Source: Microcoleus sp. bin38.metabat.b11b12b14.051
GTDB lineage: Bacteria > Cyanobacteriota > Cyanobacteriia > Cyanobacteriales > Microcoleaceae
Direction: 5' to 3'
Length of the DNA: 64,000 nucleotides
Assembly (NCBI RefSeq): GCF_013299165.1
Contig: NZ_JAAFKD010000008.1
Coordinates: 1 to 64,000 of the forward strand
The translations under genes were made by a program, and so were the position numbers. Numbering within the stretch: the first letter of the stretch is position 1; each line of letters begins with the position of its first letter. The notes under the pieces are model-generated. The model ran no database searches. It was not told the origin of the DNA and worked only from the letters and a program-made list of their open reading frames with translations. This document shows positions 1-64,000 of this stretch, piece by piece.

Positions 1-839
1 GCTGCACTTGCGGACTGGGACTTGGGACGACCCGCACCCAGATATGTATTTAGTTGTTATGGCAAAAAAGAGCCATACTAGCCATCCTTGAATATTGCTA
101 CTCATTTCGACTAAACGAATCGCACTGAGCCATCTTTAATATAACTTTTAATTGACTGTCAGCCATGATTTATTCTCCCTCCAACAATGATTAAAGTGTC
201 TGGCAAATTAAATTCGTGTTTGTCAAGTTCATTTTTGCCCTGAATCAATACGACTTTTTTTACGGACTCAGCTCAGAAATCGTACTTTCTATAACAGCAA
301 TTAACTTTCAGGAGCTTTTACATTTCTTTACAAACAGCCCCAGAGGTGAAATTTGTCAGTTGTAAAAATCTGGCTAGTGTTAGTTACCGCAACTTGACCC
401 ACCGGGAAATACCCGTAAAATCCACAGTATTTAGCGGTGATTTGAACTCCCTTACTTACGTATATAAATCTATTCTGTCGCTAAATATTTGCACCTGCAA
501 TGAGTCAGAAGCTGAAGCGTGCAAACCAAGTGATGCGAGTGCTACCAAGTGAATAGAGTTGAAGAAACCTGAAGTAGGGTGAAGTTTTGCAGAGTTGATG
601 CCCGTAACGCCTGCGGGATTACCAGTGTGCTGTCGCTCAAATGAGTGTCACTTGCTAAAGCGACTGGTGAAATATTTGGCTGCTAGCTATAAATAAAACA
701 TGACTTACACAGAGCTAGTAGCTTGGTTGTTTAACTAAAATACATCGGCTTTAAACTGCCAATAAGATTTTCAAAACCCCGGTTAATTTGTGGGCAACGT
801 GTAAGTCTTATCAAGTATAAATTTATAATAAGTATTCCC
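1..839. other. Intergenic stretch, no gene recognised
   Basis: I see no convincing gene here. The only open frame of any length (346-552, plus, 68 codons from GTG) has no ribosome binding site, no recognisable motif and a composition typical of spacer DNA, so I do not call it. The first 90 bases stay open in two frames and could be the tail of a gene lying outside the window, but nothing in them is recognisable. Confidence 0.5.
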
Positions 840-1382
840 ATGAAACGAGTTAATCTTTGGTTTTCTGCCGGAGTTTTGTCATTAATTTGATGCAGTGCTG
901 CTAGCGCTACTACTTATCTTAATCCCACCGGAAAAACTACTTTAAACCTGTCTGAAAAAGCGAACAGTCCCAGGGGATTTTATTTTACTCAAGTAGGCAA
1001 TCTAGAATTTTTTGGCGCTATTCAAAACGCCAGCGGCAACTATACTTCTAGCAATACTAATACTTGGTTGAGCGAAACTGCTGGTTATGTAACTTGGCCT
1101 GCTTGGCGAGTCACGTCGCGGGATGGAAAACTTAACTGTCGCCAAACGCCAAACGGAGCAATTCAACAAGTTTACCGGGCGAATTAAGATCCAATTGCTG
1201 CTGAAACTAGGGGGGGAAATGCGATTTTGGTGGCAAACGGTAAACCCTGGTTACTGACAAGACAAGGCTGTTATGTGCGCGCTAATTCTCAATACGTACA
1301 GCCTGTTTCTTTGCCTGAGTAAGGGTTAGTGGGCGATATCGTTTCCGGGAAATTACCCGTAATCAAAACTGTTTGTAGTTAG
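840..1382 (+). pseudogene. Secreted SH3-like small protein, inactivated by in-frame stops
   Basis: An ATG at 840 opens a single continuous frame of 180 codons with protein-like composition, interrupted by TGA at 888, TAA at 1185 and TAA at 1320 before a final TAG at 1380. The first 24 codons look like a signal peptide: basic MKRVN, a hydrophobic stretch, then an Ala-Ser-Ala type cleavage site. The mature part contains paired Cys residues and a pattern (T-L-N-L-R/S, then C-R) seen in short secreted bacterial SH3-like proteins, which is a family guess only. No frameshift is needed to read across all the stops, so the damage is purely nonsense substitution. Two of the stops are one C-to-T change from CAA. 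No intact copy is visible in the window. Confidence 0.6.
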
Positions 1383-1658
1383 GAATTTAGTCATCAGACT
1401 ATATCAGGACTAAAGTCCGAACGATCAAACCAAAGGCAAAGGTTTAAATATTACGGGGCAAGGTTAGCCGCTTTCGGGCCCGACGGCGCTACATGGCACG
1501 GGTTTTAATGTTAATTTGACAATAAATTTATTGGCTGGCTTATAGTTTATAGCAGTCTATTAGCATAGCTGTTGCTGCTAACTTTTTGCTTTGAGTAAGC
1601 TTCGGCTCGTCGAAAGATAAAAGCACACAGGCAGCAGACCATCACAACAGCAATAATA

Positions 1659-1702
1659 CAATAGTAGGTTGAGTTGATCTACATAAACCCAACCTACTAT
1701 TG
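1659..1702 (-). terminator. Hairpin downstream of recA
   Basis: Two 17-base arms (1659-1675 and 1686-1702) pair with a single mismatch around a 10-base loop, about 45 bases after the recA stop. There is no long U tract, so it may be a terminator or an mRNA-stabilising hairpin. The rest of 1383-1746 shows nothing else that I can support. Confidence 0.5.
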
Positions 1703-1746
1703 CAAATGACTAACGATCGATCGCTAATGACTAATCGCTACAAAAT

Positions 1747-2886
1747 TTAGATTTCTTCCATATCTCCTACATCTTGAGCGTCATCATCAACATCATCAAC
1801 ATCATCATCATCAACATCATCATCAACATCAACATCAACAGGAGCGACAGAATTAGCAGAAACCACAGCACCAGTCTCAAGTTTCTTTTTAACTAGCTCC
1901 TCAATTTCATTTTTGAAATCGATATTTTTCTCCATGTGTTGAATCACTTTGTCTCGTCCTTGAGCGATGTTATCGCCGTTGTAGCTATACCAAGAACCTT
2001 TTTTCAGAATTACTCCCATCTCGTCGGCCAAGTCAGTCAGACAGCCTAAGGTAGAAATGCCTTTGCCAAATACAATGTCAAATTCGGCAATGCGGAAAGG
2101 CGGAGCAACTTTGTTTTTAGCAACTTTAACTTTCGTGCGGTTGCCGTATTCTTCTGTACCTTTTTTCAAGCTTTGAATGCGGCGAATGTCGAGCCGCACG
2201 CTGGCGTAGAATTTGAGTGCGTTACCGCCGGTTGTTGTTTCTGGGTTGCCGTAAGTGATACCGATTTTTTGCCGCAATTGGTTGAGGAAAATGACCGTAC
2301 AGCCCGATTTGCCGATGTTGCCGGTGATTTTCCGCAGGGCTTGACTCATCAAGCGGGCTTGCAAACCCATGTGGGAGTCGCCCATGTCGCCTTCGATTTC
2401 GGCGCGGGGGACGAGGGCGGCTACGGAGTCAATGACTACGATATCGACGGCGACGGATCGCACGAGTTGATCGACAATTTCTAGGGCCATTTCGCCGGTA
2501 TCCGGCTGGGAAACTAAGAGATTTTCAATATCGACGCCTAATGCTGAGGCGTAGGTGGGATCGAGGGCGTGCTCGGCATCTACGAAGGCTGCGATTCCGC
2601 CGGTTTTTTGGACTTCGGCGATCGCGTGGAGCGCTAGAGTAGTTTTACCGGAACTTTCGGGGCCGTAAATTTCAATTACTCGGCCTTTTGGCAAACCGCC
2701 GCCCAAAGCAATGTCCAGTGTCAGAGCTCCGGTGGGGATGGTTTCTACCCTCATGCGTGTGGAGTCTCCCAATCGGACGATCGCTCCTTTGCCAAAGCTG
2801 CGCTCGATTTGGGACAGTACGGAAGTTAGGGCTTTTTGCTTTTCTGTGTTTTCAGTAGTTTTTGTAGAAGCTTCTTTTTTTGCCAT
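1747..2886 (-). CDS. recA: Recombinase RecA
   Basis: RecA forms an ATP-dependent filament on single-stranded DNA, catalyses homologous strand exchange and stimulates LexA-type self-cleavage. The 379-residue product has the full RecA core: Walker [10 protein letters not shown] near residue 75, Walker B-type VIDSVAAL, the L1/L2 DNA-binding loops (including [10 protein letters not shown] and [14 protein letters not shown]) and the usual C-terminal domain. The ATG start gives the expected N terminus, a short Lys/Thr-rich lead before the [15 protein letters not shown] motif. The C-terminal tail is unusually rich in Asp and Val, written in GAT/GTT-type triplets. It is monocistronic, with a hairpin after the stop. 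I could not find a convincing LexA operator upstream. Confidence 0.97.
1780..1842. repeat. Trinucleotide/hexanucleotide tract encoding the RecA acidic tail
   Basis: On the plus strand this is a run of ATC, CAT and AAC triplets. Read on the minus strand it gives alternating Asp and Val near the RecA C terminus. Such tracts are prone to slippage, and any change by whole triplets would keep the frame. Confidence 0.7.
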
Positions 2887-3345
2887 TTTCGGTACGCGGG
2901 TAGACCCCTTGCGGAGCTTGTTGATTAACTGTACAACACGTATGTTAGCAGTTATTTTTGGGGTCTGGAGGTTCTGGGACGATTTGGTTTAGAATTCTTG
3001 ATTTTGGGTTGGTTGAGCCCGATCGCGCTCTGAGGAGGCTGCTGTTTGGAAGGTAGAAGGCGATCGACAGACGGTAGAATGATGGTCGGTTGGGTTAGCA
3101 GAAAGAATTGGTTGAAAGCATCTCCCTTGTAGAGACGAATTAAAAAAAGACTATTCATTACTCCCAGGAGCGGTAGCTGAAGCGGGCTGGCTCTTCTGTC
3201 AACTGTCAACCCCTCGACTCCGCTCGGGGCAAGCTGTCAACTGTCAACTGTCAACTGTCAACCCCTCGACTCCGCTCGGGGCAAGCTGTCAACTGTCAAC
3301 TGAATCGGGTACGCCTCTGGGACGATCGCCACAATTAGGATAAGC
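2887..3345. repeat. Intergenic region with GTCAACT short tandem repeats
   Basis: From about 3196 to 3302, heptamers of the TGTCAAC type run in two blocks, each followed by the same GC-rich segment (CCCCTCGACTCCGCTCGGGG at about 3210 and 3262). These are typical short tandem repeats of filamentous cyanobacteria. The 85-codon open frame on the minus strand (2952-3209) overlaps this spacer and looks spurious. The recA promoter should lie just above 2887 on the minus strand, but I do not assign boxes. Confidence 0.7.
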
Positions 3346-4971
3346 ATGGCATCTACAACAAATCAAGACACATCTGTTAATCCCAAAATTCCCCAAAATT
3401 TCCGGTTGCTGATCGGCTTATTGGCGATCGGCATTTTGCTAGGTATCGGATTTCGCTGCTTCGAGATCGATCGCAAACTCTACTGGCATGACGAAGTATA
3501 CACATCAATCCGCGCCGCTGGTTTTACCAGGCAAGAAATCGACGACGAACTATTTCAAAACCGGATTGTTCCTGCACCAGAATTGCAGAAATATCAACGA
3601 ATTAAACCGGGAAGTACAGCAGCAGATACAATTCGTTCCTTAGCATTAGAAGACCCGCAGCATCCGCCTTTGTACTTTTTGATGGCTCGTTTGTGGATGG
3701 AGCAATTTGGTAGTTCTATGGCAGCATCCCGCAGTTTGCCCGCAATATTGAGTTTGTTGTCGCTACCTTTGATGTATGCTTTAGCTCAGGAACTTTTATC
3801 CTCAAATTTGGCAGCCTTAGTTGCAACAACGCTGCTGGCTTTATCTCCCTTTGACATCTTGTTTGCTCAGACAGCAAGGCAGTACAGTTTGCTGACAGTG
3901 GCAGTTATTGGCAGCAGTTGGCTGCTGCTGAGAGCATTGCGGTTGCGGGGCTGGCAAAATTGGGCGTATTACTCGCTGGCGATCGCGAGCGGTTTTTACA
4001 CTCACCCTTTCTTCAGTTTAACACTCGTCGGACACGGAGTTTTTATAATTGCTTGCTGGCTGTTTGTCAAGCAAAAAAAACTGCGCGGTCACTTAACTAA
4101 TTCGCAATTTTTCTTAGCAGTAACAGCCGCTTTAATCTTGTATTTGCCGTGGATTTACGTGCTGGCGACCAACCTGGAACGAGCCTCAGCCACGACAGAC
4201 TGGACGCGAATATCTCCTGGTTGGCTGTATCTGGCAAAATTGTGGATGCTCAGCTTTACAGCCTTATTTTTTGACTTCGACTTCGGCTTTGACAATATCT
4301 GGACTTATCTGCTGAGATTGCCATTTTTGCTGTTAATTGTGGCAGCACTTTACCAGATCTGCCGCCGCACAAATATTTCAACTTTGCTGTTTATTGTAAC
4401 ATCAATTTTTGTGCCGTTTTTGATGCTGGCTTTACCGGATCTAATCCTAGGCGGCAAACGTTCCGCCGTCAGCCGCTATCTGATTTCGTGCTTTCCGGGA
4501 GTGCAGCTAGCAGTTGCTTGCTTGCTGGCGAGTAAGGTGAAAACTCAGCAGCGGTTTTGGCAAGTCGTTTTAGCGGGGGTATTTACAGCAAGCGTAGCAT
4601 CTTGTACCCTCAGCGCTGTTTCTGATACTTGGTGGAGCAAAGACTTGAGCTATTTTAATGCTGAAGTTGCGAGAAATATTAACAAAGAGGCGATCGCTAA
4701 TCGATCGATTAAAGATACAATAGTAATTAGCGATCGCGGCAACGACTTTACTAACATGGGAGATTTGCTCTCCCTGAGTTATTTGCTCGACAAAGATGTG
4801 CGGCTGATGCTGCTGAGTCAGTCGCCGGATATGGAGATACTGACCAAATATTCGGCTCCGCTGGTGTTCCGCCCTTCGGAAAAATTGCGATCGGCACTCA
4901 AGCAAAATCAGCGGCGCCTAGAGCCTATATTGGAATATGCCAGACTTTTTCGAGTGCGGCGAACTTCTTAG
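3346..4971 (+). CDS. GT39-like integral membrane glycosyltransferase
   Basis: The 541-residue protein looks like a polyprenyl-phosphate-sugar-dependent glycosyltransferase of the GT39/ArnT/PMT superfamily, which moves a sugar from a lipid carrier to an acceptor on the outer face of the plasma membrane. After the first transmembrane helix (about 20-42) the loop contains W-H-D-E (about 50), the acidic pair expected for the catalytic site. A periplasmic segment follows with the P-Q-H-P-P-L-Y-F motif typical of the family. About nine or ten further hydrophobic segments run to residue 430, then a soluble C-terminal tail. The start is the ATG at 3346. The gene stands alone between repeat-rich spacers. 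The acceptor is unknown. Confidence 0.8.
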   Translation: MASTTNQDTSVNPKIPQNFRLLIGLLAIGILLGIGFRCFEIDRKLYWHDEVYTSIRAAGFTRQEIDDELFQNRIVPAPELQKYQRIKPGSTAADTIRSLALEDPQHPPLYFLMARLWMEQFGSSMAASRSLPAILSLLSLPLMYALAQELLSSNLAALVATTLLALSPFDILFAQTARQYSLLTVAVIGSSWLLLRALRLRGWQNWAYYSLAIASGFYTHPFFSLTLVGHGVFIIACWLFVKQKKLRGHLTNSQFFLAVTAALILYLPWIYVLATNLERASATTDWTRISPGWLYLAKLWMLSFTALFFDFDFGFDNIWTYLLRLPFLLLIVAALYQICRRTNISTLLFIVTSIFVPFLMLALPDLILGGKRSAVSRYLISCFPGVQLAVACLLASKVKTQQRFWQVVLAGVFTASVASCTLSAVSDTWWSKDLSYFNAEVARNINKEAIANRSIKDTIVISDRGNDFTNMGDLLSLSYLLDKDVRLMLLSQSPDMEILTKYSAPLVFRPSEKLRSALKQNQRRLEPILEYARLFRVRRTS

Positions 4972-5629
4972 TTGCGGGTAGGGTGCGGAGTGAAACAAAC
5001 TGTTTGATGGGCTTCAAATATCTGAACTAACCCACCTTAATATCATCTCAGCTCGAAGGACACAATCAAATTGGTTCGTAGTGAGGACTTTAGTCCACAT
5101 TCATGACGATTGACTCGCATTCCGAACGATCGAACCGTTAGAGATTGCTGGTAAGGTTCGTAGTGAGGACTTTAGTCCGCATTCGTCAGAAGACTGGTAT
5201 TCCGAAAGCTCGAACCGTTAGAGATTGCTGGTAAAGTTCGATCGTTCGGAATGCGAGTCCGCATTCGTCAGAAGACTGGTATTCCGAAAGCTCGAACCGT
5301 TAGAGATTGCTGGTAAAGTTCGATCGTTCGGAATGCGAGTCCGCATTCGTCTAAGGACTAAAGTCCTCACTACAAACACTTTTGATTGCTGGTAATTGAT
5401 CTGACATAATAGAATTCGCTATTCGTTTATTTTGGTCAGCAATATTGTTGGTAAGGTGCGTCAGAACAAAAACTGTTTGATTTGTCTCAGGTATCTGGGC
5501 TGACGCACCCTACATCTATTCCACCACAAGGTGCGGAGCGAAAAAAACTGTTTGAGTTAACTAAAATATTTAGGATGACGCACCCTACACCACCAGCAAC
5601 GATTATTTGAATAATTAGGATTAAACGCA
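4972..5629. repeat. Repeat-filled spacer (AGTGAGGACTTTAGTCC and GACGCACCCTAC families)
   Basis: From about 5070 to 5375 there are several copies of a unit containing GTAGTGAGGACTTTAGTCC, CATTCGTC and CGAACCGTTAGAGATTGC. One block of about 80 bases is repeated nearly exactly in tandem (about 5178-5258 and 5259-5340). The same core palindrome recurs at 40.6-41.0 kb. On both sides (4978-5035 and 5450-5590) lie copies of another short family ending GACGCACCCTAC. No coding potential is visible. Confidence 0.75.
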
Positions 5630-7156
5630 ATGCAAGAGTTAAATAATTCAGCTTCAGAAACCGCACAGCAATTTCGCAACCTTCAGACAGAATTACGCGA
5701 ACGTTGGCGAGCAATCGAAGAATTTGACAGGGGAGATTGTGATATTATCGTCATTCCTTCTGTCAGCTTAGATCAGCAAGAAATGCAGAAGGTTGAGGGT
5801 GCTTATCACTACGAAGAGCGTCATTTATTTTCGTTAATTCGGCTGCGAAATCCCCGCACGCGCTTAATTTACATTACCTCCGAGCCGCTGCACCCGATGA
5901 TTATAGATTATTACCTGCAATTGCTCCCAGGTATTCCATTTTCTCACGCGCGCGATCGCCTTTTGCTGTTTTCCACTTACGATGCTTCTTCTAAATCTCT
6001 CACTCAGAAAATTTTAGAACGTCCCCGCTTAATGGAGCGGATTCGTCAAGCAGCGCGGCCGACAAAATCCTATATGGTTTGTTACAACTCGACGCCCTTA
6101 GAGCGCGAGTTATCTGTTAAATTGGGAATTCCTTTGTGGGCGAGCGATCCGGATTTGCTTTACTGGGGCACAAAAAGCGGCAGCAGGCAAATTTTCCAAG
6201 AAGCTGGCGTACCTTATCCTGACGGTTCCGAGTTGGTTTGGAATGCCGAAGATTTAGCAGTAGCGGCGGCCGAATTGTGGGAAAGACAGCCGGATTTGCA
6301 GCGGATAGTAATTAAGTTAAACGAAGGTTTTTCGGGGGAAGGAAACGCAATTTTAGATTTGAAGCCGATCGCAAATAAAGCACCTCAAGACAGACTTAAA
6401 GCAATTGGCGATAGCTTCCACAATTTGCGGTTTCAAGCAACAGCCGAAACCTGGGAAAATTTCAGCAGTCGCATTCCCGAATTAGGAGCAATTGCGGAAG
6501 CGTTTATCGAAGGCTCGGAAAAGCGATCGCCCAGCGTTCAAGGTCGAATTGTCCCCAGTGGCGAAGTAGAAATTCTCTCAACCCACGACCAGATTTTAGG
6601 AGGCCCAGACGGTCAAATTTTCTTGGGTTGCCGATTTCCGGCGGATGAATCCTATCGGCTGGCGCTGCAAGAGTTGGGATGGAAAGTGGGGAAAAACTTA
6701 GCTGCAAAAGGTGCTTTAGAGCGATTTGGAGTGGATTATGTTGCTGTCAAGCAATCGGATGGGAAATGGGATATTCAAGCAATAGAAATTAACTTGCGAA
6801 AAGGAGGTACAACTCATCCATTTATGGCTTTGAAGCTGTTGACAAACGGTCGCTACGAACGAACTACGGGCTTGTTTTACAGCCAGCAGGGCCGTCCGAA
6901 ATATTATGTAGCTTCGGATAATTTAAAAAAGGAGCGCTATCGAGGATTATTACCGAATGATTTGATGGATATTATTGCTGACAATCAACTGCACTTTGAC
7001 ACGGGTACTGAGACGGGAAGCGTGTTTCATTTAATGGGTTGTTTGTCGGAGTTTGGCAAATTAGGCTTGACGAGTATCGGCAATTCGCCGCAAGAAGCAG
7101 AGGATATGTATAACAAGGTGGTGAAAGTGCTCGATCGCGAAACTTCATTCAGTTGA
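5630..7156 (+). CDS. ATP-grasp carboxylate-amine ligase, PGM1-related
   Basis: The protein (508 residues) belongs to the ATP-grasp ligases, which activate a carboxylate as acyl phosphate and join it to an amine. The N-terminal ~150 residues form a Rossmann-like pre-ATP-grasp domain. The central part carries ATP-binding features (RIVIKLNEGFSGEGNAILDL-type glycine loop near 225) and the metal/phosphate site with AIEINLRKGGTTHP near 385. The stretch from there to the C terminus matches the PGM1 C-terminal domain, named after the ligase that builds the pheganomycin peptide. This ligase could add an amino acid or short peptide to a small molecule. No precursor peptide or biosynthetic partner is adjacent. 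The start is the ATG after an AGGA at 5617. Confidence 0.8.
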   Translation: MQELNNSASETAQQFRNLQTELRERWRAIEEFDRGDCDIIVIPSVSLDQQEMQKVEGAYHYEERHLFSLIRLRNPRTRLIYITSEPLHPMIIDYYLQLLPGIPFSHARDRLLLFSTYDASSKSLTQKILERPRLMERIRQAARPTKSYMVCYNSTPLERELSVKLGIPLWASDPDLLYWGTKSGSRQIFQEAGVPYPDGSELVWNAEDLAVAAAELWERQPDLQRIVIKLNEGFSGEGNAILDLKPIANKAPQDRLKAIGDSFHNLRFQATAETWENFSSRIPELGAIAEAFIEGSEKRSPSVQGRIVPSGEVEILSTHDQILGGPDGQIFLGCRFPADESYRLALQELGWKVGKNLAAKGALERFGVDYVAVKQSDGKWDIQAIEINLRKGGTTHPFMALKLLTNGRYERTTGLFYSQQGRPKYYVASDNLKKERYRGLLPNDLMDIIADNQLHFDTGTETGSVFHLMGCLSEFGKLGLTSIGNSPQEAEDMYNKVVKVLDRETSFS

Positions 7157-7318
7157 CAGTTGACAGTTGTCAGTTTTCAGTTTTCATTGGTCAATTAAGC
7201 TGACAACCGCAGGTTTTACAGAAGTATACGGTAAGCGTAAAGCTCAGTGGCTTTAGCCCGCTCGATATAAGCGACACGGGCGGTTTTAACCGCCTTCAAT
7301 CTTGTACTGCTAAATATC

Positions 7319-7348
7319 TTGACAATCTTACGCCACAAATAGTAGTAT
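7319..7348 (+). promoter_or_regulatory. Sigma70-like promoter for tnpB
   Basis: TTGACA at 7319-7324 and TAGTAT at 7343-7348 are separated by 18 bases. A GGAGGT ribosome binding site (7355-7360) follows, 7 bases before the ATG at 7368. Confidence 0.45.
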
Positions 7349-7367
7349 AAGATTGGAGGTAGGAACA

Positions 7368-8639
7368 ATGCTAATTTTTGAGTTTAAAGTTTACGGAAAA
7401 TCAGTTCAGTTAACAGCAATAGATGATGCAATTCGGACTGCCCAATTCGTTCGTAATAGCTGTATTAGGCTATGGATGGATGTTAAAGATACAGGCAAAA
7501 ATGACTTGCAGAAATATTGTGCTGTACTAGCGGCTAATTTCCCGTTTGCTAATGAACTCAACTCAATGGCGCGACAAGCTAGTGCTGAACGAGCATGGTC
7601 TTCTATCTCTCGGTTTTATGATAACTGCAAGAAGAATATTCCTGGTTTAAAGGGATATCCTCAATTTCAAAAAGATTGTCGTTCTGTTGAATATAAAACG
7701 TCAGGATGGCGACTTGCAGATAACCGTAAATCCATCACGTTTACAGATAAAAAAGGTATTGGCAGATTAAAAATTAAAGGAACTCGTGATCTGCATTTCT
7801 ACCAAATCAACCAAATAAAACGGGTAAGATTGGTAAAACGGGCTGATGGTTATTATTGTCAGTTTTGCATTGATGTTAACCGTCAGGAAAATATAAAACC
7901 ATCAGGAAATACGATTGGATTAGATGTAGGTTTAAAAGAATACTACACAGATTCCAATGGCGTAATGGTTGAGAATCCTAAGTTTCTTCGTGAAGCAGAA
8001 AAGGTTCTTAAGCGTTCACAACGCCGTGTTTCTAGCAAAGTCAAAGGGTCAAAAAATAGAGGCAAAGCTAGGCAGATTTTAGGGAAACGCCACCTCAAAA
8101 TAAGTAGGAAACGTAAAGACCATGCTGTGAAATTGGCACGGTGCGTAGTTCAGTCCAACGACTTGATATCCTATGAAGATTTGAGAATTAAAAATATGGC
8201 GAAAAATCATTGTCTAGCTAAGTCAATAAATGACGCATCCTGGTATCAGTTCCGTGTTTGGCTTGAATATTTTGGAAAAGTATTCAAGAGGGTCACGGTA
8301 GCTGTTAATCCACAATATACCAGCCAGGAATGCTCTAGTTGCGGTGAAATTGTCAAAAAAACGCTATCCACTAGAACCCACGTTTGTAAATGTGGTTGTG
8401 TAATGGATAGAGATGAAAACGCAGCTAGAAATATCCTTAGTCGAGGATTGAGTACGGTAGGACATACCGGAACTTTTGCGCTAGACGCAAGTAACGCTTT
8501 AGGAGATAAGACCTCTATTCAGACTGGAGAAATCCTGCCTGAGCAAGTCATATCGTTGATTAAAGAATCGAGCGTGTCTTTAGACCTGAGAGTGTCAAGC
8601 TGCGGAATTCTAGGTGGTGGCTACTTTTTAGCCGGATAA
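7368..8639 (+). CDS. tnpB: RNA-guided nuclease TnpB (IS605/IS1341 type)
   Basis: TnpB is the transposon-encoded RNA-guided DNA endonuclease ancestral to Cas12. The ATG at 7368 is preferred over the TTG at 7353 because GGAGGT sits 7 bases upstream. The product is 423 residues. RuvC-I is [11 protein letters not shown] (Asp near 186), RuvC-II is [11 protein letters not shown] (Glu near 270) and RuvC-III is [11 protein letters not shown] (Asp near 349). A zinc-ribbon with CSSC and CKCGC lies between the last two. All catalytic residues are present, so the nuclease looks intact. The reading frame runs past the inferred element end (8598) and stops only at 8639, inside the antiparallel lepB gene, so the last dozen residues come from flanking DNA. 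Confidence 0.9.
8440..8598 (+). ncRNA. Possible omega/reRNA at the 3' end of tnpB
   Basis: In characterised TnpB elements the guide RNA scaffold is encoded by the tnpB 3' end and ends exactly at the element border, with the guide taken from flanking DNA. By that rule the scaffold would end at 8598, and the guide would start at 8599, in the lepB 3' flank. The terminal hairpin is degenerate (four paired bases around GTCTTTAGAC), so function is doubtful. This is inference from family knowledge. Confidence 0.3.
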
Positions 8640-9229
8640 AGCGGTGTGGGGTCGATCGACCCTGTGCGGTTGAGAGGCCAAAAACGGACGATCGCCCTAC
8701 CGATGATATTTTGTTTGGGTACAAAGCCCCAATAATGGCTGTCACAGCTTGCATTGCGGTTATCGCCGAGTACCAAGTAAGAATTTTGAGATACAACTAC
8801 AGGCCCGTAGGGATACTGCGGAATTTCTTCAATATATTTTTCCTGTAGCGGCTGCTTATTGATATAAACTTTTCCCTCTTTGACTTCCACTGTGTCCCCC
8901 GGAAGTCCAATCACTCGCTTGATATAGGCATCTTTAATCGGTGGTGGCTGGCCCGTGCACAAACTAGCCGGATCCGGCGGCATAAACACGATAATATCTC
9001 CTCGCTGCGGGTCTTTGAGTCGATAGCTCACCTTATCTATAATTAATCGATCGTTAATTTGTAGGGTTGGGAGCATCGAGCCTGTCGGAATATAGCGAGC
9101 TTCCGCAACCAGGGTGCGGATACCAAAGGCTAAGAATGCTGCTAAGCCGATCGTCTTAATTGCTTCTATCCAAGGATTTTCGGTATCTTGCGGGGGTTTT
9201 TGGTCGGCTGACTTGTCTAGACGAGTCAT
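8621..9229 (-). CDS. lepB: Signal peptidase I
   Basis: LepB cleaves signal peptides from exported proteins at the outer face of the plasma or thylakoid membrane by a Ser/Lys dyad. The 202-residue protein has a cytosolic N terminus, one transmembrane helix (about 24-42), box B with the nucleophile in [11 protein letters not shown] (Ser51), the general base in [13 protein letters not shown] (Lys104) and the C-terminal [15 protein letters not shown] box. This is the compact cyanobacterial form. Its last codons overlap antiparallel with the run-through end of tnpB. The C terminus after the WGFVP segment is otherwise as expected, so the insertion seems not to have damaged it. Confidence 0.95.
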
Positions 9230-9474
9230 AAGTATTAAGTGACTGGGCTGGATACAAATTATAGACTTAATTGGGATTTTTTTGAGGAAATCTGCAAAAT
9301 CTGCGCGGGTGCGGTGAGTTTTTTGTAATATCTGGTAGAGTCAAGTGTGTCGAGGTTCATCATAAAAATTACAATTTTTCCACAAGCTAGTTATATTTAT
9401 TAGTATTTTTCAAACTCTTTTGAGGATAAAATTGGTCTGGGCTTCTACGTACATTACTTACTTAATTATAGCTT

Positions 9475-10800
9475 ATGCCGACTACATCAAGTTTGTTAAT
9501 CCGCCGCGCTCGCATTCTGTTACCCGACGGTGAGTTTTTGGTAGGGGACGTGTTAATTAGCGATCGCAAAATTGTTCGGGTTGCTCCTGAAATTGCCGAA
9601 TCTGCCGATCGCGAAATAGATGCGATCGGCTTAACTCTGTTACCCGGAGTAATTGACCCGCAGGTACACTTCCGCGAACCGGGTTTGGAACACAAGGAAG
9701 ACTTGTTTACCGCTAGCTGTGCCTGCGCTAAGGGCGGCGTGACATCGTTTTTGGAAATGCCCAATACCCGCCCCCTAACCACAACCCAAGCCGCCTTAGA
9801 TGATAAGTTAAGCCGCGCTGCTGAGAAGTGTTTGGTCAATTACGGCTTTTTTATTGGGGCGACGCCGGAGAATTTGCCGGATTTGTTGGAGGCGAACCCG
9901 ACTCCGGGGATTAAGGTGTTTATGGGTTCGATGCACGGACAGCTTTTGATGGATGGAGAGGAAAATTTAGAGCGAGTGTTCTCTAAGGGCGATCGACTAA
10001 TTGCAGTACACGCCGAAGATCAAACTAGAATTAATCAGCGCCGTCAGGAATTTGCAGGTAGTACCGACTTAGCTGTGCACTCCCAAATTCAAGACAATCA
10101 AGCAGCTTTGTTAGCAACTCAGCTAGCCTTAAAACTTTCCAAAAAATATCAACGCCGCTTGCACATCCTGCATCTTTCAACTGGCGACGAAGCCGAGTTT
10201 TTGCGACAAGAAAAACCGAGTTGGGTAACAGCGGAAGTAACGCCGCAGCATTTACTGTTAAATACCAGCGCCTATGAGAAGATTGGCAGTTTAGCTCAGA
10301 TGAATCCGCCCTTGCGCGAAAAGAGCGATAACGAAATACTTTGGCAAGCTTTACTCGACGGCGTAATTGATTTTATCGCCACCGATCACGCGCCGCATAC
10401 ATTAGCAGAAAAAGCTCAAGAGTATCCAAATAGTCCATCAGGAATGCCCGGAGTTGAAACTTCTTTACCTTTAATGCTGACGCAAGCAGTCGAGGGAAGA
10501 TGTACAGTAGCACAAGTTGCTAATTGGATGTCAGCGGCAGTTGCTAAAGCTTATAAAATTCCGAAAAAAGGGGCGATTTCTCCGGGTTTTGACGCTGATT
10601 TAGTATTGGTCGATTTGGATAAATACCGCCCGGTTGTCGGAGCAGAAATGGCGAGTAAGTGCGGCTGGAGTTCGTTTGAAGGTTGGAATTTGACTGGATG
10701 GCCAGTAATAACAGTTGTGGGAGGAAAAGTTGTTTTTGAGAATGGTAAATTAGATACAAATGTCAGGGGTGAAGCCTTGAGATTTGACGCAGATATGTAG
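9475..10800 (+). CDS. pyrC: Dihydroorotase
   Basis: Dihydroorotase closes carbamoyl aspartate to dihydroorotate, the third step of pyrimidine synthesis, in the cytosol. The 441-residue product is a type I amidohydrolase-fold enzyme. It has DPQVHFREPG (metal His near 65), MPNTRP (substrate binding), GIKVFMGS (the Lys that is carboxylated in this family), HAED (near 181), HILHLST (near 235) and ATDHAPHT (the catalytic Asp near 309). The start is the ATG at 9475. A REP element begins immediately after the TAG stop, so this gene's 3' end borders a repeat array. Confidence 0.95.
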   Translation: MPTTSSLLIRRARILLPDGEFLVGDVLISDRKIVRVAPEIAESADREIDAIGLTLLPGVIDPQVHFREPGLEHKEDLFTASCACAKGGVTSFLEMPNTRPLTTTQAALDDKLSRAAEKCLVNYGFFIGATPENLPDLLEANPTPGIKVFMGSMHGQLLMDGEENLERVFSKGDRLIAVHAEDQTRINQRRQEFAGSTDLAVHSQIQDNQAALLATQLALKLSKKYQRRLHILHLSTGDEAEFLRQEKPSWVTAEVTPQHLLLNTSAYEKIGSLAQMNPPLREKSDNEILWQALLDGVIDFIATDHAPHTLAEKAQEYPNSPSGMPGVETSLPLMLTQAVEGRCTVAQVANWMSAAVAKAYKIPKKGAISPGFDADLVLVDLDKYRPVVGAEMASKCGWSSFEGWNLTGWPVITVVGGKVVFENGKLDTNVRGEALRFDADM

Positions 10801-11470
10801 GGGCGAAGCATTCGGGCGACAATTCATGAAATAAGCGCCAAAGATAAGGCCCGAAAGCTTCGCCCAATCCCAAGGGGAAATCCCCAAGCACAAATTCCCC
10901 AGCCATAAATCAATTACCCAAAATTCGGTTAATGTGGCTGACTCGTGGGGCTGGGCGAAGCATTTTGGCAATTATTCACTCGCACAATTTATGATTTTTT
11001 GCCCAAATGCTTCGCCCCTACAATTCTGATAAAAGGGGAAATCCCCAAGCACAAATTCCCCAGCCATAAATCAATTACCCAAAATTCCGTTAATGTGGCT
11101 GACTCGTGGGGCTTGCCGAAGCATTTTGGCAATTATTCACGCGCACGAATTATGATTTTTTGCCCAAATCCTTCGCCCCTACAATTCTGATCAAAGGGGA
11201 AATCTCCAAGCACAAATTCCCCAGCCATAAATCAATTACCCAAAATTCCGTTAATGTGGCTGACTCGTGGGGCTGGGCGAAGCATTTGGGCAATTATTCA
11301 CCCGCACAATTTATGATTTTTCGCCCAAATGCTTCGCCACAAATTCCCCAGCCATAAATCAATTACCCAAAATTCCGTTAATGTGGCTGACTCGTGGGGC
11401 TGGGCGAAGCATTTGGGCAATTATTCACCCGCACAATTTATGATTTTTCGCCCAAATGCTTCGCCCCTAC
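10801..11470. repeat. REP array, left flank of RAYT (five palindromic copies)
   Basis: Five palindromic elements lie at about 10801-10866, 10954-11021, 11115-11181, 11276-11338 and 11401-11470. Each has arms of the GGGCGAAGCATTTGGGC / GCCCAAATGCTTCGCCC type around a loop of about 34 bases containing CAATTATTCAC and ATTTATGATTTTT. The units are joined by a conserved linker (CCCAGCCATAAATCAATTAC and AATGTGGCTGACTCGTGGGG). The first copy belongs to a second subtype, with arms GGGCGAAGCATTCGGGC and a different loop. Open frames across the array (10945-11190, 11106-11357) are just the repeat read through. It is not CRISPR: the linkers are repeats too. Confidence 0.9.
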
Positions 11471-11592
11471 AATTCTGATAAAAGGGGAATTGATAATTGG
11501 CAATTGACATTATCCAAACTATTTTGATAAAATCGGATTACCCGTAGGGCTGATGAAATAAAATTGTTAAAAATGACAAAATTAAGAAAACC

Positions 11593-12204
11593 ATGAAATA
11601 CAACCCCGACATCCATCATCGGAAAACAATTCGACTAAAAGGTTATGATTATTCACAGCCAGGAGCTTACTATATCACCATTTGCACTTACGAAAGAGAA
11701 TGTTTGTTTGGTGAAATTGTAGCAGGAGTAATGCACCTTAATTTGATTGGTGAAACTGTTCAATATGGTTGGCATCGCTTGTCACAGTATTTTAATTTTA
11801 TAGAATTAGATGCTTTTGTGATTATGCCAAACCATCTACACGGAATTATTTTGATTGCTGACGACAATACTACTAACAAAAATCAATTATTCAAACAGCC
11901 GATAATCCAACCTGTATCCTCCGATCAGATATCTACATTGCCCAAAGGAACAGAATCAGGTTCACTAGGGGCATTAGTACAAAACTTTAAATCAATAGTA
12001 ACCCGTAGGGTCAATCGCCTAACTAGGAATTCTGGTACAATATGGCAACAGGGTTATTATGAAGAAATTATTCGCGATGAACGAGCTTATGACAATATCA
12101 GAAAATATATAGTGGAAAATCCGTTAAAATGGCACGATGACGAAAATTATTCTACCCAAAAGTGCGATCGCAATACCAACTCCCATAAAAAACCTCAGAA
12201 ATAA
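11593..12204 (+). CDS. REP-associated tyrosine transposase (RAYT)
   Basis: RAYTs are domesticated Y1 single-strand transposases related to IS200 TnpA, thought to bind and move REP palindromes. The 203-residue product starts with the family signature HHRKTIRLKGYDYS and YYITICTYERECLFG. It has the metal-binding HUH-type motif in VIMPNHLHGII (near 78-88) and the conserved WQQGYYEEIIRDERAYDNI segment that supplies the catalytic tyrosine, followed by YIVENPLKW. It sits between two arrays of nine REP copies in total, exactly the arrangement expected of a REPtron. No ribosome binding site is obvious. The gene looks intact. Confidence 0.92.
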   Translation: MKYNPDIHHRKTIRLKGYDYSQPGAYYITICTYERECLFGEIVAGVMHLNLIGETVQYGWHRLSQYFNFIELDAFVIMPNHLHGIILIADDNTTNKNQLFKQPIIQPVSSDQISTLPKGTESGSLGALVQNFKSIVTRRVNRLTRNSGTIWQQGYYEEIIRDERAYDNIRKYIVENPLKWHDDENYSTQKCDRNTNSHKKPQK

Positions 12205-12232
12205 ATCAATTACCCAAAATTCGGTTAATCCC

Positions 12233-12628
12233 GTAGGGGCGAAGCATTCGGGCGACAATTCATGAAATAAGCGCCAAATATAAGGCCCGAATGCTTCGCC
12301 CAATCCCAACGGGAAATCCCCAATCACAAATTCCCCAGCCATAAATCAATTACCCAAAATTCCGTTAATGTGGCTGACTCGTGGGGCTGGGCGAAGCATT
12401 TGGGCAATTATTCACCCGCACAATTTATGATTTTTCGCCCAAATGCTTCGCCCCTACGAGGTTGATAAAATTGGAATTTCGCATTTGGGCAATTATTCAC
12501 CCGCACCAATTATGATTTTTAGCCCAAATGCTTCGCCCCTACGAGGTTGATAAAATTGGAATTTCGCATTTGGGCAATTATTCACCCGCACCAATTATGA
12601 TTTTCAGCCCAAATGCTTCGGCCTACGG
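12233..12628. repeat. REP array, right flank of RAYT (four copies)
   Basis: Copies lie at about 12233-12302 (the ATTCGGGC subtype, matching the copy next to pyrC), 12388-12456, 12481-12541 and 12566-12626. The last two are almost identical and joined by CGAGGTTGATAAAATTGG. Together with the left array they bracket the RAYT gene. Confidence 0.88.
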
Positions 12629-12692
12629 TTATGATGAAAATTATGCTAAAATTATCAAAGTATATTCCCTTACCATAGAGGCGATATTACCT

Positions 12693-13016
12693 ATGCTCCA
12701 AGAATTAGAAACACAACTTCTTGCATTAACTCCGAGCGAGAAATCTGAAGCAATACGTCTGTTAACCCAAAGTTTAAGCAATAGCTGGCCGGCAATTACC
12801 AAGACTCCGGGAGTGTGTGGTGGTGATGCTTGTATTGCCAAAACTCGGATTCCAGTGTGGCTGCTTGTTGGTTTTCGCAACGAAGGTTCAAGCGATTCCG
12901 AACTTCTACAATTTTATCCCCATTTAAGTGCTGCTGATTTGGTCAATGTTTGGACTTATGCTGATTCACATATAGAGGAAATTGAAGAAGCAATCAGCAA
13001 AAATGAGGAAGCATAA
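12693..13016 (+). CDS. DUF433 antitoxin-like protein
   Basis: A 107-residue protein of the DUF433 family. The N-terminal third is helical (LETQLLALTPSEKSEAIRLL). The C-terminal part holds the DUF433 core: PGVCGGDACIAKTRIPVWLL, then a helix-turn-helix-like FYPHLSAADLVNVWTYADSH. DUF433 proteins pair with DUF5615 PIN-like proteins and are regarded as antitoxins. I chose the ATG at 12693 because the longer frame from 12528 merely translates REP repeats. GAGG at 12678 is a weak ribosome binding site. The stop is 3 bases before the next gene's ATG, so the pair is co-transcribed. Confidence 0.88.
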   Translation: MLQELETQLLALTPSEKSEAIRLLTQSLSNSWPAITKTPGVCGGDACIAKTRIPVWLLVGFRNEGSSDSELLQFYPHLSAADLVNVWTYADSHIEEIEEAISKNEEA

Positions 13017-13019
13017 CTG

Positions 13020-13361
13020 ATGGCACTATTATATGCAGATGAACAATTTCCTTTGCCAGTTGTGGAATTGCTGCGGGCTTTTGGTCACAATGTGCTGACT
13101 GTTCAGGAAGCAGGAAAAGCAAATCTGGGCATTCCAGATCCGGAAGTGCTAGAATTTGCTGTGAGTAGCGATCGCGCTGTTTTGACATTAAATCGGTTTG
13201 ATTTTATCGGACTGCACAACCGAAAGCCAGACCATGCAGGTATTATTGTCTGCACTAAAAATCGCAATGTAGAAATTTTAGCAGCACGTATTAATGATGC
13301 TATTGTTGGTGAGGAAACTTTGAAGGGCAAATTGATTCGAGTCAACCGCCCGCCGCAGTAA
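13020..13361 (+). CDS. DUF5615 PIN-like toxin
   Basis: This 113-residue protein is of the DUF5615 type, a compact PIN-like (Mut7-C related) nuclease fold, the presumed RNase toxin of the pair. It begins LLYADEQFPLPVVELLRAFG, where Asp7 and Glu8 are acidic candidates. It continues with the family pattern HNVLTVQEAG, AVSSDRAVLTLNRFDF (Asp, then NRFDF) and HAGIIVC. It follows the DUF433 gene after 3 bases. Known pairs of this kind are annotated as type II toxin-antitoxin modules; toxicity of this one is not shown by the sequence. Confidence 0.88.
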   Translation: MALLYADEQFPLPVVELLRAFGHNVLTVQEAGKANLGIPDPEVLEFAVSSDRAVLTLNRFDFIGLHNRKPDHAGIIVCTKNRNVEILAARINDAIVGEETLKGKLIRVNRPPQ

Positions 13362-13377
13362 GTGCGATCGCACATTC

Positions 13378-13827
13378 TCAATTTTCCCATTCCCAATCTG
13401 ATAAATCGCCAGTCCCCATCACTTCAATTTGCCGCCCGCTATCGAGATAACTCAAAGAAATCTGCAAATAATTCTCAGGTTTGTACAGCAATCTTTCCGG
13501 CCATTCGATCGCCACAATCCCCAAATCCCTTTCTAATCCGTCCCAATAACTCTCTAAGTGCAAGGCTTCGGCTTCTTCAGGTTCCAGTCGATACAAGTCT
13601 AGATGGTACAACGGAATCCGCCCTGCAAAATACTCGTTAATCAGGGTGAAAGTAGGACTTTCCACAGATTCGGAGATTCCCAAACCTGCGGCGATACCTT
13701 GCACTAAGGTAGTTTTGCCCGCGCCTAAGTCTCCTTGTAGTAAGATGACAGTGCCTGGTGGGAGCGATCGACCTAACGCAATACCAAACTGGCGCGTAGC
13801 CTCAAAATCTGGCAATAAAGTTTTCAT
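13378..13827 (-). CDS. tsaE: tRNA threonylcarbamoyladenosine biosynthesis ATPase TsaE
   Basis: TsaE is the small ATPase that works with TsaB and TsaD to place threonylcarbamoyl on A37 of ANN-decoding tRNAs. The product of 149 residues has the P-loop LQGDLGAGKTTLVQGIA (about 30-45), SPTFTLINEY and the acidic HLDLYRL segment, then VAIEWPERL. The longer open frame up to 13950 only adds translated GACAGTT repeats, so I start at the ATG at 13827. The usual downstream partner genes are not adjacent. Confidence 0.93.
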   Translation of the reverse strand: MKTLLPDFEATRQFGIALGRSLPPGTVILLQGDLGAGKTTLVQGIAAGLGISESVESPTFTLINEYFAGRIPLYHLDLYRLEPEEAEALHLESYWDGLERDLGIVAIEWPERLLYKPENYLQISLSYLDSGRQIEVMGTGDLSDWEWEN

Positions 13828-13832
13828 TTTAG

Positions 13833-14047
13833 TCAGTTGACACTTGACAGTTGACAGTTGACAGTTGACAGTTGACAGTTGGAGTGTGTGTCCGTTTTGC
13901 TTTAAGAGTGCTGTCCCCGCTTGCGTGTACTTGCGAAGCTTGCGAAGCACGCGGGGACACTCCTACTGTAAAAAAAGGCTTTTTGCAAAAATGAGATGCT
14001 CCCCATCTCCCCATCTCCCCATCTTCCCATCTCCCCATTCCCCCCCT
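13833..14047. repeat. Short tandem repeats: GACAGTT heptamers and CCCCATCT octamers
   Basis: About six GACAGTT heptamers (13833-13881) lie just upstream of tsaE. A separate run of CTCCCCAT units (about 14000-14047) abuts the end of the yvcK-like gene. Between them is CTTGCGAAGCTTGCGAAG, a small palindromic segment. Confidence 0.75.
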
Positions 14048-14056
14048 TAAAGCAGA

Positions 14057-15457
14057 TTAAATATTCTGGGCGCGCCCGTACCAACGCAGCAACATCCCCG
14101 CCAACCTTTGGGAATTATGGCGAATTAAACCCGTATTCTTATCTTCATCCATCACGTTCGCGATGACAATTCGCCGCCCCAATTGCGTGATGGCTTCGCG
14201 ATCGAGTACAACCGGATAGGAATTCTCCTGAGAATAGCGGATTAAAGATTTTGCAGATGGGACTTTTCCTTGAACTACTACAGCATCGAACAGGGGGCGG
14301 CCGCAAGCCCGATCGATCGCCCGAATGTGATCTGCAACGCTGTATCCGTCAGTTTCCCCCGGCTGAGTCATAATATTGCAGACATAAATGCGCGGAACTT
14401 CACTGTGGGCGATCGCATCAGCAATTTCCTTTACCAACAAATTCGGAATCACGCTCGTATAAAGACTCCCCGGCCCAATAATAATAAAATCCGCTTCCCG
14501 CAGCGCTTCTACCGCCCTGGGTAAAGCCGGAGGATTAGCAGGAGTGCAGCCAATTTTGACGATTTGCCCGTTAGCTTCGGTAATACTGGACTCCCCCTCA
14601 ATTCTTCGACCGTCAGCCAGTTCTGCCCACAAAGAAACGTCGCTCAGAGTAGCCGGCAGCACTTCTCCCCTCACTGCTAAAACTTTAGAACTGGCGGCGA
14701 TCGCCTGTTCCAAATCTCCAGCAATATCACTCATCGCCGTCAAAAACAAATTCCCAAAACTGTGGCCAACCAAACCGTCACCAGCCTGAAAGCGATATTG
14801 AAATAACTCAGTTAATAACTTTTCCTCATCGGCCAAAGCAGCTAAACAATTCCGAATATCTCCCGGCGGCAATACCCCAATTTCCCGCCGCAGTCGCCCG
14901 GAAGACCCGCCATCATCGGCTACAGTGACGATCGCCGTAATTTTGGCACTATAATCCTTCAATCCCCTCAGCAAATGAGAAAGGCCCGTACCTCCTCCAA
15001 TTGCCACGATTTTTGGGCCCCGGTGCAAGCGGCGGTGGTTGAGGAGTCGATCGACCAATTCCTCATTGCCTTCGGGCATTAGAACTTGAGTAATCGAGTT
15101 CAAACTGCGAGTTTGACCCCACAGAATTAACAAAATTCCGCCAGCAATCACGATCGGCCCCGACACGTAATTGGGAATAACTTCCGCAATCCAGGTCAAA
15201 AAATTTCTCAACAATTGCAACAGGAAAAAAATCGGAGTCATCCCAGTCCAAATCGCTAAACCCAAAGTAGCAAGTACCACACCGCCAGCACTGATCAGCA
15301 GCCACCGTTTCACCAACAGTCCGGGGGCCAACCACTTAAACCACTGGTGAACTCGCCCGTTCCGCAAAGAGGGAGGGTAAGGATTTCTGGATTGGACAAA
15401 AACCTGCTTAGCTTTGGAAAAGACTCGCAGGGCTTTAGGAAATGAACTAATTGACAT
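14057..15457 (-). CDS. YvcK/CofD-like protein with N-terminal membrane segments
   Basis: The protein (466 residues) belongs to the UPF0052/YvcK family, which binds UDP-sugars and in Bacillus is needed for gluconeogenic growth and correct cell-wall enzyme placement. The C-terminal ~320 residues are the YvcK core: [16 protein letters not shown] (near 152), [41 protein letters not shown] and [18 protein letters not shown]. The N-terminal ~125 residues carry two hydrophobic helices (about 53-75 and 98-115), an extension usual in cyanobacteria that would anchor it to the membrane. Enzymatic activity is not established for the family. Confidence 0.88.
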
Positions 15458-15529
15458 GGTTAATTAGTCTTAAGGGTATTGGAATAGCTCACGCTGACAA
15501 ATTTACAATACAAGAGAGTTTTGATTCTG

Positions 15530-15606
15530 GCAGTCAATTTAAGTGATTAGTCATTAATCATGAGTCATTAGTCATTAGCTAGACTGATGACTGATGACTG
15601 ACAACA
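15530..15606. repeat. GTCATTA/GACTGAT short tandem repeats
   Basis: A short run of ATTAGTCATTA and TGATGACTGATGACTG heptameric repeats between the divergent yvcK-like and ABC ATPase genes. Any promoters of both genes must lie in the 168 bases here. Confidence 0.6.
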
Positions 15607-15625
15607 TAATAATCGATCGCATCTT

Positions 15626-16408
15626 ATGGCTGAGCCGCTAATCGAACTCAAGGGGGTAAGTAAGTCCTTCGGGGATAGCCCGATCCTCGATCGAGTGGAT
15701 CTGAGGATATATCGGGGAGAGGCCCTGGCAATTATTGGCCCTTCCGGGACAGGGAAATCTACGATTTTGCGTATAATTGCGGGCTTGTTGGCCCCGGATG
15801 CGGGGGAGGTTTTCGTTCAGGGACAACGGCGGATGGGATGGGTGGACGATGTGGCAGATCCGATCGGGATTGGGATGGTGTTTCAGCAAGCTGCTTTATT
15901 TGATTCGCTTACGGTAGAGGAGAATGTCGGTTTTTTACTGTACCAGCATTCTAAGCTGCCGCGCCGCCGCATTCGGGAATTGGTAGAGGAAAAGTTAGAG
16001 ATGGTGGGTTTACCCGGAATTGGGGAACGCTATCCGGCGCAGTTGTCTGGGGGAATGCGGAAGCGAGTAAGTTTTGCCCGCGCCATCATGGCAAATCCCG
16101 ATAATGCCAGGGACAATCCAGAAGTTTTGTTGTACGACGAACCGACGGCGGGCTTAGATCCCATCGCTTCGACGGTTATTGAAGATTTAATCCGCGACTT
16201 GCAGGCCGCCCAAGGGGTTTGCAGCACTTATGCGATCGTCACTCACCAAGACAGTACCATCCGCCGTACTGCCGATCGCATCGTATTTCTCTACCGAGGC
16301 AAAGTGCAGTGGGAGGGAACTGTCAGCGATATTGCATCAACAGATAATTTATTAATTAAACAATTTTTTAGCGGCAGCGTTACTGGGCCGATTCAAATGA
16401 TTGGATAA
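15626..16408 (+). CDS. Mla-type ABC transporter ATP-binding protein
   Basis: A 260-residue ABC ATPase resembling MlaF and plant TGD3. It would energise lipid transport between membranes as part of an MCE system. Motifs: Walker A GPSGTGKST (about 38-46), Q-loop in GIGMVFQQAALFDSLT, signature LSGGMRKRVSFARAI, Walker B VLLYDEPTAGLDP and the H-loop in IVTHQDS. The MCE protein gene lies downstream on the same strand at 17178 but is separated by a repeat-flanked cassette. No permease gene is visible in the window. Confidence 0.88.
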   Translation: MAEPLIELKGVSKSFGDSPILDRVDLRIYRGEALAIIGPSGTGKSTILRIIAGLLAPDAGEVFVQGQRRMGWVDDVADPIGIGMVFQQAALFDSLTVEENVGFLLYQHSKLPRRRIRELVEEKLEMVGLPGIGERYPAQLSGGMRKRVSFARAIMANPDNARDNPEVLLYDEPTAGLDPIASTVIEDLIRDLQAAQGVCSTYAIVTHQDSTIRRTADRIVFLYRGKVQWEGTVSDIASTDNLLIKQFFSGSVTGPIQMIG

Positions 16409-16409
16409 T

Positions 16410-16516
16410 TAGTTGGCAGTTGGCAGTTGGCAGTTGGCAGTTGGTAGGAAAGCAGTGGGCAGTTGGTAGGAAAGCAGTGGGCAGTTGGTAGGAAAGCAGT
16501 GGGCAGTTGGCAGTTG
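16410..16516. repeat. GGCAGTT short tandem repeats, left of S23 cassette
   Basis: Repeats of GGCAGTT, plus a longer unit GGTAGGAAAGCAGTGGGCAGTT repeated three times. They form the left border of the cassette holding the S23-like gene. The complementary motif (AACTGCC/CCAACTACC) forms the right border. Confidence 0.8.
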
Positions 16517-16540
16517 TTTGTATTATTGGGAGATAGGATA

Positions 16541-17073
16541 ATGTCACAAACTAATTTTCAGAGGTTAGATGTTTATAAATTATCCAAAAAATTAGCAGAT
16601 CAAATTTGGAATATAGTTATAAAATGGGATGCACTAGCAAAAGATACAGTCGGCAAGCAAATTATTCGCTCTGCTGATAGTATTGGGGCTAATATTGCTG
16701 AAGGAGATGGTCGAGGTAGCTATCAGGATAATCGGCGGTTTATCAGGATTGCCAGAGGTTCATTGTATGAAACAAAGCACTGGTTGAGACGAGCTTATAC
16801 TAGGAAACTACTAACAAGTGTACAAGTAGAAGAACCAGGGCTATTTCATTCTTTGTAGGGGCAATCCCCCCGTGGTTGCCCCGATGCCTGAAATGAACGA
16901 TAATTCTTCGGTGGGGCGGGGTAGGCACGCACCATCCACTACCCCTACAAAACCCTCATTTTTTCGAGAATGAAATAGCCCTGGTAGAAGAACTGAAGCT
17001 AATTATTGACGAACTGTCGCCCAGGTTAAACGCCTATTTAAAATCTCTAGGCAACACATCAGAAAAAAACTAA
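16541..17073 (+). pseudogene. Four-helix-bundle (S23/IVS-type) protein, split by a MITE
   Basis: From the ATG at 16541 the product reads as a 23S rRNA intervening sequence-type four-helix-bundle protein (FQRLDVYKLSKKLADQIWN; IIRSADSIGANIAEGDGRGS; IRIARGSLYETKHWLRRA). After the codons for VQVEE a 150-bp palindromic insertion begins and the frame stops at 16858. Beyond the insertion and its 8-bp duplication the frame resumes with LKLIIDELSPRLNAYLKSLG and ends at TAA 17071-17073. Joining the parts without the insertion restores a normal ~122-residue family member. The uninterrupted first 105 codons could still make a truncated product. Family function is not established. Confidence 0.85.
16835..16984. 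mobile_element. 150-bp MITE with 18-bp terminal inverted repeats and 8-bp TSD
   Basis: Perfect 18-base inverted ends: CCAGGGCTATTTCATTCT at 16835-16852 and its complement at 16967-16984. The 8-base direct repeat TAGAAGAA flanks it (16827-16834 and 16985-16992). A second inverted pair lies inside (TGTAGGGG near 16855, CCCCTACA near 16942). It is non-coding. The host gene becomes continuous if one TAGAAGAA and the element are removed, which proves insertion. Confidence 0.93.
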
Positions 17074-17075
17074 CA

Positions 17076-17167
17076 ATTACCAACCAACAATTACCAACTA
17101 CCAACTACCCACTGCCAACTACCAACTACCCACTGCCCACTGCCCACTGCCCACTGCCCACTGCCAA
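17076..17167. repeat. CCAACTACC/CCCACTGCC short tandem repeats, right of S23 cassette
   Basis: Heptameric repeats in the opposite orientation to the 16410-16516 array, ending in five CCCACTG units 11 bases before the MCE gene start. Confidence 0.8.
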
Positions 17168-17177
17168 AGGAGGCAAT

Positions 17178-18701
17178 ATGCGATCGCGAACTATGAGAGA
17201 AGGTTCTGTCGGATTCTTAATTTTAGTAGGAATCGGTTTATTTGGAGGCTTAGTGCTCTGGTTGCAGGGCGTGCAGCTAGGAAACCGCAGCTACAAATTC
17301 GCCGTAGAATTTGCCAGCGCCCAGGGAATGCAAATAGGCACGCCCGTCAGGTATCGCGGCGTCGCCGTAGGTAAAATTACCGCCATCAAAGCCAGCGCCA
17401 ACGGCGTAGACGTGATGATAGAGATAGCCCCCGGTAATTTAGTGATGCCCCGGGATGTGGCCATCGAAGCGAATAAATCGGGTTTAATTGGCGAATCGTC
17501 GATCGACATTACCCCCAACTCAATTTTGCCAGAATCCCTACTTACCGCCAATCCCTTTAGTGCCGATTGTCCCCCAGAAATTATCTGTAAAAATTCCCGC
17601 TTAAAAGGTCAAGCTGGAGTCAGTCTCGACGAACTAATTCGCTCCACAGTCCGCCTCGCTAACCTATACACAGATCCCGCCCTGTTTAACAATATTAAAT
17701 CGATTTCCGAAAATACAGCCAACACAGCAAAAGGTGCAGCCAAACTCACTCAAGATTTATCAAGTTTAACTCAAACAGCCAAAGCCGAAATCAAAACCTT
17801 GAATAAATCCGTCACAGGAGAAGTTGGCAGTTTAACTCAATCAGTAAAAACCGAATTAGGAACTTTAAATCAATCATTAAAAGGAGAAGCCAACACTTTA
17901 ACTCAATCTTTGAAGGGAGAAGTCAACAGTTTAAATCAATCCTTAAAAGGAGAAGCATCGAGCTTAAGCCAATCCCTCAAAGGAGAAATATCAGGAGTTG
18001 CCGCAGATGTTTCTAAAGTAGTAGCCACGGCGGACACTTCCACAAAAGCCGTATCAGCCGCTGCCATAAATTCAGCCAATTCAGTAACTCAAGCAGCCAA
18101 TCAAGTTACCTTAACAGCCAACCAACTCAATTCATTAGTAACAACCAACCGCGCCAGCTTAGTCTCAACCCTAAATAATATCAATCAAAGCAGCCAAGAA
18201 CTGCGAGTAGCCGTCAGCGGTTTGAGTCCGACAATTAATCGCATCAACCAAGGACAATTGCTCAACAATTTAGAAATTCTCTCAGCCAATGCAGCCCAAG
18301 CTTCTGGTAATTTACGAGACTTATCCAACCAGGTAAACAATCCCGCCACTTTGCTATTATTGCAGCAAACTCTAGATTCCGCACGCTCTACATTTCAGAA
18401 CGTGCAGAAAATTACTTCAGACGTGGATGAATTGACCGGAGATCCGGCTTTTCGCAACAACATTCGCAGGTTATTTAACGGATTGGGAGGCTTGTTAGGT
18501 TCGACAGAACAACTGCGGCAGCAAGTGAAAGTTGCTCAAACATTAGCTCCTCTTTCAGACAAAATAAATCCGAGTACAACTGCGGCGAATCAATCTGTAA
18601 AACCTGGATTACCCAGCTTGCACAAACAGCAAAAATCGCCTGTAATACCTTCTCAAAATGCAATGTCAGCAGAACCAGTCGGTCAAGAAAATACCCCTTA
18701 A
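17178..18701 (+). CDS. MCE-domain (MlaD-like) lipid transport protein
   Basis: MCE/MlaD proteins form periplasmic rings that carry lipids between membranes. This 507-residue protein has one N-terminal membrane anchor (about 10-30), then the MCE domain (about 35-120) with [17 protein letters not shown] and [10 protein letters not shown] long helical tail (about 150-450) predicted to form a coiled coil follows. The tail contains five or six near-identical 11-residue units (S-L-T/N-Q-S-L-K-G-E-x-x; about 216-270). The C terminus is Gln/Pro-rich. AAAGGAGG precedes the ATG by a few bases, a strong ribosome binding site. It is probably the partner of the ABC ATPase at 15626. Confidence 0.9.
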
Positions 18702-19025
18702 AACCTGGTATCATTACATAATCGTAATTATTGCAAGATGTGCGATTTCCTCTAGTTAGTAACGTGCAGAAACCGGTCTCGGTTTGGCGAATTACCAGAG
18801 GGTTACAGCTAAAAAATCAGCGGCCGATCGCACTTCACGATTTCTCGATCGCCCGCGTGCTATTCTTAGCTAAGTCTCCTTGACAAATCTCACGTTTTGT
18901 GTTGGTGCTGAAGTTGGTCTCAAATTTTAAATCAAGAAGGGCGATCGTTTTGCGATCGAACTTGGGCAATCTAGAGATAGGTACGAGTGCGAGTGCCTGG
19001 AAAACAGCGACAGCAAGAGTTAGCA

Positions 19026-19430
19026 ATGGAAAGTATACAGAAAAAATCTAGTGATAGTCAGGTTCGGAAGGGCGATCGAATTAAGCAGATTTTTGCGTTT
19101 GTATCAATGGCTGGTTTTGCTGGTTCTACGATTTTTGGTATGGTGAGTCTGTTCAGCAGCGGTTTGAGCAGCCAGCATCAGCAACAACCAAAACCAGTGG
19201 CGGCTGCTGTTGTCTCCCAGGAACCTCTGCTGGCCGTGCAGGAACGGGAATATGAGACGGTTTTGCAGCGGGAACCTCGGAATCAGACGGCTCTGGAGGG
19301 GTTGGCAAATGTGCGGTTGCGGATGAATGATAAGCTGGGGGCGATCGAGCCTTTGGAGACGTTGGTGAGGCTAAATCCCGATCGGGCTGATTATCAGGCG
19401 CTGTTGGCTCAGGCCAAGGGGAAAAAGTAG
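19026..19430 (+). CDS. Membrane-anchored TPR protein (small)
   Basis: The ATG at 19026 gives 134 residues; an upstream GTG at 18987 is possible but less likely. One transmembrane helix (about 20-42) is followed by a Gln-rich linker and a single tetratricopeptide-like region (YETVLQREPRNQTALEGLA, then LETLVRLNPDRADYQALLAQAKG). The last part closely resembles the N-terminal TPR of the gene at 39511 (VLQREPDNVTALRGL; LAKLNPDTTEYGILLAQAK), so the two are paralogues. TPRs mediate protein-protein contact; no specific role is evident. The 280-base spacer before it holds only HIP1 sites. Confidence 0.75.
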   Translation: MESIQKKSSDSQVRKGDRIKQIFAFVSMAGFAGSTIFGMVSLFSSGLSSQHQQQPKPVAAAVVSQEPLLAVQEREYETVLQREPRNQTALEGLANVRLRMNDKLGAIEPLETLVRLNPDRADYQALLAQAKGKK

Positions 19431-19535
19431 GGGGAGGGCGAGTTCAGATGTATCCCCTCCATTGGCTTCTCTGCCATCCCAATATCTACCAATATCATCG
19501 TCAATTATAAATTTATTTGACTTCAAGATTTTAGT

Positions 19536-21911
19536 ATGGCAATCTTCGTTTCGAGCCTAAAGAAAAGCGGACATTTAGATAATATTCACGTAACAGTATG
19601 CCTCGTTGGGTCTCGTAAGATCGCAGACAAAGATGACTATGGGAGTCAGGGGTGGGATATTTTTGCACCTAATCTTACTATCTATGGATTCGATGCTGAT
19701 GAAGCTGCTTGTCATGAGGCTAACGCCGCTCTTGAATCTCGAAAAATAAATTGGACTGAAAAACATATTCCACTAGCTCTGGGAAATTGTGTCGGAACAT
19801 CCACAATTTACATTACTAAACACCCAGGTTGCAGTTCGCTATATCCTCCCAGCGATTTCTATATTGAGCGGTTTGTCGGAAATTCTCAGCTAATTGAGCT
19901 AGTTTCTACTGTGGAAGTTGAGATGACAACTTTAGATTCTTTTTGCCAATCAGAAGCAGTTAACGAGATTGATTTTATACAACTAGATGTTCAGGGGGCA
20001 GAGCTTCTGGTTTTAAAAGGAGCTTCTAGTATTTTAAAAAGCAGCACTCTAGCGATTGTAACAGAAGTAGAGTTTACAGAAATATACAAGGGTCAACCTT
20101 TGTTTGGGGATGTAGATGTGTACCTGAGAGAACAAGGATTTACACTTTTTGATTTATGTAATATGCATCGTGACGGTCGCCGAATGCCTGTAGCGTCAAC
20201 AGACCATTGGGGAGTCTTAGTCTGGTCTGATGCTTTTTATTTTCGGGATCTGATTCGGGAAGACTTGAATACAGAATTAAAGACACCCGATCAAATACTA
20301 AAATTAGCTTGTATCGCTGATGTTATGAACTTTCCTGACTATGCTCTGGAACTTCTAGTATATTTGACCCTGCAATATGGGGACGATATAAGATATAACT
20401 TGGCTGACAATATTATAGAGAGCTTAGCGCAAATTCCAGAGCTAGTTAAGCTGGGACTAAGTTCATTACCTCTTATTGCTAAAATTCGAGAATACAGCAG
20501 CGGCTACAATGCCAGATGTGTGTTTAACGATCAAAGTAATTGGCAACAAAGAGGTAATTCATGCTTGTTTTTAGGAGACTATTCTAAAGCAGCGAGTATT
20601 TATGAGCAAGCTATAGAAGCTGAACCAAATATCAAATCCCACTATTGGCATTTGGGGTTGATGCTGCTTTTGCAAGAGCAAGAAGCCGAAGCTCTAACAG
20701 TCTGGTTCACCGGTATATTTGAGGACAATGCCGAACAAATCGAAGAATGCACATCTGAACTAATAGAAGTTATACAAACCGAAGCACAGCGCCGAGAATT
20801 ACTCACCGACTATGTTGTTGCTCGGATACTCCGGCAACACATCCGGGAAATAGCTCCCACCGATATAAATAATCTGTTAAAGATTGTCGAGCTTTCCATT
20901 AATATAAATACTTTTATAAATCAAGATCTAATATCCTTGGGAATTGTTGAGTTGTTGCGGTCAGAGTTATACCCCGTTAATTCCGATTTACTATTACAAG
21001 TTCTTCAAAGCATTTTAAATTGTGTACCCTACGAACAATCTACCCTAGAATTTGCCACAGCTTGTCAGCGTTATGCCTCCGATCCTCAAGCATTTGTTAA
21101 AGTATTGATGCTAGCTAGCCCTAAAATCGCAGATAGCAAAAATCTAGACGCTGCAACTCAGAAATATTCATATTTAGACGAAGAAACTATTATTGATAAA
21201 TATTTAAACCAATTAAATATAGAAAACAAATACTGTGTGGATATAGCTGCTAGTGATGGAATAACTATGTCAAACACTTATTTTTTATACAAGCAAGGAT
21301 GGGCGGGATTAGCTATAGAATATGATAGCCAACTATTTACAAGATTAGCACTTAGGTATAGTGAATTTGAAAAAATTAACTTAAGTAAGTGCATGGTGAC
21401 ACCTGAGAACGTAGTTGCTCTTATGAAAACACATCAAGTCCCCGAAAATTTTAGTTTTCTTAATCTTGATATAGATGGTTATGATTATTTTGTTTTAGAC
21501 CAAATACTGAGTTCATTTAGACCTTTGTTGCTCTGCGTAGAAATCAATGAGAAGATCCCACCACCTCTAAAGTTTACTGTTAACTATAGCCAAAATTATG
21601 TTTGGAATAACGATCATTTTTTTGGTCAAAGTATTTCACAGTTAAATATTTTATGCCAAAAATATAATTATGCTCTGGTAGAGTTACATTATAATAATGC
21701 TTTCTTGATTCCTCAAGAAATCACTCCAGCACCTTCACTTACACCAGAGGAAGCCTACAGAAGGGGATATCTCGAACAGCCCGACCGGAAAAATAAATTT
21801 CCGTGGAATGCTGATATAGAGAAAGTTCACAATTTATCTCCTCAAGAAGCCTTGATTTATATCACTAACTTTTTTTCTAAATATGAAGGACAATTTACCT
21901 GCTACGTATAA
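19536..21911 (+). CDS. FkbM-type methyltransferase with TPR middle and second MT-like domain
   Basis: The protein (791 residues) is modular. Residues ~15-230 are an FkbM-family SAM-dependent methyltransferase domain: PNLTIYGFDADEAACHEAN, then IDFIQLDVQGAELLVLKGA. Residues ~335-540 are a TPR-containing region (SKAASIYEQAIEAEPNIKSH) that closely matches the N terminus of the SPINDLY-like protein at 25173. Residues ~555-735 look like a second methyltransferase-like domain (YCVDIAASDGITMSNTYFL; FSFLNLDIDGYDYFVLDQIL). FkbM enzymes O-methylate sugars or other hydroxyls. It heads a set of glycosyltransferase genes on the same strand, so a glycan substrate is likely. No Shine-Dalgarno precedes the ATG, and the N terminus may be slightly short. 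Confidence 0.8.
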   Translation: MAIFVSSLKKSGHLDNIHVTVCLVGSRKIADKDDYGSQGWDIFAPNLTIYGFDADEAACHEANAALESRKINWTEKHIPLALGNCVGTSTIYITKHPGCSSLYPPSDFYIERFVGNSQLIELVSTVEVEMTTLDSFCQSEAVNEIDFIQLDVQGAELLVLKGASSILKSSTLAIVTEVEFTEIYKGQPLFGDVDVYLREQGFTLFDLCNMHRDGRRMPVASTDHWGVLVWSDAFYFRDLIREDLNTELKTPDQILKLACIADVMNFPDYALELLVYLTLQYGDDIRYNLADNIIESLAQIPELVKLGLSSLPLIAKIREYSSGYNARCVFNDQSNWQQRGNSCLFLGDYSKAASIYEQAIEAEPNIKSHYWHLGLMLLLQEQEAEALTVWFTGIFEDNAEQIEECTSELIEVIQTEAQRRELLTDYVVARILRQHIREIAPTDINNLLKIVELSININTFINQDLISLGIVELLRSELYPVNSDLLLQVLQSILNCVPYEQSTLEFATACQRYASDPQAFVKVLMLASPKIADSKNLDAATQKYSYLDEETIIDKYLNQLNIENKYCVDIAASDGITMSNTYFLYKQGWAGLAIEYDSQLFTRLALRYSEFEKINLSKCMVTPENVVALMKTHQVPENFSFLNLDIDGYDYFVLDQILSSFRPLLLCVEINEKIPPPLKFTVNYSQNYVWNNDHFFGQSISQLNILCQKYNYALVELHYNNAFLIPQEITPAPSLTPEEAYRRGYLEQPDRKNKFPWNADIEKVHNLSPQEALIYITNFFSKYEGQFTCYV

Positions 21912-22019
21912 TTTTAGTAATTAGACGTTTAATTAAAATAATTTAAAGCTTTAACTGTTCAGATGCTTAATCTCAGGAAACGCAAATCCAACAAACAAGG
22001 TAAAGACAGGCGGTAAACA

Positions 22020-25000
22020 ATGGAAAATAACATTTCAGACTCCGATATAAATGCCTACGCAATTCTCAAAAAAGTTACTGTTCCACCAGCAAGTTATACA
22101 ATCATTCAGTCTGCTGTTGAAGCCATTGAAGGTTTCATGGTTCCAGGGCAAGAAGAATACCTATTTAATAAGGTAAAGTCTCTCCCTAATGATGCTGTAG
22201 TCGTGGAAATAGGATCGTATAAAGGACGCTCCACAGTTGCTATGGCTTATGCCTGTATAGGAACAAATATAAAAATTTATTGTATTGATACATGGGATGG
22301 TAACGATATTGACTTTCCAGATAGAAATTTCTTTGATATTTGGCAGCAAAATTTACAAAAAAATGGATTATATGAATATGTAGTACCCTTAGAGGGATAT
22401 TCTCATCAAGTGTTAAGCCAGTGGCTTGAACTAACCAAGGGCAACAAAATTGACTTTATTTTTATTGATGGTTCTCACCAATTTTTAGATGTATTAAAAG
22501 ACTTTGAACAGTCATTTCCTCTCGTAAAAGAAGATGGTTGGATAGCATTTCATGACGTTGTAGCTGCTTGGCCGGGTTCTGAGCGTGTATGGCATAATAT
22601 TGCCAAACATTGTCTAGTCAATCATGAGTATTCATCAACTCTTGCCTGCGGTCAGAAAAAATCGACGGCCTGTGCCTCTCCCTCATCACTAGAATTACCG
22701 ATTCACTTTTTTACTATTGTTCTCAACGGTGAACCATTCATAAAATATCACATAGAAGTATTCAAACAACTACCTTATCAATGGCATTGGCATATAGTTG
22801 AGGGTGTAGCGGACTTGAAGCATGATACAGCGTGGTCTTTACAAAATGGCGGACGTATTACCGATGAAATCCACTGCAAGGGACGCAGCAATGACGGCAC
22901 AGCAGAATACCTAGACGAATTGGCACAGCTATATCCAGAAAACGTCACAGTTTATCGTAAACCGGAGGGTATTTTCTGGGAAGGCAAACGTGAAATGGTT
23001 AATGCACCATTAGAAAATATTAATGAGGAATGTTTGCTATGGCAAGTAGATGTTGATGAATTGTGGACTGTCGAGCAAATCTGCACAGCGCGACAGATGT
23101 TCATCTATCATCCTGAAAAAACAGCGGCTTTCTATTGGTGCTGGTATTTTGTCGGAGAGAATTTGGTGATCAGCAGTCGCAACTGTTATGCTCAGAATCC
23201 AGCACAAGAATGGTTGCGAACCTGGAGATTTAAACCTGGCTATGTCTGGGTACGCCACGAACCGCCAATTTTAGCTGAACCTTTACCAGATGGTGAGTTT
23301 AGAAATGTTTCAGAATTAAACTCTTTCCTACACGAAGAAACCGAAAATCTGGGGTTGATTTTCCAGCACTTCGCCTATGTGACGCCAGAGCAATTAAGAT
23401 TTAAAGAACAATATTACGGCTATACCGATGCGCGATCGCAGTGGAAAGCTTTGCAGCAGCAGACTCAATTTCCAGTTCGACTGAGGCAGTATTTTTCCTG
23501 GGTGCATGATGGCACAACGGTAGATAATGCTGAGTCATGCGGTATAGTCCCGATCGCACGAAGAGATTCTAACGGAACTGGTTGGAGATTTGTAGAACCT
23601 TCTCAGTTACATAATCAAACTTTAATAACCCCAATAGAATCTCCTACAATTATTATAGATGGTGTATTTTTCCAACTCTACAGCACAGGCATAGCCCGCG
23701 TCTGGAAGTCACTGCTAGAACAATGGGCAGAAGATGGTTTTGCTAAGCATATAGTGGTACTTGATAGAGTGGGATCAGCTCCAAAAGTTCCAGGAATTAC
23801 ATATTGTAGTGTGCCAGCTTATGACTACAGAACAACAGATACTGATAGGGAAATGCTACAGCAAGTATGCGATGAAACAGGCGCTGACTTATTTATCTCT
23901 AGCTACTACACAACGCCCATATCAACACCTTCTGTATTCATGGCTTATGACATGATCCCAGAAGTATTAGGTGCTAATTTTGATGAACCGATGTGGAGGG
24001 AAAAGCATCATGCTATCGGTCACGCATCTGCTTATATTTCTATTTCAGAAAATACAGCTTGTGATTTAGTCAAGTTTTCCCCGCAAATTCCTCCTAATTT
24101 AGTAACTGTAGCTCTTTGCGGAGTTGCGAATAATTTCTCACCTGCTAGTCCAGAAGAAATTAATGGTTTTAAAACTAAGTATGGTATCTCAAAGCCTTAC
24201 TTTATTTTGGTCGGTGCAGGAAGCAACTATAAAAATGCACCTTTGTTCTTCCAAGCTTTTGCTAAACTTTACACCAAACAAGGCTTTGAAATTATCTGTA
24301 CGGGCATGGGGATATTATTGAACGCTGAATTGAGAGCTTGTACATCAGGGAGTACCGTGCATATGCTGCAACTGAGCGATGAGGAATTGAGAGTAGCTTA
24401 TTTTGGTGCTGTCGCACTGGTTTATCCGTCAAAGTATGAAGGTTTTGGGATGCCTGTGTTAGAGGCCATGTCCTGCGGTTGTCCCGTCATTACTTGTCCC
24501 AATGCGTCTATACCTGAAGTTGCGGGGGAAGCAGCTTTATATGTGAATGATGAGGATATTGGGGGTTTAGCCGATGCACTTTGTGAGGTACAAAAACCGA
24601 AAATTAGGAATTCATTGATTGCCGCTGGGTTGGAACAAGCTAAAAATTTCTCTTGGTCAAAAATGGCAAAAACGGTTAGTACAGCACTGATTGAGGCAAC
24701 TCTAATACGTTTAAACTTGAAAGAGATTAATTTAATTGTTTTTCCAGATTGGTCGCAGTCAGAAGAGTCTTTAGGTTTGGAATTAGGACGAGTTATCAGG
24801 GCGATCGCAACTCACCCAGACAAAAGCAAGATGACTCTCTTAGTAGACAGCAGCAACATTTCTGACGAAGATGCCAATCTCGCTTTATCTAGCGTAGCGA
24901 TGAATCTTTTGATGGAAGAAGATTTAGACGTTTCCGACGGGCCAGAAATTTCACTAATTGGGCATTTGAGCGAAATGCAGTGGTCAGCTTTGATACCTCG

Positions 25001-25112
25001 AATTTACGGTCTAATTGTGTTGGAGAATGAGAATAGAGAGGCGATCGCACAAACTCAAGCAAAGAACATTTCCTCATTTGAACTAGACAGTTTTATGCAG
25101 CAGAGTAACTGA
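22020..25112 (+). CDS. Methyltransferase-glycosyltransferase fusion protein
   Basis: The product, 1030 residues long, is multidomain. Residues ~40-200 are a class I methyltransferase of the Methyltransf_24 type (VVVEIGSYKGRSTVA; DFIFIDGSHQF; WIAFHDVV). Residues ~225-500 resemble a family 2-type glycosyltransferase (ELPIHFFTIVLNGEPF) with an acidic WQVDVDELWT near 345. Residues ~545-895 are a GT4-type glycosyltransferase (FILVGAGSNYKN; VYPSKYEGFGMPVLEAMSCG; CPNASIPEVAGEAALYV). The last ~125 residues (INLIVFPDWSQSEESLGLEL) form a module also found at the N terminus of the protein at 30229. It lies 108 bases after the FkbM gene and is likely co-transcribed. It could modify and extend one glycan; substrates are unknown. 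Confidence 0.82.
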   Translation: MENNISDSDINAYAILKKVTVPPASYTIIQSAVEAIEGFMVPGQEEYLFNKVKSLPNDAVVVEIGSYKGRSTVAMAYACIGTNIKIYCIDTWDGNDIDFPDRNFFDIWQQNLQKNGLYEYVVPLEGYSHQVLSQWLELTKGNKIDFIFIDGSHQFLDVLKDFEQSFPLVKEDGWIAFHDVVAAWPGSERVWHNIAKHCLVNHEYSSTLACGQKKSTACASPSSLELPIHFFTIVLNGEPFIKYHIEVFKQLPYQWHWHIVEGVADLKHDTAWSLQNGGRITDEIHCKGRSNDGTAEYLDELAQLYPENVTVYRKPEGIFWEGKREMVNAPLENINEECLLWQVDVDELWTVEQICTARQMFIYHPEKTAAFYWCWYFVGENLVISSRNCYAQNPAQEWLRTWRFKPGYVWVRHEPPILAEPLPDGEFRNVSELNSFLHEETENLGLIFQHFAYVTPEQLRFKEQYYGYTDARSQWKALQQQTQFPVRLRQYFSWVHDGTTVDNAESCGIVPIARRDSNGTGWRFVEPSQLHNQTLITPIESPTIIIDGVFFQLYSTGIARVWKSLLEQWAEDGFAKHIVVLDRVGSAPKVPGITYCSVPAYDYRTTDTDREMLQQVCDETGADLFISSYYTTPISTPSVFMAYDMIPEVLGANFDEPMWREKHHAIGHASAYISISENTACDLVKFSPQIPPNLVTVALCGVANNFSPASPEEINGFKTKYGISKPYFILVGAGSNYKNAPLFFQAFAKLYTKQGFEIICTGMGILLNAELRACTSGSTVHMLQLSDEELRVAYFGAVALVYPSKYEGFGMPVLEAMSCGCPVITCPNASIPEVAGEAALYVNDEDIGGLADALCEVQKPKIRNSLIAAGLEQAKNFSWSKMAKTVSTALIEATLIRLNLKEINLIVFPDWSQSEESLGLELGRVIRAIATHPDKSKMTLLVDSSNISDEDANLALSSVAMNLLMEEDLDVSDGPEISLIGHLSEMQWSALIPRIYGLIVLENENREAIAQTQAKNISSFELDSFMQQSN

Positions 25113-25172
25113 TGAATCTAGCGAGTTTGTCCAGCAACTAAGTGTACAAATTAGTCACTCGGATTAGCACCA

Positions 25173-27410
25173 TCAATGATTTTTGTCAATATATATCTGC
25201 CACATTTGCTCGTAAGCTTTTTCCATCTCTCGCGTAAATTGCTGACCATTCCACAGCGGAGCCGTTTGTCGAGACTGCCGCAGTTTCCAAGATATTTGCT
25301 GCCGCAAAGCCGGGTCTTTCCCTAGACGAATCCCCCATTCGATATACTCTTCATCAGTCCAAGCTATTCCCTCTGTCACCCCTGCATTCATCATCATTGT
25401 GTAGCTGTTACGGGCCGCAAATTGCTCACCAACTCGCGTCACGAGAGGAATGCACATCCACAAAGTTTCTAAGGTGGTGGTAGCACCGTTATAAGGAAAG
25501 GTATCAAGAACGACATCTGCAATGCCCAAATTAGCTCGGTGAACAGCTTCTACTGCTACCTCCGACAAAAATCGCAGACGATCGCCCGCCACACCTTCTT
25601 CTTCTGCCATTTGAGTAAAGAAGTTCTTGATTGATTCTTCATCTCCCGCACCTTTGATCAAAAAGTAACTATTCGGCACTTCCTTCAAAATCTTAAGTTG
25701 CAGTCGCGCTGTCGAGGGATGGCGTTTGTAGCTCTTCTGAGCGCTTAGATACACCACCGCATCGCTAGCAATATGTAACTGATCCCGACGCAGAGTAGGG
25801 ACAGCTACCTCAAAACCATCTACAGCTACATAAGTTTGAGGCAAGCGCCAGATTTTTTCACTGTAATAATCTTGAGCAGACTCCGGTAGAACATATGGAT
25901 CGGCAATAAAATAGTCAACCGCCGGCAGCCCTGAAGCATCCCATCCCAGCCAAGTAGCTTGAATAGGAGCTGGTTTAAGCGCCACCGCCTCACAGGTAAT
26001 ATCTACAGTGATACTGTCGAGTTCAATGAGAATATCAATCTCATCGTTAGCAATATGCTCTGCTATTTCCAGACCTACCAAGGTCTCCTCAGATGCTTTG
26101 AAAACTTGATTTACATACCATTCTTGTAAAAAATCTTGCGTTTTTTTGTTGCCTATAAAATAGCCGTAAATTTGAAATTTATCGCGATCGTGATACTGAA
26201 ACAACCATCGCGCCAACCAGCCTACAGAATGCCTTCTCAGGCAACTAGATAAGTAGCCAATCTTCAAGGGCTTAGTAGCACTACCGCTGCTTTTACGATA
26301 TGACTGCCGCTGTCGGTATTTCTCAGACTGATCCTGAGCATAGATTTGAACATTAGCTTGGCACAACTGAGACACTTGGTTTTGAATTTGCCTATTATTT
26401 TTTGGATCGTCCTGAAAGTAAGGTAAAAAGAAAGAGGTAAGAAATAAATTTTGAACTGTCACTGGGTGAATCGATCTTGATTGTTCAGCGATTAGTGAGT
26501 CCAGTAGAGATTTATGTAGCGCGATAACTGAATCAACATCTTCCCAATATCCACCTGCACTCATCAAACCGCGCATAATCTGATGGTTGGAAAAAACTTT
26601 ATCTACTAACTCATCTGATAAGGAATAACGCAACTTAGCTACTTGTATGCCCAGATCGTATTGTTGAGAATTTTGGTAATAAGTAGCCAGTTGCTGCAAT
26701 ATTCCTAGATTTTGATCGTCTAAACTACGAGCTAGCTCAGCGAAGCGTACTGGCAGTGCTGGTATTTGTGCCGAGTATGCAATCTGAACTGAAGCTGTTA
26801 CTACTATTTCAATAAAAACTTGAGGGTTGTGGACATGAGGTATACAGGCTTCCGTGAATTCCAAAGAATAGGGATGCAAAGAGTCATAATCTAAAACGCT
26901 TTTTAACACTTGCATCAATAGCTCAGAGTCTAGCTTAATTGGAGGTTCCGACTTGAGTATATTGAACAAGTCTAGATCAATCAAGTCATCTCCCGTATAA
27001 GTCTCAAGCAGGATGGAGAGCCGTATTATATGCAACAGATTGTTAATATCCGTAGGGTTGATTTCACGTAGGTGCTGTCGAATCACCCAAGAGAGCGAAT
27101 AATCACCGAGATTACCTCTGCGCTCTGCTTCTGCTTGCAGAACTTGTATCAGTTCCGCAGTCCACAGTTCGACTTGTTCTGGTTCCCCCTCTGCCATGCC
27201 TAGCAGCCAGGTCGTCTGAGCTTCTGCCTCTTGCCCCTGCAATAGCAATATTAGCCCGAAATTCCAGTAGTAGGATTTTGTGTCGGGTTCCGCTTCGATT
27301 GCCTGTTCATAAAGGTTTGCAGCTTGAGTGTAATCTCCTTGGATTAAACATTGACTGGCTTGTTTCTCCCAATCATTATTAGGCTCAGTAGGTAAGTATT
27401 GAACAGTCAT
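25173..27410 (-). CDS. TPR/SPINDLY-like O-linked glycosyltransferase (GT41-like)
   Basis: The 745-residue protein has an N-terminal helical/TPR region (GDYTQAANLYEQAIEAEPD near 25-45, then ~200 residues of helices) and a C-terminal GT41-like catalytic half from about residue 375: KIGYLSSCLRRHSVGWLARW, PIQATWLGWDASGLPAVDYF, DTFPYNGATTTLETLWMCIP and RNSYTMMMNAGV. SPINDLY/OGT enzymes attach a sugar to Ser/Thr of proteins. The N-terminal module is shared with the FkbM protein at 19536. It converges on the 22020 gene and is 60 bases away. The pilin gene downstream of its start is a candidate acceptor, by inference only. Confidence 0.85.
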   Translation of the reverse strand: MTVQYLPTEPNNDWEKQASQCLIQGDYTQAANLYEQAIEAEPDTKSYYWNFGLILLLQGQEAEAQTTWLLGMAEGEPEQVELWTAELIQVLQAEAERRGNLGDYSLSWVIRQHLREINPTDINNLLHIIRLSILLETYTGDDLIDLDLFNILKSEPPIKLDSELLMQVLKSVLDYDSLHPYSLEFTEACIPHVHNPQVFIEIVVTASVQIAYSAQIPALPVRFAELARSLDDQNLGILQQLATYYQNSQQYDLGIQVAKLRYSLSDELVDKVFSNHQIMRGLMSAGGYWEDVDSVIALHKSLLDSLIAEQSRSIHPVTVQNLFLTSFFLPYFQDDPKNNRQIQNQVSQLCQANVQIYAQDQSEKYRQRQSYRKSSGSATKPLKIGYLSSCLRRHSVGWLARWLFQYHDRDKFQIYGYFIGNKKTQDFLQEWYVNQVFKASEETLVGLEIAEHIANDEIDILIELDSITVDITCEAVALKPAPIQATWLGWDASGLPAVDYFIADPYVLPESAQDYYSEKIWRLPQTYVAVDGFEVAVPTLRRDQLHIASDAVVYLSAQKSYKRHPSTARLQLKILKEVPNSYFLIKGAGDEESIKNFFTQMAEEEGVAGDRLRFLSEVAVEAVHRANLGIADVVLDTFPYNGATTTLETLWMCIPLVTRVGEQFAARNSYTMMMNAGVTEGIAWTDEEYIEWGIRLGKDPALRQQISWKLRQSRQTAPLWNGQQFTREMEKAYEQMWQIYIDKNH

Positions 27411-27487
27411 ATAAGCAAGCTAATTGATGCCATCTTGAATGAAGCAAAGTACAGTAAGAGCGATGGGAAATTTATAGTTTTATATCC

Positions 27488-27622
27488 CAATACAGTTCAT
27501 TTGACAATGTTAATTGCCCGGATATCTCCCTCGCATCCCCCTGAAAAAGGCAGACTTTGAGCAAGTTTTTGTCCCCTTTTTCTTAGGGGGCTAGGGGGAT
27601 TGACCTTATCTAAACCATATTG
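27488..27622. mobile_element. Diverged MITE copy (10-bp target duplication)
   Basis: Ends CAATACAGTTCATTTGACA and (inverted) TAAACCATATTG are imperfect relatives of the 19-base ends of the MITE at 32511. The interior (CCCCCTGAAAAAGGCAGAC, then CTTAGGGGGCTAGGGGGAT) is also related. The 10 bases on either side (27478-27487 TTTTATATCC, 27623-27632 TCTTATATCC) match at nine of ten positions, fitting a 10-bp target duplication. The 73-codon minus-strand open frame across it is spurious. Confidence 0.75.
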
Positions 27623-27683
27623 TCTTATATCCTGCTTTGATATTACGAGATGTTTTGTCCAAAAAATGTCATTCAAATTATTA

Positions 27684-27725
27684 AAAGAAAGTGGGTAGCA
27701 TGAACAAACACTACCCACTTTCTTT
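27684..27725 (-). terminator. Rho-independent terminator of the pilin gene
   Basis: Perfect 15-base arms (AAAGAAAGTGGGTAG at 27684-27698; complement at 27711-27725) with a 12-base loop lie 53 bases past the pilin stop. Read on the minus strand, the stem ends in a U-rich stretch. Confidence 0.85.
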
Positions 27726-27778
27726 CTGAAAACGTTGATGCTAGGCTGGCAAGAGCCATTCTCTATCTGATACTTGTC

Positions 27779-28303
27779 TTACTTAGTGACTTCACTTCCA
27801 TTTGTGCAAGTTAAGGAAGTGGCAGTTGCGACACTGGTAGCCAGAGCCGTTTTTCCTACCGTATTAGCCTGACATAATACTGCTATAGTAGTGGCATCAG
27901 TCTGACCCGTAGGTGTTACCAGAGCCACAGTTCCTGTATACGATAACAGTGAGTCAGATACAGAGATTGCTTGATTACCAACATACTTAGCATTGGCACC
28001 ATCAATTGTGTATGTATAGTTAGAAGTTTGAGTTTTGATACCCATACCCAGACTATCAACCGATGTTATAAAAGCACCATTTTCTGCGTATTTGGCTTGC
28101 TGAGCGCGGTTCATCGAACCTGTGTACTGCTTAGCTTCTGACTGCTTGGCTTTATTCGCCTGGTTGAGGAAGGAAGGCAAAGCAATAGCAGACAGAATAC
28201 CGATGATGATGATAACTACCAGCAGTTCAATCAGGGTAAAACCCTTATCTTGTCTTTTTTGATTGAGGTGATGCAGGAACTTAGCTTTTAATTCAGTTTT
28301 CAT
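27779..28303 (-). CDS. Type IV pilin, PilA-like
   Basis: Type IV major pilins are processed by PilD and polymerised into pili for motility, adhesion and DNA uptake. The 174-residue precursor has a basic leader ending in QDKG, the prepilin site G|FTLIELLVVIIIIGILSAIALP with Glu at +5, and the long hydrophobic N-terminal helix. The globular part (from about 55) carries two Cys near the C terminus (AVLCQANT and SLTCTNGS) that could form the D-loop disulfide. AGGAG lies 8-9 bases before the ATG. It is single-gene, with its own terminator, set among glycosyltransferase genes. Thr/Ser-rich stretches near the C terminus are possible O-glycosylation sites (inference). Confidence 0.93.
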   Translation of the reverse strand: MKTELKAKFLHHLNQKRQDKGFTLIELLVVIIIIGILSAIALPSFLNQANKAKQSEAKQYTGSMNRAQQAKYAENGAFITSVDSLGMGIKTQTSNYTYTIDGANAKYVGNQAISVSDSLLSYTGTVALVTPTGQTDATTIAVLCQANTVGKTALATSVATATSLTCTNGSEVTK

Positions 28304-28410
28304 GGTTTGTTTCTCCTAGAGGCGTGGGATGACTGATTTCTAACTCGTAAAGCTAACTTACCCAGTTTTCCCCGCCTTCATATCACTCCCGACCAATTTT
28401 TTTTTCACTT

Positions 28411-29736
28411 TCAAGCTGATCGTTCCAAAAGCAGGTACATAAAAGCTTCCAGGCTACTTAAGAGATGCCGCACTTCCTCAAAAGCCGTCTCGTGGCTCAC
28501 GGGATCTAGGGTGGCAGGATGCAGTGGCTTGAGCTTGAGCCACAGTTGGACTAGGGACATCATCGGCTGCGCTCCCTCCCACAAAGGTAGCAGGCAAGCT
28601 GCTACCATACTCTCGACGGCGATCGGAACTTGGGAAAGTGAAGGGATATAACGGCTGATCGTGAAAGATTGTTGCTTAGCGATGCACTTGAGCAGGTCTT
28701 CTTTTACCTGGGGAACCTTCAATTGAGGATGCAGGTGAACTCGCGCTACCTGCCAGTCTGATTGGGTCCATTGGGAAACGGGCAAAAAAGGCCGAGCTTT
28801 GTTAGGATGACCGCACCAAAAGTCAATCAGGCGATGGACAGGATGTAACAGCTCAAATAAATGGAGTCGCTCTTCCATAGAAATTTCTGGCAGGCTCATT
28901 TCTAGAAACATCGGTAAGTTATCTGGAGCTTTGAACAAATCCGTCAATTCCCACTGCCGCCAATTCACCATGCTGACAAACTCTAAATTAGCAGATATCA
29001 AGGCGGCAAAAACTTCAGTAATATCATACCCTTTATCCCCCTGCAATAAATAATTACTTAAAATCCACTCGTCTTCTTCTGCTTTTTGATCGCTCCAAGA
29101 TAGCACCTTAAGCATAACTCTATCTTTCAAGGATTTCATCGTTTCTCGAACTAATCCCATTTCTAGTTCGCCGGGATTATCATTCATTAAACCCATTAGC
29201 TTAAATATTTTCTGAGCGCAAAAGTAAGAGGTTCTCTGAATTGAACTGTGCAGATTTGAGCGAATAATACCATCAGGTTTTAACACGAATTTCATAGACT
29301 GCAATCCCACTCTTATATCGGGCAAGAGATAAAGCACTTCGTCACAATTAATGTAATCAAATTCTAAGCCTAAGCTAGGTAATTCTTCTAGTGATATGAC
29401 ATAAAAATTGGCATTGTCAAAACCATGATATTGAAGGCGTTGTTTGGCTAATTTTACAGACTCTTCTGACAAGTCAATGCCCACTATTCTGGCTCCAGGA
29501 TTGGCTTCTGCTAAAACCAATGATTTGTAACCTGTGCCGCAGCCTGCATCTAAAATGACTTTTCCTTCAGTGTCAATAACTTTTTGATTTCTTAAATAGT
29601 AAGCAGTTACAAGGTTATGAACATAAAGAATATCGTAGTTAGATTTAGGAGATTGTTCAAGTGGAATTCTAGGATAAGGAGCATTGTCAAATTGCTGGCG
29701 AATTTTTTCTACTATCTCAAATTCTTGGTTATCCAT
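28411..29736 (-). CDS. Class I SAM-dependent methyltransferase
   Basis: The protein (441 residues) has a typical class I methyltransferase domain in its first ~190 residues: VILDAGCGTGYKSLVLAEANPG (motif I, about 60), IVGIDLSEESVKLAKQRL (motif II) and FDYINCDEVLYLLPD (motif IV). Residues ~290-441 form a helical domain of unknown function (FWCGHPNKARPFLPVSQW, then QQSFTISRYIP) with hydrophobic C-terminal helices. The N terminus with FDNAPYPRIPL matches methyltransferases found fused or linked to TPR/SPINDLY proteins in cyanobacteria. The substrate is unknown. It lies upstream of the pilin gene on the same strand with a 107-base gap. Confidence 0.82.
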   Translation of the reverse strand: MDNQEFEIVEKIRQQFDNAPYPRIPLEQSPKSNYDILYVHNLVTAYYLRNQKVIDTEGKVILDAGCGTGYKSLVLAEANPGARIVGIDLSEESVKLAKQRLQYHGFDNANFYVISLEELPSLGLEFDYINCDEVLYLLPDIRVGLQSMKFVLKPDGIIRSNLHSSIQRTSYFCAQKIFKLMGLMNDNPGELEMGLVRETMKSLKDRVMLKVLSWSDQKAEEDEWILSNYLLQGDKGYDITEVFAALISANLEFVSMVNWRQWELTDLFKAPDNLPMFLEMSLPEISMEERLHLFELLHPVHRLIDFWCGHPNKARPFLPVSQWTQSDWQVARVHLHPQLKVPQVKEDLLKCIAKQQSFTISRYIPSLSQVPIAVESMVAACLLPLWEGAQPMMSLVQLWLKLKPLHPATLDPVSHETAFEEVRHLLSSLEAFMYLLLERSA

Positions 29737-29970
29737 TCTTCTACATTGCCTCTGATACTAAGAAATTGCGCGGTGACATACCTTAATTGTAGGATGAGAA
29801 GGTATCTGATTTAGGCGGTGCTGAAAACAAGCAATCTTATGTACCCATGCTGGCGATCGCGCTTTTGGCCAAACCCCACACTCAACTAGACCACAGCATT
29901 GCCATAATAGTTAAGGTCAAAGTTTCCAACGCCCGCCCAAAACCAGATTATACAACCAACCACCACATCC

Positions 29971-30162
29971 ATGAACACCAACATCAGCCCCATCCTCAAA
30001 GTATTCTCCTTCTCCGCCGCCCTTACCCTTGCCATCAAATACGTAGGGCCCAGCTTATCCATAGCCTCAAGCGACTTCAACGCCATCATCGCCGTGTTTA
30101 CCCCCAGCATCATCCTAGCTGCGATCCTTGGGTGGCGGGCATGGCAACAGCAGCCCAGGTAG
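29971..30162 (+). CDS. Small two-helix membrane protein
   Basis: This 63-residue open frame has two hydrophobic helices (about 8-30 and 36-55), ending WRAWQQQPR. The pattern ILKVFSFSAALTLAIKY followed by AVFTPSIILAAILGWR resembles a small conserved cyanobacterial membrane protein, and codon use looks coding. No ribosome binding site is evident. The antiparallel 122-codon frame (29886-30254) is the weaker alternative. The 230-base spacer before it shows nothing else. Confidence 0.55.
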   Translation: MNTNISPILKVFSFSAALTLAIKYVGPSLSIASSDFNAIIAVFTPSIILAAILGWRAWQQQPR

Positions 30163-30228
30163 GAGTTGAGGAGCCGCACAAAACAGCATAATCCCCAGAA
30201 TACCCAATAATACAGGACAGACGATCGC

Positions 30229-32352
30229 ATGGATTTAACCACGTTCAATCTCAAACCCTTAAACTTGCTGATTTTTCCCGATTGGAGCCAAGCAGAAGAA
30301 TTGCTCTATTTAGAGTTAGCAGCGATTATTAAAAGTATTGTCACTCATCGCGATCGGCATAATCTAGCTCTTTTAATAGATAGCACCGAAATCTCAGAAG
30401 ACTCTGAGTTAGACGCTCATTTAATTTTGTCCGGGATTCTGATGAATCTCTGCATGGAAGAAGATTTAGAGCCTAGTGACGAACCGGAAATTATTTTATT
30501 AGAAAACCTCAGTCAAAGCCAGTGGCAAAATCTTGTACCACAGATTCAATATCGAATTAGGTTGACTGCGGAAAATCAAACAGCACTAGCCGAATCCGGG
30601 GCTGACAAAATTCCTGTATTGGAACAGGCGCAACTTAGCGAATTAATCCTGGAATCCCAAACAGCAAGGGCGATCGACTTTGCCAACACACTCTACATTC
30701 AAGGTAGATATGAAGCAGCGATCGAGCTCTATCAAAAGCTTTTAGCATCTCAGATAGGAGATATAGAACTGTATTTTAACTTCAGCCAGTGTTGGCGAAA
30801 CGTTAACAATATAGAAGAAGCGATCGCTACCCTTGAATGCGGAATTCGCTATCACCGGACAGCAGGACAACTGCATTTTGAACTTATTAAAATTTGCCAG
30901 CAAAACGGACGCACACAACAAGCTATCTCAAAGGCAGAAATCGCCGCTGACATTCTCCCGAATGAATACGTTTTTAAACTTTTGAAACACTTAACATTAC
31001 CGATAATTTACGAGGATACAGAAGAAATTAAGCTTTACCGTCACCGATTTGTAAGAGAATTAGAAAACTTAATTGAGCAAACATCTCTCACTACTCCAGA
31101 AGACAAAACAAATGCTTGCTGTGGCCTGAGGAGTTTTACTAACTTTTACCTAGCATATCAAGCCCACAATGTTGTGGAATCGCAATCAAAATATGCGAAT
31201 TTAGTTCATCAAATTATGGTTGCAAACTATCCCCAGTGGGTGCAATCGCAACCCATGCCTCCACTCCCGGAAAATGGCAAAATTAGAGTCGGTTATGTTT
31301 CTAGTTACCTGCATTCTTACAGCGGAACTTTATGGTTGACAGGCTGGTTGCGTTATGCTGACACAAAACAATTAGAAATTTACTGTTATTATACTGGCAA
31401 TGAACCCGATCCAATTACAGAACAATTTCGCGAATACAGCCATGTATTTCGGCACATTCCTCACAACTTAGAAGCCGTATGCCAACAAATCATTGATGAC
31501 AAATTGCACATTTTGGTATTCCCGGAAATTGGGATGGATGCACCAACGATCCAAATCGCAGCTTTGCGCCTCGCCCCAGTGCAATGTTCGGCGTGGGGAC
31601 ATCCTGTAACCTCTGGTTTGCCTACTATTGACTATTTTATTTCCAGCGAATTGATGGAACCGGAAAATGCACAACTGCATTATTCAGAAAAGTTAATTAA
31701 GTTGCCTAATATTGGCGTTTCCTACCCGAAGCCAACCGTGGGAAAATTAAATAATAGTCGCTTAGATTTTGACCTCCGAGAAGATGCAGTCATTTATTTG
31801 TGCTGCCAAGCTCCTTTCAAATACTTACCGCAATATGATTTTATATTAGCACAAATTGCCCGTCGCGTTCCGCAAGCTCAGTTTATTTTCCCGCGCGGCG
31901 AACTGTTGCGAAAACGGCTCAAGCGGGCTTTTGCTGCTGTCAAGCTCGACAGCGAAGATTACTGTTTGTTTCGAGCCATTGCAACTCGACAAGAGTATAT
32001 AGCAATGAACTTTCTTGCCGATGTTTTCTTGGATACTTTCACTTGGTCGGGGGGAAATACGTCGTTGGAGGCGATCGCCTGTAATTTACCTATAGTAACC
32101 TGTCCGGGAGAATTTATGCGGGGGCTTCACGCTTATAGCTTTCTAAAAATGCTGGGAGTGACAGATACAATTGCCCAAAATGAACAGGAATACATTGACA
32201 TTGCTGTCAAGTTGGGTTTAGATTTAGAGTGGCGGCGAGATGTTGCACAACGCATGAGTCAGCGACACGATTATCTGTTTGACGATCGAGTTTGTGTGAC
32301 AGCTTTAGAGGGTTTTTATCAACAAATTGTTCGAGAAAGACTTGAAAGTTAA
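30229..32352 (+). CDS. TPR/SPINDLY-like O-linked glycosyltransferase with FPDWSQ module
   Basis: The product has 707 residues. Residues ~1-125 are the FPDWSQ module shared with the C terminus of the 22020 protein. Residues ~150-240 are tetratricopeptide-like (YIQGRYEAAIELYQKLLASQ; NNIEEAIATLECGIRYHRTA). From ~345 there is a GT41/SPINDLY-like catalytic part: IRVGYVSSYLHSYSGTLWLT, PVQCSAWGHPVTSGLPTIDY, DVFLDTFTWSGGNTSLEAIA and GEFMRGLHAYSFLKMLGV. It would transfer sugar to protein hydroxyls in the cytosol. The C-terminal ~75 residues are duplicated just downstream as a gene relic. It starts at the ATG at 30229, 66 bases after the small membrane protein. Confidence 0.85.
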   Translation: MDLTTFNLKPLNLLIFPDWSQAEELLYLELAAIIKSIVTHRDRHNLALLIDSTEISEDSELDAHLILSGILMNLCMEEDLEPSDEPEIILLENLSQSQWQNLVPQIQYRIRLTAENQTALAESGADKIPVLEQAQLSELILESQTARAIDFANTLYIQGRYEAAIELYQKLLASQIGDIELYFNFSQCWRNVNNIEEAIATLECGIRYHRTAGQLHFELIKICQQNGRTQQAISKAEIAADILPNEYVFKLLKHLTLPIIYEDTEEIKLYRHRFVRELENLIEQTSLTTPEDKTNACCGLRSFTNFYLAYQAHNVVESQSKYANLVHQIMVANYPQWVQSQPMPPLPENGKIRVGYVSSYLHSYSGTLWLTGWLRYADTKQLEIYCYYTGNEPDPITEQFREYSHVFRHIPHNLEAVCQQIIDDKLHILVFPEIGMDAPTIQIAALRLAPVQCSAWGHPVTSGLPTIDYFISSELMEPENAQLHYSEKLIKLPNIGVSYPKPTVGKLNNSRLDFDLREDAVIYLCCQAPFKYLPQYDFILAQIARRVPQAQFIFPRGELLRKRLKRAFAAVKLDSEDYCLFRAIATRQEYIAMNFLADVFLDTFTWSGGNTSLEAIACNLPIVTCPGEFMRGLHAYSFLKMLGVTDTIAQNEQEYIDIAVKLGLDLEWRRDVAQRMSQRHDYLFDDRVCVTALEGFYQQIVRERLES

Positions 32353-32429
32353 AGCAATTTTAATAAATGTTTTTGAGAATGTTGGGCGGAGTGAAACGGA
32401 GGGTTGTTTCCTGGGCATCGAAAATAACA

Positions 32430-32485
32430 GGTGCGTCGCTATGAGATTGTCGCTCTTTTTTGAGGATGGTCGATAGCGACGCACC
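32430..32485. repeat. Inverted repeat GGTGCGTCGCTAT
   Basis: Perfect 13-base arms (32430-32442 and 32473-32485) around a 30-base loop, followed by CCTACG. It belongs to the dispersed GTGCGTC/GACGCACCCTAC family also seen near 5.5 and 63.7 kb. Confidence 0.65.
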
Positions 32486-32494
32486 CTACGGCTA

Positions 32495-32894
32495 CTTCAT
32501 GCTTATAGCTCAATACGGTTTACTTAAGAGAGATCCCCCCTAACCCCCCTTAAGAAAGGGGGGGACAAGAATGCTCTCAAAGTCCCCCTTCTTAAGGGGG
32601 ATTTAGGGGGATCTCCGGGGCATAAATAGTCTTAAGTAAACCGTATTGGCTTATAGCTTTCTAAAGATGCTGGGAGTGAGAGACACCATTGCTCAAAATG
32701 AAAAGGAATACATTGACATTGCTGTCAAGTTGGGTTTAGATTCAGAGTGGCGGCGAGGTATTGCACAACGTATGAGTCAGCGACATGATCGTTTGTTTGA
32801 CGATAAAATTTGTGTGACAGCTTTAGAGAGTTTTTATCAACAAATTGTTCGAGAAAGACTTGAACGAGACTTATGCAATGATCGCATTAAATAA
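32495..32894 (+). pseudogene. Duplicated 3' fragment of the SPINDLY-like gene, interrupted by a MITE
   Basis: Without the MITE, the sequence from CTTCATGCTTATAGCT (32495) onward copies the last ~75 codons of the gene ending at 32352: AYSFLKMLGVRDTIAQNEKE against AYSFLKMLGVTDTIAQNEQE, with the match continuing to QQIVRERLE. The copy then runs on to DLCNDRIK and stops at 32894. There is no start codon or catalytic domain, so it is a relic of a tandem duplication. The MITE sits inside it. Confidence 0.85.
32511..32648. mobile_element. 138-bp MITE with 19-bp terminal inverted repeats and 10-bp TSD
   Basis: The ends are perfect 19-base inverted repeats: CAATACGGTTTACTTAAGA (32511-32529) and its complement (32630-32648). 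The 10-base duplication GCTTATAGCT flanks it (32501-32510; 32649-32658). The uninterrupted parent gene at 32131 has a single GCTTATAGCT at the same place, an empty-site control inside the same window. The interior is a long CCCCCTAA/CTTAAGGGGG palindrome. It is non-coding. Confidence 0.95.
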
Positions 32895-32932
32895 AGGTAC
32901 GTTGTTGCGCTTCAGCGCTCTTGTATATACAA

Positions 32933-33108
32933 CCCACATTCCGCACTTCAAGATGTAATATGTAATTATTATATTTATTGAGTAGCTTAGCGAACACTAA
33001 AACAAAAAACAACCAAGTGTTTATACGCAAACGAGACAAATAAAACGTCAAAAAACTCAGAATTTTCGTATTAATTGGCATACTACAAATTGACGTGCGG
33101 AATGTGGG
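32933..33108. mobile_element. Possible 176-bp MITE or transposon remnant
   Basis: Inverted ends CCCACATTCCGCACTTCAA (32933-32951) and TTGACGTGCGGAATGTGGG (33090-33108) pair at 18 of 19 bases. The AT-rich interior has no open frame. I see no target duplication, so its ends or age are uncertain. Confidence 0.6.
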
Positions 33109-33171
33109 ATCTAAAGGCAAATAAATTCCCAGCCCAGCACAACCATCACAACCAAACTTGAGGCCATCATC

Positions 33172-33789
33172 ATGATTCAAGCCCTGCCAGAATTTGTAAC
33201 ATTCGATGAATTCATTGACTGGTATCCTGAAAACTCAGAACACCACTACGAATTCCACAATGGAGAGATTGTTGAAATGCCAAAAGCAACAGGCCAACAT
33301 TCTAAACTGACAGGTTTTCTCTTAGCAGATATCAATTTTGAAATCAGACGGCTACAATTGCCGTACTTCATCCCCAAAGAATCTGTCATCAAACCCATCA
33401 GCGAGGAATCTGGATACGAGCCTGATATTATTGTACTCAACGAACAAACCATTGTAAACGAGCCTCGATGGGAGAAATCATCAATTATTACAATGGGTTC
33501 ATCAGTCCCGCTAATCGTAGAAGTCACTAGCACAAACTGGGCGGATGATTATTCCCTAAAACTAGAGGCTTACGAGTCAATGGGTATCCAAGAATATTGG
33601 ATTGTAGACTATTTAGGATTGGGTGGTAGACGGTTTATCGGTAATCCTAAGCAACCAACTTTTTCGGTTTACCAACTCATTGATGGGGAATATCAAGTTA
33701 AACAGTTTCGAGGGGCTGAGGTGATTGAGTCCCCAACTTTCCCAGAATTGAACCTGACAGCGCAGCAGGTGTTCGCCAAAGGGAATTGA
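33172..33789 (+). CDS. Uma2-family (DUF820) restriction-endonuclease-fold protein
   Basis: Uma2 proteins are PD-(D/E)XK-fold putative nucleases that expand widely in cyanobacterial genomes; their role is unknown. The 205-residue product has the family layout: FVTFDEFIDWYPENSEHHYEFHNGEIVEMPK, in which the Glu of YEFHNGE is the first active-site residue, then GYEPDIIVLNE (the Asp), then PLIVEVTSTNWADDYSLKL (the E-V-T/S pair). All expected acids are present. It is about 75% similar by eye to the gene at 35486 on the opposite strand. It is not obviously in an operon. Confidence 0.9.
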   Translation: MIQALPEFVTFDEFIDWYPENSEHHYEFHNGEIVEMPKATGQHSKLTGFLLADINFEIRRLQLPYFIPKESVIKPISEESGYEPDIIVLNEQTIVNEPRWEKSSIITMGSSVPLIVEVTSTNWADDYSLKLEAYESMGIQEYWIVDYLGLGGRRFIGNPKQPTFSVYQLIDGEYQVKQFRGAEVIESPTFPELNLTAQQVFAKGN

Positions 33790-33912
33790 GGAGGCTCCGT
33801 CCTAGGGGTATATTATAAAAAGGCGATCGCATCTAAGCTATCTTGTAGAGACGCGATTTCAAAAGCGTGTCAAGCAACGTCGGCAATTCCCCGTTATAAG
33901 ATCGAAAATCTA

Positions 33913-35088
33913 ATGAAGCTAGGACAGTGGATGGGCTTATTAGCCCTCATCGCATCTTGTTACATCCTCTGGCAAATCAGGCAGGCTCTACTGCTGCTGT
34001 TTGCCGCCATCGTCTTAGCCACAGCCTTAAACAAACTAGCACGGTACTTACAAAAAAAATTCCGACTCAAAAGGTCGATCGCCGTACTTTGCTCAATTAC
34101 CTTCTTATTCCTCGTCTTCGTAGGCTTATTCCTGATCATTGTACCGCCCTTCGCCCTGCAATTCCAACAACTTACCCAAAGAGCTCCTCAAGGAATAGCA
34201 AGATTAAATGATTGGGTAGATGAAATCGAAACTCGCTTCTCGGGACAAATTGGACAACGGTTGCCGAATCTCGATATTAACGATATTATGCGACAACTGC
34301 AACCATTGTCCAACCAACTTGTGGGCGGTGCAGGAGCATTTGTTGGCAACACATTAGGTGTGATCCTCAGCTTTTTGCTAGTCTTAGTTTTGACCTTGAT
34401 GACCTTAGCAGATCCCCTCTCTTACCGCAAAGCATTTATACAACTATTTCCCTCGTTTTATCGGCGGCGGGTCGAGGGTATTTTAGATGAATGCGAAATT
34501 GCTCTAGGTCGATGGGTTATTGGTGCGTTAATTAGCATGAGTGTGATTGCTTTTTTGAGCTTAATTGGTTTGTCGGTTTTGCAAGTTCCTCTGCCACTAG
34601 CTCACGCTGTAGTAGCAGGTTTTTTGAACTTAATTCCGAATATTGGCCCCACTATCAGTGTCATCCCGCCAATGACGATCGCACTTTTAGACTCTCCCTT
34701 AAAATCCGGTTTAGTCCTGATTCTTTACTTTCTAATTCAACAGTTTGAAAGCAATATCCTCACTCCCTACGTCATGGCACAGCAAGTATCGTTGCTGCCA
34801 GCGGTAACATTGATAGCTCAAGTATTCTTTGCCACCTTTTTTGGATTTTTAGGCTTGTTGCTAGCCCTTCCCCTCACAGTTGTCGCTCAAGTTTGGATTA
34901 GGGAAGCGCTAATTAAAGACATTCTCAACCAGTGGGATACCAATCCTCAAAGGTTGGCGGCAATTGATTCTGCTATCCACGAAGAATATGAGTCTATAGG
35001 AGTGACCGAAAACCGGCAAGAAAAGTTACCACAACACAAGCCTGACATCTCAGATGATTCAGAAAATGATGCTCCAGAAAATCAATAA
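33913..35088 (+). CDS. AI-2E/PerM-family (UPF0118) transporter
   Basis: This 391-residue protein is of the AI-2E family: about eight hydrophobic helices in the family order, a pair at the N terminus (about 5-35), one near 55-85, a soluble helical segment (about 95-140), then helices from 145 to 340. Key motifs are PNIGPTISVIPPM near 245 and QQFESNILTPYVMA near 280. Family members export autoinducer-2-like molecules or act as permease/Na+(H+) antiporters; substrates are uncertain. The Asp/Glu-rich C-terminal tail (about 365-391) is encoded by DNA duplicated downstream. Confidence 0.88.
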   Translation: MKLGQWMGLLALIASCYILWQIRQALLLLFAAIVLATALNKLARYLQKKFRLKRSIAVLCSITFLFLVFVGLFLIIVPPFALQFQQLTQRAPQGIARLNDWVDEIETRFSGQIGQRLPNLDINDIMRQLQPLSNQLVGGAGAFVGNTLGVILSFLLVLVLTLMTLADPLSYRKAFIQLFPSFYRRRVEGILDECEIALGRWVIGALISMSVIAFLSLIGLSVLQVPLPLAHAVVAGFLNLIPNIGPTISVIPPMTIALLDSPLKSGLVLILYFLIQQFESNILTPYVMAQQVSLLPAVTLIAQVFFATFFGFLGLLLALPLTVVAQVWIREALIKDILNQWDTNPQRLAAIDSAIHEEYESIGVTENRQEKLPQHKPDISDDSENDAPENQ

Positions 35089-35373
35089 TTGAGTTTCATG
35101 ATAATATAAAGTCTGGCTTAAATACCGTTTATTTCTCCGTCCGCGCAGGCGGACTTTGTTTGTATAGTCGCGATTTAAATCGCCGAATCTTATCCCAAAA
35201 AGTTACCCGAACACAAGCCTGACATCTCTGATGATTCAGAAAATGACGCTCCATAAAATCAATAATTGAGTTTCATGATAATACAAAGTCTGGCTTAAAT
35301 ACCGTTTATTTCTCCGTCCGCGCAGGCGGACTTTGTTTGTATAGTCGCGATTTAAATCGCCGAATCTTATCCC
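35021..35373. repeat. 177-bp tandem duplication including the AI-2E gene 3' end and its terminator
   Basis: Unit one is about 35021-35197, unit two about 35198-35373, offset 177 bases, with only a handful of differences. Each has the last ~20 codons of the transporter (the copy ends early at TAA), a TTTCATGATAATA segment, and a GTCCGC-GCAG-GCGGAC hairpin followed by TTTGTTT (35139-35160 and 35316-35337), a terminator in both copies. Confidence 0.9.
35139..35160 (+). terminator. Rho-independent terminator of the AI-2E gene (duplicated at 35316)
   Basis: A six-pair GTCCGC/GCGGAC stem with a GCAG loop, followed by TTTGTTTG. A second copy lies 177 bases downstream. Confidence 0.65.
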
Positions 35374-35485
35374 AATTTGAAAAAGTCTTGCTACAATTAT
35401 TAAGGTTATACAAATTGTCTTTTGTTTCCATAACCCCCGACCGGATACGGCAATGCTGTTTACCTACTTCAATGTTCGTCGCATT

Positions 35486-36112
35486 TTAAACCGCATCTTG
35501 TCCAGCGCTAAAAATCTGCTGCACCGTCAAATTCAACTCTGGAAATGTGGGCGACACAATTCGATCGCTTCCCCGAAATTGACTGACTTGATACTCGCCA
35601 TCAACCAAATGGTGAACGAAAAAAGTAGGTTGTTTAGGATTGCCAATATAGCGTCTGCCACCAAGTCCCAAATAGTCTGCAATCCAATATTCAGAAATGC
35701 CTAAAGCTTCATAATCAACCAATTTGTGAGCGTAATCATCTTGCCAATTGGTACTGACAACCTCGACAATTAGCCGGACAGAACTACCCATTGTAATGAT
35801 AGATTCTTTTTTCCATCTCGGTTCGCTGTTCGTCGCTTGTCTGTCCAAAACGATCGCATCCGGTTCGTAACCAGAGCGCTCGTTATCAGCTTTGACAACG
35901 CATTCTTTGGGTACGAAGTAGGGCAACCCCAGCCTCTCGATTTCTATTCCTAGCTTGAGGCAGAGGAAGCCAGCTACTTCTGAATGTTCTCCGGTGGCTT
36001 TAGGCATCTCAACAATAGCTCCATTGTGCAGTTCGTAATGCTTTTGGGAATTTTCAGGATACCAGTCAATAAATTCATCGAACGTGACTGGTTTTAATAT
36101 CGCTTGAGTCAT
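35486..36112 (-). CDS. Uma2-family (DUF820) restriction-endonuclease-fold protein
   Basis: The 208-residue protein is a paralogue of the 33172 gene. It has the same core: FDEFIDWYPENSQKHYELHN, GYEPDAIVLD, VRLIVEVVSTNWQDDYAHKL and YWIADYLGLGGRRYIGNPKQ. The catalytic acids appear intact. It is oriented opposite to its relative, with the AI-2E gene between. It starts at the ATG at 36112 with GGAG about 9 bases upstream. Confidence 0.9.
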   Translation of the reverse strand: MTQAILKPVTFDEFIDWYPENSQKHYELHNGAIVEMPKATGEHSEVAGFLCLKLGIEIERLGLPYFVPKECVVKADNERSGYEPDAIVLDRQATNSEPRWKKESIITMGSSVRLIVEVVSTNWQDDYAHKLVDYEALGISEYWIADYLGLGGRRYIGNPKQPTFFVHHLVDGEYQVSQFRGSDRIVSPTFPELNLTVQQIFSAGQDAV

Positions 36113-36258
36113 GCCGATCGCTCCTTATGTTATTTATAAGATAATCCCGATCTCTGTTATAACATTTGGCTGTGTTCTCAAACCAAGTCCGATCGCCAAA
36201 ACTGCATATGTGCGATCGACATTCCATCAATCTAAAATCTAATATCTAAAATAGTCTT

Positions 36259-37434
36259 ATGAGATCGATCGACGAAATCAACGATAAAATCAGCCAAGGT
36301 AAAGCCACAGTCTGGACAATCGAAGAACTCAAAACTAGAGTCCGAGAAACCAGCATTACCGAAGCCGCCAAACAAGTAGATGTGATTACCGCAGGCACTT
36401 TCGAGCCGATGGAATCCTCCGGCGCCATCATCAACCTCGGCCATACCGACCCCCCGATTAAAATCCGCCAGTGCTGGCTAGACGGCGTTTTAGCCTATTC
36501 CGGCTTTGGCGCGGTAGACCTGTACCTGGGAGCCACCCAAGTAGCCGAAGACGGCGAAGAATCGCGGGAACGGGGTGGCGGACACGTCATCGAAGACTTA
36601 ATTGCCGGCAAACCCGTGCAGTTGCGAGCTTTGGGGCAAGTCACAGACTGCTACCCGCGCGCCTCCTTTGAAACCACGATTACCCGCGATACGATTAACC
36701 AGTTTTATCTATTCAATCCCCGGAACGTCTATCAAAACTTTATTGTAGGAGTCAACGGGGGCGATCGCCCGCTGTTCACCTACCTCGGCCCCCTGCAACC
36801 AAACCTCGGCAACGCCGTCTATTCGAGCCTTGGAGCCATGTCTCCCCTGCTAAACGACCCCCACCTCGAACTCATCGGCATCGGCACTCGCATCTTCCTA
36901 GGAGGCGCTCAGGGCTACATCACCTGGGAAGGAACCCAGCACTTCCCGCTGCAAAAACGGCAGCCCAACGGCACTCCCATCGGGCCGGCTGCCACCCTGG
37001 CACTCATCGGCGACGCCAAACAGATGAACTCTAAATGGGTGCGCGGCTGCTACTTCAAAAATTACGGCCCATCCTTGATGCTGGGAGTCGGCATCCCCTT
37101 TCCCGTCTTAAACGAAACAGTCGTCGCCAACTGTGCAGTATCAGACAAAAAAATAGTCGCGCCGGTGGTAGATTTCTCTATCCCCCGGCGCGTTCGTCCC
37201 ACCTTCGGTTTAGTCAGTTACGCTCAATTAAAGACAGGTCGCATTCTCATTGAAGGTAAACCGGTGCGGACAGCCCCCTTGGCGAGTATGTTTCTCTCGC
37301 GGCAAGTAGCAGTGGAATTGAAGCAGCAAATTGAAGCGAATCAATTTACCCTCACGGCCCCAGTTGCTCCCCTACCCACCGACAGAGTATTTCTCCCACA
37401 AGATTTGTGGGGCGCCCAAGTCAGGCTGGAATAA
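36259..37434 (+). CDS. DUF39 protein, probable L-aspartate semialdehyde sulfurtransferase
   Basis: DUF39 proteins such as MA1821 convert aspartate semialdehyde and sulfide to homocysteine. The product has 391 residues and matches the family over its length: KISQGKATVWTIEELK near the start, VDVITAGTFEPMESSGAIIN (about 40), RERGGGHVIEDLIAGKPVQL (about 103), GIGTRIFLGGAQGYITWEG, and GVGIPFPVLNETVVANCAVS with a conserved Cys. In methanogens the gene travels with a NIL/ferredoxin protein; no such partner is adjacent here. Homocysteine synthesis in cyanobacteria by this route is inference from the family. Confidence 0.88.
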   Translation: MRSIDEINDKISQGKATVWTIEELKTRVRETSITEAAKQVDVITAGTFEPMESSGAIINLGHTDPPIKIRQCWLDGVLAYSGFGAVDLYLGATQVAEDGEESRERGGGHVIEDLIAGKPVQLRALGQVTDCYPRASFETTITRDTINQFYLFNPRNVYQNFIVGVNGGDRPLFTYLGPLQPNLGNAVYSSLGAMSPLLNDPHLELIGIGTRIFLGGAQGYITWEGTQHFPLQKRQPNGTPIGPAATLALIGDAKQMNSKWVRGCYFKNYGPSLMLGVGIPFPVLNETVVANCAVSDKKIVAPVVDFSIPRRVRPTFGLVSYAQLKTGRILIEGKPVRTAPLASMFLSRQVAVELKQQIEANQFTLTAPVAPLPTDRVFLPQDLWGAQVRLE

Positions 37435-37477
37435 ACAATTTCCGATTTTAGATTGTAGATTGTAGATGATTTTTGGA

Positions 37478-37575
37478 CGTACAAGGTTTGAGAAATCGGG
37501 TTTCTTGTGCTTAGCTTGGCATGAAAGCTGAGGTTTTTTAGCAAAAAACCCGGTTTCCGAGCCTTGCGAGTGCGT
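37478..37575. repeat. Palindromic repeat of the AAACCCGGTTTC family, copy 1
   Basis: An imperfect palindrome centred on AAATCGGGTTTCTTG (37492) and AGCAAAAAACCCGGTTTCC (37540), flanked by TTGGACG and GCGTCCAAA. Related copies occur at 58356-58466 and 61505-61568. Confidence 0.6.
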
Positions 37576-37684
37576 CCAAACTTCGAGATTTTCGATAGAA
37601 GAATTCTGGTAAAAAACTGCACGCAGGGAAAACTCACGCACTTACCAAAAATCTCAAATGTAAAATCTAAAATCTAAAATCGTC

Positions 37685-38920
37685 TTATTCCTCAACTGGT
37701 TTAGGCTTCTTCACCGGCTTAGGAAGAGGTTCCTTGGGGACAGCAGGTGCGACGGCTGCTGCTGGGGACTTAATATTAGGGCGTTCTATGCGAGAACCGT
37801 CACCGGTGGGTCTAGGAGTAAAGGGACGTTTGCTTCCCCCTCCTTTGTAGCCGCCGCTGGGCTTGCCGCTTCCGGGGGGGAATTTCCGCTTTTTAATAGG
37901 CAGGGCCCCAATATTGTTGGCTTGCTGAATCATCAGACTGTCAGCTTGCAATTTGACGTGAAAATCCCAAAAAAATCCGATCGCCTTTGTGCCTAAATCT
38001 CCCTTGAGCTTCAGCTTAAAAAACTTCATCTTGTCATCATTTTTGCGGGGAGCTTGCTTGATTTTGACGATGACATACTTTTCTTGATCATCTTGCGATT
38101 GTTGATAAATCACCTCGCCTCGAATCGAAAAATAGCCATCCTCAACATCAGGTTCCGAGGGCGGTAAAGGTGCGGTCGATGCTTCGCCGCCAGTCTCTAT
38201 CTCCCCTGTTTCGAGGTTTTCATCGTCAGAGGAAGGTTCGGGAGATTTTTTGAGCGTTTCCGGCTCCCAAACTCCCATAATTTGGGCGTGCAAATTACCG
38301 TCTTCTTGCCTGGTGCGGGGATAGACCACCCACAGGTGTTCTTGTTCCAGATCCAGGTGATTTTTGACTAAACTCATGACTCTACCCAGCAAAACTGCAT
38401 CAATGGCAGTTCCGTCGGCAGCTATTAGCATACCCCGGGTAAATTGCTCTTCGGATTGCGTGTAGCGGCCCCGCACCAAACCAACAGCTCGGTACTGTCT
38501 GGGTTCGCTGGGGGGTGGGATCGGGTGCTGGCGCATCACCGAAGCAATGTCATCGGCGGCCTGACTGACATTAGCGGCAGGCTCGGCGGTGGCGATCGCA
38601 GGTGCTGGAGGTGCAGATTTTGGCTCCGAGGGTACCGGAGCATTGCTGAGCGGTTCTTTTGGCTTTGTTTTGTCCCGATCGATGTCTGAATTGTAGCGCG
38701 GTCGTTGCAGCGAGTCGGTTGGCGCAGGGGCGTCCGTTGGCGCTGGTGGTTGACTGTCGTCAACAGGTGCAGCCGACGCGGCAGACACGGGACTTTCGTC
38801 TGGTGTCTCGGGAACGGAGGCTGTAACTGCGGGCTCATTCACGGCTGTATCGCTTGGCTGAGCCTTGCGAGTGGAAGTAGATTTGGACGATTTGGAAGAC
38901 CGGTTCGGAGAGGGGTTCAT
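37685..38920 (-). CDS. Conserved cyanobacterial protein with Pro/Ala-rich arms
   Basis: The 411 residues start at the ATG at 38920, chosen because AAGGAG lies about 8 bases upstream; the frame is open to 38947. The N-terminal ~150 residues are low complexity (Ser/Thr/Pro/Ala). A folded core runs from about 160 to 330 (YRAVGLVRGRYTQSEEQFT; AVLLGRVMSLVKNHLDLEQE; YFSIRGEVIYQQSQ; VIVKIKQAPRK), probably beta-rich. A basic Gly/Pro/Lys tail ends it. The basic tail might bind nucleic acid. I recognise the core as a family found in cyanobacteria but know no function. Confidence 0.75.
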   Translation of the reverse strand: MNPSPNRSSKSSKSTSTRKAQPSDTAVNEPAVTASVPETPDESPVSAASAAPVDDSQPPAPTDAPAPTDSLQRPRYNSDIDRDKTKPKEPLSNAPVPSEPKSAPPAPAIATAEPAANVSQAADDIASVMRQHPIPPPSEPRQYRAVGLVRGRYTQSEEQFTRGMLIAADGTAIDAVLLGRVMSLVKNHLDLEQEHLWVVYPRTRQEDGNLHAQIMGVWEPETLKKSPEPSSDDENLETGEIETGGEASTAPLPPSEPDVEDGYFSIRGEVIYQQSQDDQEKYVIVKIKQAPRKNDDKMKFFKLKLKGDLGTKAIGFFWDFHVKLQADSLMIQQANNIGALPIKKRKFPPGSGKPSGGYKGGGSKRPFTPRPTGDGSRIERPNIKSPAAAVAPAVPKEPLPKPVKKPKPVEE

Positions 38921-39510
38921 AAAAAACTCCTTGCAGCGGAGACACATCCCTTGAGGGAAATTAAGAATAAACTGAAGAAACTGCTTTAACTACTACTAGC
39001 ACCAGACTTGGGGCTCGCGCCGCCAAGTTTGATTTTGACCCGTCAACGCCAACGCATGAACGCTGCGACTGCCTTGGGATCGCTAGCTGCTAAACTCTTT
39101 GCTGGCAAAGAGTTTTGACAGTTCCTAACCCCATGATAAGGTCGATCGCGCGAAAGCTGGCGTTGCCAGCTTGTAGCATTTAGGATATTCAGCTTGCCTA
39201 TTTTACTTAATCCAATTACCTAGCGGGCCGATCCGCCATCTTTTAGGTAATTTTCAGCTTCACCAAACTCTCATTGGACGCCCGCCGCAGTCTTTGGGGC
39301 TGGAGGTATGAGTGTCCAAAATTGTTTGGCGGGCGCAAAGTTGTGGGTCTGTTACCATATTAGCTGCAAGCAAAAGACTGCTTTGTCAATTGGACTTTGA
39401 AGTTAAGAACTTTTATGGTTGCATGGATCTGGTTAAATTGCTGATGCCCCTTGGCGATGCGTTAATTTTCTTAGAAAACAGTACATTTTAAGCTGGGATA
39501 GTTGAATTTT
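38921..39510. other. Intergenic region with two hairpins
   Basis: No gene is visible. AAACTCTTTG-CTGG-CAAAGAGTTTT (39092-39116) is a perfect ten-pair stem followed by a short T run, a possible terminator on the plus strand although no plus-strand gene ends nearby. GCTGGC-GTT-GCCAGC (39156-39170) is a smaller hairpin. Divergent promoters for the genes at 38920 and 39511 should lie here. Confidence 0.5.
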
Positions 39511-40449
39511 ATGGAGAAAGCAAACAAGCGTCGCGGGTTGATTAGTGTGGTGGTGGTGCTGGCGATCGTCGCTTTTGTGGGATTTAGTTTGCTGCCACCA
39601 ATTTTGGACAGGATTATCAAGGCCAACCAAGCGCCAAGTCGATCGACTCCAACGCCAACTCAGACGGCGCAGTCTAACGATAAGCAATCGCAGTTGCTGC
39701 AAGATCAGGTGAGGGGGTACGAATTGGTTTTGCAGCGCGAACCTGACAATGTAACGGCTTTGCGGGGCTTGTTGCAGGTGCGGCTGGAGTTGATCGGACA
39801 AGGAGTGGGGGCAATTAAGGATGTGGTGCCGACGTTGGAAAAGTTGGCTAAACTGAATCCTGACACTACAGAATACGGGATTTTGCTGGCTCAGGCGAAG
39901 GAACGCACGGGCGATCGCGAAGGAGCGGCTCAGGCTTATCGGTCAATTTTAGCGTCTAAGCCTGGGGAAATTGCGGCTTTGCAGGGGTTGGTGAATTTGC
40001 TGTTGGTGCAGCAGCGGCCGGAAGCTGCGATCGGACTACTGCAAGATACGCTGAAGGCTGCTCCGGCTGCAAATCAGGCGAAACCGGGAAGTGTTGATGT
40101 AACTTCGGTGCAGTTGATTTTGGGGCAGGTTTATGCAGTGCAGAAGCGCTACCCAGAGGCGATCGCGATTTACGACGAATCGGCTAAGGCAAATCCGAAA
40201 GATTTTCGTCCGACGTTAGCTCATGCGATCGTGTTGAAGGAACAAGGCAAAACAGACGAAGCAAAAACGCTGTTTAATAAAGCTACTGAGTTAGCTCCAC
40301 CTAACTATAAAGACCAAATTAATCAGTTAGCTAGCGGCACTCCTTCGCCTGATCCTGCGGCGGAAAAAGCGAGTCCCGAAGCGGGTGCTTCTCCTAGTCC
40401 CGAACCGGCTGCTTCTCCTAGTCCCGAAGGTGCGCTACCGAAACCTTAA
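39511..40449 (+). CDS. Membrane-anchored TPR protein
   Basis: The ATG at 39511 (preferred over TTG at 39502) gives 312 residues. One transmembrane helix lies near residues 8-30. A tetratricopeptide domain follows (about 60-260): YELVLQREPDNVTALRGLLQ, LAKLNPDTTEYGILLAQAKE, AQAYRSILASKPGEIAALQG, RYPEAIAIYDESAKANPKDF and FNKATELAPPNYKDQIN. The C terminus is Pro/Ser/Glu-rich with repeated A-S-P-S-P-E units. It probably faces the periplasm or lumen and acts as a scaffold. It is a paralogue of the shorter gene at 19026. Confidence 0.85.
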   Translation: MEKANKRRGLISVVVVLAIVAFVGFSLLPPILDRIIKANQAPSRSTPTPTQTAQSNDKQSQLLQDQVRGYELVLQREPDNVTALRGLLQVRLELIGQGVGAIKDVVPTLEKLAKLNPDTTEYGILLAQAKERTGDREGAAQAYRSILASKPGEIAALQGLVNLLLVQQRPEAAIGLLQDTLKAAPAANQAKPGSVDVTSVQLILGQVYAVQKRYPEAIAIYDESAKANPKDFRPTLAHAIVLKEQGKTDEAKTLFNKATELAPPNYKDQINQLASGTPSPDPAAEKASPEAGASPSPEPAASPSPEGALPKP

Positions 40450-40486
40450 GGACATTTCTAGGGGCGGTACCAAGAGGACTCGCCCC

Positions 40487-40530
40487 AGAATTTTGAGTTA
40501 AAAATTTGAGACTTTTAACTCAAAAATTCT
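40487..40530 (+). terminator. AT-rich hairpin after the TPR gene
   Basis: Arms AGAATTTTGAGTTAAAA (40487-40503) and TTTTAACTCAAAAATTCT (40513-40530) pair with one bulge, followed by TATTTTATT. It lies 37 bases after the stop. Confidence 0.5.
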
Positions 40531-40582
40531 TATTTTATTCCGAATTACCAATTAGATACTATCCTAAAAAATAACGATTATC

Positions 40583-40987
40583 AGGTTCGTAGTGAGGACT
40601 TCAGTCCTTCTTAATTTAAATGCGGACTAAAGTCCTCACTACGAACCTAAGACATCAGGTTTGTAGTGAGGACTTCAGTCCTTCTTAATTTGGATGCGGA
40701 CTAAAGTCCTCACCAGGTTTGTAGTGAGGACTTCAGTCCTTCTTAATTTAAATGCGGACTAAAGTCCTCACTACGAACCTAAGATATCAGGTTTGTAGTG
40801 AGGACTTCAGTCCTTCTTAATTTGGATGCGGACTAAAGTCCTCACCAGGTTCGTAGTGAGGACTTCAGTCCTTCTTAATTTAAATGCGGACTAAAGTCCT
40901 CACTACGAACCTAAGATATCAGGTTTGTAGTGAGGACTTCAGTCCTTCTTAATTTGGATGCGGACTGAAGTCCTCATTACGAACCTG
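40583..40987. repeat. Six-copy palindrome array, AGTGAGGACTTCAGTCC family
   Basis: Each unit has the palindrome CAGGTTTGTAGTGAGGAC, TTCAGTCCTTCTTAATTT, GATGCGGACTAAAGTCCTCA, sometimes closing with CTACGAACCTAAGA. Units start near 40583, 40654, 40710, 40786, 40846 and 40918. Two alternating subtypes (TTTAAATGCGG / TTTGGATGCGG) suggest that a two-unit block was itself duplicated. The core matches the repeats at 5.1-5.4 kb. Confidence 0.85.
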
Positions 40988-41028
40988 GGACATGATATTA
41001 TAAATTAAGCAAGACCTCGGAGGGAATT

Positions 41029-41916
41029 ATGACCCAGAGCGTTGACCGCGTTGTTCTACCTCCTGCTTTTCCAGACCACACTCAATTACCAGAGTCGGAT
41101 GGTACTTTTGTGAATAATTTTCAGGAGCACCCGCAAAGTTTAATTTTAACTGATTCGATCGGCCCGATTTTGCAGGAGCGACATCCTGACGGACAATATG
41201 CGATCGGTCAAGATAGCGGCATTTACTGGCGAGAAACCGATCCAGCAGAGAAAGGTGCAGAAGCTCCTGATTGGTTTTATGTTCCCAATGTACCTCCAAA
41301 TTTAGAGGGGCAAATTCGCCGTTCCTACGTGTTATGGCGGGAACACATAGCACCGTTAATTGCGTTGGAATTTGCGAGTGGTAATGGCGATGAAGAGCGC
41401 GATTCCCTTCGGGATAGCTTCGCCGCGCGTACTCCATTATCGCGCACTGATGAAGGAGTGTTGACGAAACCCGGAAAGTTTTGGGTTTACGAACAGGTGA
41501 TGCGAATTCCCTATTATGGCATCTACCAAATTAACAGCGGCAGATTAGAAGTTTATCGGTTGATTGACGGGTATTATCGGCTGTTGGAACTTAACGAGCG
41601 GGGTCATTTTGCGATCGCACCTTTAGGCGTAGAATTGGGACTTTGGCAAGGAAGTTATCAAAATCAAACCATGCTGTGGCTGCGCTGGTGGGATGAGGAA
41701 GGTAATTTGCTGTTGATTGGCGATGAAAGAGCCGAATTGGAGAGATTGCGGGGGGAACAACAACGCGAAATAGCCGATCGAGCAGAACAAGCACGACAAG
41801 CTGAATTTCAAGCAAGAAGGGCTGCAATTCCCCGGTTGCTGGGAATGGGTTTGAGTGCCCAACAGGTGGCGGAGGCGTTGGGTTTATCGGTGGAGGAAGT
41901 TGTGGAGGATGGTTGA
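41029..41916 (+). CDS. Uma2-family protein, long coiled-coil form
   Basis: The 295-residue product belongs to the long Uma2 subfamily of cyanobacteria. The N-terminal ~215 residues cover the nuclease-fold region (APDWFYVPNVPPNLEG; IAPLIALEFASGNGDEERD; FWVYEQVMRIPYYGIYQINS; LGLWQGSYQNQTMLWLRWWD). Residues ~228-265 are a Glu/Arg/Gln coiled coil, and the end (IPRLLGMGLSAQQVAEALGL) looks like a short helix-turn-helix. GGAGGG precedes the ATG. A palindromic repeat (41397-41428) is inserted in frame, adding about 11 residues (DSLRDSFAART). Function is unknown. Confidence 0.85.
   Translation: MTQSVDRVVLPPAFPDHTQLPESDGTFVNNFQEHPQSLILTDSIGPILQERHPDGQYAIGQDSGIYWRETDPAEKGAEAPDWFYVPNVPPNLEGQIRRSYVLWREHIAPLIALEFASGNGDEERDSLRDSFAARTPLSRTDEGVLTKPGKFWVYEQVMRIPYYGIYQINSGRLEVYRLIDGYYRLLELNERGHFAIAPLGVELGLWQGSYQNQTMLWLRWWDEEGNLLLIGDERAELERLRGEQQREIADRAEQARQAEFQARRAAIPRLLGMGLSAQQVAEALGLSVEEVVEDG
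41397..41428. repeat. Palindromic mini-element inside a coding region
   Basis: A segment starting CGCGATTCCCTTCGGGATAG and ending CTTCGCCGCGCG, containing the hairpin ATTCCC-TTC-GGGAT. It is of the type that occurs in cyanobacterial spacers, but here it lies in frame within the Uma2 gene. Confidence 0.55.
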
Positions 41917-41938
41917 GGCTGATACCAATTCCAAACCA

Positions 41939-42145
41939 CTAACTTTCTGACTCGGCAGGCCCAGCAACAGACTTGGCTCTCCCTAAACGATAAGCTGTGA
42001 GAGGACTATTCCGAATATCTGCTTCTATCTGAGCAATCAGTTCATCAAGTGCAAAATTAAGACTATCAAACTGCCGACAGACTTCGCGCATTTTAGCAAC
42101 TGTCTGCTTAACTTTTTCTGGTTCTGGTTGCGGTTGTTGAGTCAT
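41939..42145 (-). CDS. Small hypothetical protein, coupled to upstream gene
   Basis: The ATG at 42145 gives 68 residues; its first four bases (ATGA) overlap the stop of the upstream gene, so translation is probably coupled. The protein is helical (EKVKQTVAKMREVCRQFDSL, then FALDELIAQIEADI) with a Pro/Gln-rich N terminus. I do not recognise the family. Together with the upstream 80-residue protein it may be an addiction-type pair, which is inference from size and coupling. Confidence 0.6.
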   Translation of the reverse strand: MTQQPQPEPEKVKQTVAKMREVCRQFDSLNFALDELIAQIEADIRNSPLTAYRLGRAKSVAGPAESES

Positions 42146-42384
42146 AGTAGGTTCCAATCACTCTCATCCAAATCTACCATGAAATCAGCTACAGACCCAA
42201 ATTTAACATTGCCCTCAGCATACTCTTGACGAACTTCTGCCACTTCCTTCGGTAATTCATTTCCTCGCTCTTGTCGCAGACGATTCTGGAGAATATCTAG
42301 AACCCAGGCTTGATCTTCTAATGATAAAACTTCTACAGCTTCAAGAGCTTGCTGGAATTGAGATATCTTTATCGCTTTACTCAT
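42142..42384 (-). CDS. Small antitoxin-like protein
   Basis: This 80-residue acidic helical protein (FQQALEAVEVLSLEDQAWVL; ILQNRLRQERGNELPKEVAE; NVKFGSVADFMVDLDE) has the layout of a widespread cyanobacterial family usually placed beside small toxins. In those families the first helix pair forms an antitoxin-like dimer and the C-terminal segment an inhibitory tail. The downstream gene overlaps its stop by four bases. The antitoxin label is inference; no recognisable toxin is adjacent. Confidence 0.65.
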   Translation of the reverse strand: MSKAIKISQFQQALEAVEVLSLEDQAWVLDILQNRLRQERGNELPKEVAEVRQEYAEGNVKFGSVADFMVDLDESDWNLL

Positions 42385-42397
42385 ATATTTTTAGAGC

Positions 42398-42764
42398 GTG
42401 AAAAGTAAAAAGGTTGTTAATTTTATTAGCGGACACATCAACCTGACTCAGGAAGAATTTGATACCTATTACACTCATCTCGATCGCGCGATCGAGATGA
42501 GTGTTTTGTAGTTGGGATGCCAAAGGTACAGATACCGTTGCACAACAGTATCTTTGTGGGCGAACTGAGGCAGTTATTGTTTATCATATGTTCGCGAGTC
42601 CTCGCAATAATGCGGGATTTCCTAGCCGTGGGGGATTTCAAAGCGATCTAGAGCGAGATACCCAAATGACGCTGGATTCCGATCGAGATATTGCTTGGGT
42701 ACGTTGTGGTAGAGAGCGATCGGGAACCCAGGCCAACCTAGATCGGCGCAGGAAAAAAGAGTAG
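42398..42764 (+). pseudogene. SLOG-like protein relic, frameshifted
   Basis: From GTG at 42398, 38 codons read KKVVNFISGHINLTQEEFDT and onward to DRAIEMS, then hit a TAG at 42509. The next frame continues immediately with WDAKGTDTVAQQYLCGRTEA, then VYHMFASPRNNAGFPSRGG and AQMT/DSDRDIAWVR-type sequence to 42764. Restoring one base near 42510-42520 joins them into a ~120-residue protein with a G-D-A-K-G-T-D nucleotide-binding-type loop as in SLOG/YpsA-like proteins. The family call is tentative, but the frameshift is clear. Confidence 0.65.
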
Positions 42765-42788
42765 ACTGGTAGACTACTGTATTGCTTT

Positions 42789-43982
42789 CTAATCAAATCG
42801 TAACTGTTTAAACGATTTAATTGGTATGCCTAGTTTATTGGCAATATTCAAAGCGAGTTGGGAATATTTAAGAACCAAATTTTTCTGACCTAACTTCTGA
42901 TAAATTCCTGCTAAATTCCATAGTACATTAATTTCGGTTAACCCGATACCAATTTCTCTGCAAATTTCTAGAGCTTCCTCCAAATATTGCAGTGCTTGTG
43001 AATAATCTTCAAATTCTAAAGGCTTATTTAGTTGTGTTTCCTTCTGTTTTGCCATAGTAATTCCAAGATTACATAATGCCTCTGCCTCCCCTGCACGATC
43101 TTTCATGTCCTGCATGATTTTTAAATGGTGTTGATGGTATTTAATAGCTTCGTCGTACTTTTCTAAACCACCGTAAGCTTGTGCCAGACTTCCCAATACT
43201 CTTCCTTGATCGGAGAGATTATCGCTTTGACGTAGAATTCTCAAACTTTCTTTCTGGTATTTGATTGCTTTGTGGAATTTTTCCTGTTGACAAAACATAA
43301 ATCCCAAGCTGTTTAGTACAGCAGCTTCTCCTTGGCAGTTTTTGTTTTTCCATGCCAGTAATAAATCTTGCCAATAGCAATCAATTGCTTGAGTATCATT
43401 ACCCAAAGATTGGTAAGCAACACCTAGACAATTCAAAATTGCTCCTTCCTGTTGAGAAGCGGGAAGTGTACGCGCAAGATCCAATGCTTGTTGATAGTAG
43501 TTAATCGCTTTTGTTAAGTTTCCTTGGGCATAATACACTTTTCCCATACCATATAAAAAAATAGTTTTATAGTCAGGATTTAGAAAATCTAAATTCTCCA
43601 AAAACTTTGTGTACAATGCTGATATTTCTTTGTAATAGCCCCAGGAAAAAAGTTGATTGTGAAGCTGGTCATTTTCATGATTAAAAATTTTAACAACTAA
43701 AATTGTTAAAGCTTGATTCCAAGCTGCTATTTCAAAAAGATGGTGAAAGGCTTCTAGTAAACCTTTCACTTTTTCCAAATTGGAAGCATTGGGCTGGGAT
43801 TGATATTTCGTAAGCCAGTTAATTACTGCTCGGTACTGGGTACGTTGCCAGTGAGATTTGATGAATTTAAGGGTATAGGGGTCAATTGCCAGTGCCACCA
43901 GAATTGACTCACCGGGAGGCATCATGTCAACTTTTTCGATAACCTGTTGCTCTCCAGTAATCAACTTATTCAGGCTACTCAT
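42789..43982 (-). CDS. TPR protein, last gene of the conflict operon
   Basis: The protein has 397 residues. The first ~120 (MPPGESILVALAIDP; RTQYRAVINWLTKYQSQPNA; LHNQLFSWGYYKEISALYTK) are homologous to residues ~1125-1240 of the 1618-residue NLR-like protein and to the N terminus of the next gene upstream. About six degenerate tetratricopeptide units follow (AQGNLTKAINYYQQALDLAR; LGNDTQAIDCYWQDLLLAWK; LEKYDEAIKYHQHHLKIMQD), ending ALNIANKLGIPIKSFKQL. It overlaps the upstream gene by 8 bases. Such TPR arrays serve as ligand-sensing or protein-binding scaffolds; here probably the detached sensor module of the NACHT proteins (inference). Confidence 0.85.
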   Translation of the reverse strand: MSSLNKLITGEQQVIEKVDMMPPGESILVALAIDPYTLKFIKSHWQRTQYRAVINWLTKYQSQPNASNLEKVKGLLEAFHHLFEIAAWNQALTILVVKIFNHENDQLHNQLFSWGYYKEISALYTKFLENLDFLNPDYKTIFLYGMGKVYYAQGNLTKAINYYQQALDLARTLPASQQEGAILNCLGVAYQSLGNDTQAIDCYWQDLLLAWKNKNCQGEAAVLNSLGFMFCQQEKFHKAIKYQKESLRILRQSDNLSDQGRVLGSLAQAYGGLEKYDEAIKYHQHHLKIMQDMKDRAGEAEALCNLGITMAKQKETQLNKPLEFEDYSQALQYLEEALEICREIGIGLTEINVLWNLAGIYQKLGQKNLVLKYSQLALNIANKLGIPIKSFKQLRFD

Positions 43983-45987
43983 GGCTGTGTTCTAATTGTT
44001 TTTTTAAGTCTCTACAGTCTTTTTCCAAGGGTATGTTTAACTCTGTGGCAATGGATAAGGCGCGATCGCAATACTCAAGAGCCAGAAGGCGATCGCCTAA
44101 CTTATCGTGAAGTATTGCTAAATTAGAGATCACTATAGCCTCAGTAGCATGATCTTCAATGCTTCGTGAAATACTGACTGCTGTCTGCAAATATTCCAAT
44201 GCTTTTGAATGTTGCTTAAGTTTCATTAGAGTGATTCCTAAATTACCCATAGCTCTTCCAACACCCGCCCGATCTCCAATTTCATTTGCTATTGTAGAAT
44301 GCTGCTCGAAGTAGGAAATTGCTTGAGGATAGTTTCCTAATGATCTATAGACAACACCCAGATTACCAAGAACCGTAGCTTCCCCTGGACGATCTTCCAA
44401 TTCTCGTGCAATAACTAAACGTTTTTCAAAATATAAAATTGCTTGTTGGTAATTTCCCAGAGAATTGTAAGCAATACCCAGATTACCCAGTGCCATACCT
44501 TCTCCCCAACGATCTGTAATTTGTTGTGCGATCGCTAAACGCTGCTTGAAGAAGGAAATCGCTTGATAATAATCTCCTATAGATCTGTAAGCAACGCCCA
44601 GATTACCTAGTGCGGCTCCTTCACCCGAACGGTCGCCAATTTCCCGTGCAATTGCTAAATCCTGCTCGAAGTAGGAAATTGCTTGACGATAATCTCCCAA
44701 GGAATTATGGACAATACCCAGATTTCCCAAAACCATCCCTTCTCCCCGACGATTTTTAATTTGTTGTGCAATCGCCAAAGCCTGCTCGAAGCAGGAAATT
44801 GCCTGACGATAATCTCCGGTCGCTCTGTAAACAGTACCCAGATTACTTAGTGCAGCCCCCTCTCCCCGGCGATCTCCAATTGCCTGTGCGATCGCCAAAT
44901 GTTTATGAAAACATGAAATCGCTTGACTATACTTTCCTAATGATTCGTAGACATTGCCTAGATTAGTTAATGCTGAGCCTTCTCCCCGGCGGTCGCCAAT
45001 TTCCCGTGCAATCGCCAATTTTTGCTCGAAGTAAGAAATCGCTTGACGATAATCTCCTTGGTAATAGTAGGCAATACCCAGATTGCCTAACGTCTCCCCT
45101 TCACCTTGGGGATTGCCTATCTGCTGTGAGATTGCCAAACGCTTCTGATGGAATTCAATCGCATGGGTATAGTCTCCCTGAGATAAGTAGGCATTGCCCA
45201 GATTCCCCAGTGCAGCCCCTTCTCCCCAACGATTAGCTATCTCTTGTTCAATAGCCAAACACTGCTGATGAAAATCAATCGCGCGGGCGTAGTCTCCCAG
45301 AGCATGGTAGACATTACCCAAACTGCCCAACGCTCCTGCTTCCCCTCGACGATTACCTATCTCCCCTGCAATGACCAAATTCTGTTGATATAACTTCATC
45401 GCACGGGTATAGTCTCCCAGGGACGAGTAGGCATTGCCCAGATTCCCCAGCGCATTACCCTCGCCTTTTCGATACCCTTTCTCTCGTGCGATCGCTAAAC
45501 ATTCCTCATGGAACTCAATCGCACGAGTGTAGTCTCCTAGAAACTGGTAGGCATTCCCCAAACCCCCTAGACAGGTAGCATCCCATTCGGAGTTTAATTT
45601 GCCTAAAAGTTTGCTGTATAAATCGATCTGTTCCCGATAATAACCCCAAGTTTGTAGCTGATTATGTAATTTTTCATTAGTGGGGGTATTGAGGGTAACT
45701 GAAGGTATGTTACCTGCTTCTTTCCAAGCTTCTACTTCACAAAGATGATAAAATGCTTCCACTAAACCCTTGATTTTTTCAATGTTAGTAACATCAGATA
45801 GGGGTTTATATTTCATTAACCAGTTTACTACAGCCCTATATTTGTTGCGTTTCCAAGGTGGTTTAATAATTTTTATAGCAGTTGGCTCGATACCCAACTG
45901 TGCCAGTATGGATTCACCGGATGGTGTGATGGACAATTTATTTAATGTTTCTCGATCTTGCTCTTCTAACTCACTGTGTTTACTCAT
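43975..45987 (-). CDS. TPR protein with thirteen near-identical repeats
   Basis: This 670-residue protein has the same N-terminal ~120-residue module (TPSGESILAQLGIEPTAIKI; RNKYRAVVNWLMKYKPLSDV; LHNQLQTWGYYREQIDLYSK). About thirteen 40-residue tetratricopeptide units follow with the consensus LGDYRQAISYFEQxLAIAR, EIGDRRGEGAALGNLGxAY. It ends LSIATELNIPLEKDCRDLKK, matching the end of the 1618-residue protein. It lacks an enzymatic domain. The highly uniform repeats suggest recent expansion. It overlaps the downstream TPR gene by 8 bases and follows the PNP gene by 37 bases. Probable sensor or scaffold partner in the conflict operon. Confidence 0.88.
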   Translation of the reverse strand: MSKHSELEEQDRETLNKLSITPSGESILAQLGIEPTAIKIIKPPWKRNKYRAVVNWLMKYKPLSDVTNIEKIKGLVEAFYHLCEVEAWKEAGNIPSVTLNTPTNEKLHNQLQTWGYYREQIDLYSKLLGKLNSEWDATCLGGLGNAYQFLGDYTRAIEFHEECLAIAREKGYRKGEGNALGNLGNAYSSLGDYTRAMKLYQQNLVIAGEIGNRRGEAGALGSLGNVYHALGDYARAIDFHQQCLAIEQEIANRWGEGAALGNLGNAYLSQGDYTHAIEFHQKRLAISQQIGNPQGEGETLGNLGIAYYYQGDYRQAISYFEQKLAIAREIGDRRGEGSALTNLGNVYESLGKYSQAISCFHKHLAIAQAIGDRRGEGAALSNLGTVYRATGDYRQAISCFEQALAIAQQIKNRRGEGMVLGNLGIVHNSLGDYRQAISYFEQDLAIAREIGDRSGEGAALGNLGVAYRSIGDYYQAISFFKQRLAIAQQITDRWGEGMALGNLGIAYNSLGNYQQAILYFEKRLVIARELEDRPGEATVLGNLGVVYRSLGNYPQAISYFEQHSTIANEIGDRAGVGRAMGNLGITLMKLKQHSKALEYLQTAVSISRSIEDHATEAIVISNLAILHDKLGDRLLALEYCDRALSIATELNIPLEKDCRDLKKQLEHSHE

Positions 45988-46024
45988 TATCTTACCTCAA
46001 GGATTTTATGATTTTTGTATCTAT

Positions 46025-47266
46025 TCAGTTAATCATTTTTTTTATTCCATTCATTACAGTTTTTTGAGACAATACATGATGCACGAGCGAAGCCGCTGCT
46101 GCAGCTGCTAAATGCTGATGCTTATTGTGTTTTTTTCCATCTCCCCAGTCGCAAATAGACTTGACTAAAATCCATGCTGTACCTACCCGCCCTGAAGCAG
46201 CACATAAACCAGCCCCTTCCATTTCTCCTCCAATTGCTTGGGGAAACTCGTCAAGTAGCTTGGCTTTAAATACTGGATCGTCAACCAATTTTTCTCCTGA
46301 TAAAATAGGGCCAATATGAATTTTAGAACTTGAACCATCAGGACAAATAAACTGCCAGTTTTGAATGTTCTCAAAACGATTCAGTAATATTGGATTACTG
46401 GGAGGAATAGCACCGCGATATACAGTTTGTTTTTCACTAACACGCTGTTGTTCATAGGAAATAATCTGGGAAGCCACGAACACATCTCCGATTTTTTGTT
46501 TTCTTGGGTCTTTACCAAAGGCTATGCCAATCATAATAATGGCTCTAGGACTCCAGAGACGTTGAGCTTGTTCAGTAGCTAAGATAACAGAGCCTTCGCC
46601 AATTGAACCCATGCGACATTTCGTAACAACAGTTTTATATGCACCAAATTTCCCGATGTAGTAGGTTTCAGGTCCAGAATAAACGAGCAAGATCTTTGCC
46701 TTTTCAGGATAAGGTTGGAGCAAGTTTGCGACTGCTTTTAATTCTGTGTCTGTTGCGGTAATGAGAACAACATCAATTTCTGATTTGATTGAGTTATCTT
46801 CTTCGTGAATTTCTTCTATTTCTGGAAAAATAGGAGCGTACCAAGATTGTTCTTCAACTTGATATTTAAATTCATCTTCTGGATGGATAAAAGACTCATT
46901 TGTTTGAAAATGTTTAAGTTTTTTGTGACCAATCGAAAGAATCTGTGTGAATACTTCTATGTGTTCGTCATTTAAGTTGTATTTTTGGGGTTGTTGAAGT
47001 AAATAATGTAGAAAGTTGACCAGTGGATGACTTGGATCTTTGCTAGAGATAGAGAAGTTTTTAAATTTGGAAACTAATATAGTGATTGATTCATTAATGT
47101 TTAGATTGAACTGAATAGACCCAAGAAAATAATTATTAATACCAGCATTTCTAAGCAATGCTAGCTTTCCAGCATCACTATCAATATTAATAAATAAATT
47201 TTGTAAAGCTGATTCTAGCCGAATAACGTCATTAATTTCTAAGTCTGAAAATATTTTAGTATTCAT
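46025..47266 (-). CDS. PNP/MTAN-type nucleosidase with N-terminal effector-associated-like domain
   Basis: The protein (413 residues) has two parts. Residues ~1-115 are an all-helical domain (LEINDVIRLESALQNLF; ALLRNAGINNYFLGSIQF; SHPLVNFLHYLLQQP) resembling the death-like effector-associated domains (EADs) that recruit effectors in bacterial conflict systems; I cannot assign the subtype. Residues ~164-405 are a phosphorylase-superfamily nucleosidase: VVLITATDTELKAV, IIMIGIAFGKDPRKQKIGDV, IGGEMEGAGLCAAS (M-E-G, ribose site) and VKSICDWGDG (catalytic Asp). Related PNP effectors in phage defence degrade ATP or other nucleotides. Its start overlaps the end of the upstream gene by 4 bases. It is probably the effector of the operon. 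Confidence 0.85.
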   Translation of the reverse strand: MNTKIFSDLEINDVIRLESALQNLFINIDSDAGKLALLRNAGINNYFLGSIQFNLNINESITILVSKFKNFSISSKDPSHPLVNFLHYLLQQPQKYNLNDEHIEVFTQILSIGHKKLKHFQTNESFIHPEDEFKYQVEEQSWYAPIFPEIEEIHEEDNSIKSEIDVVLITATDTELKAVANLLQPYPEKAKILLVYSGPETYYIGKFGAYKTVVTKCRMGSIGEGSVILATEQAQRLWSPRAIIMIGIAFGKDPRKQKIGDVFVASQIISYEQQRVSEKQTVYRGAIPPSNPILLNRFENIQNWQFICPDGSSSKIHIGPILSGEKLVDDPVFKAKLLDEFPQAIGGEMEGAGLCAASGRVGTAWILVKSICDWGDGKKHNKHQHLAAAAAASLVHHVLSQKTVMNGIKKMIN

Positions 47267-50200
47267 GAGTCTATCCTTTCTATAGTTGTCAATGTATCCT
47301 TAAGCTTCTGACACTCATTGGCTAGGGGTATGCCTAACTCTGTAGCAATGGCTAAAGCCATATCGCCAAATTCAATAGCTATATCGAGATGTCCTAAATG
47401 CTGATGCACTTCTGCCAAACTCTTCAGAGCTTCCGCTTGATTAGCACGGCTGCCAATTTCCCGAAAAATGTTGAGAGATTGCTGGAAATAATCCAGAGCT
47501 TCTACATAATTCTCAACTTGTATTAAAGTATTGCCTAAATTGCATAATGCCTCCCCTTCGGATAGAATATATCCAATTTCTCTTGCAATTTGTAACTGAT
47601 GCTGATAGCAGCTAATGGCTCGATCGTACTCACCAAGAGATTGGTAAGCAAATCCGATATTTCCTAGCGCTTCTCCTTCTCCTTGGCGATTGCCGATTTC
47701 TCTTGCAATTGCTAAACTCTGCTGCGAATATTCAATGGTCTTTCCATAATCTCCGATATTCGCATATACACTTCCCAGATTTGCAAGTGCCTGTTCTTCT
47801 CCCCTGACATCGCCAATCTCTTGTGCTATTAGCAAACTCTCTTGATTGTACTCAATTCCTTGGACATACTCTCCGATTGATTCGTAAACAACTCCCAGAC
47901 TCCCCAAAGCCATTTCCTCTCCCCTGCGATCGCCGATTTCTCTTGCAATTTTTAAACTCTGCTGATAATACTCAATCGCCATTTCGTATTCTCCTTGGTA
48001 TAGGTGAAAAGCACCTATATTAGCTAATGCTTGTCCTTCATCAAAGCGATTGTTGATTTGTCGTGCGATCGCTAAACTCTGCTGCGAATATTCAATTGTC
48101 TTAGAATAATTTCCTAGACTCGCATATACACTTCCCAGATTTGTAAGTGCCTGTGCTTTTCCCCTAAGATCGCCAATCTCTTGTGCTATTTTTAAGCTGT
48201 GTTGATGACACTCAATTGCTCTAACATACTCTCCCATAAGAAAATAAAGTTTTCCTAAATTTACGAGAGCATTCTCCTGCCCTAAATCGTCTTGAATTTC
48301 CCGTGCAATAGTCAAACTTTGTTGTAGATAGTCCATCGCTCTTCTATAGTCTCCCAAAATATAGTAACTATTGCCTAAAGTATTTAATAAATTAATATCA
48401 AAGCTACCATTTAGTTTGCCTAGTATTTGGCTACATACTTCTATTTGTTCGCGATAGTAGCTCCAAATTCCCAGTTGTTTATATAATTCTTCTTGGCTCG
48501 GAGTATTAATGCGAGTCAAAAGTATTTTGCTAGCTGCTTCCCAATTCTCTACGTTACAGAGATGTCCAAATGCTTCCAAGTATCCCCTAACTTTGTCTAG
48601 GTTGGAAGCATCGGGCTGTGGGTGATATTGTGTCAGCCAATTTATTACAGCTTTATACTGCGTCCGTCGATGGCGTAAAGTTATGCCTTTTATATAATTT
48701 CCGTCTATACCTAGTTTAGCAAGCACCAACTCGCCATCAGGTGTTATATTTATTTCCCTGTCATCATCTTCGTCCAGTTGTTTTAGGTGTTCAAGCGACA
48801 CACTCCGAATTAAATTGTGCTGCCTTAACAAAGATCGATCGCCTTCAACGACTTCTTCCACTAAGTAGCGATCGCGCAACGCATCCAGCGCCACCTGCTG
48901 TTCATCTTCATCCCGATCCCAATCCTCCAAATGTGACAGCCAAAAATCCTCCGGTACTGGACAGCGATACACCGAAGCTTCGCAGAGCAATATATAGGCA
49001 TAGCGAACATCTTTTTGCAACCGATTAAAAGTTTTTTCTAGTCGAAATCGCACATTCCTTCGTAAGTTGCGCGTGTATCGATGCAGGTTGAACTTATCAT
49101 CGGCTGATGCTGTTATTCCCTTAGTCTTCGCTTCCTCGATCGCCTTCTCAACCTCTTCTACTTCACGTCCGTACTGGTTCCAGTAAGTCACAACATTACC
49201 ATCAAAAGGCTGATTTCTAATTTCTCCAGCAATTACTCGCAACGCCAACGGATAACCCTCGTATGCACGCCCAATCCTTTCTAGATAATGTCTACCTGGT
49301 GAATTTATACTAATTTCTAGCCCAGCTTTCTCAAACAATGCCAACCGTTCCCGTTCTTCCAATCCGCTCAAAGGTTGACAATACCAAAAATTTTGATACC
49401 TCGTTCCTATTGTTGGGATTTGAGAGGGTAAATCTTGCGAAGTTAGGATGATACAGCTTTCACAAGAATCTGCTGCTAGCAAACTTTCAAAAAATCGCAC
49501 CCACCACTCATCTTTAAAATCACTCCATCCCTCTTCCTCATTTCCCTGTAGAAGGTTCTCCAAAGAATCAATCTGCACCAAATAGCGATTCTCTGTTAGA
49601 TGTCTCACCAATCGATAGAGCAGGCGTTGAGTATCTTTACGGTCTTCCGGCGTGATTAATTCTCCCCATTTTTCCAGCCAGCGGGCAGCAACGCTAGCAA
49701 AATCTGAGGTTTGCTGTTCGTCATCAAAGTTTTCTTGATGATAGTGCGACCAGTCATTTTCAAACCAGTCGGCAACTTCTACTGCTAATCTTTCGCCAAG
49801 AGCCGTTTTACCAATCCCTGTGATACCAACCAACATCAGCAGGCGGCAATTACTACGAATACGATCGCTCAAATCCCGAATCAGGTTGTCCCGACCAACC
49901 CATCTATCATCAAGTGCAAAGAAATTAAGAGGACGAACTTGAGTTTCTTGCAAACTCTCACTTGCAGTAGACTGAGACTCCTCACGAAAAAGCTGTTTAC
50001 GCTCACGAGGTGGCAAGGTGCGTAATATACCTACGCCTGGTTTGGGCGTCCGAAGTTGATTAGTCAATCGGCGGTAAAGCGATTCATATCCATCTGCTGT
50101 ATCCAGTCTGTAAAAGGTAGCACTACGAAGGGGACTAGGGATAAATTCAGAATCTTGAGCAGTAAAGGCGATTGGAATAAACTTTGAATTCTTCCCTTGG

Positions 50201-52119
50201 GCATCATAGAGTTCCTGAATGATGACACCTCCTTCCCAAGTTACCCCCTTTCCTTTTCCTGTTTCTTCCTGTCCTCGGAATCTTCGATCGTACTGCTGCG
50301 TACACACTATCAGGGCATAATCTGATGCTTCGACTTGATTAAGCATCCAGCGTTGCCATCCTTCAGGCGGCGAATCTTCGTACTGGTCAATATTACAGTC
50401 AATACCATCCTCGCGAAAGCGATCGGCAAGTGCCAGTACCGATTCTTTGTGTTCTTGGGAATCATGACTGTAACTGATAAAAACTTTTGGCGGTGTAGAG
50501 CCAAAATTCATGGTTTGAGCAGATTTAGGTAAAAGGAGTGGCAGAGTAGATTGTTCGGAAGATGCCTTACCCGCCTCCTCAATCTGAAGCTTCGCCAAAA
50601 TCTCAAAAGCAAACGCACTTGCATTGCGTGCAGCCATTTCCTGAGAACCACGCGCATCAGCTTTACTTTTACCATCAATCCAGTCAAAAATTCCACGGAC
50701 AACCAGTACCGATACTTGGTGATTGGCATAAGCCGCTTGTAGCAAGTCCCCCCCCTCTATCTCCAGGGCTACCGCATCACCATAGTTCAACTGGATAAAC
50801 TTAAAAACATCAGACTTTCTGGAGGTAATCAATTTCTCCCCCCCCGCAACAATCGGCGCAACGAATACGCGGGGGGTTGTATTGGGTGCAGATGCCAGCC
50901 TTTGCAGCCAGTCCGATTTCTTCGACTCAGCCATCGATCGCTGGATTAAGCTGTATGTAGATCGCCCTAAATCGGGTCTGGGTTGAAATTTCTGTTTTGC
51001 CTTGCCAGACTCGTCGTAACCATAGACTTTCGTCGCGGCTACCACATCACCGATCGCCACATCTTTGATACCTCCAGCCACTCCCACAGACATTATGACA
51101 CTGGGATTGAAATAGGCGATCGCTCTTTCCGCCTCTACCCCTACCCCCACACCCATCTTACCTAAACCTAGCTTAACAATGCCAACTTCCCATGACTTCC
51201 CGTTGGCAATAAATTTGCCGCGTTCGTAAATTGTGCCTTGGGGGTGCATTTCTTCTCGGAGGTCGGTCAGATGGCTGCAACTTGCTATATACTCTATATT
51301 CAGACAAGTAATTATCAATGCACGTCCAACTGCAATTGGAGTTGTTTCTACAGGCTTAATTGCTATATCTTCTAGCCAATTCCAAATAACAGGAGAAAGC
51401 ATCATTAACTCCCTATTTCCTGTTTTAATTTGTATTTTTTCTTCGGTAATCTTTTCTCTTAAATCCTCTTCTTCTCCATAAAATATCTGTGCCAAAGCGC
51501 GTGAAGTATTTACCAAGTATTGTCGATACGACCACAAATCAATGCTAGTGCGTTCTAGTGGCTCAGCTAAAATTTCTACTATTTTGGGAATTTCTATTTG
51601 ACCTGGCAAACCCAATATAGGGTTTTCTTCTGGTAAACTTTCATCTAAAAAATCCGTTAATTCCTCAACTACTCGATCGGGATTTAGATAAGCTTGAGCA
51701 ATCCACTTTTGAGTACGAGTTTGTTCCGGGCGCTGCTTCCACTCAGGCTGGTTTTTCAAATAAATTCCTAAAAAATCTGCAATCTCAAATGGTCGCCTCC
51801 AACCAAACCGATTTTCCAATTCAACCAACAAAACTTCCCGCACGCAGGGTTCTACTTCAAAAACTCCCCGATCCATAGGGCGACAGAGGGGTGATAGGAG
51901 AAAATCACTTTCAGCAATCCAAGATACATTTTCACTATCTAGAAAATTGATATTAATTAAATTGACTAACTCTGGACTCAGAAATAATGGTAGCGCCGCA
52001 TGACAAGCTAGGGACAAGTGCTTCATGCCAAAACGTCGCTCAAAAGCTACTACCTCCCGAACAGCAAATTCGGGGGGTAGCCATTGCCTTCTGATAACTG
52101 CTTCCAGGGTTTTAATCAT
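47263..52119 (-). CDS. NLR-like protein: adaptor-PNP-SEFIR-NACHT-TPR
   Basis: The product has 1618 residues in five parts. Residues ~1-165 (WLPPEFAVREVVAFERRFG; LACHAALPLFLSPELVNLIN; LCRPMDRGVFEVEPCVREVL) are the helical adaptor that fronts many cyanobacterial proteins encoded beside MoxR and vWA genes. A nucleosidase domain follows at ~265-512 and a SEFIR (TIR-like) domain at ~545-690 (KVFISYSHDSQEH; GVTWEGGVIIQEL). The STAND/NACHT NTPase at ~738-1100 has Walker A VGITGIGKTALG (765-776) and YLVQIDSLENLL. Then a ~120-residue linker and nine TPRs (~1245-1610). The nucleosidase site is altered (E-I-E-G for E-M-E-G; G-I-F-D for G-I-S-D). It overlaps the vWA gene by 8 bases. Confidence 0.88.
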   Translation of the reverse strand: MIKTLEAVIRRQWLPPEFAVREVVAFERRFGMKHLSLACHAALPLFLSPELVNLININFLDSENVSWIAESDFLLSPLCRPMDRGVFEVEPCVREVLLVELENRFGWRRPFEIADFLGIYLKNQPEWKQRPEQTRTQKWIAQAYLNPDRVVEELTDFLDESLPEENPILGLPGQIEIPKIVEILAEPLERTSIDLWSYRQYLVNTSRALAQIFYGEEEDLREKITEEKIQIKTGNRELMMLSPVIWNWLEDIAIKPVETTPIAVGRALIITCLNIEYIASCSHLTDLREEMHPQGTIYERGKFIANGKSWEVGIVKLGLGKMGVGVGVEAERAIAYFNPSVIMSVGVAGGIKDVAIGDVVAATKVYGYDESGKAKQKFQPRPDLGRSTYSLIQRSMAESKKSDWLQRLASAPNTTPRVFVAPIVAGGEKLITSRKSDVFKFIQLNYGDAVALEIEGGDLLQAAYANHQVSVLVVRGIFDWIDGKSKADARGSQEMAARNASAFAFEILAKLQIEEAGKASSEQSTLPLLLPKSAQTMNFGSTPPKVFISYSHDSQEHKESVLALADRFREDGIDCNIDQYEDSPPEGWQRWMLNQVEASDYALIVCTQQYDRRFRGQEETGKGKGVTWEGGVIIQELYDAQGKNSKFIPIAFTAQDSEFIPSPLRSATFYRLDTADGYESLYRRLTNQLRTPKPGVGILRTLPPRERKQLFREESQSTASESLQETQVRPLNFFALDDRWVGRDNLIRDLSDRIRSNCRLLMLVGITGIGKTALGERLAVEVADWFENDWSHYHQENFDDEQQTSDFASVAARWLEKWGELITPEDRKDTQRLLYRLVRHLTENRYLVQIDSLENLLQGNEEEGWSDFKDEWWVRFFESLLAADSCESCIILTSQDLPSQIPTIGTRYQNFWYCQPLSGLEERERLALFEKAGLEISINSPGRHYLERIGRAYEGYPLALRVIAGEIRNQPFDGNVVTYWNQYGREVEEVEKAIEEAKTKGITASADDKFNLHRYTRNLRRNVRFRLEKTFNRLQKDVRYAYILLCEASVYRCPVPEDFWLSHLEDWDRDEDEQQVALDALRDRYLVEEVVEGDRSLLRQHNLIRSVSLEHLKQLDEDDDREINITPDGELVLAKLGIDGNYIKGITLRHRRTQYKAVINWLTQYHPQPDASNLDKVRGYLEAFGHLCNVENWEAASKILLTRINTPSQEELYKQLGIWSYYREQIEVCSQILGKLNGSFDINLLNTLGNSYYILGDYRRAMDYLQQSLTIAREIQDDLGQENALVNLGKLYFLMGEYVRAIECHQHSLKIAQEIGDLRGKAQALTNLGSVYASLGNYSKTIEYSQQSLAIARQINNRFDEGQALANIGAFHLYQGEYEMAIEYYQQSLKIAREIGDRRGEEMALGSLGVVYESIGEYVQGIEYNQESLLIAQEIGDVRGEEQALANLGSVYANIGDYGKTIEYSQQSLAIAREIGNRQGEGEALGNIGFAYQSLGEYDRAISCYQHQLQIAREIGYILSEGEALCNLGNTLIQVENYVEALDYFQQSLNIFREIGSRANQAEALKSLAEVHQHLGHLDIAIEFGDMALAIATELGIPLANECQKLKDTLTTIERIDS
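49565..50330. repeat. Near-identical tract shared with 56368-57133
   Basis: This part of the 1618-residue protein gene, covering the C-terminal SEFIR and N-terminal NACHT regions, matches the paralogous gene with constant offset 6803 and only about half a dozen differences by eye, while flanking parts of the two genes differ clearly. See the matching feature at 56368. Confidence 0.8.
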
Positions 52120-53239
52120 CTAACCCAACTCCTGATGGAAATGGATGTCCCTGCAAAATTTTAACTGTATCATTTAAGCCTTCTTTATCCAAAGGAAACA
52201 TCGGCACCAGATGGGCAATATCCTCAGCCGTAGTTACTTTCCAGCGGACGGCAGGCACGGGATTTAACCAGGCATATAAATAAGTATAGGCGCTCAAAAT
52301 CTTCAAAAAAGCTTTGGTGTCTGCTAATCGTCGCCCGTCGTAAGAACCCCGCGCTGCCCCAGCATCGCTGAAAATCAGCACGCTGTTACTCTTGGCTTGG
52401 TCAGACAAGACTTCTTCCATAGGAACAGGAACAGTTAGGTTAGGTTGCTCGAAAAGAAAGCCCTCTGGACAGTCGTGAAAGTAGTAAGTTCTCGTTTTAC
52501 CCAAAAGCCCCCCTTTTTCTATGCTTTCTTGCAATGCGTCAATTAGCAGTGTAAAGGGAACCATTGAACCCTCACAGTCTATTAATAATATAAGTTTAAC
52601 TTGGTTGCGACGGCGAGGCTGTAAAACGGGACTTCGCAAAAAGCCGGTTAGGCAGATGTCCTTGATTGTACCGTCTACATCCAAATCTTCTGGGATACCT
52701 TCTCGTCGCAGACGGCGTAGATGTCGCCAAATACTAGCCATCTCTCGCATACTAATAGGTAAACGAGGTGTGAGATGGTATTTAATTTCTGGCTGAATAG
52801 ATTCACTTTTCTCTAATGAGATATGACGAGGGGATAAGGAAGTAACAGCTCTCTGGAAATCGTATTTTTGAGATTTTGTCCTGAATTCCTGTTTTTTTTG
52901 GTTGCCAAAGCCTTTTTTGCTGGTTGAATATGAGGATGAAGCATTAGAGTTCGAGGTAAATTTATCCCTATTCAAAGTAGAGTTTAGTGATTTGGGTTTA
53001 ATGCTTGCCTCCAGCCGAGGTTTAACCCATTGAGCGAAAGCGATATCAAATATTTCTTGGTCTTCTTTTGATTTAGCCCACAGCAAACGTAGAAAGCGTT
53101 CCAATCTCTCAACATCTTCTAATCCTACCCCTTCGCGAACAGCTTTAGTTGCCAGCAAATACTCTGATACCCCCAGAGGCATACCCTGCTTGCGTAAATC
53201 GTTAAACAATAGCGACAGAAATGACTCAACTTTAATCAT
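52112..53239 (-). CDS. vWA-domain protein of a MoxR-vWA system
   Basis: The protein (375 residues) starts with a helical domain (~1-75: FLSLLFNDLRKQGMPLGVSE; VGLEDVERLERFLRLLWA) usual in CoxE/SAV_2336-like proteins that partner MoxR ATPases. A basic Ser-rich linker follows (about 80-150), then a C-terminal vWA-type domain (~210-370). Its MIDAS motif reads LLIDCEGSM, D-x-E-x-S instead of D-x-S-x-S, so metal coordination may be altered. It continues with LIFSDAGAARGSYDGRRLAD. In ternary VMAP systems this protein links the MoxR chaperone to the adaptor-effector protein. It lies 9 bases after the MoxR gene and overlaps the 1618-residue gene by 8. Confidence 0.85.
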   Translation of the reverse strand: MIKVESFLSLLFNDLRKQGMPLGVSEYLLATKAVREGVGLEDVERLERFLRLLWAKSKEDQEIFDIAFAQWVKPRLEASIKPKSLNSTLNRDKFTSNSNASSSYSTSKKGFGNQKKQEFRTKSQKYDFQRAVTSLSPRHISLEKSESIQPEIKYHLTPRLPISMREMASIWRHLRRLRREGIPEDLDVDGTIKDICLTGFLRSPVLQPRRRNQVKLILLIDCEGSMVPFTLLIDALQESIEKGGLLGKTRTYYFHDCPEGFLFEQPNLTVPVPMEEVLSDQAKSNSVLIFSDAGAARGSYDGRRLADTKAFLKILSAYTYLYAWLNPVPAVRWKVTTAEDIAHLVPMFPLDKEGLNDTVKILQGHPFPSGVGLDD

Positions 53240-53248
53240 GTTATTCTT

Positions 53249-54211
53249 TTACTTTAATCCCTTGAGTTTATCTAAGGCATTGAGATCATTTTGAGTTTTA
53301 ACTATAGTGTCGAAATAAGGTAGTTGGCTTAAATCAATTTCAGCTAATTGTTTAGGTGTTAATTTGTTTTTTAGCTCGTCTCGCTCCAAAAGTCGCAACC
53401 AGTTGATAAACTCGCTAGTGCTGGGTTTTTTACGCCAGGGAAAACTTTTTTGATGTCGCAGTTTCCAAAACTTTTTTAAGGCTTCTTCAAAAAGAGGCGA
53501 AATTGCTTTTTGGAAATGGCTTGTAACAATATTAGTAAGTTCTTCCTCTTGAGGAAAATCAATGTAGTAAAAAAGGCAGCGACGCAAAAAAGCTTGAGGT
53601 AATTCTTTTTCTCGATTGCTTGTAATGATAATCAAAGGTAAAAAATCTCTTCTTTCTTCAGATGTCTTCCCTTGAAGAGCATCAAATTTCCAGCCCTTGA
53701 CTTCATCTACCTCAAACTGTAATTTATCTAGCACTAAAAGCAGGTCATTCGGAAAATCTATATCAGCCTTATCAATTTCATCAATTAATACTACGGACGG
53801 AATATTGTTTTGCGAAAGTTCAATTGCTTCGCCTAGTTTACCTAATTCTACATAGTCTCTGCGAGCAAGTATTTTATCTTGACTATCAGATATTTTTTTT
53901 TCTTGAATGTCATATAATCGCTGAACAGCATCGTAAGTATAAAGTAAATCTTGTGCGCGACTGGTAGAGCGAATATAGCATTCTTTTAACGAATAACCAA
54001 GTTCATAAGCTACTGCATAAGCAAGCCTAGTTTTGCCACAACCCGGTTCCCCTTCTAGCAGTAGCGGACGACGAAGATACAGAGCATCATTAACCGCTTC
54101 AGCTAACCTTGGGGGAGCTATGTAAGGCTCTGGAACTAATTGTACGTCTTTGAGTGATTCATAGCGACAATTGCCATCGCCTGTGTATACCCGATTTTTA
54201 AATTCATTCAT
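53249..54211 (-). CDS. MoxR-type AAA+ ATPase
   Basis: MoxR ATPases remodel or activate partner proteins carrying vWA domains. The ATG at 54211 (AAAGGA about 10 bases upstream) gives 320 residues beginning MNEFKNRVYTGDG; starts at 54295 (ATG) or 54301 (TTG) would add up to 30 poorly conserved residues. Motifs: IAPPRLAEAVNDALYLRRPL, Walker A LEGEPGCGKTRLA (about 50-60), Walker B VVLIDEIDKADIDFPNDLL, sensor 1 LIIITSNREKELP and the arginine finger in QAFLRRCLFYYIDF. It lies 9 bases upstream of the vWA gene, so the pair is almost certainly one functional unit. Confidence 0.92.
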   Translation of the reverse strand: MNEFKNRVYTGDGNCRYESLKDVQLVPEPYIAPPRLAEAVNDALYLRRPLLLEGEPGCGKTRLAYAVAYELGYSLKECYIRSTSRAQDLLYTYDAVQRLYDIQEKKISDSQDKILARRDYVELGKLGEAIELSQNNIPSVVLIDEIDKADIDFPNDLLLVLDKLQFEVDEVKGWKFDALQGKTSEERRDFLPLIIITSNREKELPQAFLRRCLFYYIDFPQEEELTNIVTSHFQKAISPLFEEALKKFWKLRHQKSFPWRKKPSTSEFINWLRLLERDELKNKLTPKQLAEIDLSQLPYFDTIVKTQNDLNALDKLKGLK

Positions 54212-54313
54212 AGTTTTAAGATCCTTTAACTTTGCTCTCGACCTATTATGACGAAATATATCCTTGGAATTAGTGTATTTCGCCAGAAGCTGCATCCACA
54301 AAATATTAATTAA

Positions 54314-55426
54314 TTACACAACTAAATTCCCCCTTTGTAATTCAGAAATAATATACTGCAATTCCTGATAAGTTCCAATTAAGTGTCCGTGCTGACTTTG
54401 CAATCTTACGAGGTATCGCTCGATAACATAATCTTCTATATCTAGTTGTTTGAGACGACCTCGAAACCACTGCGATAGATTCGTAGTGTCAAACTCTTTA
54501 GGAATGGTTATATTTGTCAAGCCATTTATATGGTGTTCAAACCCAACATTAGCAAAAATAATTACAAAACAACGGCTCGTTTGTTTGATAAAAGGGTTAA
54601 CTTCTATTCTACTTTTCTCAAAAAAATTCATAGCAACAGATTCCATATCTTTTCTGATTTTTTCTGGTATATCATATAACCAAATAATTAATACAATATC
54701 CAGGTAAGCTTCCGTAAAAAACCAATCCACAATGTTTTGACATTCGTGGCAAATTTTAAGCTTAGATTCTATAACTTCTCCTCCTGTTAATATATCATTT
54801 GCATAGAGGCGAACATCCAGTTTTTTGTAAGGTCGCTCAGTCTTAGATTTTAGATCCCGCAATATCCGCTCAATTATATAGTCTTTAAGCATCGTATCAT
54901 GACCGCTGATGGCAAAAGCAAATGTTCCCTCATAACCTACTCGCTGTTTAAACTCATACTCTAAAGATTCTAAGTCATAACCAACTATAATTTCCTTGTC
55001 AATTTTTGCAGGTTGTGAATTGGGTGGTTCTTGTGGTTGTTCTTGTCTAGCCCTAGCCAGTAAATCATTGTAATTTGTGTGCCTTGGTTGAAATTCTGAA
55101 TTTTCTATTGTCTGGTTGTATTTAACAATTAATTTTGTGATAAATTCATGTTCATCAGTTGTTTCTTTAAATTTATACTTAAAATACTCTAAAAATATAA
55201 TTAAAATTATTTTTTTAGATGAACCATCATAGTGGTATTGATTTGTAGCTTGAGCCAAGAATATTTCCACAAATTCTTTTGGCGGGCAACTGTAGCTTAC
55301 ATCTAATTGATTTTCGATATTACAATTAGACATCACAGACTTTAAATATTTAGGACTACAACCGCTAAAATGTTCATTCATAATTCCTTGTAACTTTTCT
55401 ATTTCATCAAACTGAAGACATTTCAT
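54314..55426 (-). CDS. EAD-like plus inactive STAND (iSTAND) protein
   Basis: The 370-residue product has an N-terminal helical domain (~1-105: FDEIEKLQGIMNEHF; FVEIFLAQATNQYHYDG; FLEYFKYKFKETTDEHEFI) that looks like an effector-associated domain. A linker (110-145) follows. The C-terminal domain has a STAND-like layout, but its P-loop position reads FAISGHDTMLKDYI (about 171-184), with no GxxGxGK(S/T), so nucleotide binding is probably lost. Further on come VLIIWLYDIPEKIRKDM and CFVIIFANVGFEHHI, then a helical end (ELQYIISELQRGNL). iSTAND domains with EADs are a hallmark of VMAP conflict systems. It is 12-102 bases upstream of moxR, depending on that start. Confidence 0.72.
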   Translation of the reverse strand: MKCLQFDEIEKLQGIMNEHFSGCSPKYLKSVMSNCNIENQLDVSYSCPPKEFVEIFLAQATNQYHYDGSSKKIILIIFLEYFKYKFKETTDEHEFITKLIVKYNQTIENSEFQPRHTNYNDLLARARQEQPQEPPNSQPAKIDKEIIVGYDLESLEYEFKQRVGYEGTFAFAISGHDTMLKDYIIERILRDLKSKTERPYKKLDVRLYANDILTGGEVIESKLKICHECQNIVDWFFTEAYLDIVLIIWLYDIPEKIRKDMESVAMNFFEKSRIEVNPFIKQTSRCFVIIFANVGFEHHINGLTNITIPKEFDTTNLSQWFRGRLKQLDIEDYVIERYLVRLQSQHGHLIGTYQELQYIISELQRGNLVV

Positions 55427-55550
55427 TGAATAGCCTTACCAACCTTTATATATGTTTGGGATAAAATTACGATCAAATTTAAGTACCATTAAGGAGTTAC
55501 CCCGTTAAATCAAAGCTTTGGCTTAAGCTGTTGGTGTTTGACTTAATAAC

Positions 55551-58133
55551 TCACTTAGTTGACTCGTCATCTTCGCCCAGTTGTTTTAAATGTTCAAGAG
55601 ATACACCCCGGATTAAATTGTGCTGCCTTAACAAATATCGATCACTTTCAACGAATTCTTCCACTAAATAGCGATCGCGCAACGCATCCAGCGCTACCTG
55701 CTGTTCCTCTTCATCCCGATCCCAATCCTCCAAATGTGACAACCAAAAATCCTCTGGTACTGGACAGCGGTACACCGAAGCTTCGCACAACAATATATAG
55801 GCATAGCGAACATCTTTTTCCAATCGATTAAAAGTCTTTTCTAGTCTGACTCGCACATTCCTTCGCAAACTGCGCGTGTATCGATGCAGACTAAACTTAT
55901 CATCGGCTGATGCTGTTATTCCTTTAGTCTTAGCTTCCTCGATCGCCTTTTCAACTTCCTCTACTTCCTTACCATACTGATTCCAGTAAGCCAGAACATT
56001 ACCAGCAAAAGGCTGATTTCTAATTTCTCCAGCAATCACCCGCAACGCTAAAGGATGTCCTTCATAAGCACTTCCAATCCTTTCTAAATAGGGTTTACCT
56101 GCTGAGTCTATATCAATATCTAACCCTGTTTTTTCAAATAATGCCAACCGTTCTATTTCTTCCAGTCCACTCAGAGGTTGACAATACCAGAAATTTTGAT
56201 ACCTGGTTCCTATTGTTGGTATCTCAGCAGGTAAATCTTGGGAAGTTAGGATAATACAGCTTTCACAAGAATCTGCTGCTAGCAAACTTTCAAAAAATCG
56301 CACCCACCACTCATCTTTAAAATCACTCCATCCCTCTTCTTCATTCCCCTGTAGAATGTTCTCTAAAGAATCAATCTGCACCAAATAGCGATTCTCTGTT
56401 AGATGTCTCACCAATCGATAGAGCAGGCGTTGAGTATCTTTACGGTCTTCCGGCGTGATTAATTCTCCCCATTTTTCCAGCCAGCGGGCAGCAACGCTAG
56501 CAAAATCTGAGGTTTGCTGTTCGTCATCAAAGTTTTCTTGATGATAGTGCGACCAGTCATTTTCAAACCAGTCGGCAACTTCTACTGCTAATCTTTCGCC
56601 AAGAGCCGTTTTACCAATCCCTGTGATACCAACCAACATCAGCAGGCGGCAATTACTACGAATACGATCGCTCAAATCCCGAATCAGGTTGTCCCGACCA
56701 ACCCATCTATCATCAAGTGCAAAGAAATTAAGAGGACGAACTTGAGTTTCTTGCAAACTCTCACTTGCAGTAGACTGAGACTCCTCACGAAAAAGCTGTT
56801 TACGCTCACGAGGTGGCAAGGTGCGTAATATACCTACGCCTGGTTTGGGCGTCCGAGGTTGATTAGTCAATCGGCGGTAAAGCGATTCATATCCATCTGC
56901 TGTATCCAGTCTGTAAAAGGTAGCACTACGAAGGGGACTAGGGATAAATTCAGAATCTTGAGCAGTAAAGGTGATTGGAATAAACTTTGAATTCTTCCCT
57001 TGGGCATCATAGAGTTCCTGAATGATGACACCTCCTTCCCAAGTTACCCCCTTTCCTTTTCCTATTTCTTCCTTTCCTCGGAATCTTCGATCGTACTGCT
57101 GCGTACACACGATCAGGGCATAATCTGATGCTTCGACTTGATTAAGCATCCAGCGTTGCCATCCTTCATGGGGCGAATCTTCATACTGATCGATATTGGA
57201 ATCAATCCCATCTTCACGAAGGCGATCGGCAAGTGCCAGTACCGATTCTTTGTGTTCTTGGGAGTCATGGCTATAGCTGATAAAAACTTTTGGAGGTTTA
57301 GGCTCAGAATTCATGGTTCGATCGGATTCAGGTAAACGAAGCAGTAAAGTAGATTGTTGAGAAGATGGCTTAGCTGTCTCCTCAATTTGAAGCTTCGCCA
57401 ACACTTCAAAAGCAAACGCACTTGCATTGCGAGCAGCAATTTCCTGAGAGCCACCCGCATCAGCTTCTTTCTTACCATCAATCAGATCGGAAATCCCACG
57501 GATAACCAGCGCCCATACTTGGTGATTGGCATGAGCAGCTTGCAGTAAGCCTCGCCCCTCCATCTCCACAGCTACCGCATCACCATAGTTCAATTGAATA
57601 AACTGAAAAACTCTGGACTGAGTTGAAGCAATCACCTTTTCCCCAGCAGCAATCGGTGCAACGAATACGCGAGGGGTAGAACCCGGTAGAGGTGCCAGTC
57701 TTTGCAGCCAGTCAGATTTCCTAGACTCAGCCCTAGCTCGATGGATTAGATTGTATGTAGAAAGCCCTACATCTGGTCTGGGTTGAAATTTCTGTTTTGC
57801 CTTGCCAGGTTCCTTGCCAGATTCATAGCCATAGACTTTCGTGGCCGCTACCACGTCACCAAGGGCTACATCCTTGATGCCTCCAGCAATACCTACAAAG
57901 AATATGACGCTGGGATTGAAATAGGCGATCGCCCGTTCCGCCTCAACTGCTGCTCCCGCATTACCTGCACCCACCTCAACAATCCCGACTTCCCAAGACT
58001 TCCCGTTAGCAGCAAATTTGCCACGCTCGTAAATCGTTCCTTGGGGGTGCATCTCCTCCCGGAGGTCGTCAATATGGGTGCGAACAGCCATATACTCAAT
58101 GGGGAGAGCAGTTACGATAACTGCACAAGGCAT
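55551..58133 (-). CDS. NLR-like protein: PNP-SEFIR-NACHT, without TPR
   Basis: The protein has 860 residues and is the first gene of the operon; AAGGGGGT lies 7-8 bases before the ATG. Residues ~1-250 are a nucleosidase domain with an intact-looking site (VTALPIEYMAV; VGIAGGIKDVALGDVV; AVAVEMEGRGLLQAA near 190; IRGISDLIDG near 215). Residues ~281-425 are SEFIR (KVFISYSHDSQEHK; GVTWEGGVIIQEL). Residues ~475-855 are a STAND/NACHT NTPase (Walker A VGITGIGKTALG, 502-513). It ends HLKQLGEDDESTK, exactly where the 1618-residue paralogue continues into its TPR module. It has no N-terminal adaptor. It could pair with the free TPR proteins (inference). Confidence 0.88.
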   Translation of the reverse strand: MPCAVIVTALPIEYMAVRTHIDDLREEMHPQGTIYERGKFAANGKSWEVGIVEVGAGNAGAAVEAERAIAYFNPSVIFFVGIAGGIKDVALGDVVAATKVYGYESGKEPGKAKQKFQPRPDVGLSTYNLIHRARAESRKSDWLQRLAPLPGSTPRVFVAPIAAGEKVIASTQSRVFQFIQLNYGDAVAVEMEGRGLLQAAHANHQVWALVIRGISDLIDGKKEADAGGSQEIAARNASAFAFEVLAKLQIEETAKPSSQQSTLLLRLPESDRTMNSEPKPPKVFISYSHDSQEHKESVLALADRLREDGIDSNIDQYEDSPHEGWQRWMLNQVEASDYALIVCTQQYDRRFRGKEEIGKGKGVTWEGGVIIQELYDAQGKNSKFIPITFTAQDSEFIPSPLRSATFYRLDTADGYESLYRRLTNQPRTPKPGVGILRTLPPRERKQLFREESQSTASESLQETQVRPLNFFALDDRWVGRDNLIRDLSDRIRSNCRLLMLVGITGIGKTALGERLAVEVADWFENDWSHYHQENFDDEQQTSDFASVAARWLEKWGELITPEDRKDTQRLLYRLVRHLTENRYLVQIDSLENILQGNEEEGWSDFKDEWWVRFFESLLAADSCESCIILTSQDLPAEIPTIGTRYQNFWYCQPLSGLEEIERLALFEKTGLDIDIDSAGKPYLERIGSAYEGHPLALRVIAGEIRNQPFAGNVLAYWNQYGKEVEEVEKAIEEAKTKGITASADDKFSLHRYTRSLRRNVRVRLEKTFNRLEKDVRYAYILLCEASVYRCPVPEDFWLSHLEDWDRDEEEQQVALDALRDRYLVEEFVESDRYLLRQHNLIRGVSLEHLKQLGEDDESTK
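56368..57133. repeat. Near-identical tract shared with 49565-50330
   Basis: The same offset (6803) holds at both ends, so no indels separate the copies. Single-base differences include A/G near the GGGCGTCCGAGG site, C/T in AGTAAAGGTGATTGG and three in the CCTATTTCTTCCTTTCC segment. The high local identity against diverged flanks points to gene conversion between the two NLR genes. Confidence 0.8.
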
Positions 58134-58355
58134 ATTTTGACCCCCTTATTTGGTTTGAGTGTAGAATTCTATTCTTTATTCTGACGGTTTCATCAGTAAT
58201 TTGCCTACCCTAAAAACCGAACAAAGTTCTGTCGATCGCGAATACCCTCCTTAACTTCAGGCAAGTTGTGGTATTTTCCATGCCCCAAGAATTAAAATAT
58301 TGTTAGGCGATCGCCCCAAGGGCAGCACTTTTGTGACGAAATCTCTATCAAGTAC

Positions 58356-58466
58356 AGTCCTGGACGCATCAAGAGCGAAGAAACCGGGCTTTTCACCTAA
58401 TCTGCGGACTACAGCGAAGAATGTTCGTGAAAAACCCGGTTCTCGGCCACCGGTGCGTCCAGGACT
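58356..58466. repeat. 111-bp palindromic element, AAACCCGGTT family, copy 2
   Basis: Perfect 13-base inverted ends AGTCCTGGACGCA (58356-58368) and TGCGTCCAGGACT (58454-58466). Inside is a second inverted pair around AAACCGGGCTTTTCAC and GTGAAAAACCCGGTT. No clear target duplication is seen. The 126-codon minus-strand frame across it is spurious. The rest of 58134-58510 is spacer that must carry the promoter of the conflict operon (minus strand) and of the next gene (plus strand). Confidence 0.75.
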
Positions 58467-58510
58467 AAAGTAGCTCAAAACGCGCCATCCATAAACTTGA
58501 GGAAAACAGT

Positions 58511-59062
58511 ATGAGCGATCGAGAAAAAATATTTCAAGTATATCTACAAGAATATGAAAAATTAAAAGCAGAGCAGACGCAGCGAATAGGCTTTCGCGAC
58601 AACCTGATTTACGCCACCCTCGGAGTATTTGGTACAATAGTCACCTTTGCCGTCTCCAGTCAAACAAATTATAATGCACTTCTGATTGTTCCTTGGGTTT
58701 GTCTGGTTTTAGGCTGGACTTATTTGGTCAACGACGAAAAAATATCGGCGATCGGCAGATACATTCGACTAACTCTAGTAGAAAAAATCAAAGAACAGAC
58801 TGGTCACACAGACGTTGAATCTATTTTTGGATGGGAAATAGCCCATAGAAATGACACCCGCCGCAAACGGCGCAAGATAGAACAGTTGATTGTTGACCAA
58901 ATTACCTTTGTTATTTCTGGAATAGTTGCCTTGATAGCCTTTTGGTTTGTCGTATCAAAGCCTCCCTTAGCAATTAGCATTATTTGGTGGATAGAACTGG
59001 TACTGCTGCTAATTTTGGGGGTAGAAATCATCATTTACGCGGACTTGGCAAAAGGTCGATAA
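58511..59062 (+). CDS. Four-helix membrane protein
   Basis: The protein (183 residues) has four predicted membrane segments in two pairs: about 30-50 and 56-75, then 135-155 and 160-178, joined by a charged loop (EKIKEQTGHTDVESIF; RNDTRRKRRKIEQLI). The N terminus is a charged helix (EKIFQVYLQEYEKLKAEQ). I recognise the general shape as a family of small cyanobacterial membrane proteins but no named domain. It is divergent from the first gene of the conflict operon. Two-pair membrane proteins act as effectors or sensors in some conflict systems, but nothing ties this one to the operon apart from position. Confidence 0.75.
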   Translation: MSDREKIFQVYLQEYEKLKAEQTQRIGFRDNLIYATLGVFGTIVTFAVSSQTNYNALLIVPWVCLVLGWTYLVNDEKISAIGRYIRLTLVEKIKEQTGHTDVESIFGWEIAHRNDTRRKRRKIEQLIVDQITFVISGIVALIAFWFVVSKPPLAISIIWWIELVLLLILGVEIIIYADLAKGR

Positions 59063-59079
59063 TGGAATTGATATCTAAA

Positions 59080-59110
59080 CCTTGTTCCCGATTTTAACCA
59101 GGGAACAAGG
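59080..59110. terminator. Bidirectional terminator hairpin
   Basis: Perfect ten-base arms CCTTGTTCCC (59080-59089) and GGGAACAAGG (59101-59110) with an 11-base loop, between the convergent membrane-protein gene and sdhA. Confidence 0.7.
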
Positions 59111-59125
59111 ATTTCAAACTAGCTT

Positions 59126-60853
59126 CTAATACTTCCTCTCCTGCGGCTCAAACATCGTAATCGCCACCGGCATATAAGCCAAATCAATCCCCGCAGGCGA
59201 ATAATAGGCCAGCGTATGCTTCAAAAACTTCTCATCATCGCGATCGGTAAAATCTTCCCGCGAATGAGCTCCCCGGCTTTCCTGCCGATTTAAAGCAGAA
59301 GTTAAAATCATTTTTCCCACAATTATCAAACTCCGCAATTCCAAAGCTTCCACAATTTCCGTATTCCAAGATTTACCCTTGTCGTCCAAGTAAACTTCTT
59401 GATATTGCGTTTCCAATTCCTCCAATTTCCGCAAACCTTCCTGCATCAATTCGGCGCTGCGAAATACGCCGCAATACTCGGTCATCGTATCTTGGAACTT
59501 TTGCCGCACTTGATTGATACGGTATTGTCCGGGACGGTCTACAAGTGCTTGAATTTGTTCTTTTGCTTCGTTGATATAACGCTGTTCTTCTACTGTCGGC
59601 AACTTGCGATTTTGCACGAATTGTGCTATGGTTGCGCCAGTAACTTTGCCGTAAACTACGCATTCTAAGAGCGAATTACTGCCCAAACGGTTAGCGCCGT
59701 GAACTGATACGCAAGCTGCTTCACCGGCCGCAAAGAAACCGTCTACCAAACTGTCAGCACTGCCGCGAACTTGTCCGCCTATATTAGTTGGAATTCCGCC
59801 CATTGAATAGTGAGCTGTTGGACGCACGGGCATCGGTTGATCCACAGCATCAATTCCTAATAAGCGGTGCGCTTCTTCCCAAGCAAAAGGTATTTTGCTC
59901 ATGATTTTTTCGCGTCCCATGTGCCGCAAGTCGAGGTAAATAAAGGGGCCGCCAGCACTACCATCAAGATTAATCCCGCGGCCTGCACGAATTTCTAAGG
60001 AAATCGATCGCGATGTAATGTCCCTAGGCGCTAATTCCATCCGCGACGGGGCATAATTCGCCATAAATCGATCGCCCTCGGAATTAATCAAATAAGCCCC
60101 TTCGCCCCGCACAGCCTCCGAAATCAACACTCCCACCGGATACAAACCCGTCGGGTGAAACTGCACAAACTCCATGTCTTCCAGGGGTAAGCCAGCCATC
60201 GCCGCCATCGCCAAACCGTCACCAGTCGAGGCGTAATCGTTCGAGGTGGTGTTGTAAACCCGACCGTAACCCCCCGTAGCAAACATCACCGCCTTCGCGC
60301 GCACGACGGCAATCTCGCCGTCTATGAGGTTGAACATCACCACGCCCTTGGCTTGGCCTTCTTCCAAAATTAGGCGCGTGACGTACCACTCCTGATAGAT
60401 GTGAACTCCGTAACGGCGAAGATTGTTGACTAATTCGTGGAGAATAGCGTGACCGGTTTTGTCAGCGGCGTAGCAGGTGCGGCGGTGGGAATGTCCCCCG
60501 AAAGCGCGCTGGGCAATTCGGCCGTCTGGGAGGCGGGAAAACAGGACTCCCATGTGTTCTAAATCGATGATGACACCGGGTGCTTCGCGGGTGAGGATTT
60601 CTACGGCATCTTGGTCGGCTAAATAGTCTGAACCTTTTACGGTGTCAAAGGCGTGGGCTTTCCAACTGTCTTCTGGATCGACGTTTTGGAGGCTAGAGGC
60701 CATACCGCCTTGGGCTGCGACAGAGTGCGATCGAATTGGGTGAGTTTTGGCAACAACAGCTACCTTTAAACTGGGATCAGTCCGGGCAATTTCTACGGCT
60801 GCGCGGCAACCCGCTAAACCGCCGCCAACAATTATCACGTCGTGTTCTAGCAT
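59126..60853 (-). CDS. sdhA: Succinate dehydrogenase/fumarate reductase flavoprotein subunit
   Basis: SdhA carries FAD and oxidises succinate to fumarate, feeding electrons to plastoquinone through the iron-sulfur subunit; in cyanobacteria it acts at the thylakoid membrane. Starting at the ATG at 60853 the protein has 575 residues; a TTG at 60865, better spaced from an AAGGAG, would add four. Motifs: FAD-binding [13 protein letters not shown], flavinylated-His segment [47 protein letters not shown], substrate-site [14 protein letters not shown] and [13 protein letters not shown]. The subunit B gene is not adjacent, as is common in cyanobacteria. Confidence 0.94.
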
Positions 60854-60897
60854 TGTTTGAGTCAAATGTTAAGTGTTCTCCTTCACATATATTGATG

Positions 60898-60937
60898 CAA
60901 AAAAAAAGTCCTCACCCAAAGGTAAGGAACTTTTTAA
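60898..60937 (-). terminator. Imperfect hairpin between sdhA and the 104-residue protein gene
   Basis: AAAAAGTCCTCACC and GGTAAGGAACTTTTT pair with two mismatches around CAAA, with A/T runs on both sides. It would terminate the minus-strand gene at 60984. Confidence 0.5.
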
Positions 60938-60983
60938 CTTTTGATTGTTAGTTCTAAATCAAACCGTAAAATTTCAAATTGAA

Positions 60984-61298
60984 TTAGCTGACACTTGGGA
61001 CAGACTTTTGAGCCGATTGATTTCCCGTTGCAGAATGTTGAGCTTCGGTGGCGGGGTCTACCGAAAGCACTTCAATATTATTGAGCAGAGTTGTCACGAA
61101 AGCAAACAGCAAGAAAGGCAGAGACAGCACTAAAATCAAGCCGACGGTAGCCAAGGCGTAGATTTGGCGGGCGCTGCTCCAGAGGGCGAGTGCCGACGCT
61201 AGACTCAGGAAGATGACTATCAGCCAAACAATGATTTGACCGTAAATGTCGCCAAAGGTGAGGGTACATTTAAGGCGATAGTTTTGAATGTTATCCAT
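60984..61298 (-). CDS. Two-helix membrane protein, unknown function
   Basis: This 104-residue protein has a short cytosolic lead (NIQNYRLKCTLTFGDIYGQ), two membrane helices (about 22-42 and 48-72) and a polar Ser/Ala-rich tail. It reads as coding and starts ATG at 61298. I do not recognise a family with a known role. It is separated from sdhA by a hairpin and seems to be transcribed alone. Confidence 0.7.
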   Translation of the reverse strand: MDNIQNYRLKCTLTFGDIYGQIIVWLIVIFLSLASALALWSSARQIYALATVGLILVLSLPFLLFAFVTTLLNNIEVLSVDPATEAQHSATGNQSAQKSVPSVS

Positions 61299-61504
61299 TG
61301 ATGCCTCGCGAGATTGCTATTACGACTTGTCGAAAAATACTTTTACAGTGCGTCAATGCCCACTGTTGAGTTTATAATTTTAGCTGGTGCAACTTGTTTT
61401 TGGCGCTGTTTTAAACATTTTTATAGAAGTTTGCAACAAGACTTTATAAACTTTTGCTTGTGACTGGGAAATTTTACCGAAATCAGAGTTACGCACTCCG
61501 ACAA

Positions 61505-61568
61505 AGAAACCGGGTTTTTTACAGTTTTGGCGCCTGTAAGGAAGTATTTCGCAAAAAACCCGGTTTCT
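61505..61568. repeat. Palindrome of the AAACCCGGTTTC family, copy 3
   Basis: Perfect 16-base arms AGAAACCGGGTTTTTT (61505-61520) and the complement (61553-61568), loop 32 bases. The remainder of 61299-61709 shows no gene. Confidence 0.8.
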
Positions 61569-61709
61569 GACTCTCCCTGCGTGCAGCACTACGAAACCAA
61601 GGCACAAGGGGAAAGTCTACTTTTTGACCGATCGCGGATTTTGTAAAGTAATGTTAAGCTGCATGGGTATGGAATCAACGTTTATAGCGTCTTACCTGTG
61701 TTTTAGCCC

Positions 61710-62435
61710 ATGTCTTCCGATCGCACATTGATGATTTCGCGCTGTTTCCTGGCTGGTGTGGGAACGCAGATGTTTGTACACCACCAGCCGCGGATTCCCC
61801 AACAGAGTCCGGTACTGGTGGTAAGCAATCACCGCAGTTTCCTAGATCCTGTGGTGTTGACGGCGGCTATGGGTCGATCGATTCGGTTTGCGTGTCATCA
61901 TTACATGGGTCAAGTTCCGGTGATTCGGGAAATTGTCACGAATTTCGGCGCTTTCCCCTTGGAAGCACCGGAGCACCGACAAAAGCATTTTTTCTCTCAA
62001 GCGACGGCGCTGCTGCAAAGTGGGGAGATGGTGGGGGTGTTTCCTGAGGGTGCAGAACCGATGGTGAACTTTACTCAACCAAATACTATGGGGAAGTTTC
62101 AGCGGGGATTTGCTCACTTGGCTTTGCGGGCGCCAGTGCGGGATTTGGCGGTGTTACCGGTGGCGATTGCTTCGATGGAGGAACAGTCGGTGCGATCGGG
62201 TTTACCGCTGAAGTTGTTGAGTTTGTTCGATCCTTCGGAACCTTTGTTCGATCGCGCTGGGTGGCATCCTGTGATAGTTTATCAACGAGTAAATGTTTTA
62301 ATCGGCCGCCCTTACTGGATTACAGTCGAGAGACAGCAGCAGTATCGAGGTAAAAAAGCCAAAGCAGTTGTGGCTGAACTTACAGAACACTGTCAAGGGG
62401 AAATTGCACAATTACTCGATCGAGGTTGTGTTTAA
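61710..62435 (+). CDS. PlsC-like 1-acylglycerol-3-phosphate acyltransferase
   Basis: This 241-residue enzyme of the lysophospholipid acyltransferase superfamily transfers a fatty acyl group to a glycerolipid or related acceptor at the membrane. It has the HX4D motif in SNHRSFLDPVVL (about 38), block II-like VREIVTNFGAFPLE, block III VGVFPEGAEPM and block IV LAVLPVAIASM. The start is the ATG at 61710. The alpha/beta hydrolase gene lies 360 bases downstream on the same strand, separated by a minisatellite. The exact acceptor is not evident. Confidence 0.87.
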   Translation: MSSDRTLMISRCFLAGVGTQMFVHHQPRIPQQSPVLVVSNHRSFLDPVVLTAAMGRSIRFACHHYMGQVPVIREIVTNFGAFPLEAPEHRQKHFFSQATALLQSGEMVGVFPEGAEPMVNFTQPNTMGKFQRGFAHLALRAPVRDLAVLPVAIASMEEQSVRSGLPLKLLSLFDPSEPLFDRAGWHPVIVYQRVNVLIGRPYWITVERQQQYRGKKAKAVVAELTEHCQGEIAQLLDRGCV

Positions 62436-62544
62436 CGCAGAAGTCAGTGGGCATGGGGCATGGGGCATGGGGCACTTGTCAGTAGTAAAAAGGAGCAATA
62501 AATTACCAACTACCAATTGCCACCCTTCGGCTTTGCGAGCAAGA

Positions 62545-62655
62545 TTACCAATTACCAATTACCAATTACCAATTTTCAATTTCCAATTCCCAATTTTCAA
62601 TTTCCAATTTTCAATTTCCAATTTTCAATTTCCAATTTCCAATTTCCAATTCCCA
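62545..62655. repeat. CAATTACC and TTCAATTTCCAAT tandem repeats
   Basis: Runs of ACCAATT, TTTCAAT and TTCCAAT units just upstream of the CCCGATG array. An open frame running through them is an artefact of the repeat composition. Confidence 0.8.
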
Positions 62656-62658
62656 TGC

Positions 62659-62773
62659 CCCGATGCCCGATGCCCGATGCCCGATGCCCGATGCCCGATG
62701 CCCGATGCCCGATGCCCGATGCCCGATGCCCGATGCCCGATGCCCGATGCCCGATGCCCGATGCCCGATGCCC
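62659..62773. repeat. CCCGATG heptamer minisatellite (about 16 copies)
   Basis: About sixteen near-perfect tandem CCCGATG units. Because seven is not a multiple of three, the array codes the same seven-residue cycle (PMPDARC on the plus strand) in every frame without stops. That is why an open frame links the array to the hydrolase gene. I regard the gene's true start as the ATG at 62796, after the array. Confidence 0.92.
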
Positions 62774-62795
62774 CATTCCCAGATTAAGTTTAATC

Positions 62796-63611
62796 ATGCC
62801 CACTACTAACAATAAAGTTCGTTTTCTCAGCCCCAAACCGGCGAAAACAGATCGCCCTTTATTTGTATTTCTGCCCGGTATGGACGGCAGCGGTTTGCTG
62901 CTGCGCCCGCAAATTGCGAAATTAGCCAATAATTTTGACATTCGCTGCTTAACTTTACCACCTAACGATATGGCTAGTTGGGAGGTACTGGTTAGGGAAA
63001 CGATCGCCTTAATTGAAGCAGAAAAGGAAGCGAATCAGCGGCCTGTTTATCTTTGCGGCGAGTCATTTGGGGGGTGTTTAGCGATGAAAGTTGTTTTAGA
63101 AGCTCCTAAATTGTGCGATCGACTAATTTTAGTAAATCCAGCTTCTTCATTCCGACAACAGCCTTGGGTGCAGTGGGGTTCCCATTTGACTCAGTGGTTG
63201 CCGGCGAACCTTTATCCGCTGTCGGTAATCGGTCTGTTGCCGATATTAGCATCCTTGGGAAAGATCGGGCGCGAGGATAGACACGCTTTGCTGGAAGCGA
63301 TGCAAGCAGTACCGCAACACACGTCTGTGTGGAGATTGGCATTAGTGCGATCGTTTAATGTGGATGAAAATCAGTTGCGCGGCATCAAACAGCCAACGTT
63401 AGTAATTGCTAGCGGTGCCGATCGCCTGTTGCCTTCCATAGCAGAAGCGAAGCTTTTAGTCAAGGTCATTCCCAAGGCCCAAATGGTGATGCTGGCTAAC
63501 AGCGGTCATGCTTGTTTGTTGGAAACAGATGTTGACCTTTACGCGATTATGCAACAGCGCAATTTTTTGACTGAATCCGCAGAAAATTTGGCATTAGTTA
63601 AGAGTCATTAG
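62796..63611 (+). CDS. Alpha/beta hydrolase
   Basis: The product, 271 residues from ATG 62796, is an alpha/beta-hydrolase-fold protein: oxyanion segment FLPGMDGSGLLL (about 25), nucleophile elbow YLCGESFGGCLAMK (Ser near 91), acid strand TLVIASGADRLLPS (Asp near 215) and catalytic His in LANSGHACLLE (about 243). The longer frame from 62517 only translates tandem repeats. The LPGMDGSG motif and the neighbouring acyltransferase recall the two halves of plant phytyl-ester-synthase-like proteins, which fuse a hydrolase to an acyltransferase. A lipid esterase or acyl-transfer role is therefore plausible (inference). Confidence 0.87.
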   Translation: MPTTNNKVRFLSPKPAKTDRPLFVFLPGMDGSGLLLRPQIAKLANNFDIRCLTLPPNDMASWEVLVRETIALIEAEKEANQRPVYLCGESFGGCLAMKVVLEAPKLCDRLILVNPASSFRQQPWVQWGSHLTQWLPANLYPLSVIGLLPILASLGKIGREDRHALLEAMQAVPQHTSVWRLALVRSFNVDENQLRGIKQPTLVIASGADRLLPSIAEAKLLVKVIPKAQMVMLANSGHACLLETDVDLYAIMQQRNFLTESAENLALVKSH

Positions 63612-64000
63612 TTAAGAGTCATTAGTTAAGAGTCATTAGTCATTAGTCATTAGTCATTTCAGCCTCCGAGCGAAGTCGAAGGCTAGTCATTAGTTATTAG
63701 TAGGGTGGGTCGCGAGCGAAAATTCTTAAAAAAAGAGCTAAAACTGAGAGTGCGACGCACCGATACGATTTGTTACTGGCGATTGTCAATTGGGAATCAT
63801 ATCAAGTGCGATCGCAATATGTCCTAGCTTGGTGTGACGAAGAGCAGATTGTCGATTTGCTCCAAATCTGGTCTGCTCTTCATCACACCCTACGGCATCT
63901 AATGACAGTTGACAGTTGACAGTTGACAGTTGACAGTTGACCAATGACCAATGACCAATGACCAATGACAGTTGACAAATGACAGTTGACAAATGACTAA
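63612..64000. repeat. Repeat-rich window end
   Basis: GTCATTA heptamers (63600-63690, broken by CCTCCGAGCGAAGTCGAAGG), a GTAGGGTGGGTCGC...GCGACGCACC pair (about 63700-63760), a near-perfect 18-base inverted repeat GGTGTGACGAAGAGCAGA (63831-63848; partner 63872-63889), and GACAGTT/GACCAAT heptamers from 63905 to the end. No gene is supported; the 68-codon minus-strand frame translates repeats. Confidence 0.75.

Follow-up and report, generated by a model that had tools for sequence, protein, structure and literature searches.

Gene Content and Organization of the Locus

The window, i.e., the whole stretch of DNA analyzed, comprises 64,000 nucleotides of a Microcoleus sp. contig (NZ_JAAFKD010000008.1). 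Its minus strand contains eight ORFs, A-H, between positions 42789 and 58133. Gene A (55551-58133) encodes a PNP-SEFIR-NACHT protein of 860 amino acids without TPR, and gene B (54314-55426) a protein with an EAD8-like domain (residues 1-112) and an inactive STAND module. They are followed by genes for a MoxR-type AAA+ ATPase (C; 53249-54301 from a TTG start codon or 53249-54211 from an ATG) and a CoxE-like vWA protein (D; 52112-53239). Gene E (47263-52119) encodes a protein of 1618 amino acids, in which a vWA-linker-like N terminus is combined with PNP, SEFIR, NACHT, and TPR domains. The EAD8-PNP protein F (46025-47266) consists of 413 amino acids, and the TPR proteins G (43975-45987) and H (42789-43982) both carry a NACHT-TPR junction domain. 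The gene pairs D/E, E/F, and G/H overlap by 8, 4, and 8 bases, respectively, and spacers of 124, 9, and 37 bases separate A/B, C/D, and F/G. The spacer between B and C measures 12 bases if the moxR gene starts at the TTG and 102 bases if it starts at the ATG at position 54211, where the ORFs of five relatives also begin in the alignment. The ORF list thus bears out the eight positions, the overlaps, and the spacers of 9 to about 124 bases given in the original prediction. A search for promoter consensus sequences yielded 37 sites vs. 36.9 expected, i.e., no excess over chance, and an Rfam scan of the window gave nothing above the cut-offs.

A Pfam scan of A-H identified PNP and SEFIR domains in A and E, TPR in E, G, and H, an AAA+ domain in C, a CoxE-like vWA domain in D, and EAD8 and PNP domains in F. 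The AAA_16/NACHT matches in A and E fall under the curated cut-offs. The domains predicted originally, i.e., PNP, SEFIR, NACHT, EAD-like, degenerate STAND, MoxR, vWA, and TPR, were all recovered, the one in B by its fold and the lack of a P-loop, and the SEFIR domains are indeed two in number.

A Lineage-Specific Insertion

Comparison of the flanks with those in 20 congeners, accompanied by an sdhA control, delimited a block of about 16 kilobases (42772-59127), which contains, besides A-H, a divergent gene designated M. In 18 of the 20 congeners, 53-3324 bases separate the two flanks, and the genes M and A-H were present in none of the 20 congener stretches examined. In one of them (locus L095 of genome G001), window positions 42771 and 59128 are separated by just 53 bases. 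The left alignment end is found near 42385-42394 in most other relatives and at 41917-41935 or earlier in four. Since the flanks are close together in 18 congeners and the genes are absent from all 20, the block is a single lineage-specific insertion, either gained or differentially lost. The segments 42701-42900 and 59001-59200 have no 10-mer in common in direct or inverted orientation; as terminal repeats were not found, no insertion mechanism is proposed. The predicted union of a MoxR/vWA module and PNP-SEFIR-NACHT genes in one unit is upheld by the single insertion, but its extent is not: the unit is larger than claimed because M (58511-59062, plus strand) belongs to it.

The PNP-SEFIR-NACHT Proteins A and E

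In A, the PNP domain (57399-58121; PF01048, 4e-25) is followed by a SEFIR domain (56907-57293; PF08357, 4e-17), which matches the PADLOC bSEFIR family PDLC03957 at 9.4e-55, and by a NACHT/STAND NTPase region (56013-56708) with AAA_16, NACHT, and NB-ARC matches under the cut-offs and an intact P-loop, GITGIGKT, at residue 502. Its PNP domain differs at only 2 of 105 near-invariant positions. In the PNP domain of E (50560-51333), 12 of 104 such positions are changed, compared with a median of one for 77 A-type rows, which suggests that this domain is probably eroded. Thus, the three nucleosidase domains predicted for the operon are there by domain count, but one of them looks degraded. The PNP blocks of A and E show 71-84% nucleotide identity, and a stretch of 492 nucleotides (56365-56856 in A; 49562-50053 in E, both on the minus strand) is identical in the two genes. 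An assembly effect could account in part for this tract.

Of the traits of NLR/bNACHT proteins, E has all three, i.e., a P-loop STAND NTPase, an N-terminal effector domain, and C-terminal repeats. A has no repeats, and TPRs lie in separate genes. The option that A is a truncated NLR was rejected, as proteins of ~850 amino acids lacking TPR are common among its relatives (120 listed of 1766). A relative of E in Floridanema aerugineum (P0068) lacks SEFIR. In a PNP tree, in which 12 of 27 inner branches are well supported, the PNP domains of ternary and NLR-type systems are intermixed; the tree is taken to indicate only that these domains change context.

The Ternary Module

B has no Pfam match, and a P-loop was found in none of the 32 aligned rows of its family. 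In a Foldseek search, its predicted fold matched NLR, ORC, and other AAA+ structures (16 PDB chains in all at E ≤ 0.001), with TM-scores of 0.2-0.3 on the query; the top match was the plant NLR resistosome (6j5t_C; E 1.6e-4). Its EAD region matches the EAD8 family of F with an hhalign probability of 96.6 (controls, 0.3 and 0.1), and two homologs, P0259 and P0268, carry Pfam PF19961. The tails of certain PNP genes match the EAD of B as well, but they reach only 6.4 against the EAD8 family of F, so that the two EAD families meet partly only. By its EAD match, modeled fold, and missing P-loop, B is an EAD-iSTAND-type third component, a designation that covers both iSTAND and iSTAND2. The label VMAP-like in the original prediction did not hold, and the VMAP reading was rejected, since no VMAP-C domain was detected in A-H at E ≤ 0.01 (for G, among the best 25 of 35 matches), whereas the same library finds VMAP-C in a gene of locus L126. 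The vWA linker is located in a separate gene, E.

Walker A and B motifs are present in C. D matches PF05762 (6.2e-8), and its metal-site motif reads DCEGS, the canonical vWA motif being DxSxS. Residues 1-262 of E (51334-52119, minus strand) form a domain that is found in the gene after the vWA gene; a BLAST match to it was obtained in all 20 MoxR-vWA loci examined (L031-L050). From this position, we infer that it corresponds to the published vWA-L. The complete order of PNP, iSTAND, MoxR, vWA, and linker gene is found in L031-L034, with PNP fused to iSTAND in L034; L035 has the same order of PNP, MoxR, vWA, and linker, with the iSTAND not matched.

Nesting Within an NLR-Type Cluster

F shows EAD8 and PNP matches of 1.4e-13 and 2.3e-16, respectively. 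Its PNP domain shares 80% identity with the one encoded by the TPR-PNP genes of L109 and L115 and retains in the alignment the EMEG and D motif positions, which we take to be catalytic. In L109, L115, and L121, M is clustered with genes for PNP-SEFIR-NACHT, TPR-PNP, and TPR proteins in the order M-A-(TPR-PNP)-TPR, and ternary genes are absent within the stretches examined. The order in the window is M-A-[B-C-D-E]-F-G-H. Since B-E are located between A and F-G-H and the three clusters occur without ternary genes, the ternary module of the window is nested in a cluster of the NLR type. The window is the one case in which the complete hybrid was read at base level, but parts of the block recur together in other loci, and the scattering of the genes that would have contradicted the predicted operon was not seen.

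The Predicted Membrane Protein M

M, the ninth gene of the block, was missed in the original prediction. It is transcribed divergently from A and encodes a protein of 183 amino acids with four predicted transmembrane segments. In the AlphaFold model (mean pLDDT 75.5), the protein folds into four long helices. No Pfam family was found, and fold searches of the PDB and BFVD gave no match at E ≤ 0.001, nor was a pore fold recognized. Among 2278 candidates, 1959 relatives were obtained at E ≤ 0.001. M is strongly conserved, with 57 invariant positions in an alignment of 40 rows, and has a charged central stretch flanked by hydrophobic pairs. No match at this threshold was found in 50,697 phage records. 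Assignment to S-4TM or SLATT was rejected, as S_4TM matched just two rows out of 40, with E values no better than 0.18, and SLATT was absent among the 25 of 33 families listed.

A search with M only located 38 places, 30 of which have a PNP-profile match within 5 kb of M, and at 20 of these 30, the two are divergent and less than 700 bases apart (29 and 19, respectively, by script, plus the window), compared with PNP-profile matches in none of 35 control loci. In four of the 30 (L031, L111, L122, and L127), the closest match is a short fragment of 64-135 amino acids; in L031 and L122, a full PNP gene is also present within 5 kb. Eight of the 38 places have no PNP match within 5 kb: L113 and L132 are at contig ends, no M is left by profile in L129 and L130, the PNP match is 6.6 kb from M in L086, and L117, L119, and L125 have M and no PNP match at all. 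M was seen in 5 of 11 subtype loci, two of the contigs being too short to judge. L060, which carries an EAD8-trypsin, and L061 lack both M and a PNP match, and in L033, L070, and L071, PNP genes of the clade are found with M absent from the stretch examined. In L126, M adjoins an EAD1-PNP-VMAP-C gene and a MoxR-like gene. Outside the cyanobacteria, at least one actinobacterium has M next to PNP, and copies of both are found on plasmids, including a Streptomyces plasmid that has the two together.

Hence, judged by gene neighborhood, M may be a partner of the PNP enzyme in many related bacteria. Tentatively, and with somewhat less than an even chance, M and PNP can be regarded as a portable two-part device, i.e., an enzyme producing or destroying a purine signal together with its own membrane effector from an undescribed family, which would be plugged into several sensor classes, two of which share one device in the window. 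In cyanobacteria, these classes would be NACHT-TPR, NB-ARC, iSTAND2 ternary, VMAP ternary, and SIR2- or TPR-GreA/B-C-PIN-linked, the latter two perhaps referring to the same three proteins.

Relation to Known Systems

In iSTAND2 MoxR-vWA ternary systems, the vWA linker is located in a separate gene, and the linked domain is mostly a trypsin and rarely a cNMP cyclase (PMC8195603, in part). As in those systems, the MoxR gene in the window adjoins the vWA gene, the third component combines an inactive STAND module with an N-terminal EAD1, EAD8, or bDLD3 domain (EAD8-like in B), linker and effectors are located in a separate adjacent gene (E), and the EAD is repeated on a neighboring enzyme (F). 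Unlike the arrangements in the available portion of that paper, the linked domain here is PNP, SEFIR-NACHT-TPR is present on the linker gene, and M is found alongside. The term SEFIR does not occur in the available main text of the eLife papers PMC8195603 and PMC7159879. The VMAP ternary systems, with a PNP-superfamily domain among the enzymes named in parts of PMC7159879, share MoxR, vWA, and EAD coupling with the window, but not the VMAP domain. The original view that the two classes of system are described only apart could not be maintained: sections of PMC7159879 report the sporadic occurrence of NACHT-clade STANDs in ternary systems, and one vWA protein contains NACHT (PMC10907252, in excerpt).

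The cyanobacterial NLR/bNACHT-like clusters in L109, L115, L121, and L073 resemble the window in having M, PNP-SEFIR-NACHT or PNP-NACHT, and TPR genes, the first three also in having a second PNP, located there on a TPR protein; unlike the window, all four lack the B-E block in the stretches examined. Detocs shares a PNP-superfamily enzyme as proposed killing effector, which in that system cleaves ATP (PMC11249213, in part). Its two-component sensor genes have no counterpart here, as kinase/receiver families were absent from A-H in Pfam (for G, among the best 25 of 35 matches). Like SLATT and S-4TM effectors of nucleotide-signaling systems, M is a small multi-transmembrane protein beside a nucleotide enzyme, and SLATT has been noted beside PNPase or TIR (available text of PMC7159879), but M matches neither family significantly. 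The SEFIR region of A matches PADLOC bSEFIR, as discussed above, but here it has PNP on one side and NACHT on the other and is part of a multigene block.

Proposed Function

Computation established the gene content and order, the single insertion, the presence of EAD8-like domains in both B and F and of the linker in E, the recurrent neighborhoods, and the M-PNP link. We lean, by a little, toward viewing the block as a conflict cassette that was either gained or differentially lost and that most likely serves phage defense of the abortive-infection type. In this view, B, C, D, and the linker portion of E make up an iSTAND2-type ternary module, which is nested in an NLR-type cluster of PNP-SEFIR-NACHT/TPR genes (M, A, F, G, and H). 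This interpretation is based on the nested gene order, the complete ternary order in L031-L034, the empty site in 18 of 20 congeners, the B-F EAD match, the PNP tails matching the EAD of B, the PNP-iSTAND fusion in L034, the M-PNP link, the pairing of M and PNP on the Streptomyces plasmid, and the precedent of the Detocs PNP. The NACHT proteins with their TPR partners would provide one sensing or gating input and the EAD-iSTAND/MoxR/vWA assembly another, and both would gather, and thereby switch on, the PNP domains of A and F. The activated PNP would then cut a purine nucleotide or nucleoside, resulting in depletion or in a product, and M might react at the membrane, as a pore or as a partner of the enzyme, leading to growth arrest. 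SEFIR could act as another enzyme, of the NAD type, or as a scaffold, and the PNP of E is probably a weakened copy that serves binding.

The nesting might also be accidental, with a ternary system using F and E next to a separate NLR-type system of M, A, G, and H. M-A-TPR clusters without ternary genes in the stretches examined (L109, L115, L121, L073, and L075) and ternary loci without A-type NACHT (L031, L032, and L034) fit such independence. It is difficult to reconcile, however, with E, which unites the ternary linker and PNP-SEFIR-NACHT-TPR within one protein, with the relatives of M, A, B, and E in F. aerugineum, apparently on one contig, with L059, where a ternary module is found with SEFIR-NACHT-EAD8 and linker-NACHT-TPR-EAD8 proteins, and with the PNP-NACHT-EAD8 fusions (P0082 and L122, possibly the same protein); we consider two systems unlikely, yet worth keeping in mind. 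For M, a role as inhibitor or membrane tether of PNP, i.e., an antitoxin-like safety device rather than an output effector, is doubtful but deserves serious attention: the gene is divergent in the window and 19 other places, and the conservation, the charged stretch between hydrophobic pairs, and the lack of a recognizable pore fold mentioned above agree with it, but the clade PNP genes without M in L033, L070, and L071 do not.

That the block serves nucleotide or stress signaling or developmental cell death appears improbable. Such systems are reported to be found preponderantly in multicellular prokaryotes (PMC7159879, in part), which favors this alternative, but the patchy presence with empty sites in congeners, the plasmid copies of M and PNP, and the PADLOC family matches speak against it. 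Least probable of all, the PNP domains would be inactive and serve only for binding, leaving the work to SEFIR or NACHT. The eroded PNP of E and the statement, in the accessible text of PMC7159879, that modules are acquired "typically in inactive form" point in this direction, but the nearly unchanged PNP of A and the motif positions retained in F point away from it.

Within the preferred interpretation of a nested conflict cassette, the window unites an NLR-type system with a ternary conflict system in a single cassette, which could therefore reveal whether the MoxR/vWA machinery gates an NLR. If the M-PNP association reflects a functional unit, M, a protein without a Pfam family, would be the partner that PNP enzymes have lacked so far in several predicted immune systems, and a simple two-gene test for the role of PNP domains would become available.

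Gene layout of the block

The eight minus-strand ORFs of the original prediction were borne out by an ORF check, i.e., A (55551-58133; PNP-SEFIR-NACHT), B (54314-55426), C (53249-54301; MoxR AAA+), D (52112-53239; vWA), E (47263-52119; linker-PNP-SEFIR-NACHT-TPR), F (46025-47266; EAD8-PNP), G (43975-45987) and H (42789-43982; TPR). The check also returned the same overlaps (8, 4, and 8 bases) and gaps (9 to 124 bases). Scans with Pfam, PADLOC and NCBIfam supported the domains that had been assigned, except that B matched no family and that no VMAP domain was found in any of the eight genes, so the label "VMAP-like" has to be dropped. In five relatives, the ORF begins in line with the ATG at position 54211 of the MoxR gene; translation of C may start there, which would make the gap between B and C 102 bases. 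Divergent from A lies a gene for a predicted membrane protein, M (58511-59062, plus strand), and the gene order is M, A, B, C, D, E, F, G, H, with the block B-E between A and F.

At residues 221-225 of D (window 52565-52579), the vWA metal-site motif reads DCEGS, and the motifs in three aligned relatives are DCESS, DCEGS and DHQGS. Because of these motifs, metal binding by D may be altered.

The ternary module

B was modeled from a 32-row alignment (mean pLDDT 77.2). In Foldseek, the top match was the plant NLR resistosome chain 6j5t_C (E 1.6e-4), followed by ORC, Cdc6-MCM, Apaf-1 and further AAA+ chains; 16 chains reached E<=0.001, with TM-scores of just 0.2-0.3 on the query. Since a P-loop is found in none of the 32 aligned rows, in contrast to A, C and E, B is an inactive STAND module. 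In profile comparisons, its residues 1-112 matched the EAD8 family of F with a probability of 96.6, and the C-terminal tails of PNP genes akin to those in the ternary loci of Okeania and Trichodesmium with 99.4, vs. 0.3 and 0.1 for the MoxR and TPR controls. Compared directly, these tails and the EAD8 family of F matched weakly (6.4). Among 37 proteins matching the B profile, precomputed Pfam annotation gives EAD8 (PF19961) for two, EAD1 (PF19955) for one and PF19956 (EAD2) for another.

According to PMC8195603, iSTAND2 systems comprise an EAD1-, EAD8- or bDLD3-iSTAND2 protein, MoxR, vWA, and a separate gene with a vWA linker and effectors, and the composition of the window fits that description. 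Judged by position, E carries the putative counterpart of this linker at its N terminus. This N-terminal part matches a same-strand gene downstream of vWA in all 20 fetched MoxR-vWA loci (L031-L050), at more than 1 kb from vWA in three of them (L042, L047 and L050). The word "SEFIR" is absent from the main text of two eLife papers covering the ternary side.

Few genomes have the close MoxR subtype (E<=1e-80): 3 of 386 in the phylum and 5 of 61 within the family (own genome counted in both), and 4 of 217 in the family to which another genome, G154, belongs. Eight of the 11 close-subtype loci (the window, L031-L035, L052 and L058-L061) contain a PNP of any kind; none was seen in L060 and L061, and L058 is a 4.7-kb contig. 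L060 contains EAD8-trypsin, a pairing emphasized for iSTAND2 systems in PMC8195603. M is present in five of the 11 loci (the window, L031, L032, L034 and L035); L052 and L058 are of insufficient length to judge, and the L033 contig was covered over 15 of its 30.6 kb in this count. Roc-COR GTPase domains occur in the linker gene at the ternary locus of Trichodesmium (L032:11706-13949).

Association of M with PNP

M is a protein of 183 amino acids with four long helices in its predicted structure (moderate confidence). Fold comparison revealed no clear relative, and a search, largely outside subscription journals, yielded no paper describing M by its title or the start of its abstract. In an M-only search covering 324 genomes of the order, one of them the window's own, M was found in 33 genomes (40 rows, corresponding to 38 places after fragments on the same contig were merged). 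At 30 of the 38 places, the window included (29 by script), a PNP-profile match lies within 5 kb of M, and at 20 of these 30, again including the window (19 by script), the two are divergent and less than 700 bases apart. The nearest match is a short fragment at four places (L031, L111, L122 and L127). No match within 5 kb was found at eight of the 38: in L086 it is 6.6 kb away, L113 and L132 are at contig ends, L117, L119 and L125 have none, and for L129 and L130 no M remains by profile. The 35 control loci (20 at sdhA and 15 other MoxR loci; 575,870 bases) contained no PNP matches.

The association extends to plasmids: a PNP lies close by in each of the six plasmid records that have M, five as read in sequence and the sixth, from Leptolyngbya boryana IU 594, from match coordinates. 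One of the five, an actinobacterial plasmid (Streptomyces sp. M54), encodes an M that is 43% identical over 79%; in this plasmid, pLBRS, genes for NUDIX, PNP, a protein of 656 aa that Pfam does not match, and M are arranged in series (L087:3998-8504). In the small Nostoc plasmid pn6, M and PNP adjoin a protelomerase-family gene (L074:8226-11605). The window's own genome has a second M-PNP locus (G000:C1:262130-266786, L066), where a PNP-NB-ARC protein (609 aa) and M are encoded on the same strand with 2.3 kb between the genes. In L126:1063-5359, M has as neighbors a MoxR-like gene and one encoding EAD1-PNP-VMAP-C, which places the M-PNP link within an apparent VMAP system.

In 32 chosen PNP proteins, 31 from M loci and one from L033, Pfam (1e-5) identified AAA_16 (13), NB-ARC (4), SEFIR (4), SIR2 (3), PIN-TPR-GreABC (3), VMAP-C (1) and GUN4 (1).

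The NLR side and the hybrid

A-type proteins of ~850 amino acids without TPR are frequent among the best 120 of 1766 relatives. In three loci (L109, L115 and L121), the order is M, PNP-SEFIR-NACHT, TPR-PNP, TPR. In L109 and L115, the PNP encoded by the TPR-PNP gene shares 80% identity with the PNP of F; in L121 the figure is 64%. A full-length PNP-SEFIR-NACHT match was found in no other genome among 98 relatives (<=9 candidates scored per genome) or 386 phylum genomes (<=2 per genome), own included in both. Floridanema aerugineum has relatives of A (83%), B (74%) and M (73%), and of E as linker-PNP-NACHT-TPR without SEFIR; we infer that these four sit on one contig. L059, a 25-kb contig in which neither M nor an A-type PNP was found, encodes SEFIR-NACHT-EAD8, EAD-iSTAND, MoxR (two pieces), vWA, linker-NACHT-TPR-EAD8 and EAD8-PNP. 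L052 (a Calothrix MAG) has vWA, a linker gene and EAD8-PNP-NACHT.

Over A codons 357-589, A and E have in common a 492-nt identical run along with three runs interrupted by single differences, while identity in the PNP blocks is 71-84%. This pattern probably reflects recent gene conversion. In the PNP of E, 12 of 104 near-invariant positions are changed. Two further E-type copies have seven changes each, vs. a median of one in 77 A-type rows, two of which reach eight and seven. The Asp position that we take to be catalytic is retained in the E of the window and is Glu in the Floridanema copy.

Flanks of the insertion

The sdhA gene was found in 28 of the 29 genomes searched in the genus, own included, and the adjacent stretches of 20 of 27 congeners were compared. 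The left flank lies 53-3324 bases from sdhA in 18 of these; in the other two (L093 and L108), a single flank was found. Tblastn (1e-5) detected the sdhA control in all 20 stretches, and A-H and M in none. M and A-H were thus gained or lost together.

A short way left of the insertion lies a gene for a Uma2 family putative endonuclease (window 41029-41916), which aligns in 13 of the 20 stretches and partly in one more. Further left, at window 40576-40990, the sequence aligns to relatives several times over in an overlapping, self-similar way, which suggests a tandem repeat.

Proposed mechanism

We favor the view that the block is an abortive-infection cassette. The NACHT proteins with their TPR partners, and EAD-iSTAND with MoxR/vWA, would act as sensors, and both would gather and activate PNP, a step proposed from the architecture of the proteins. 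The chemistry of PNP is proposed by analogy with Detocs, as presented in PMC11249213. M would convey the effect of PNP to the membrane, as its gene neighborhood suggests.
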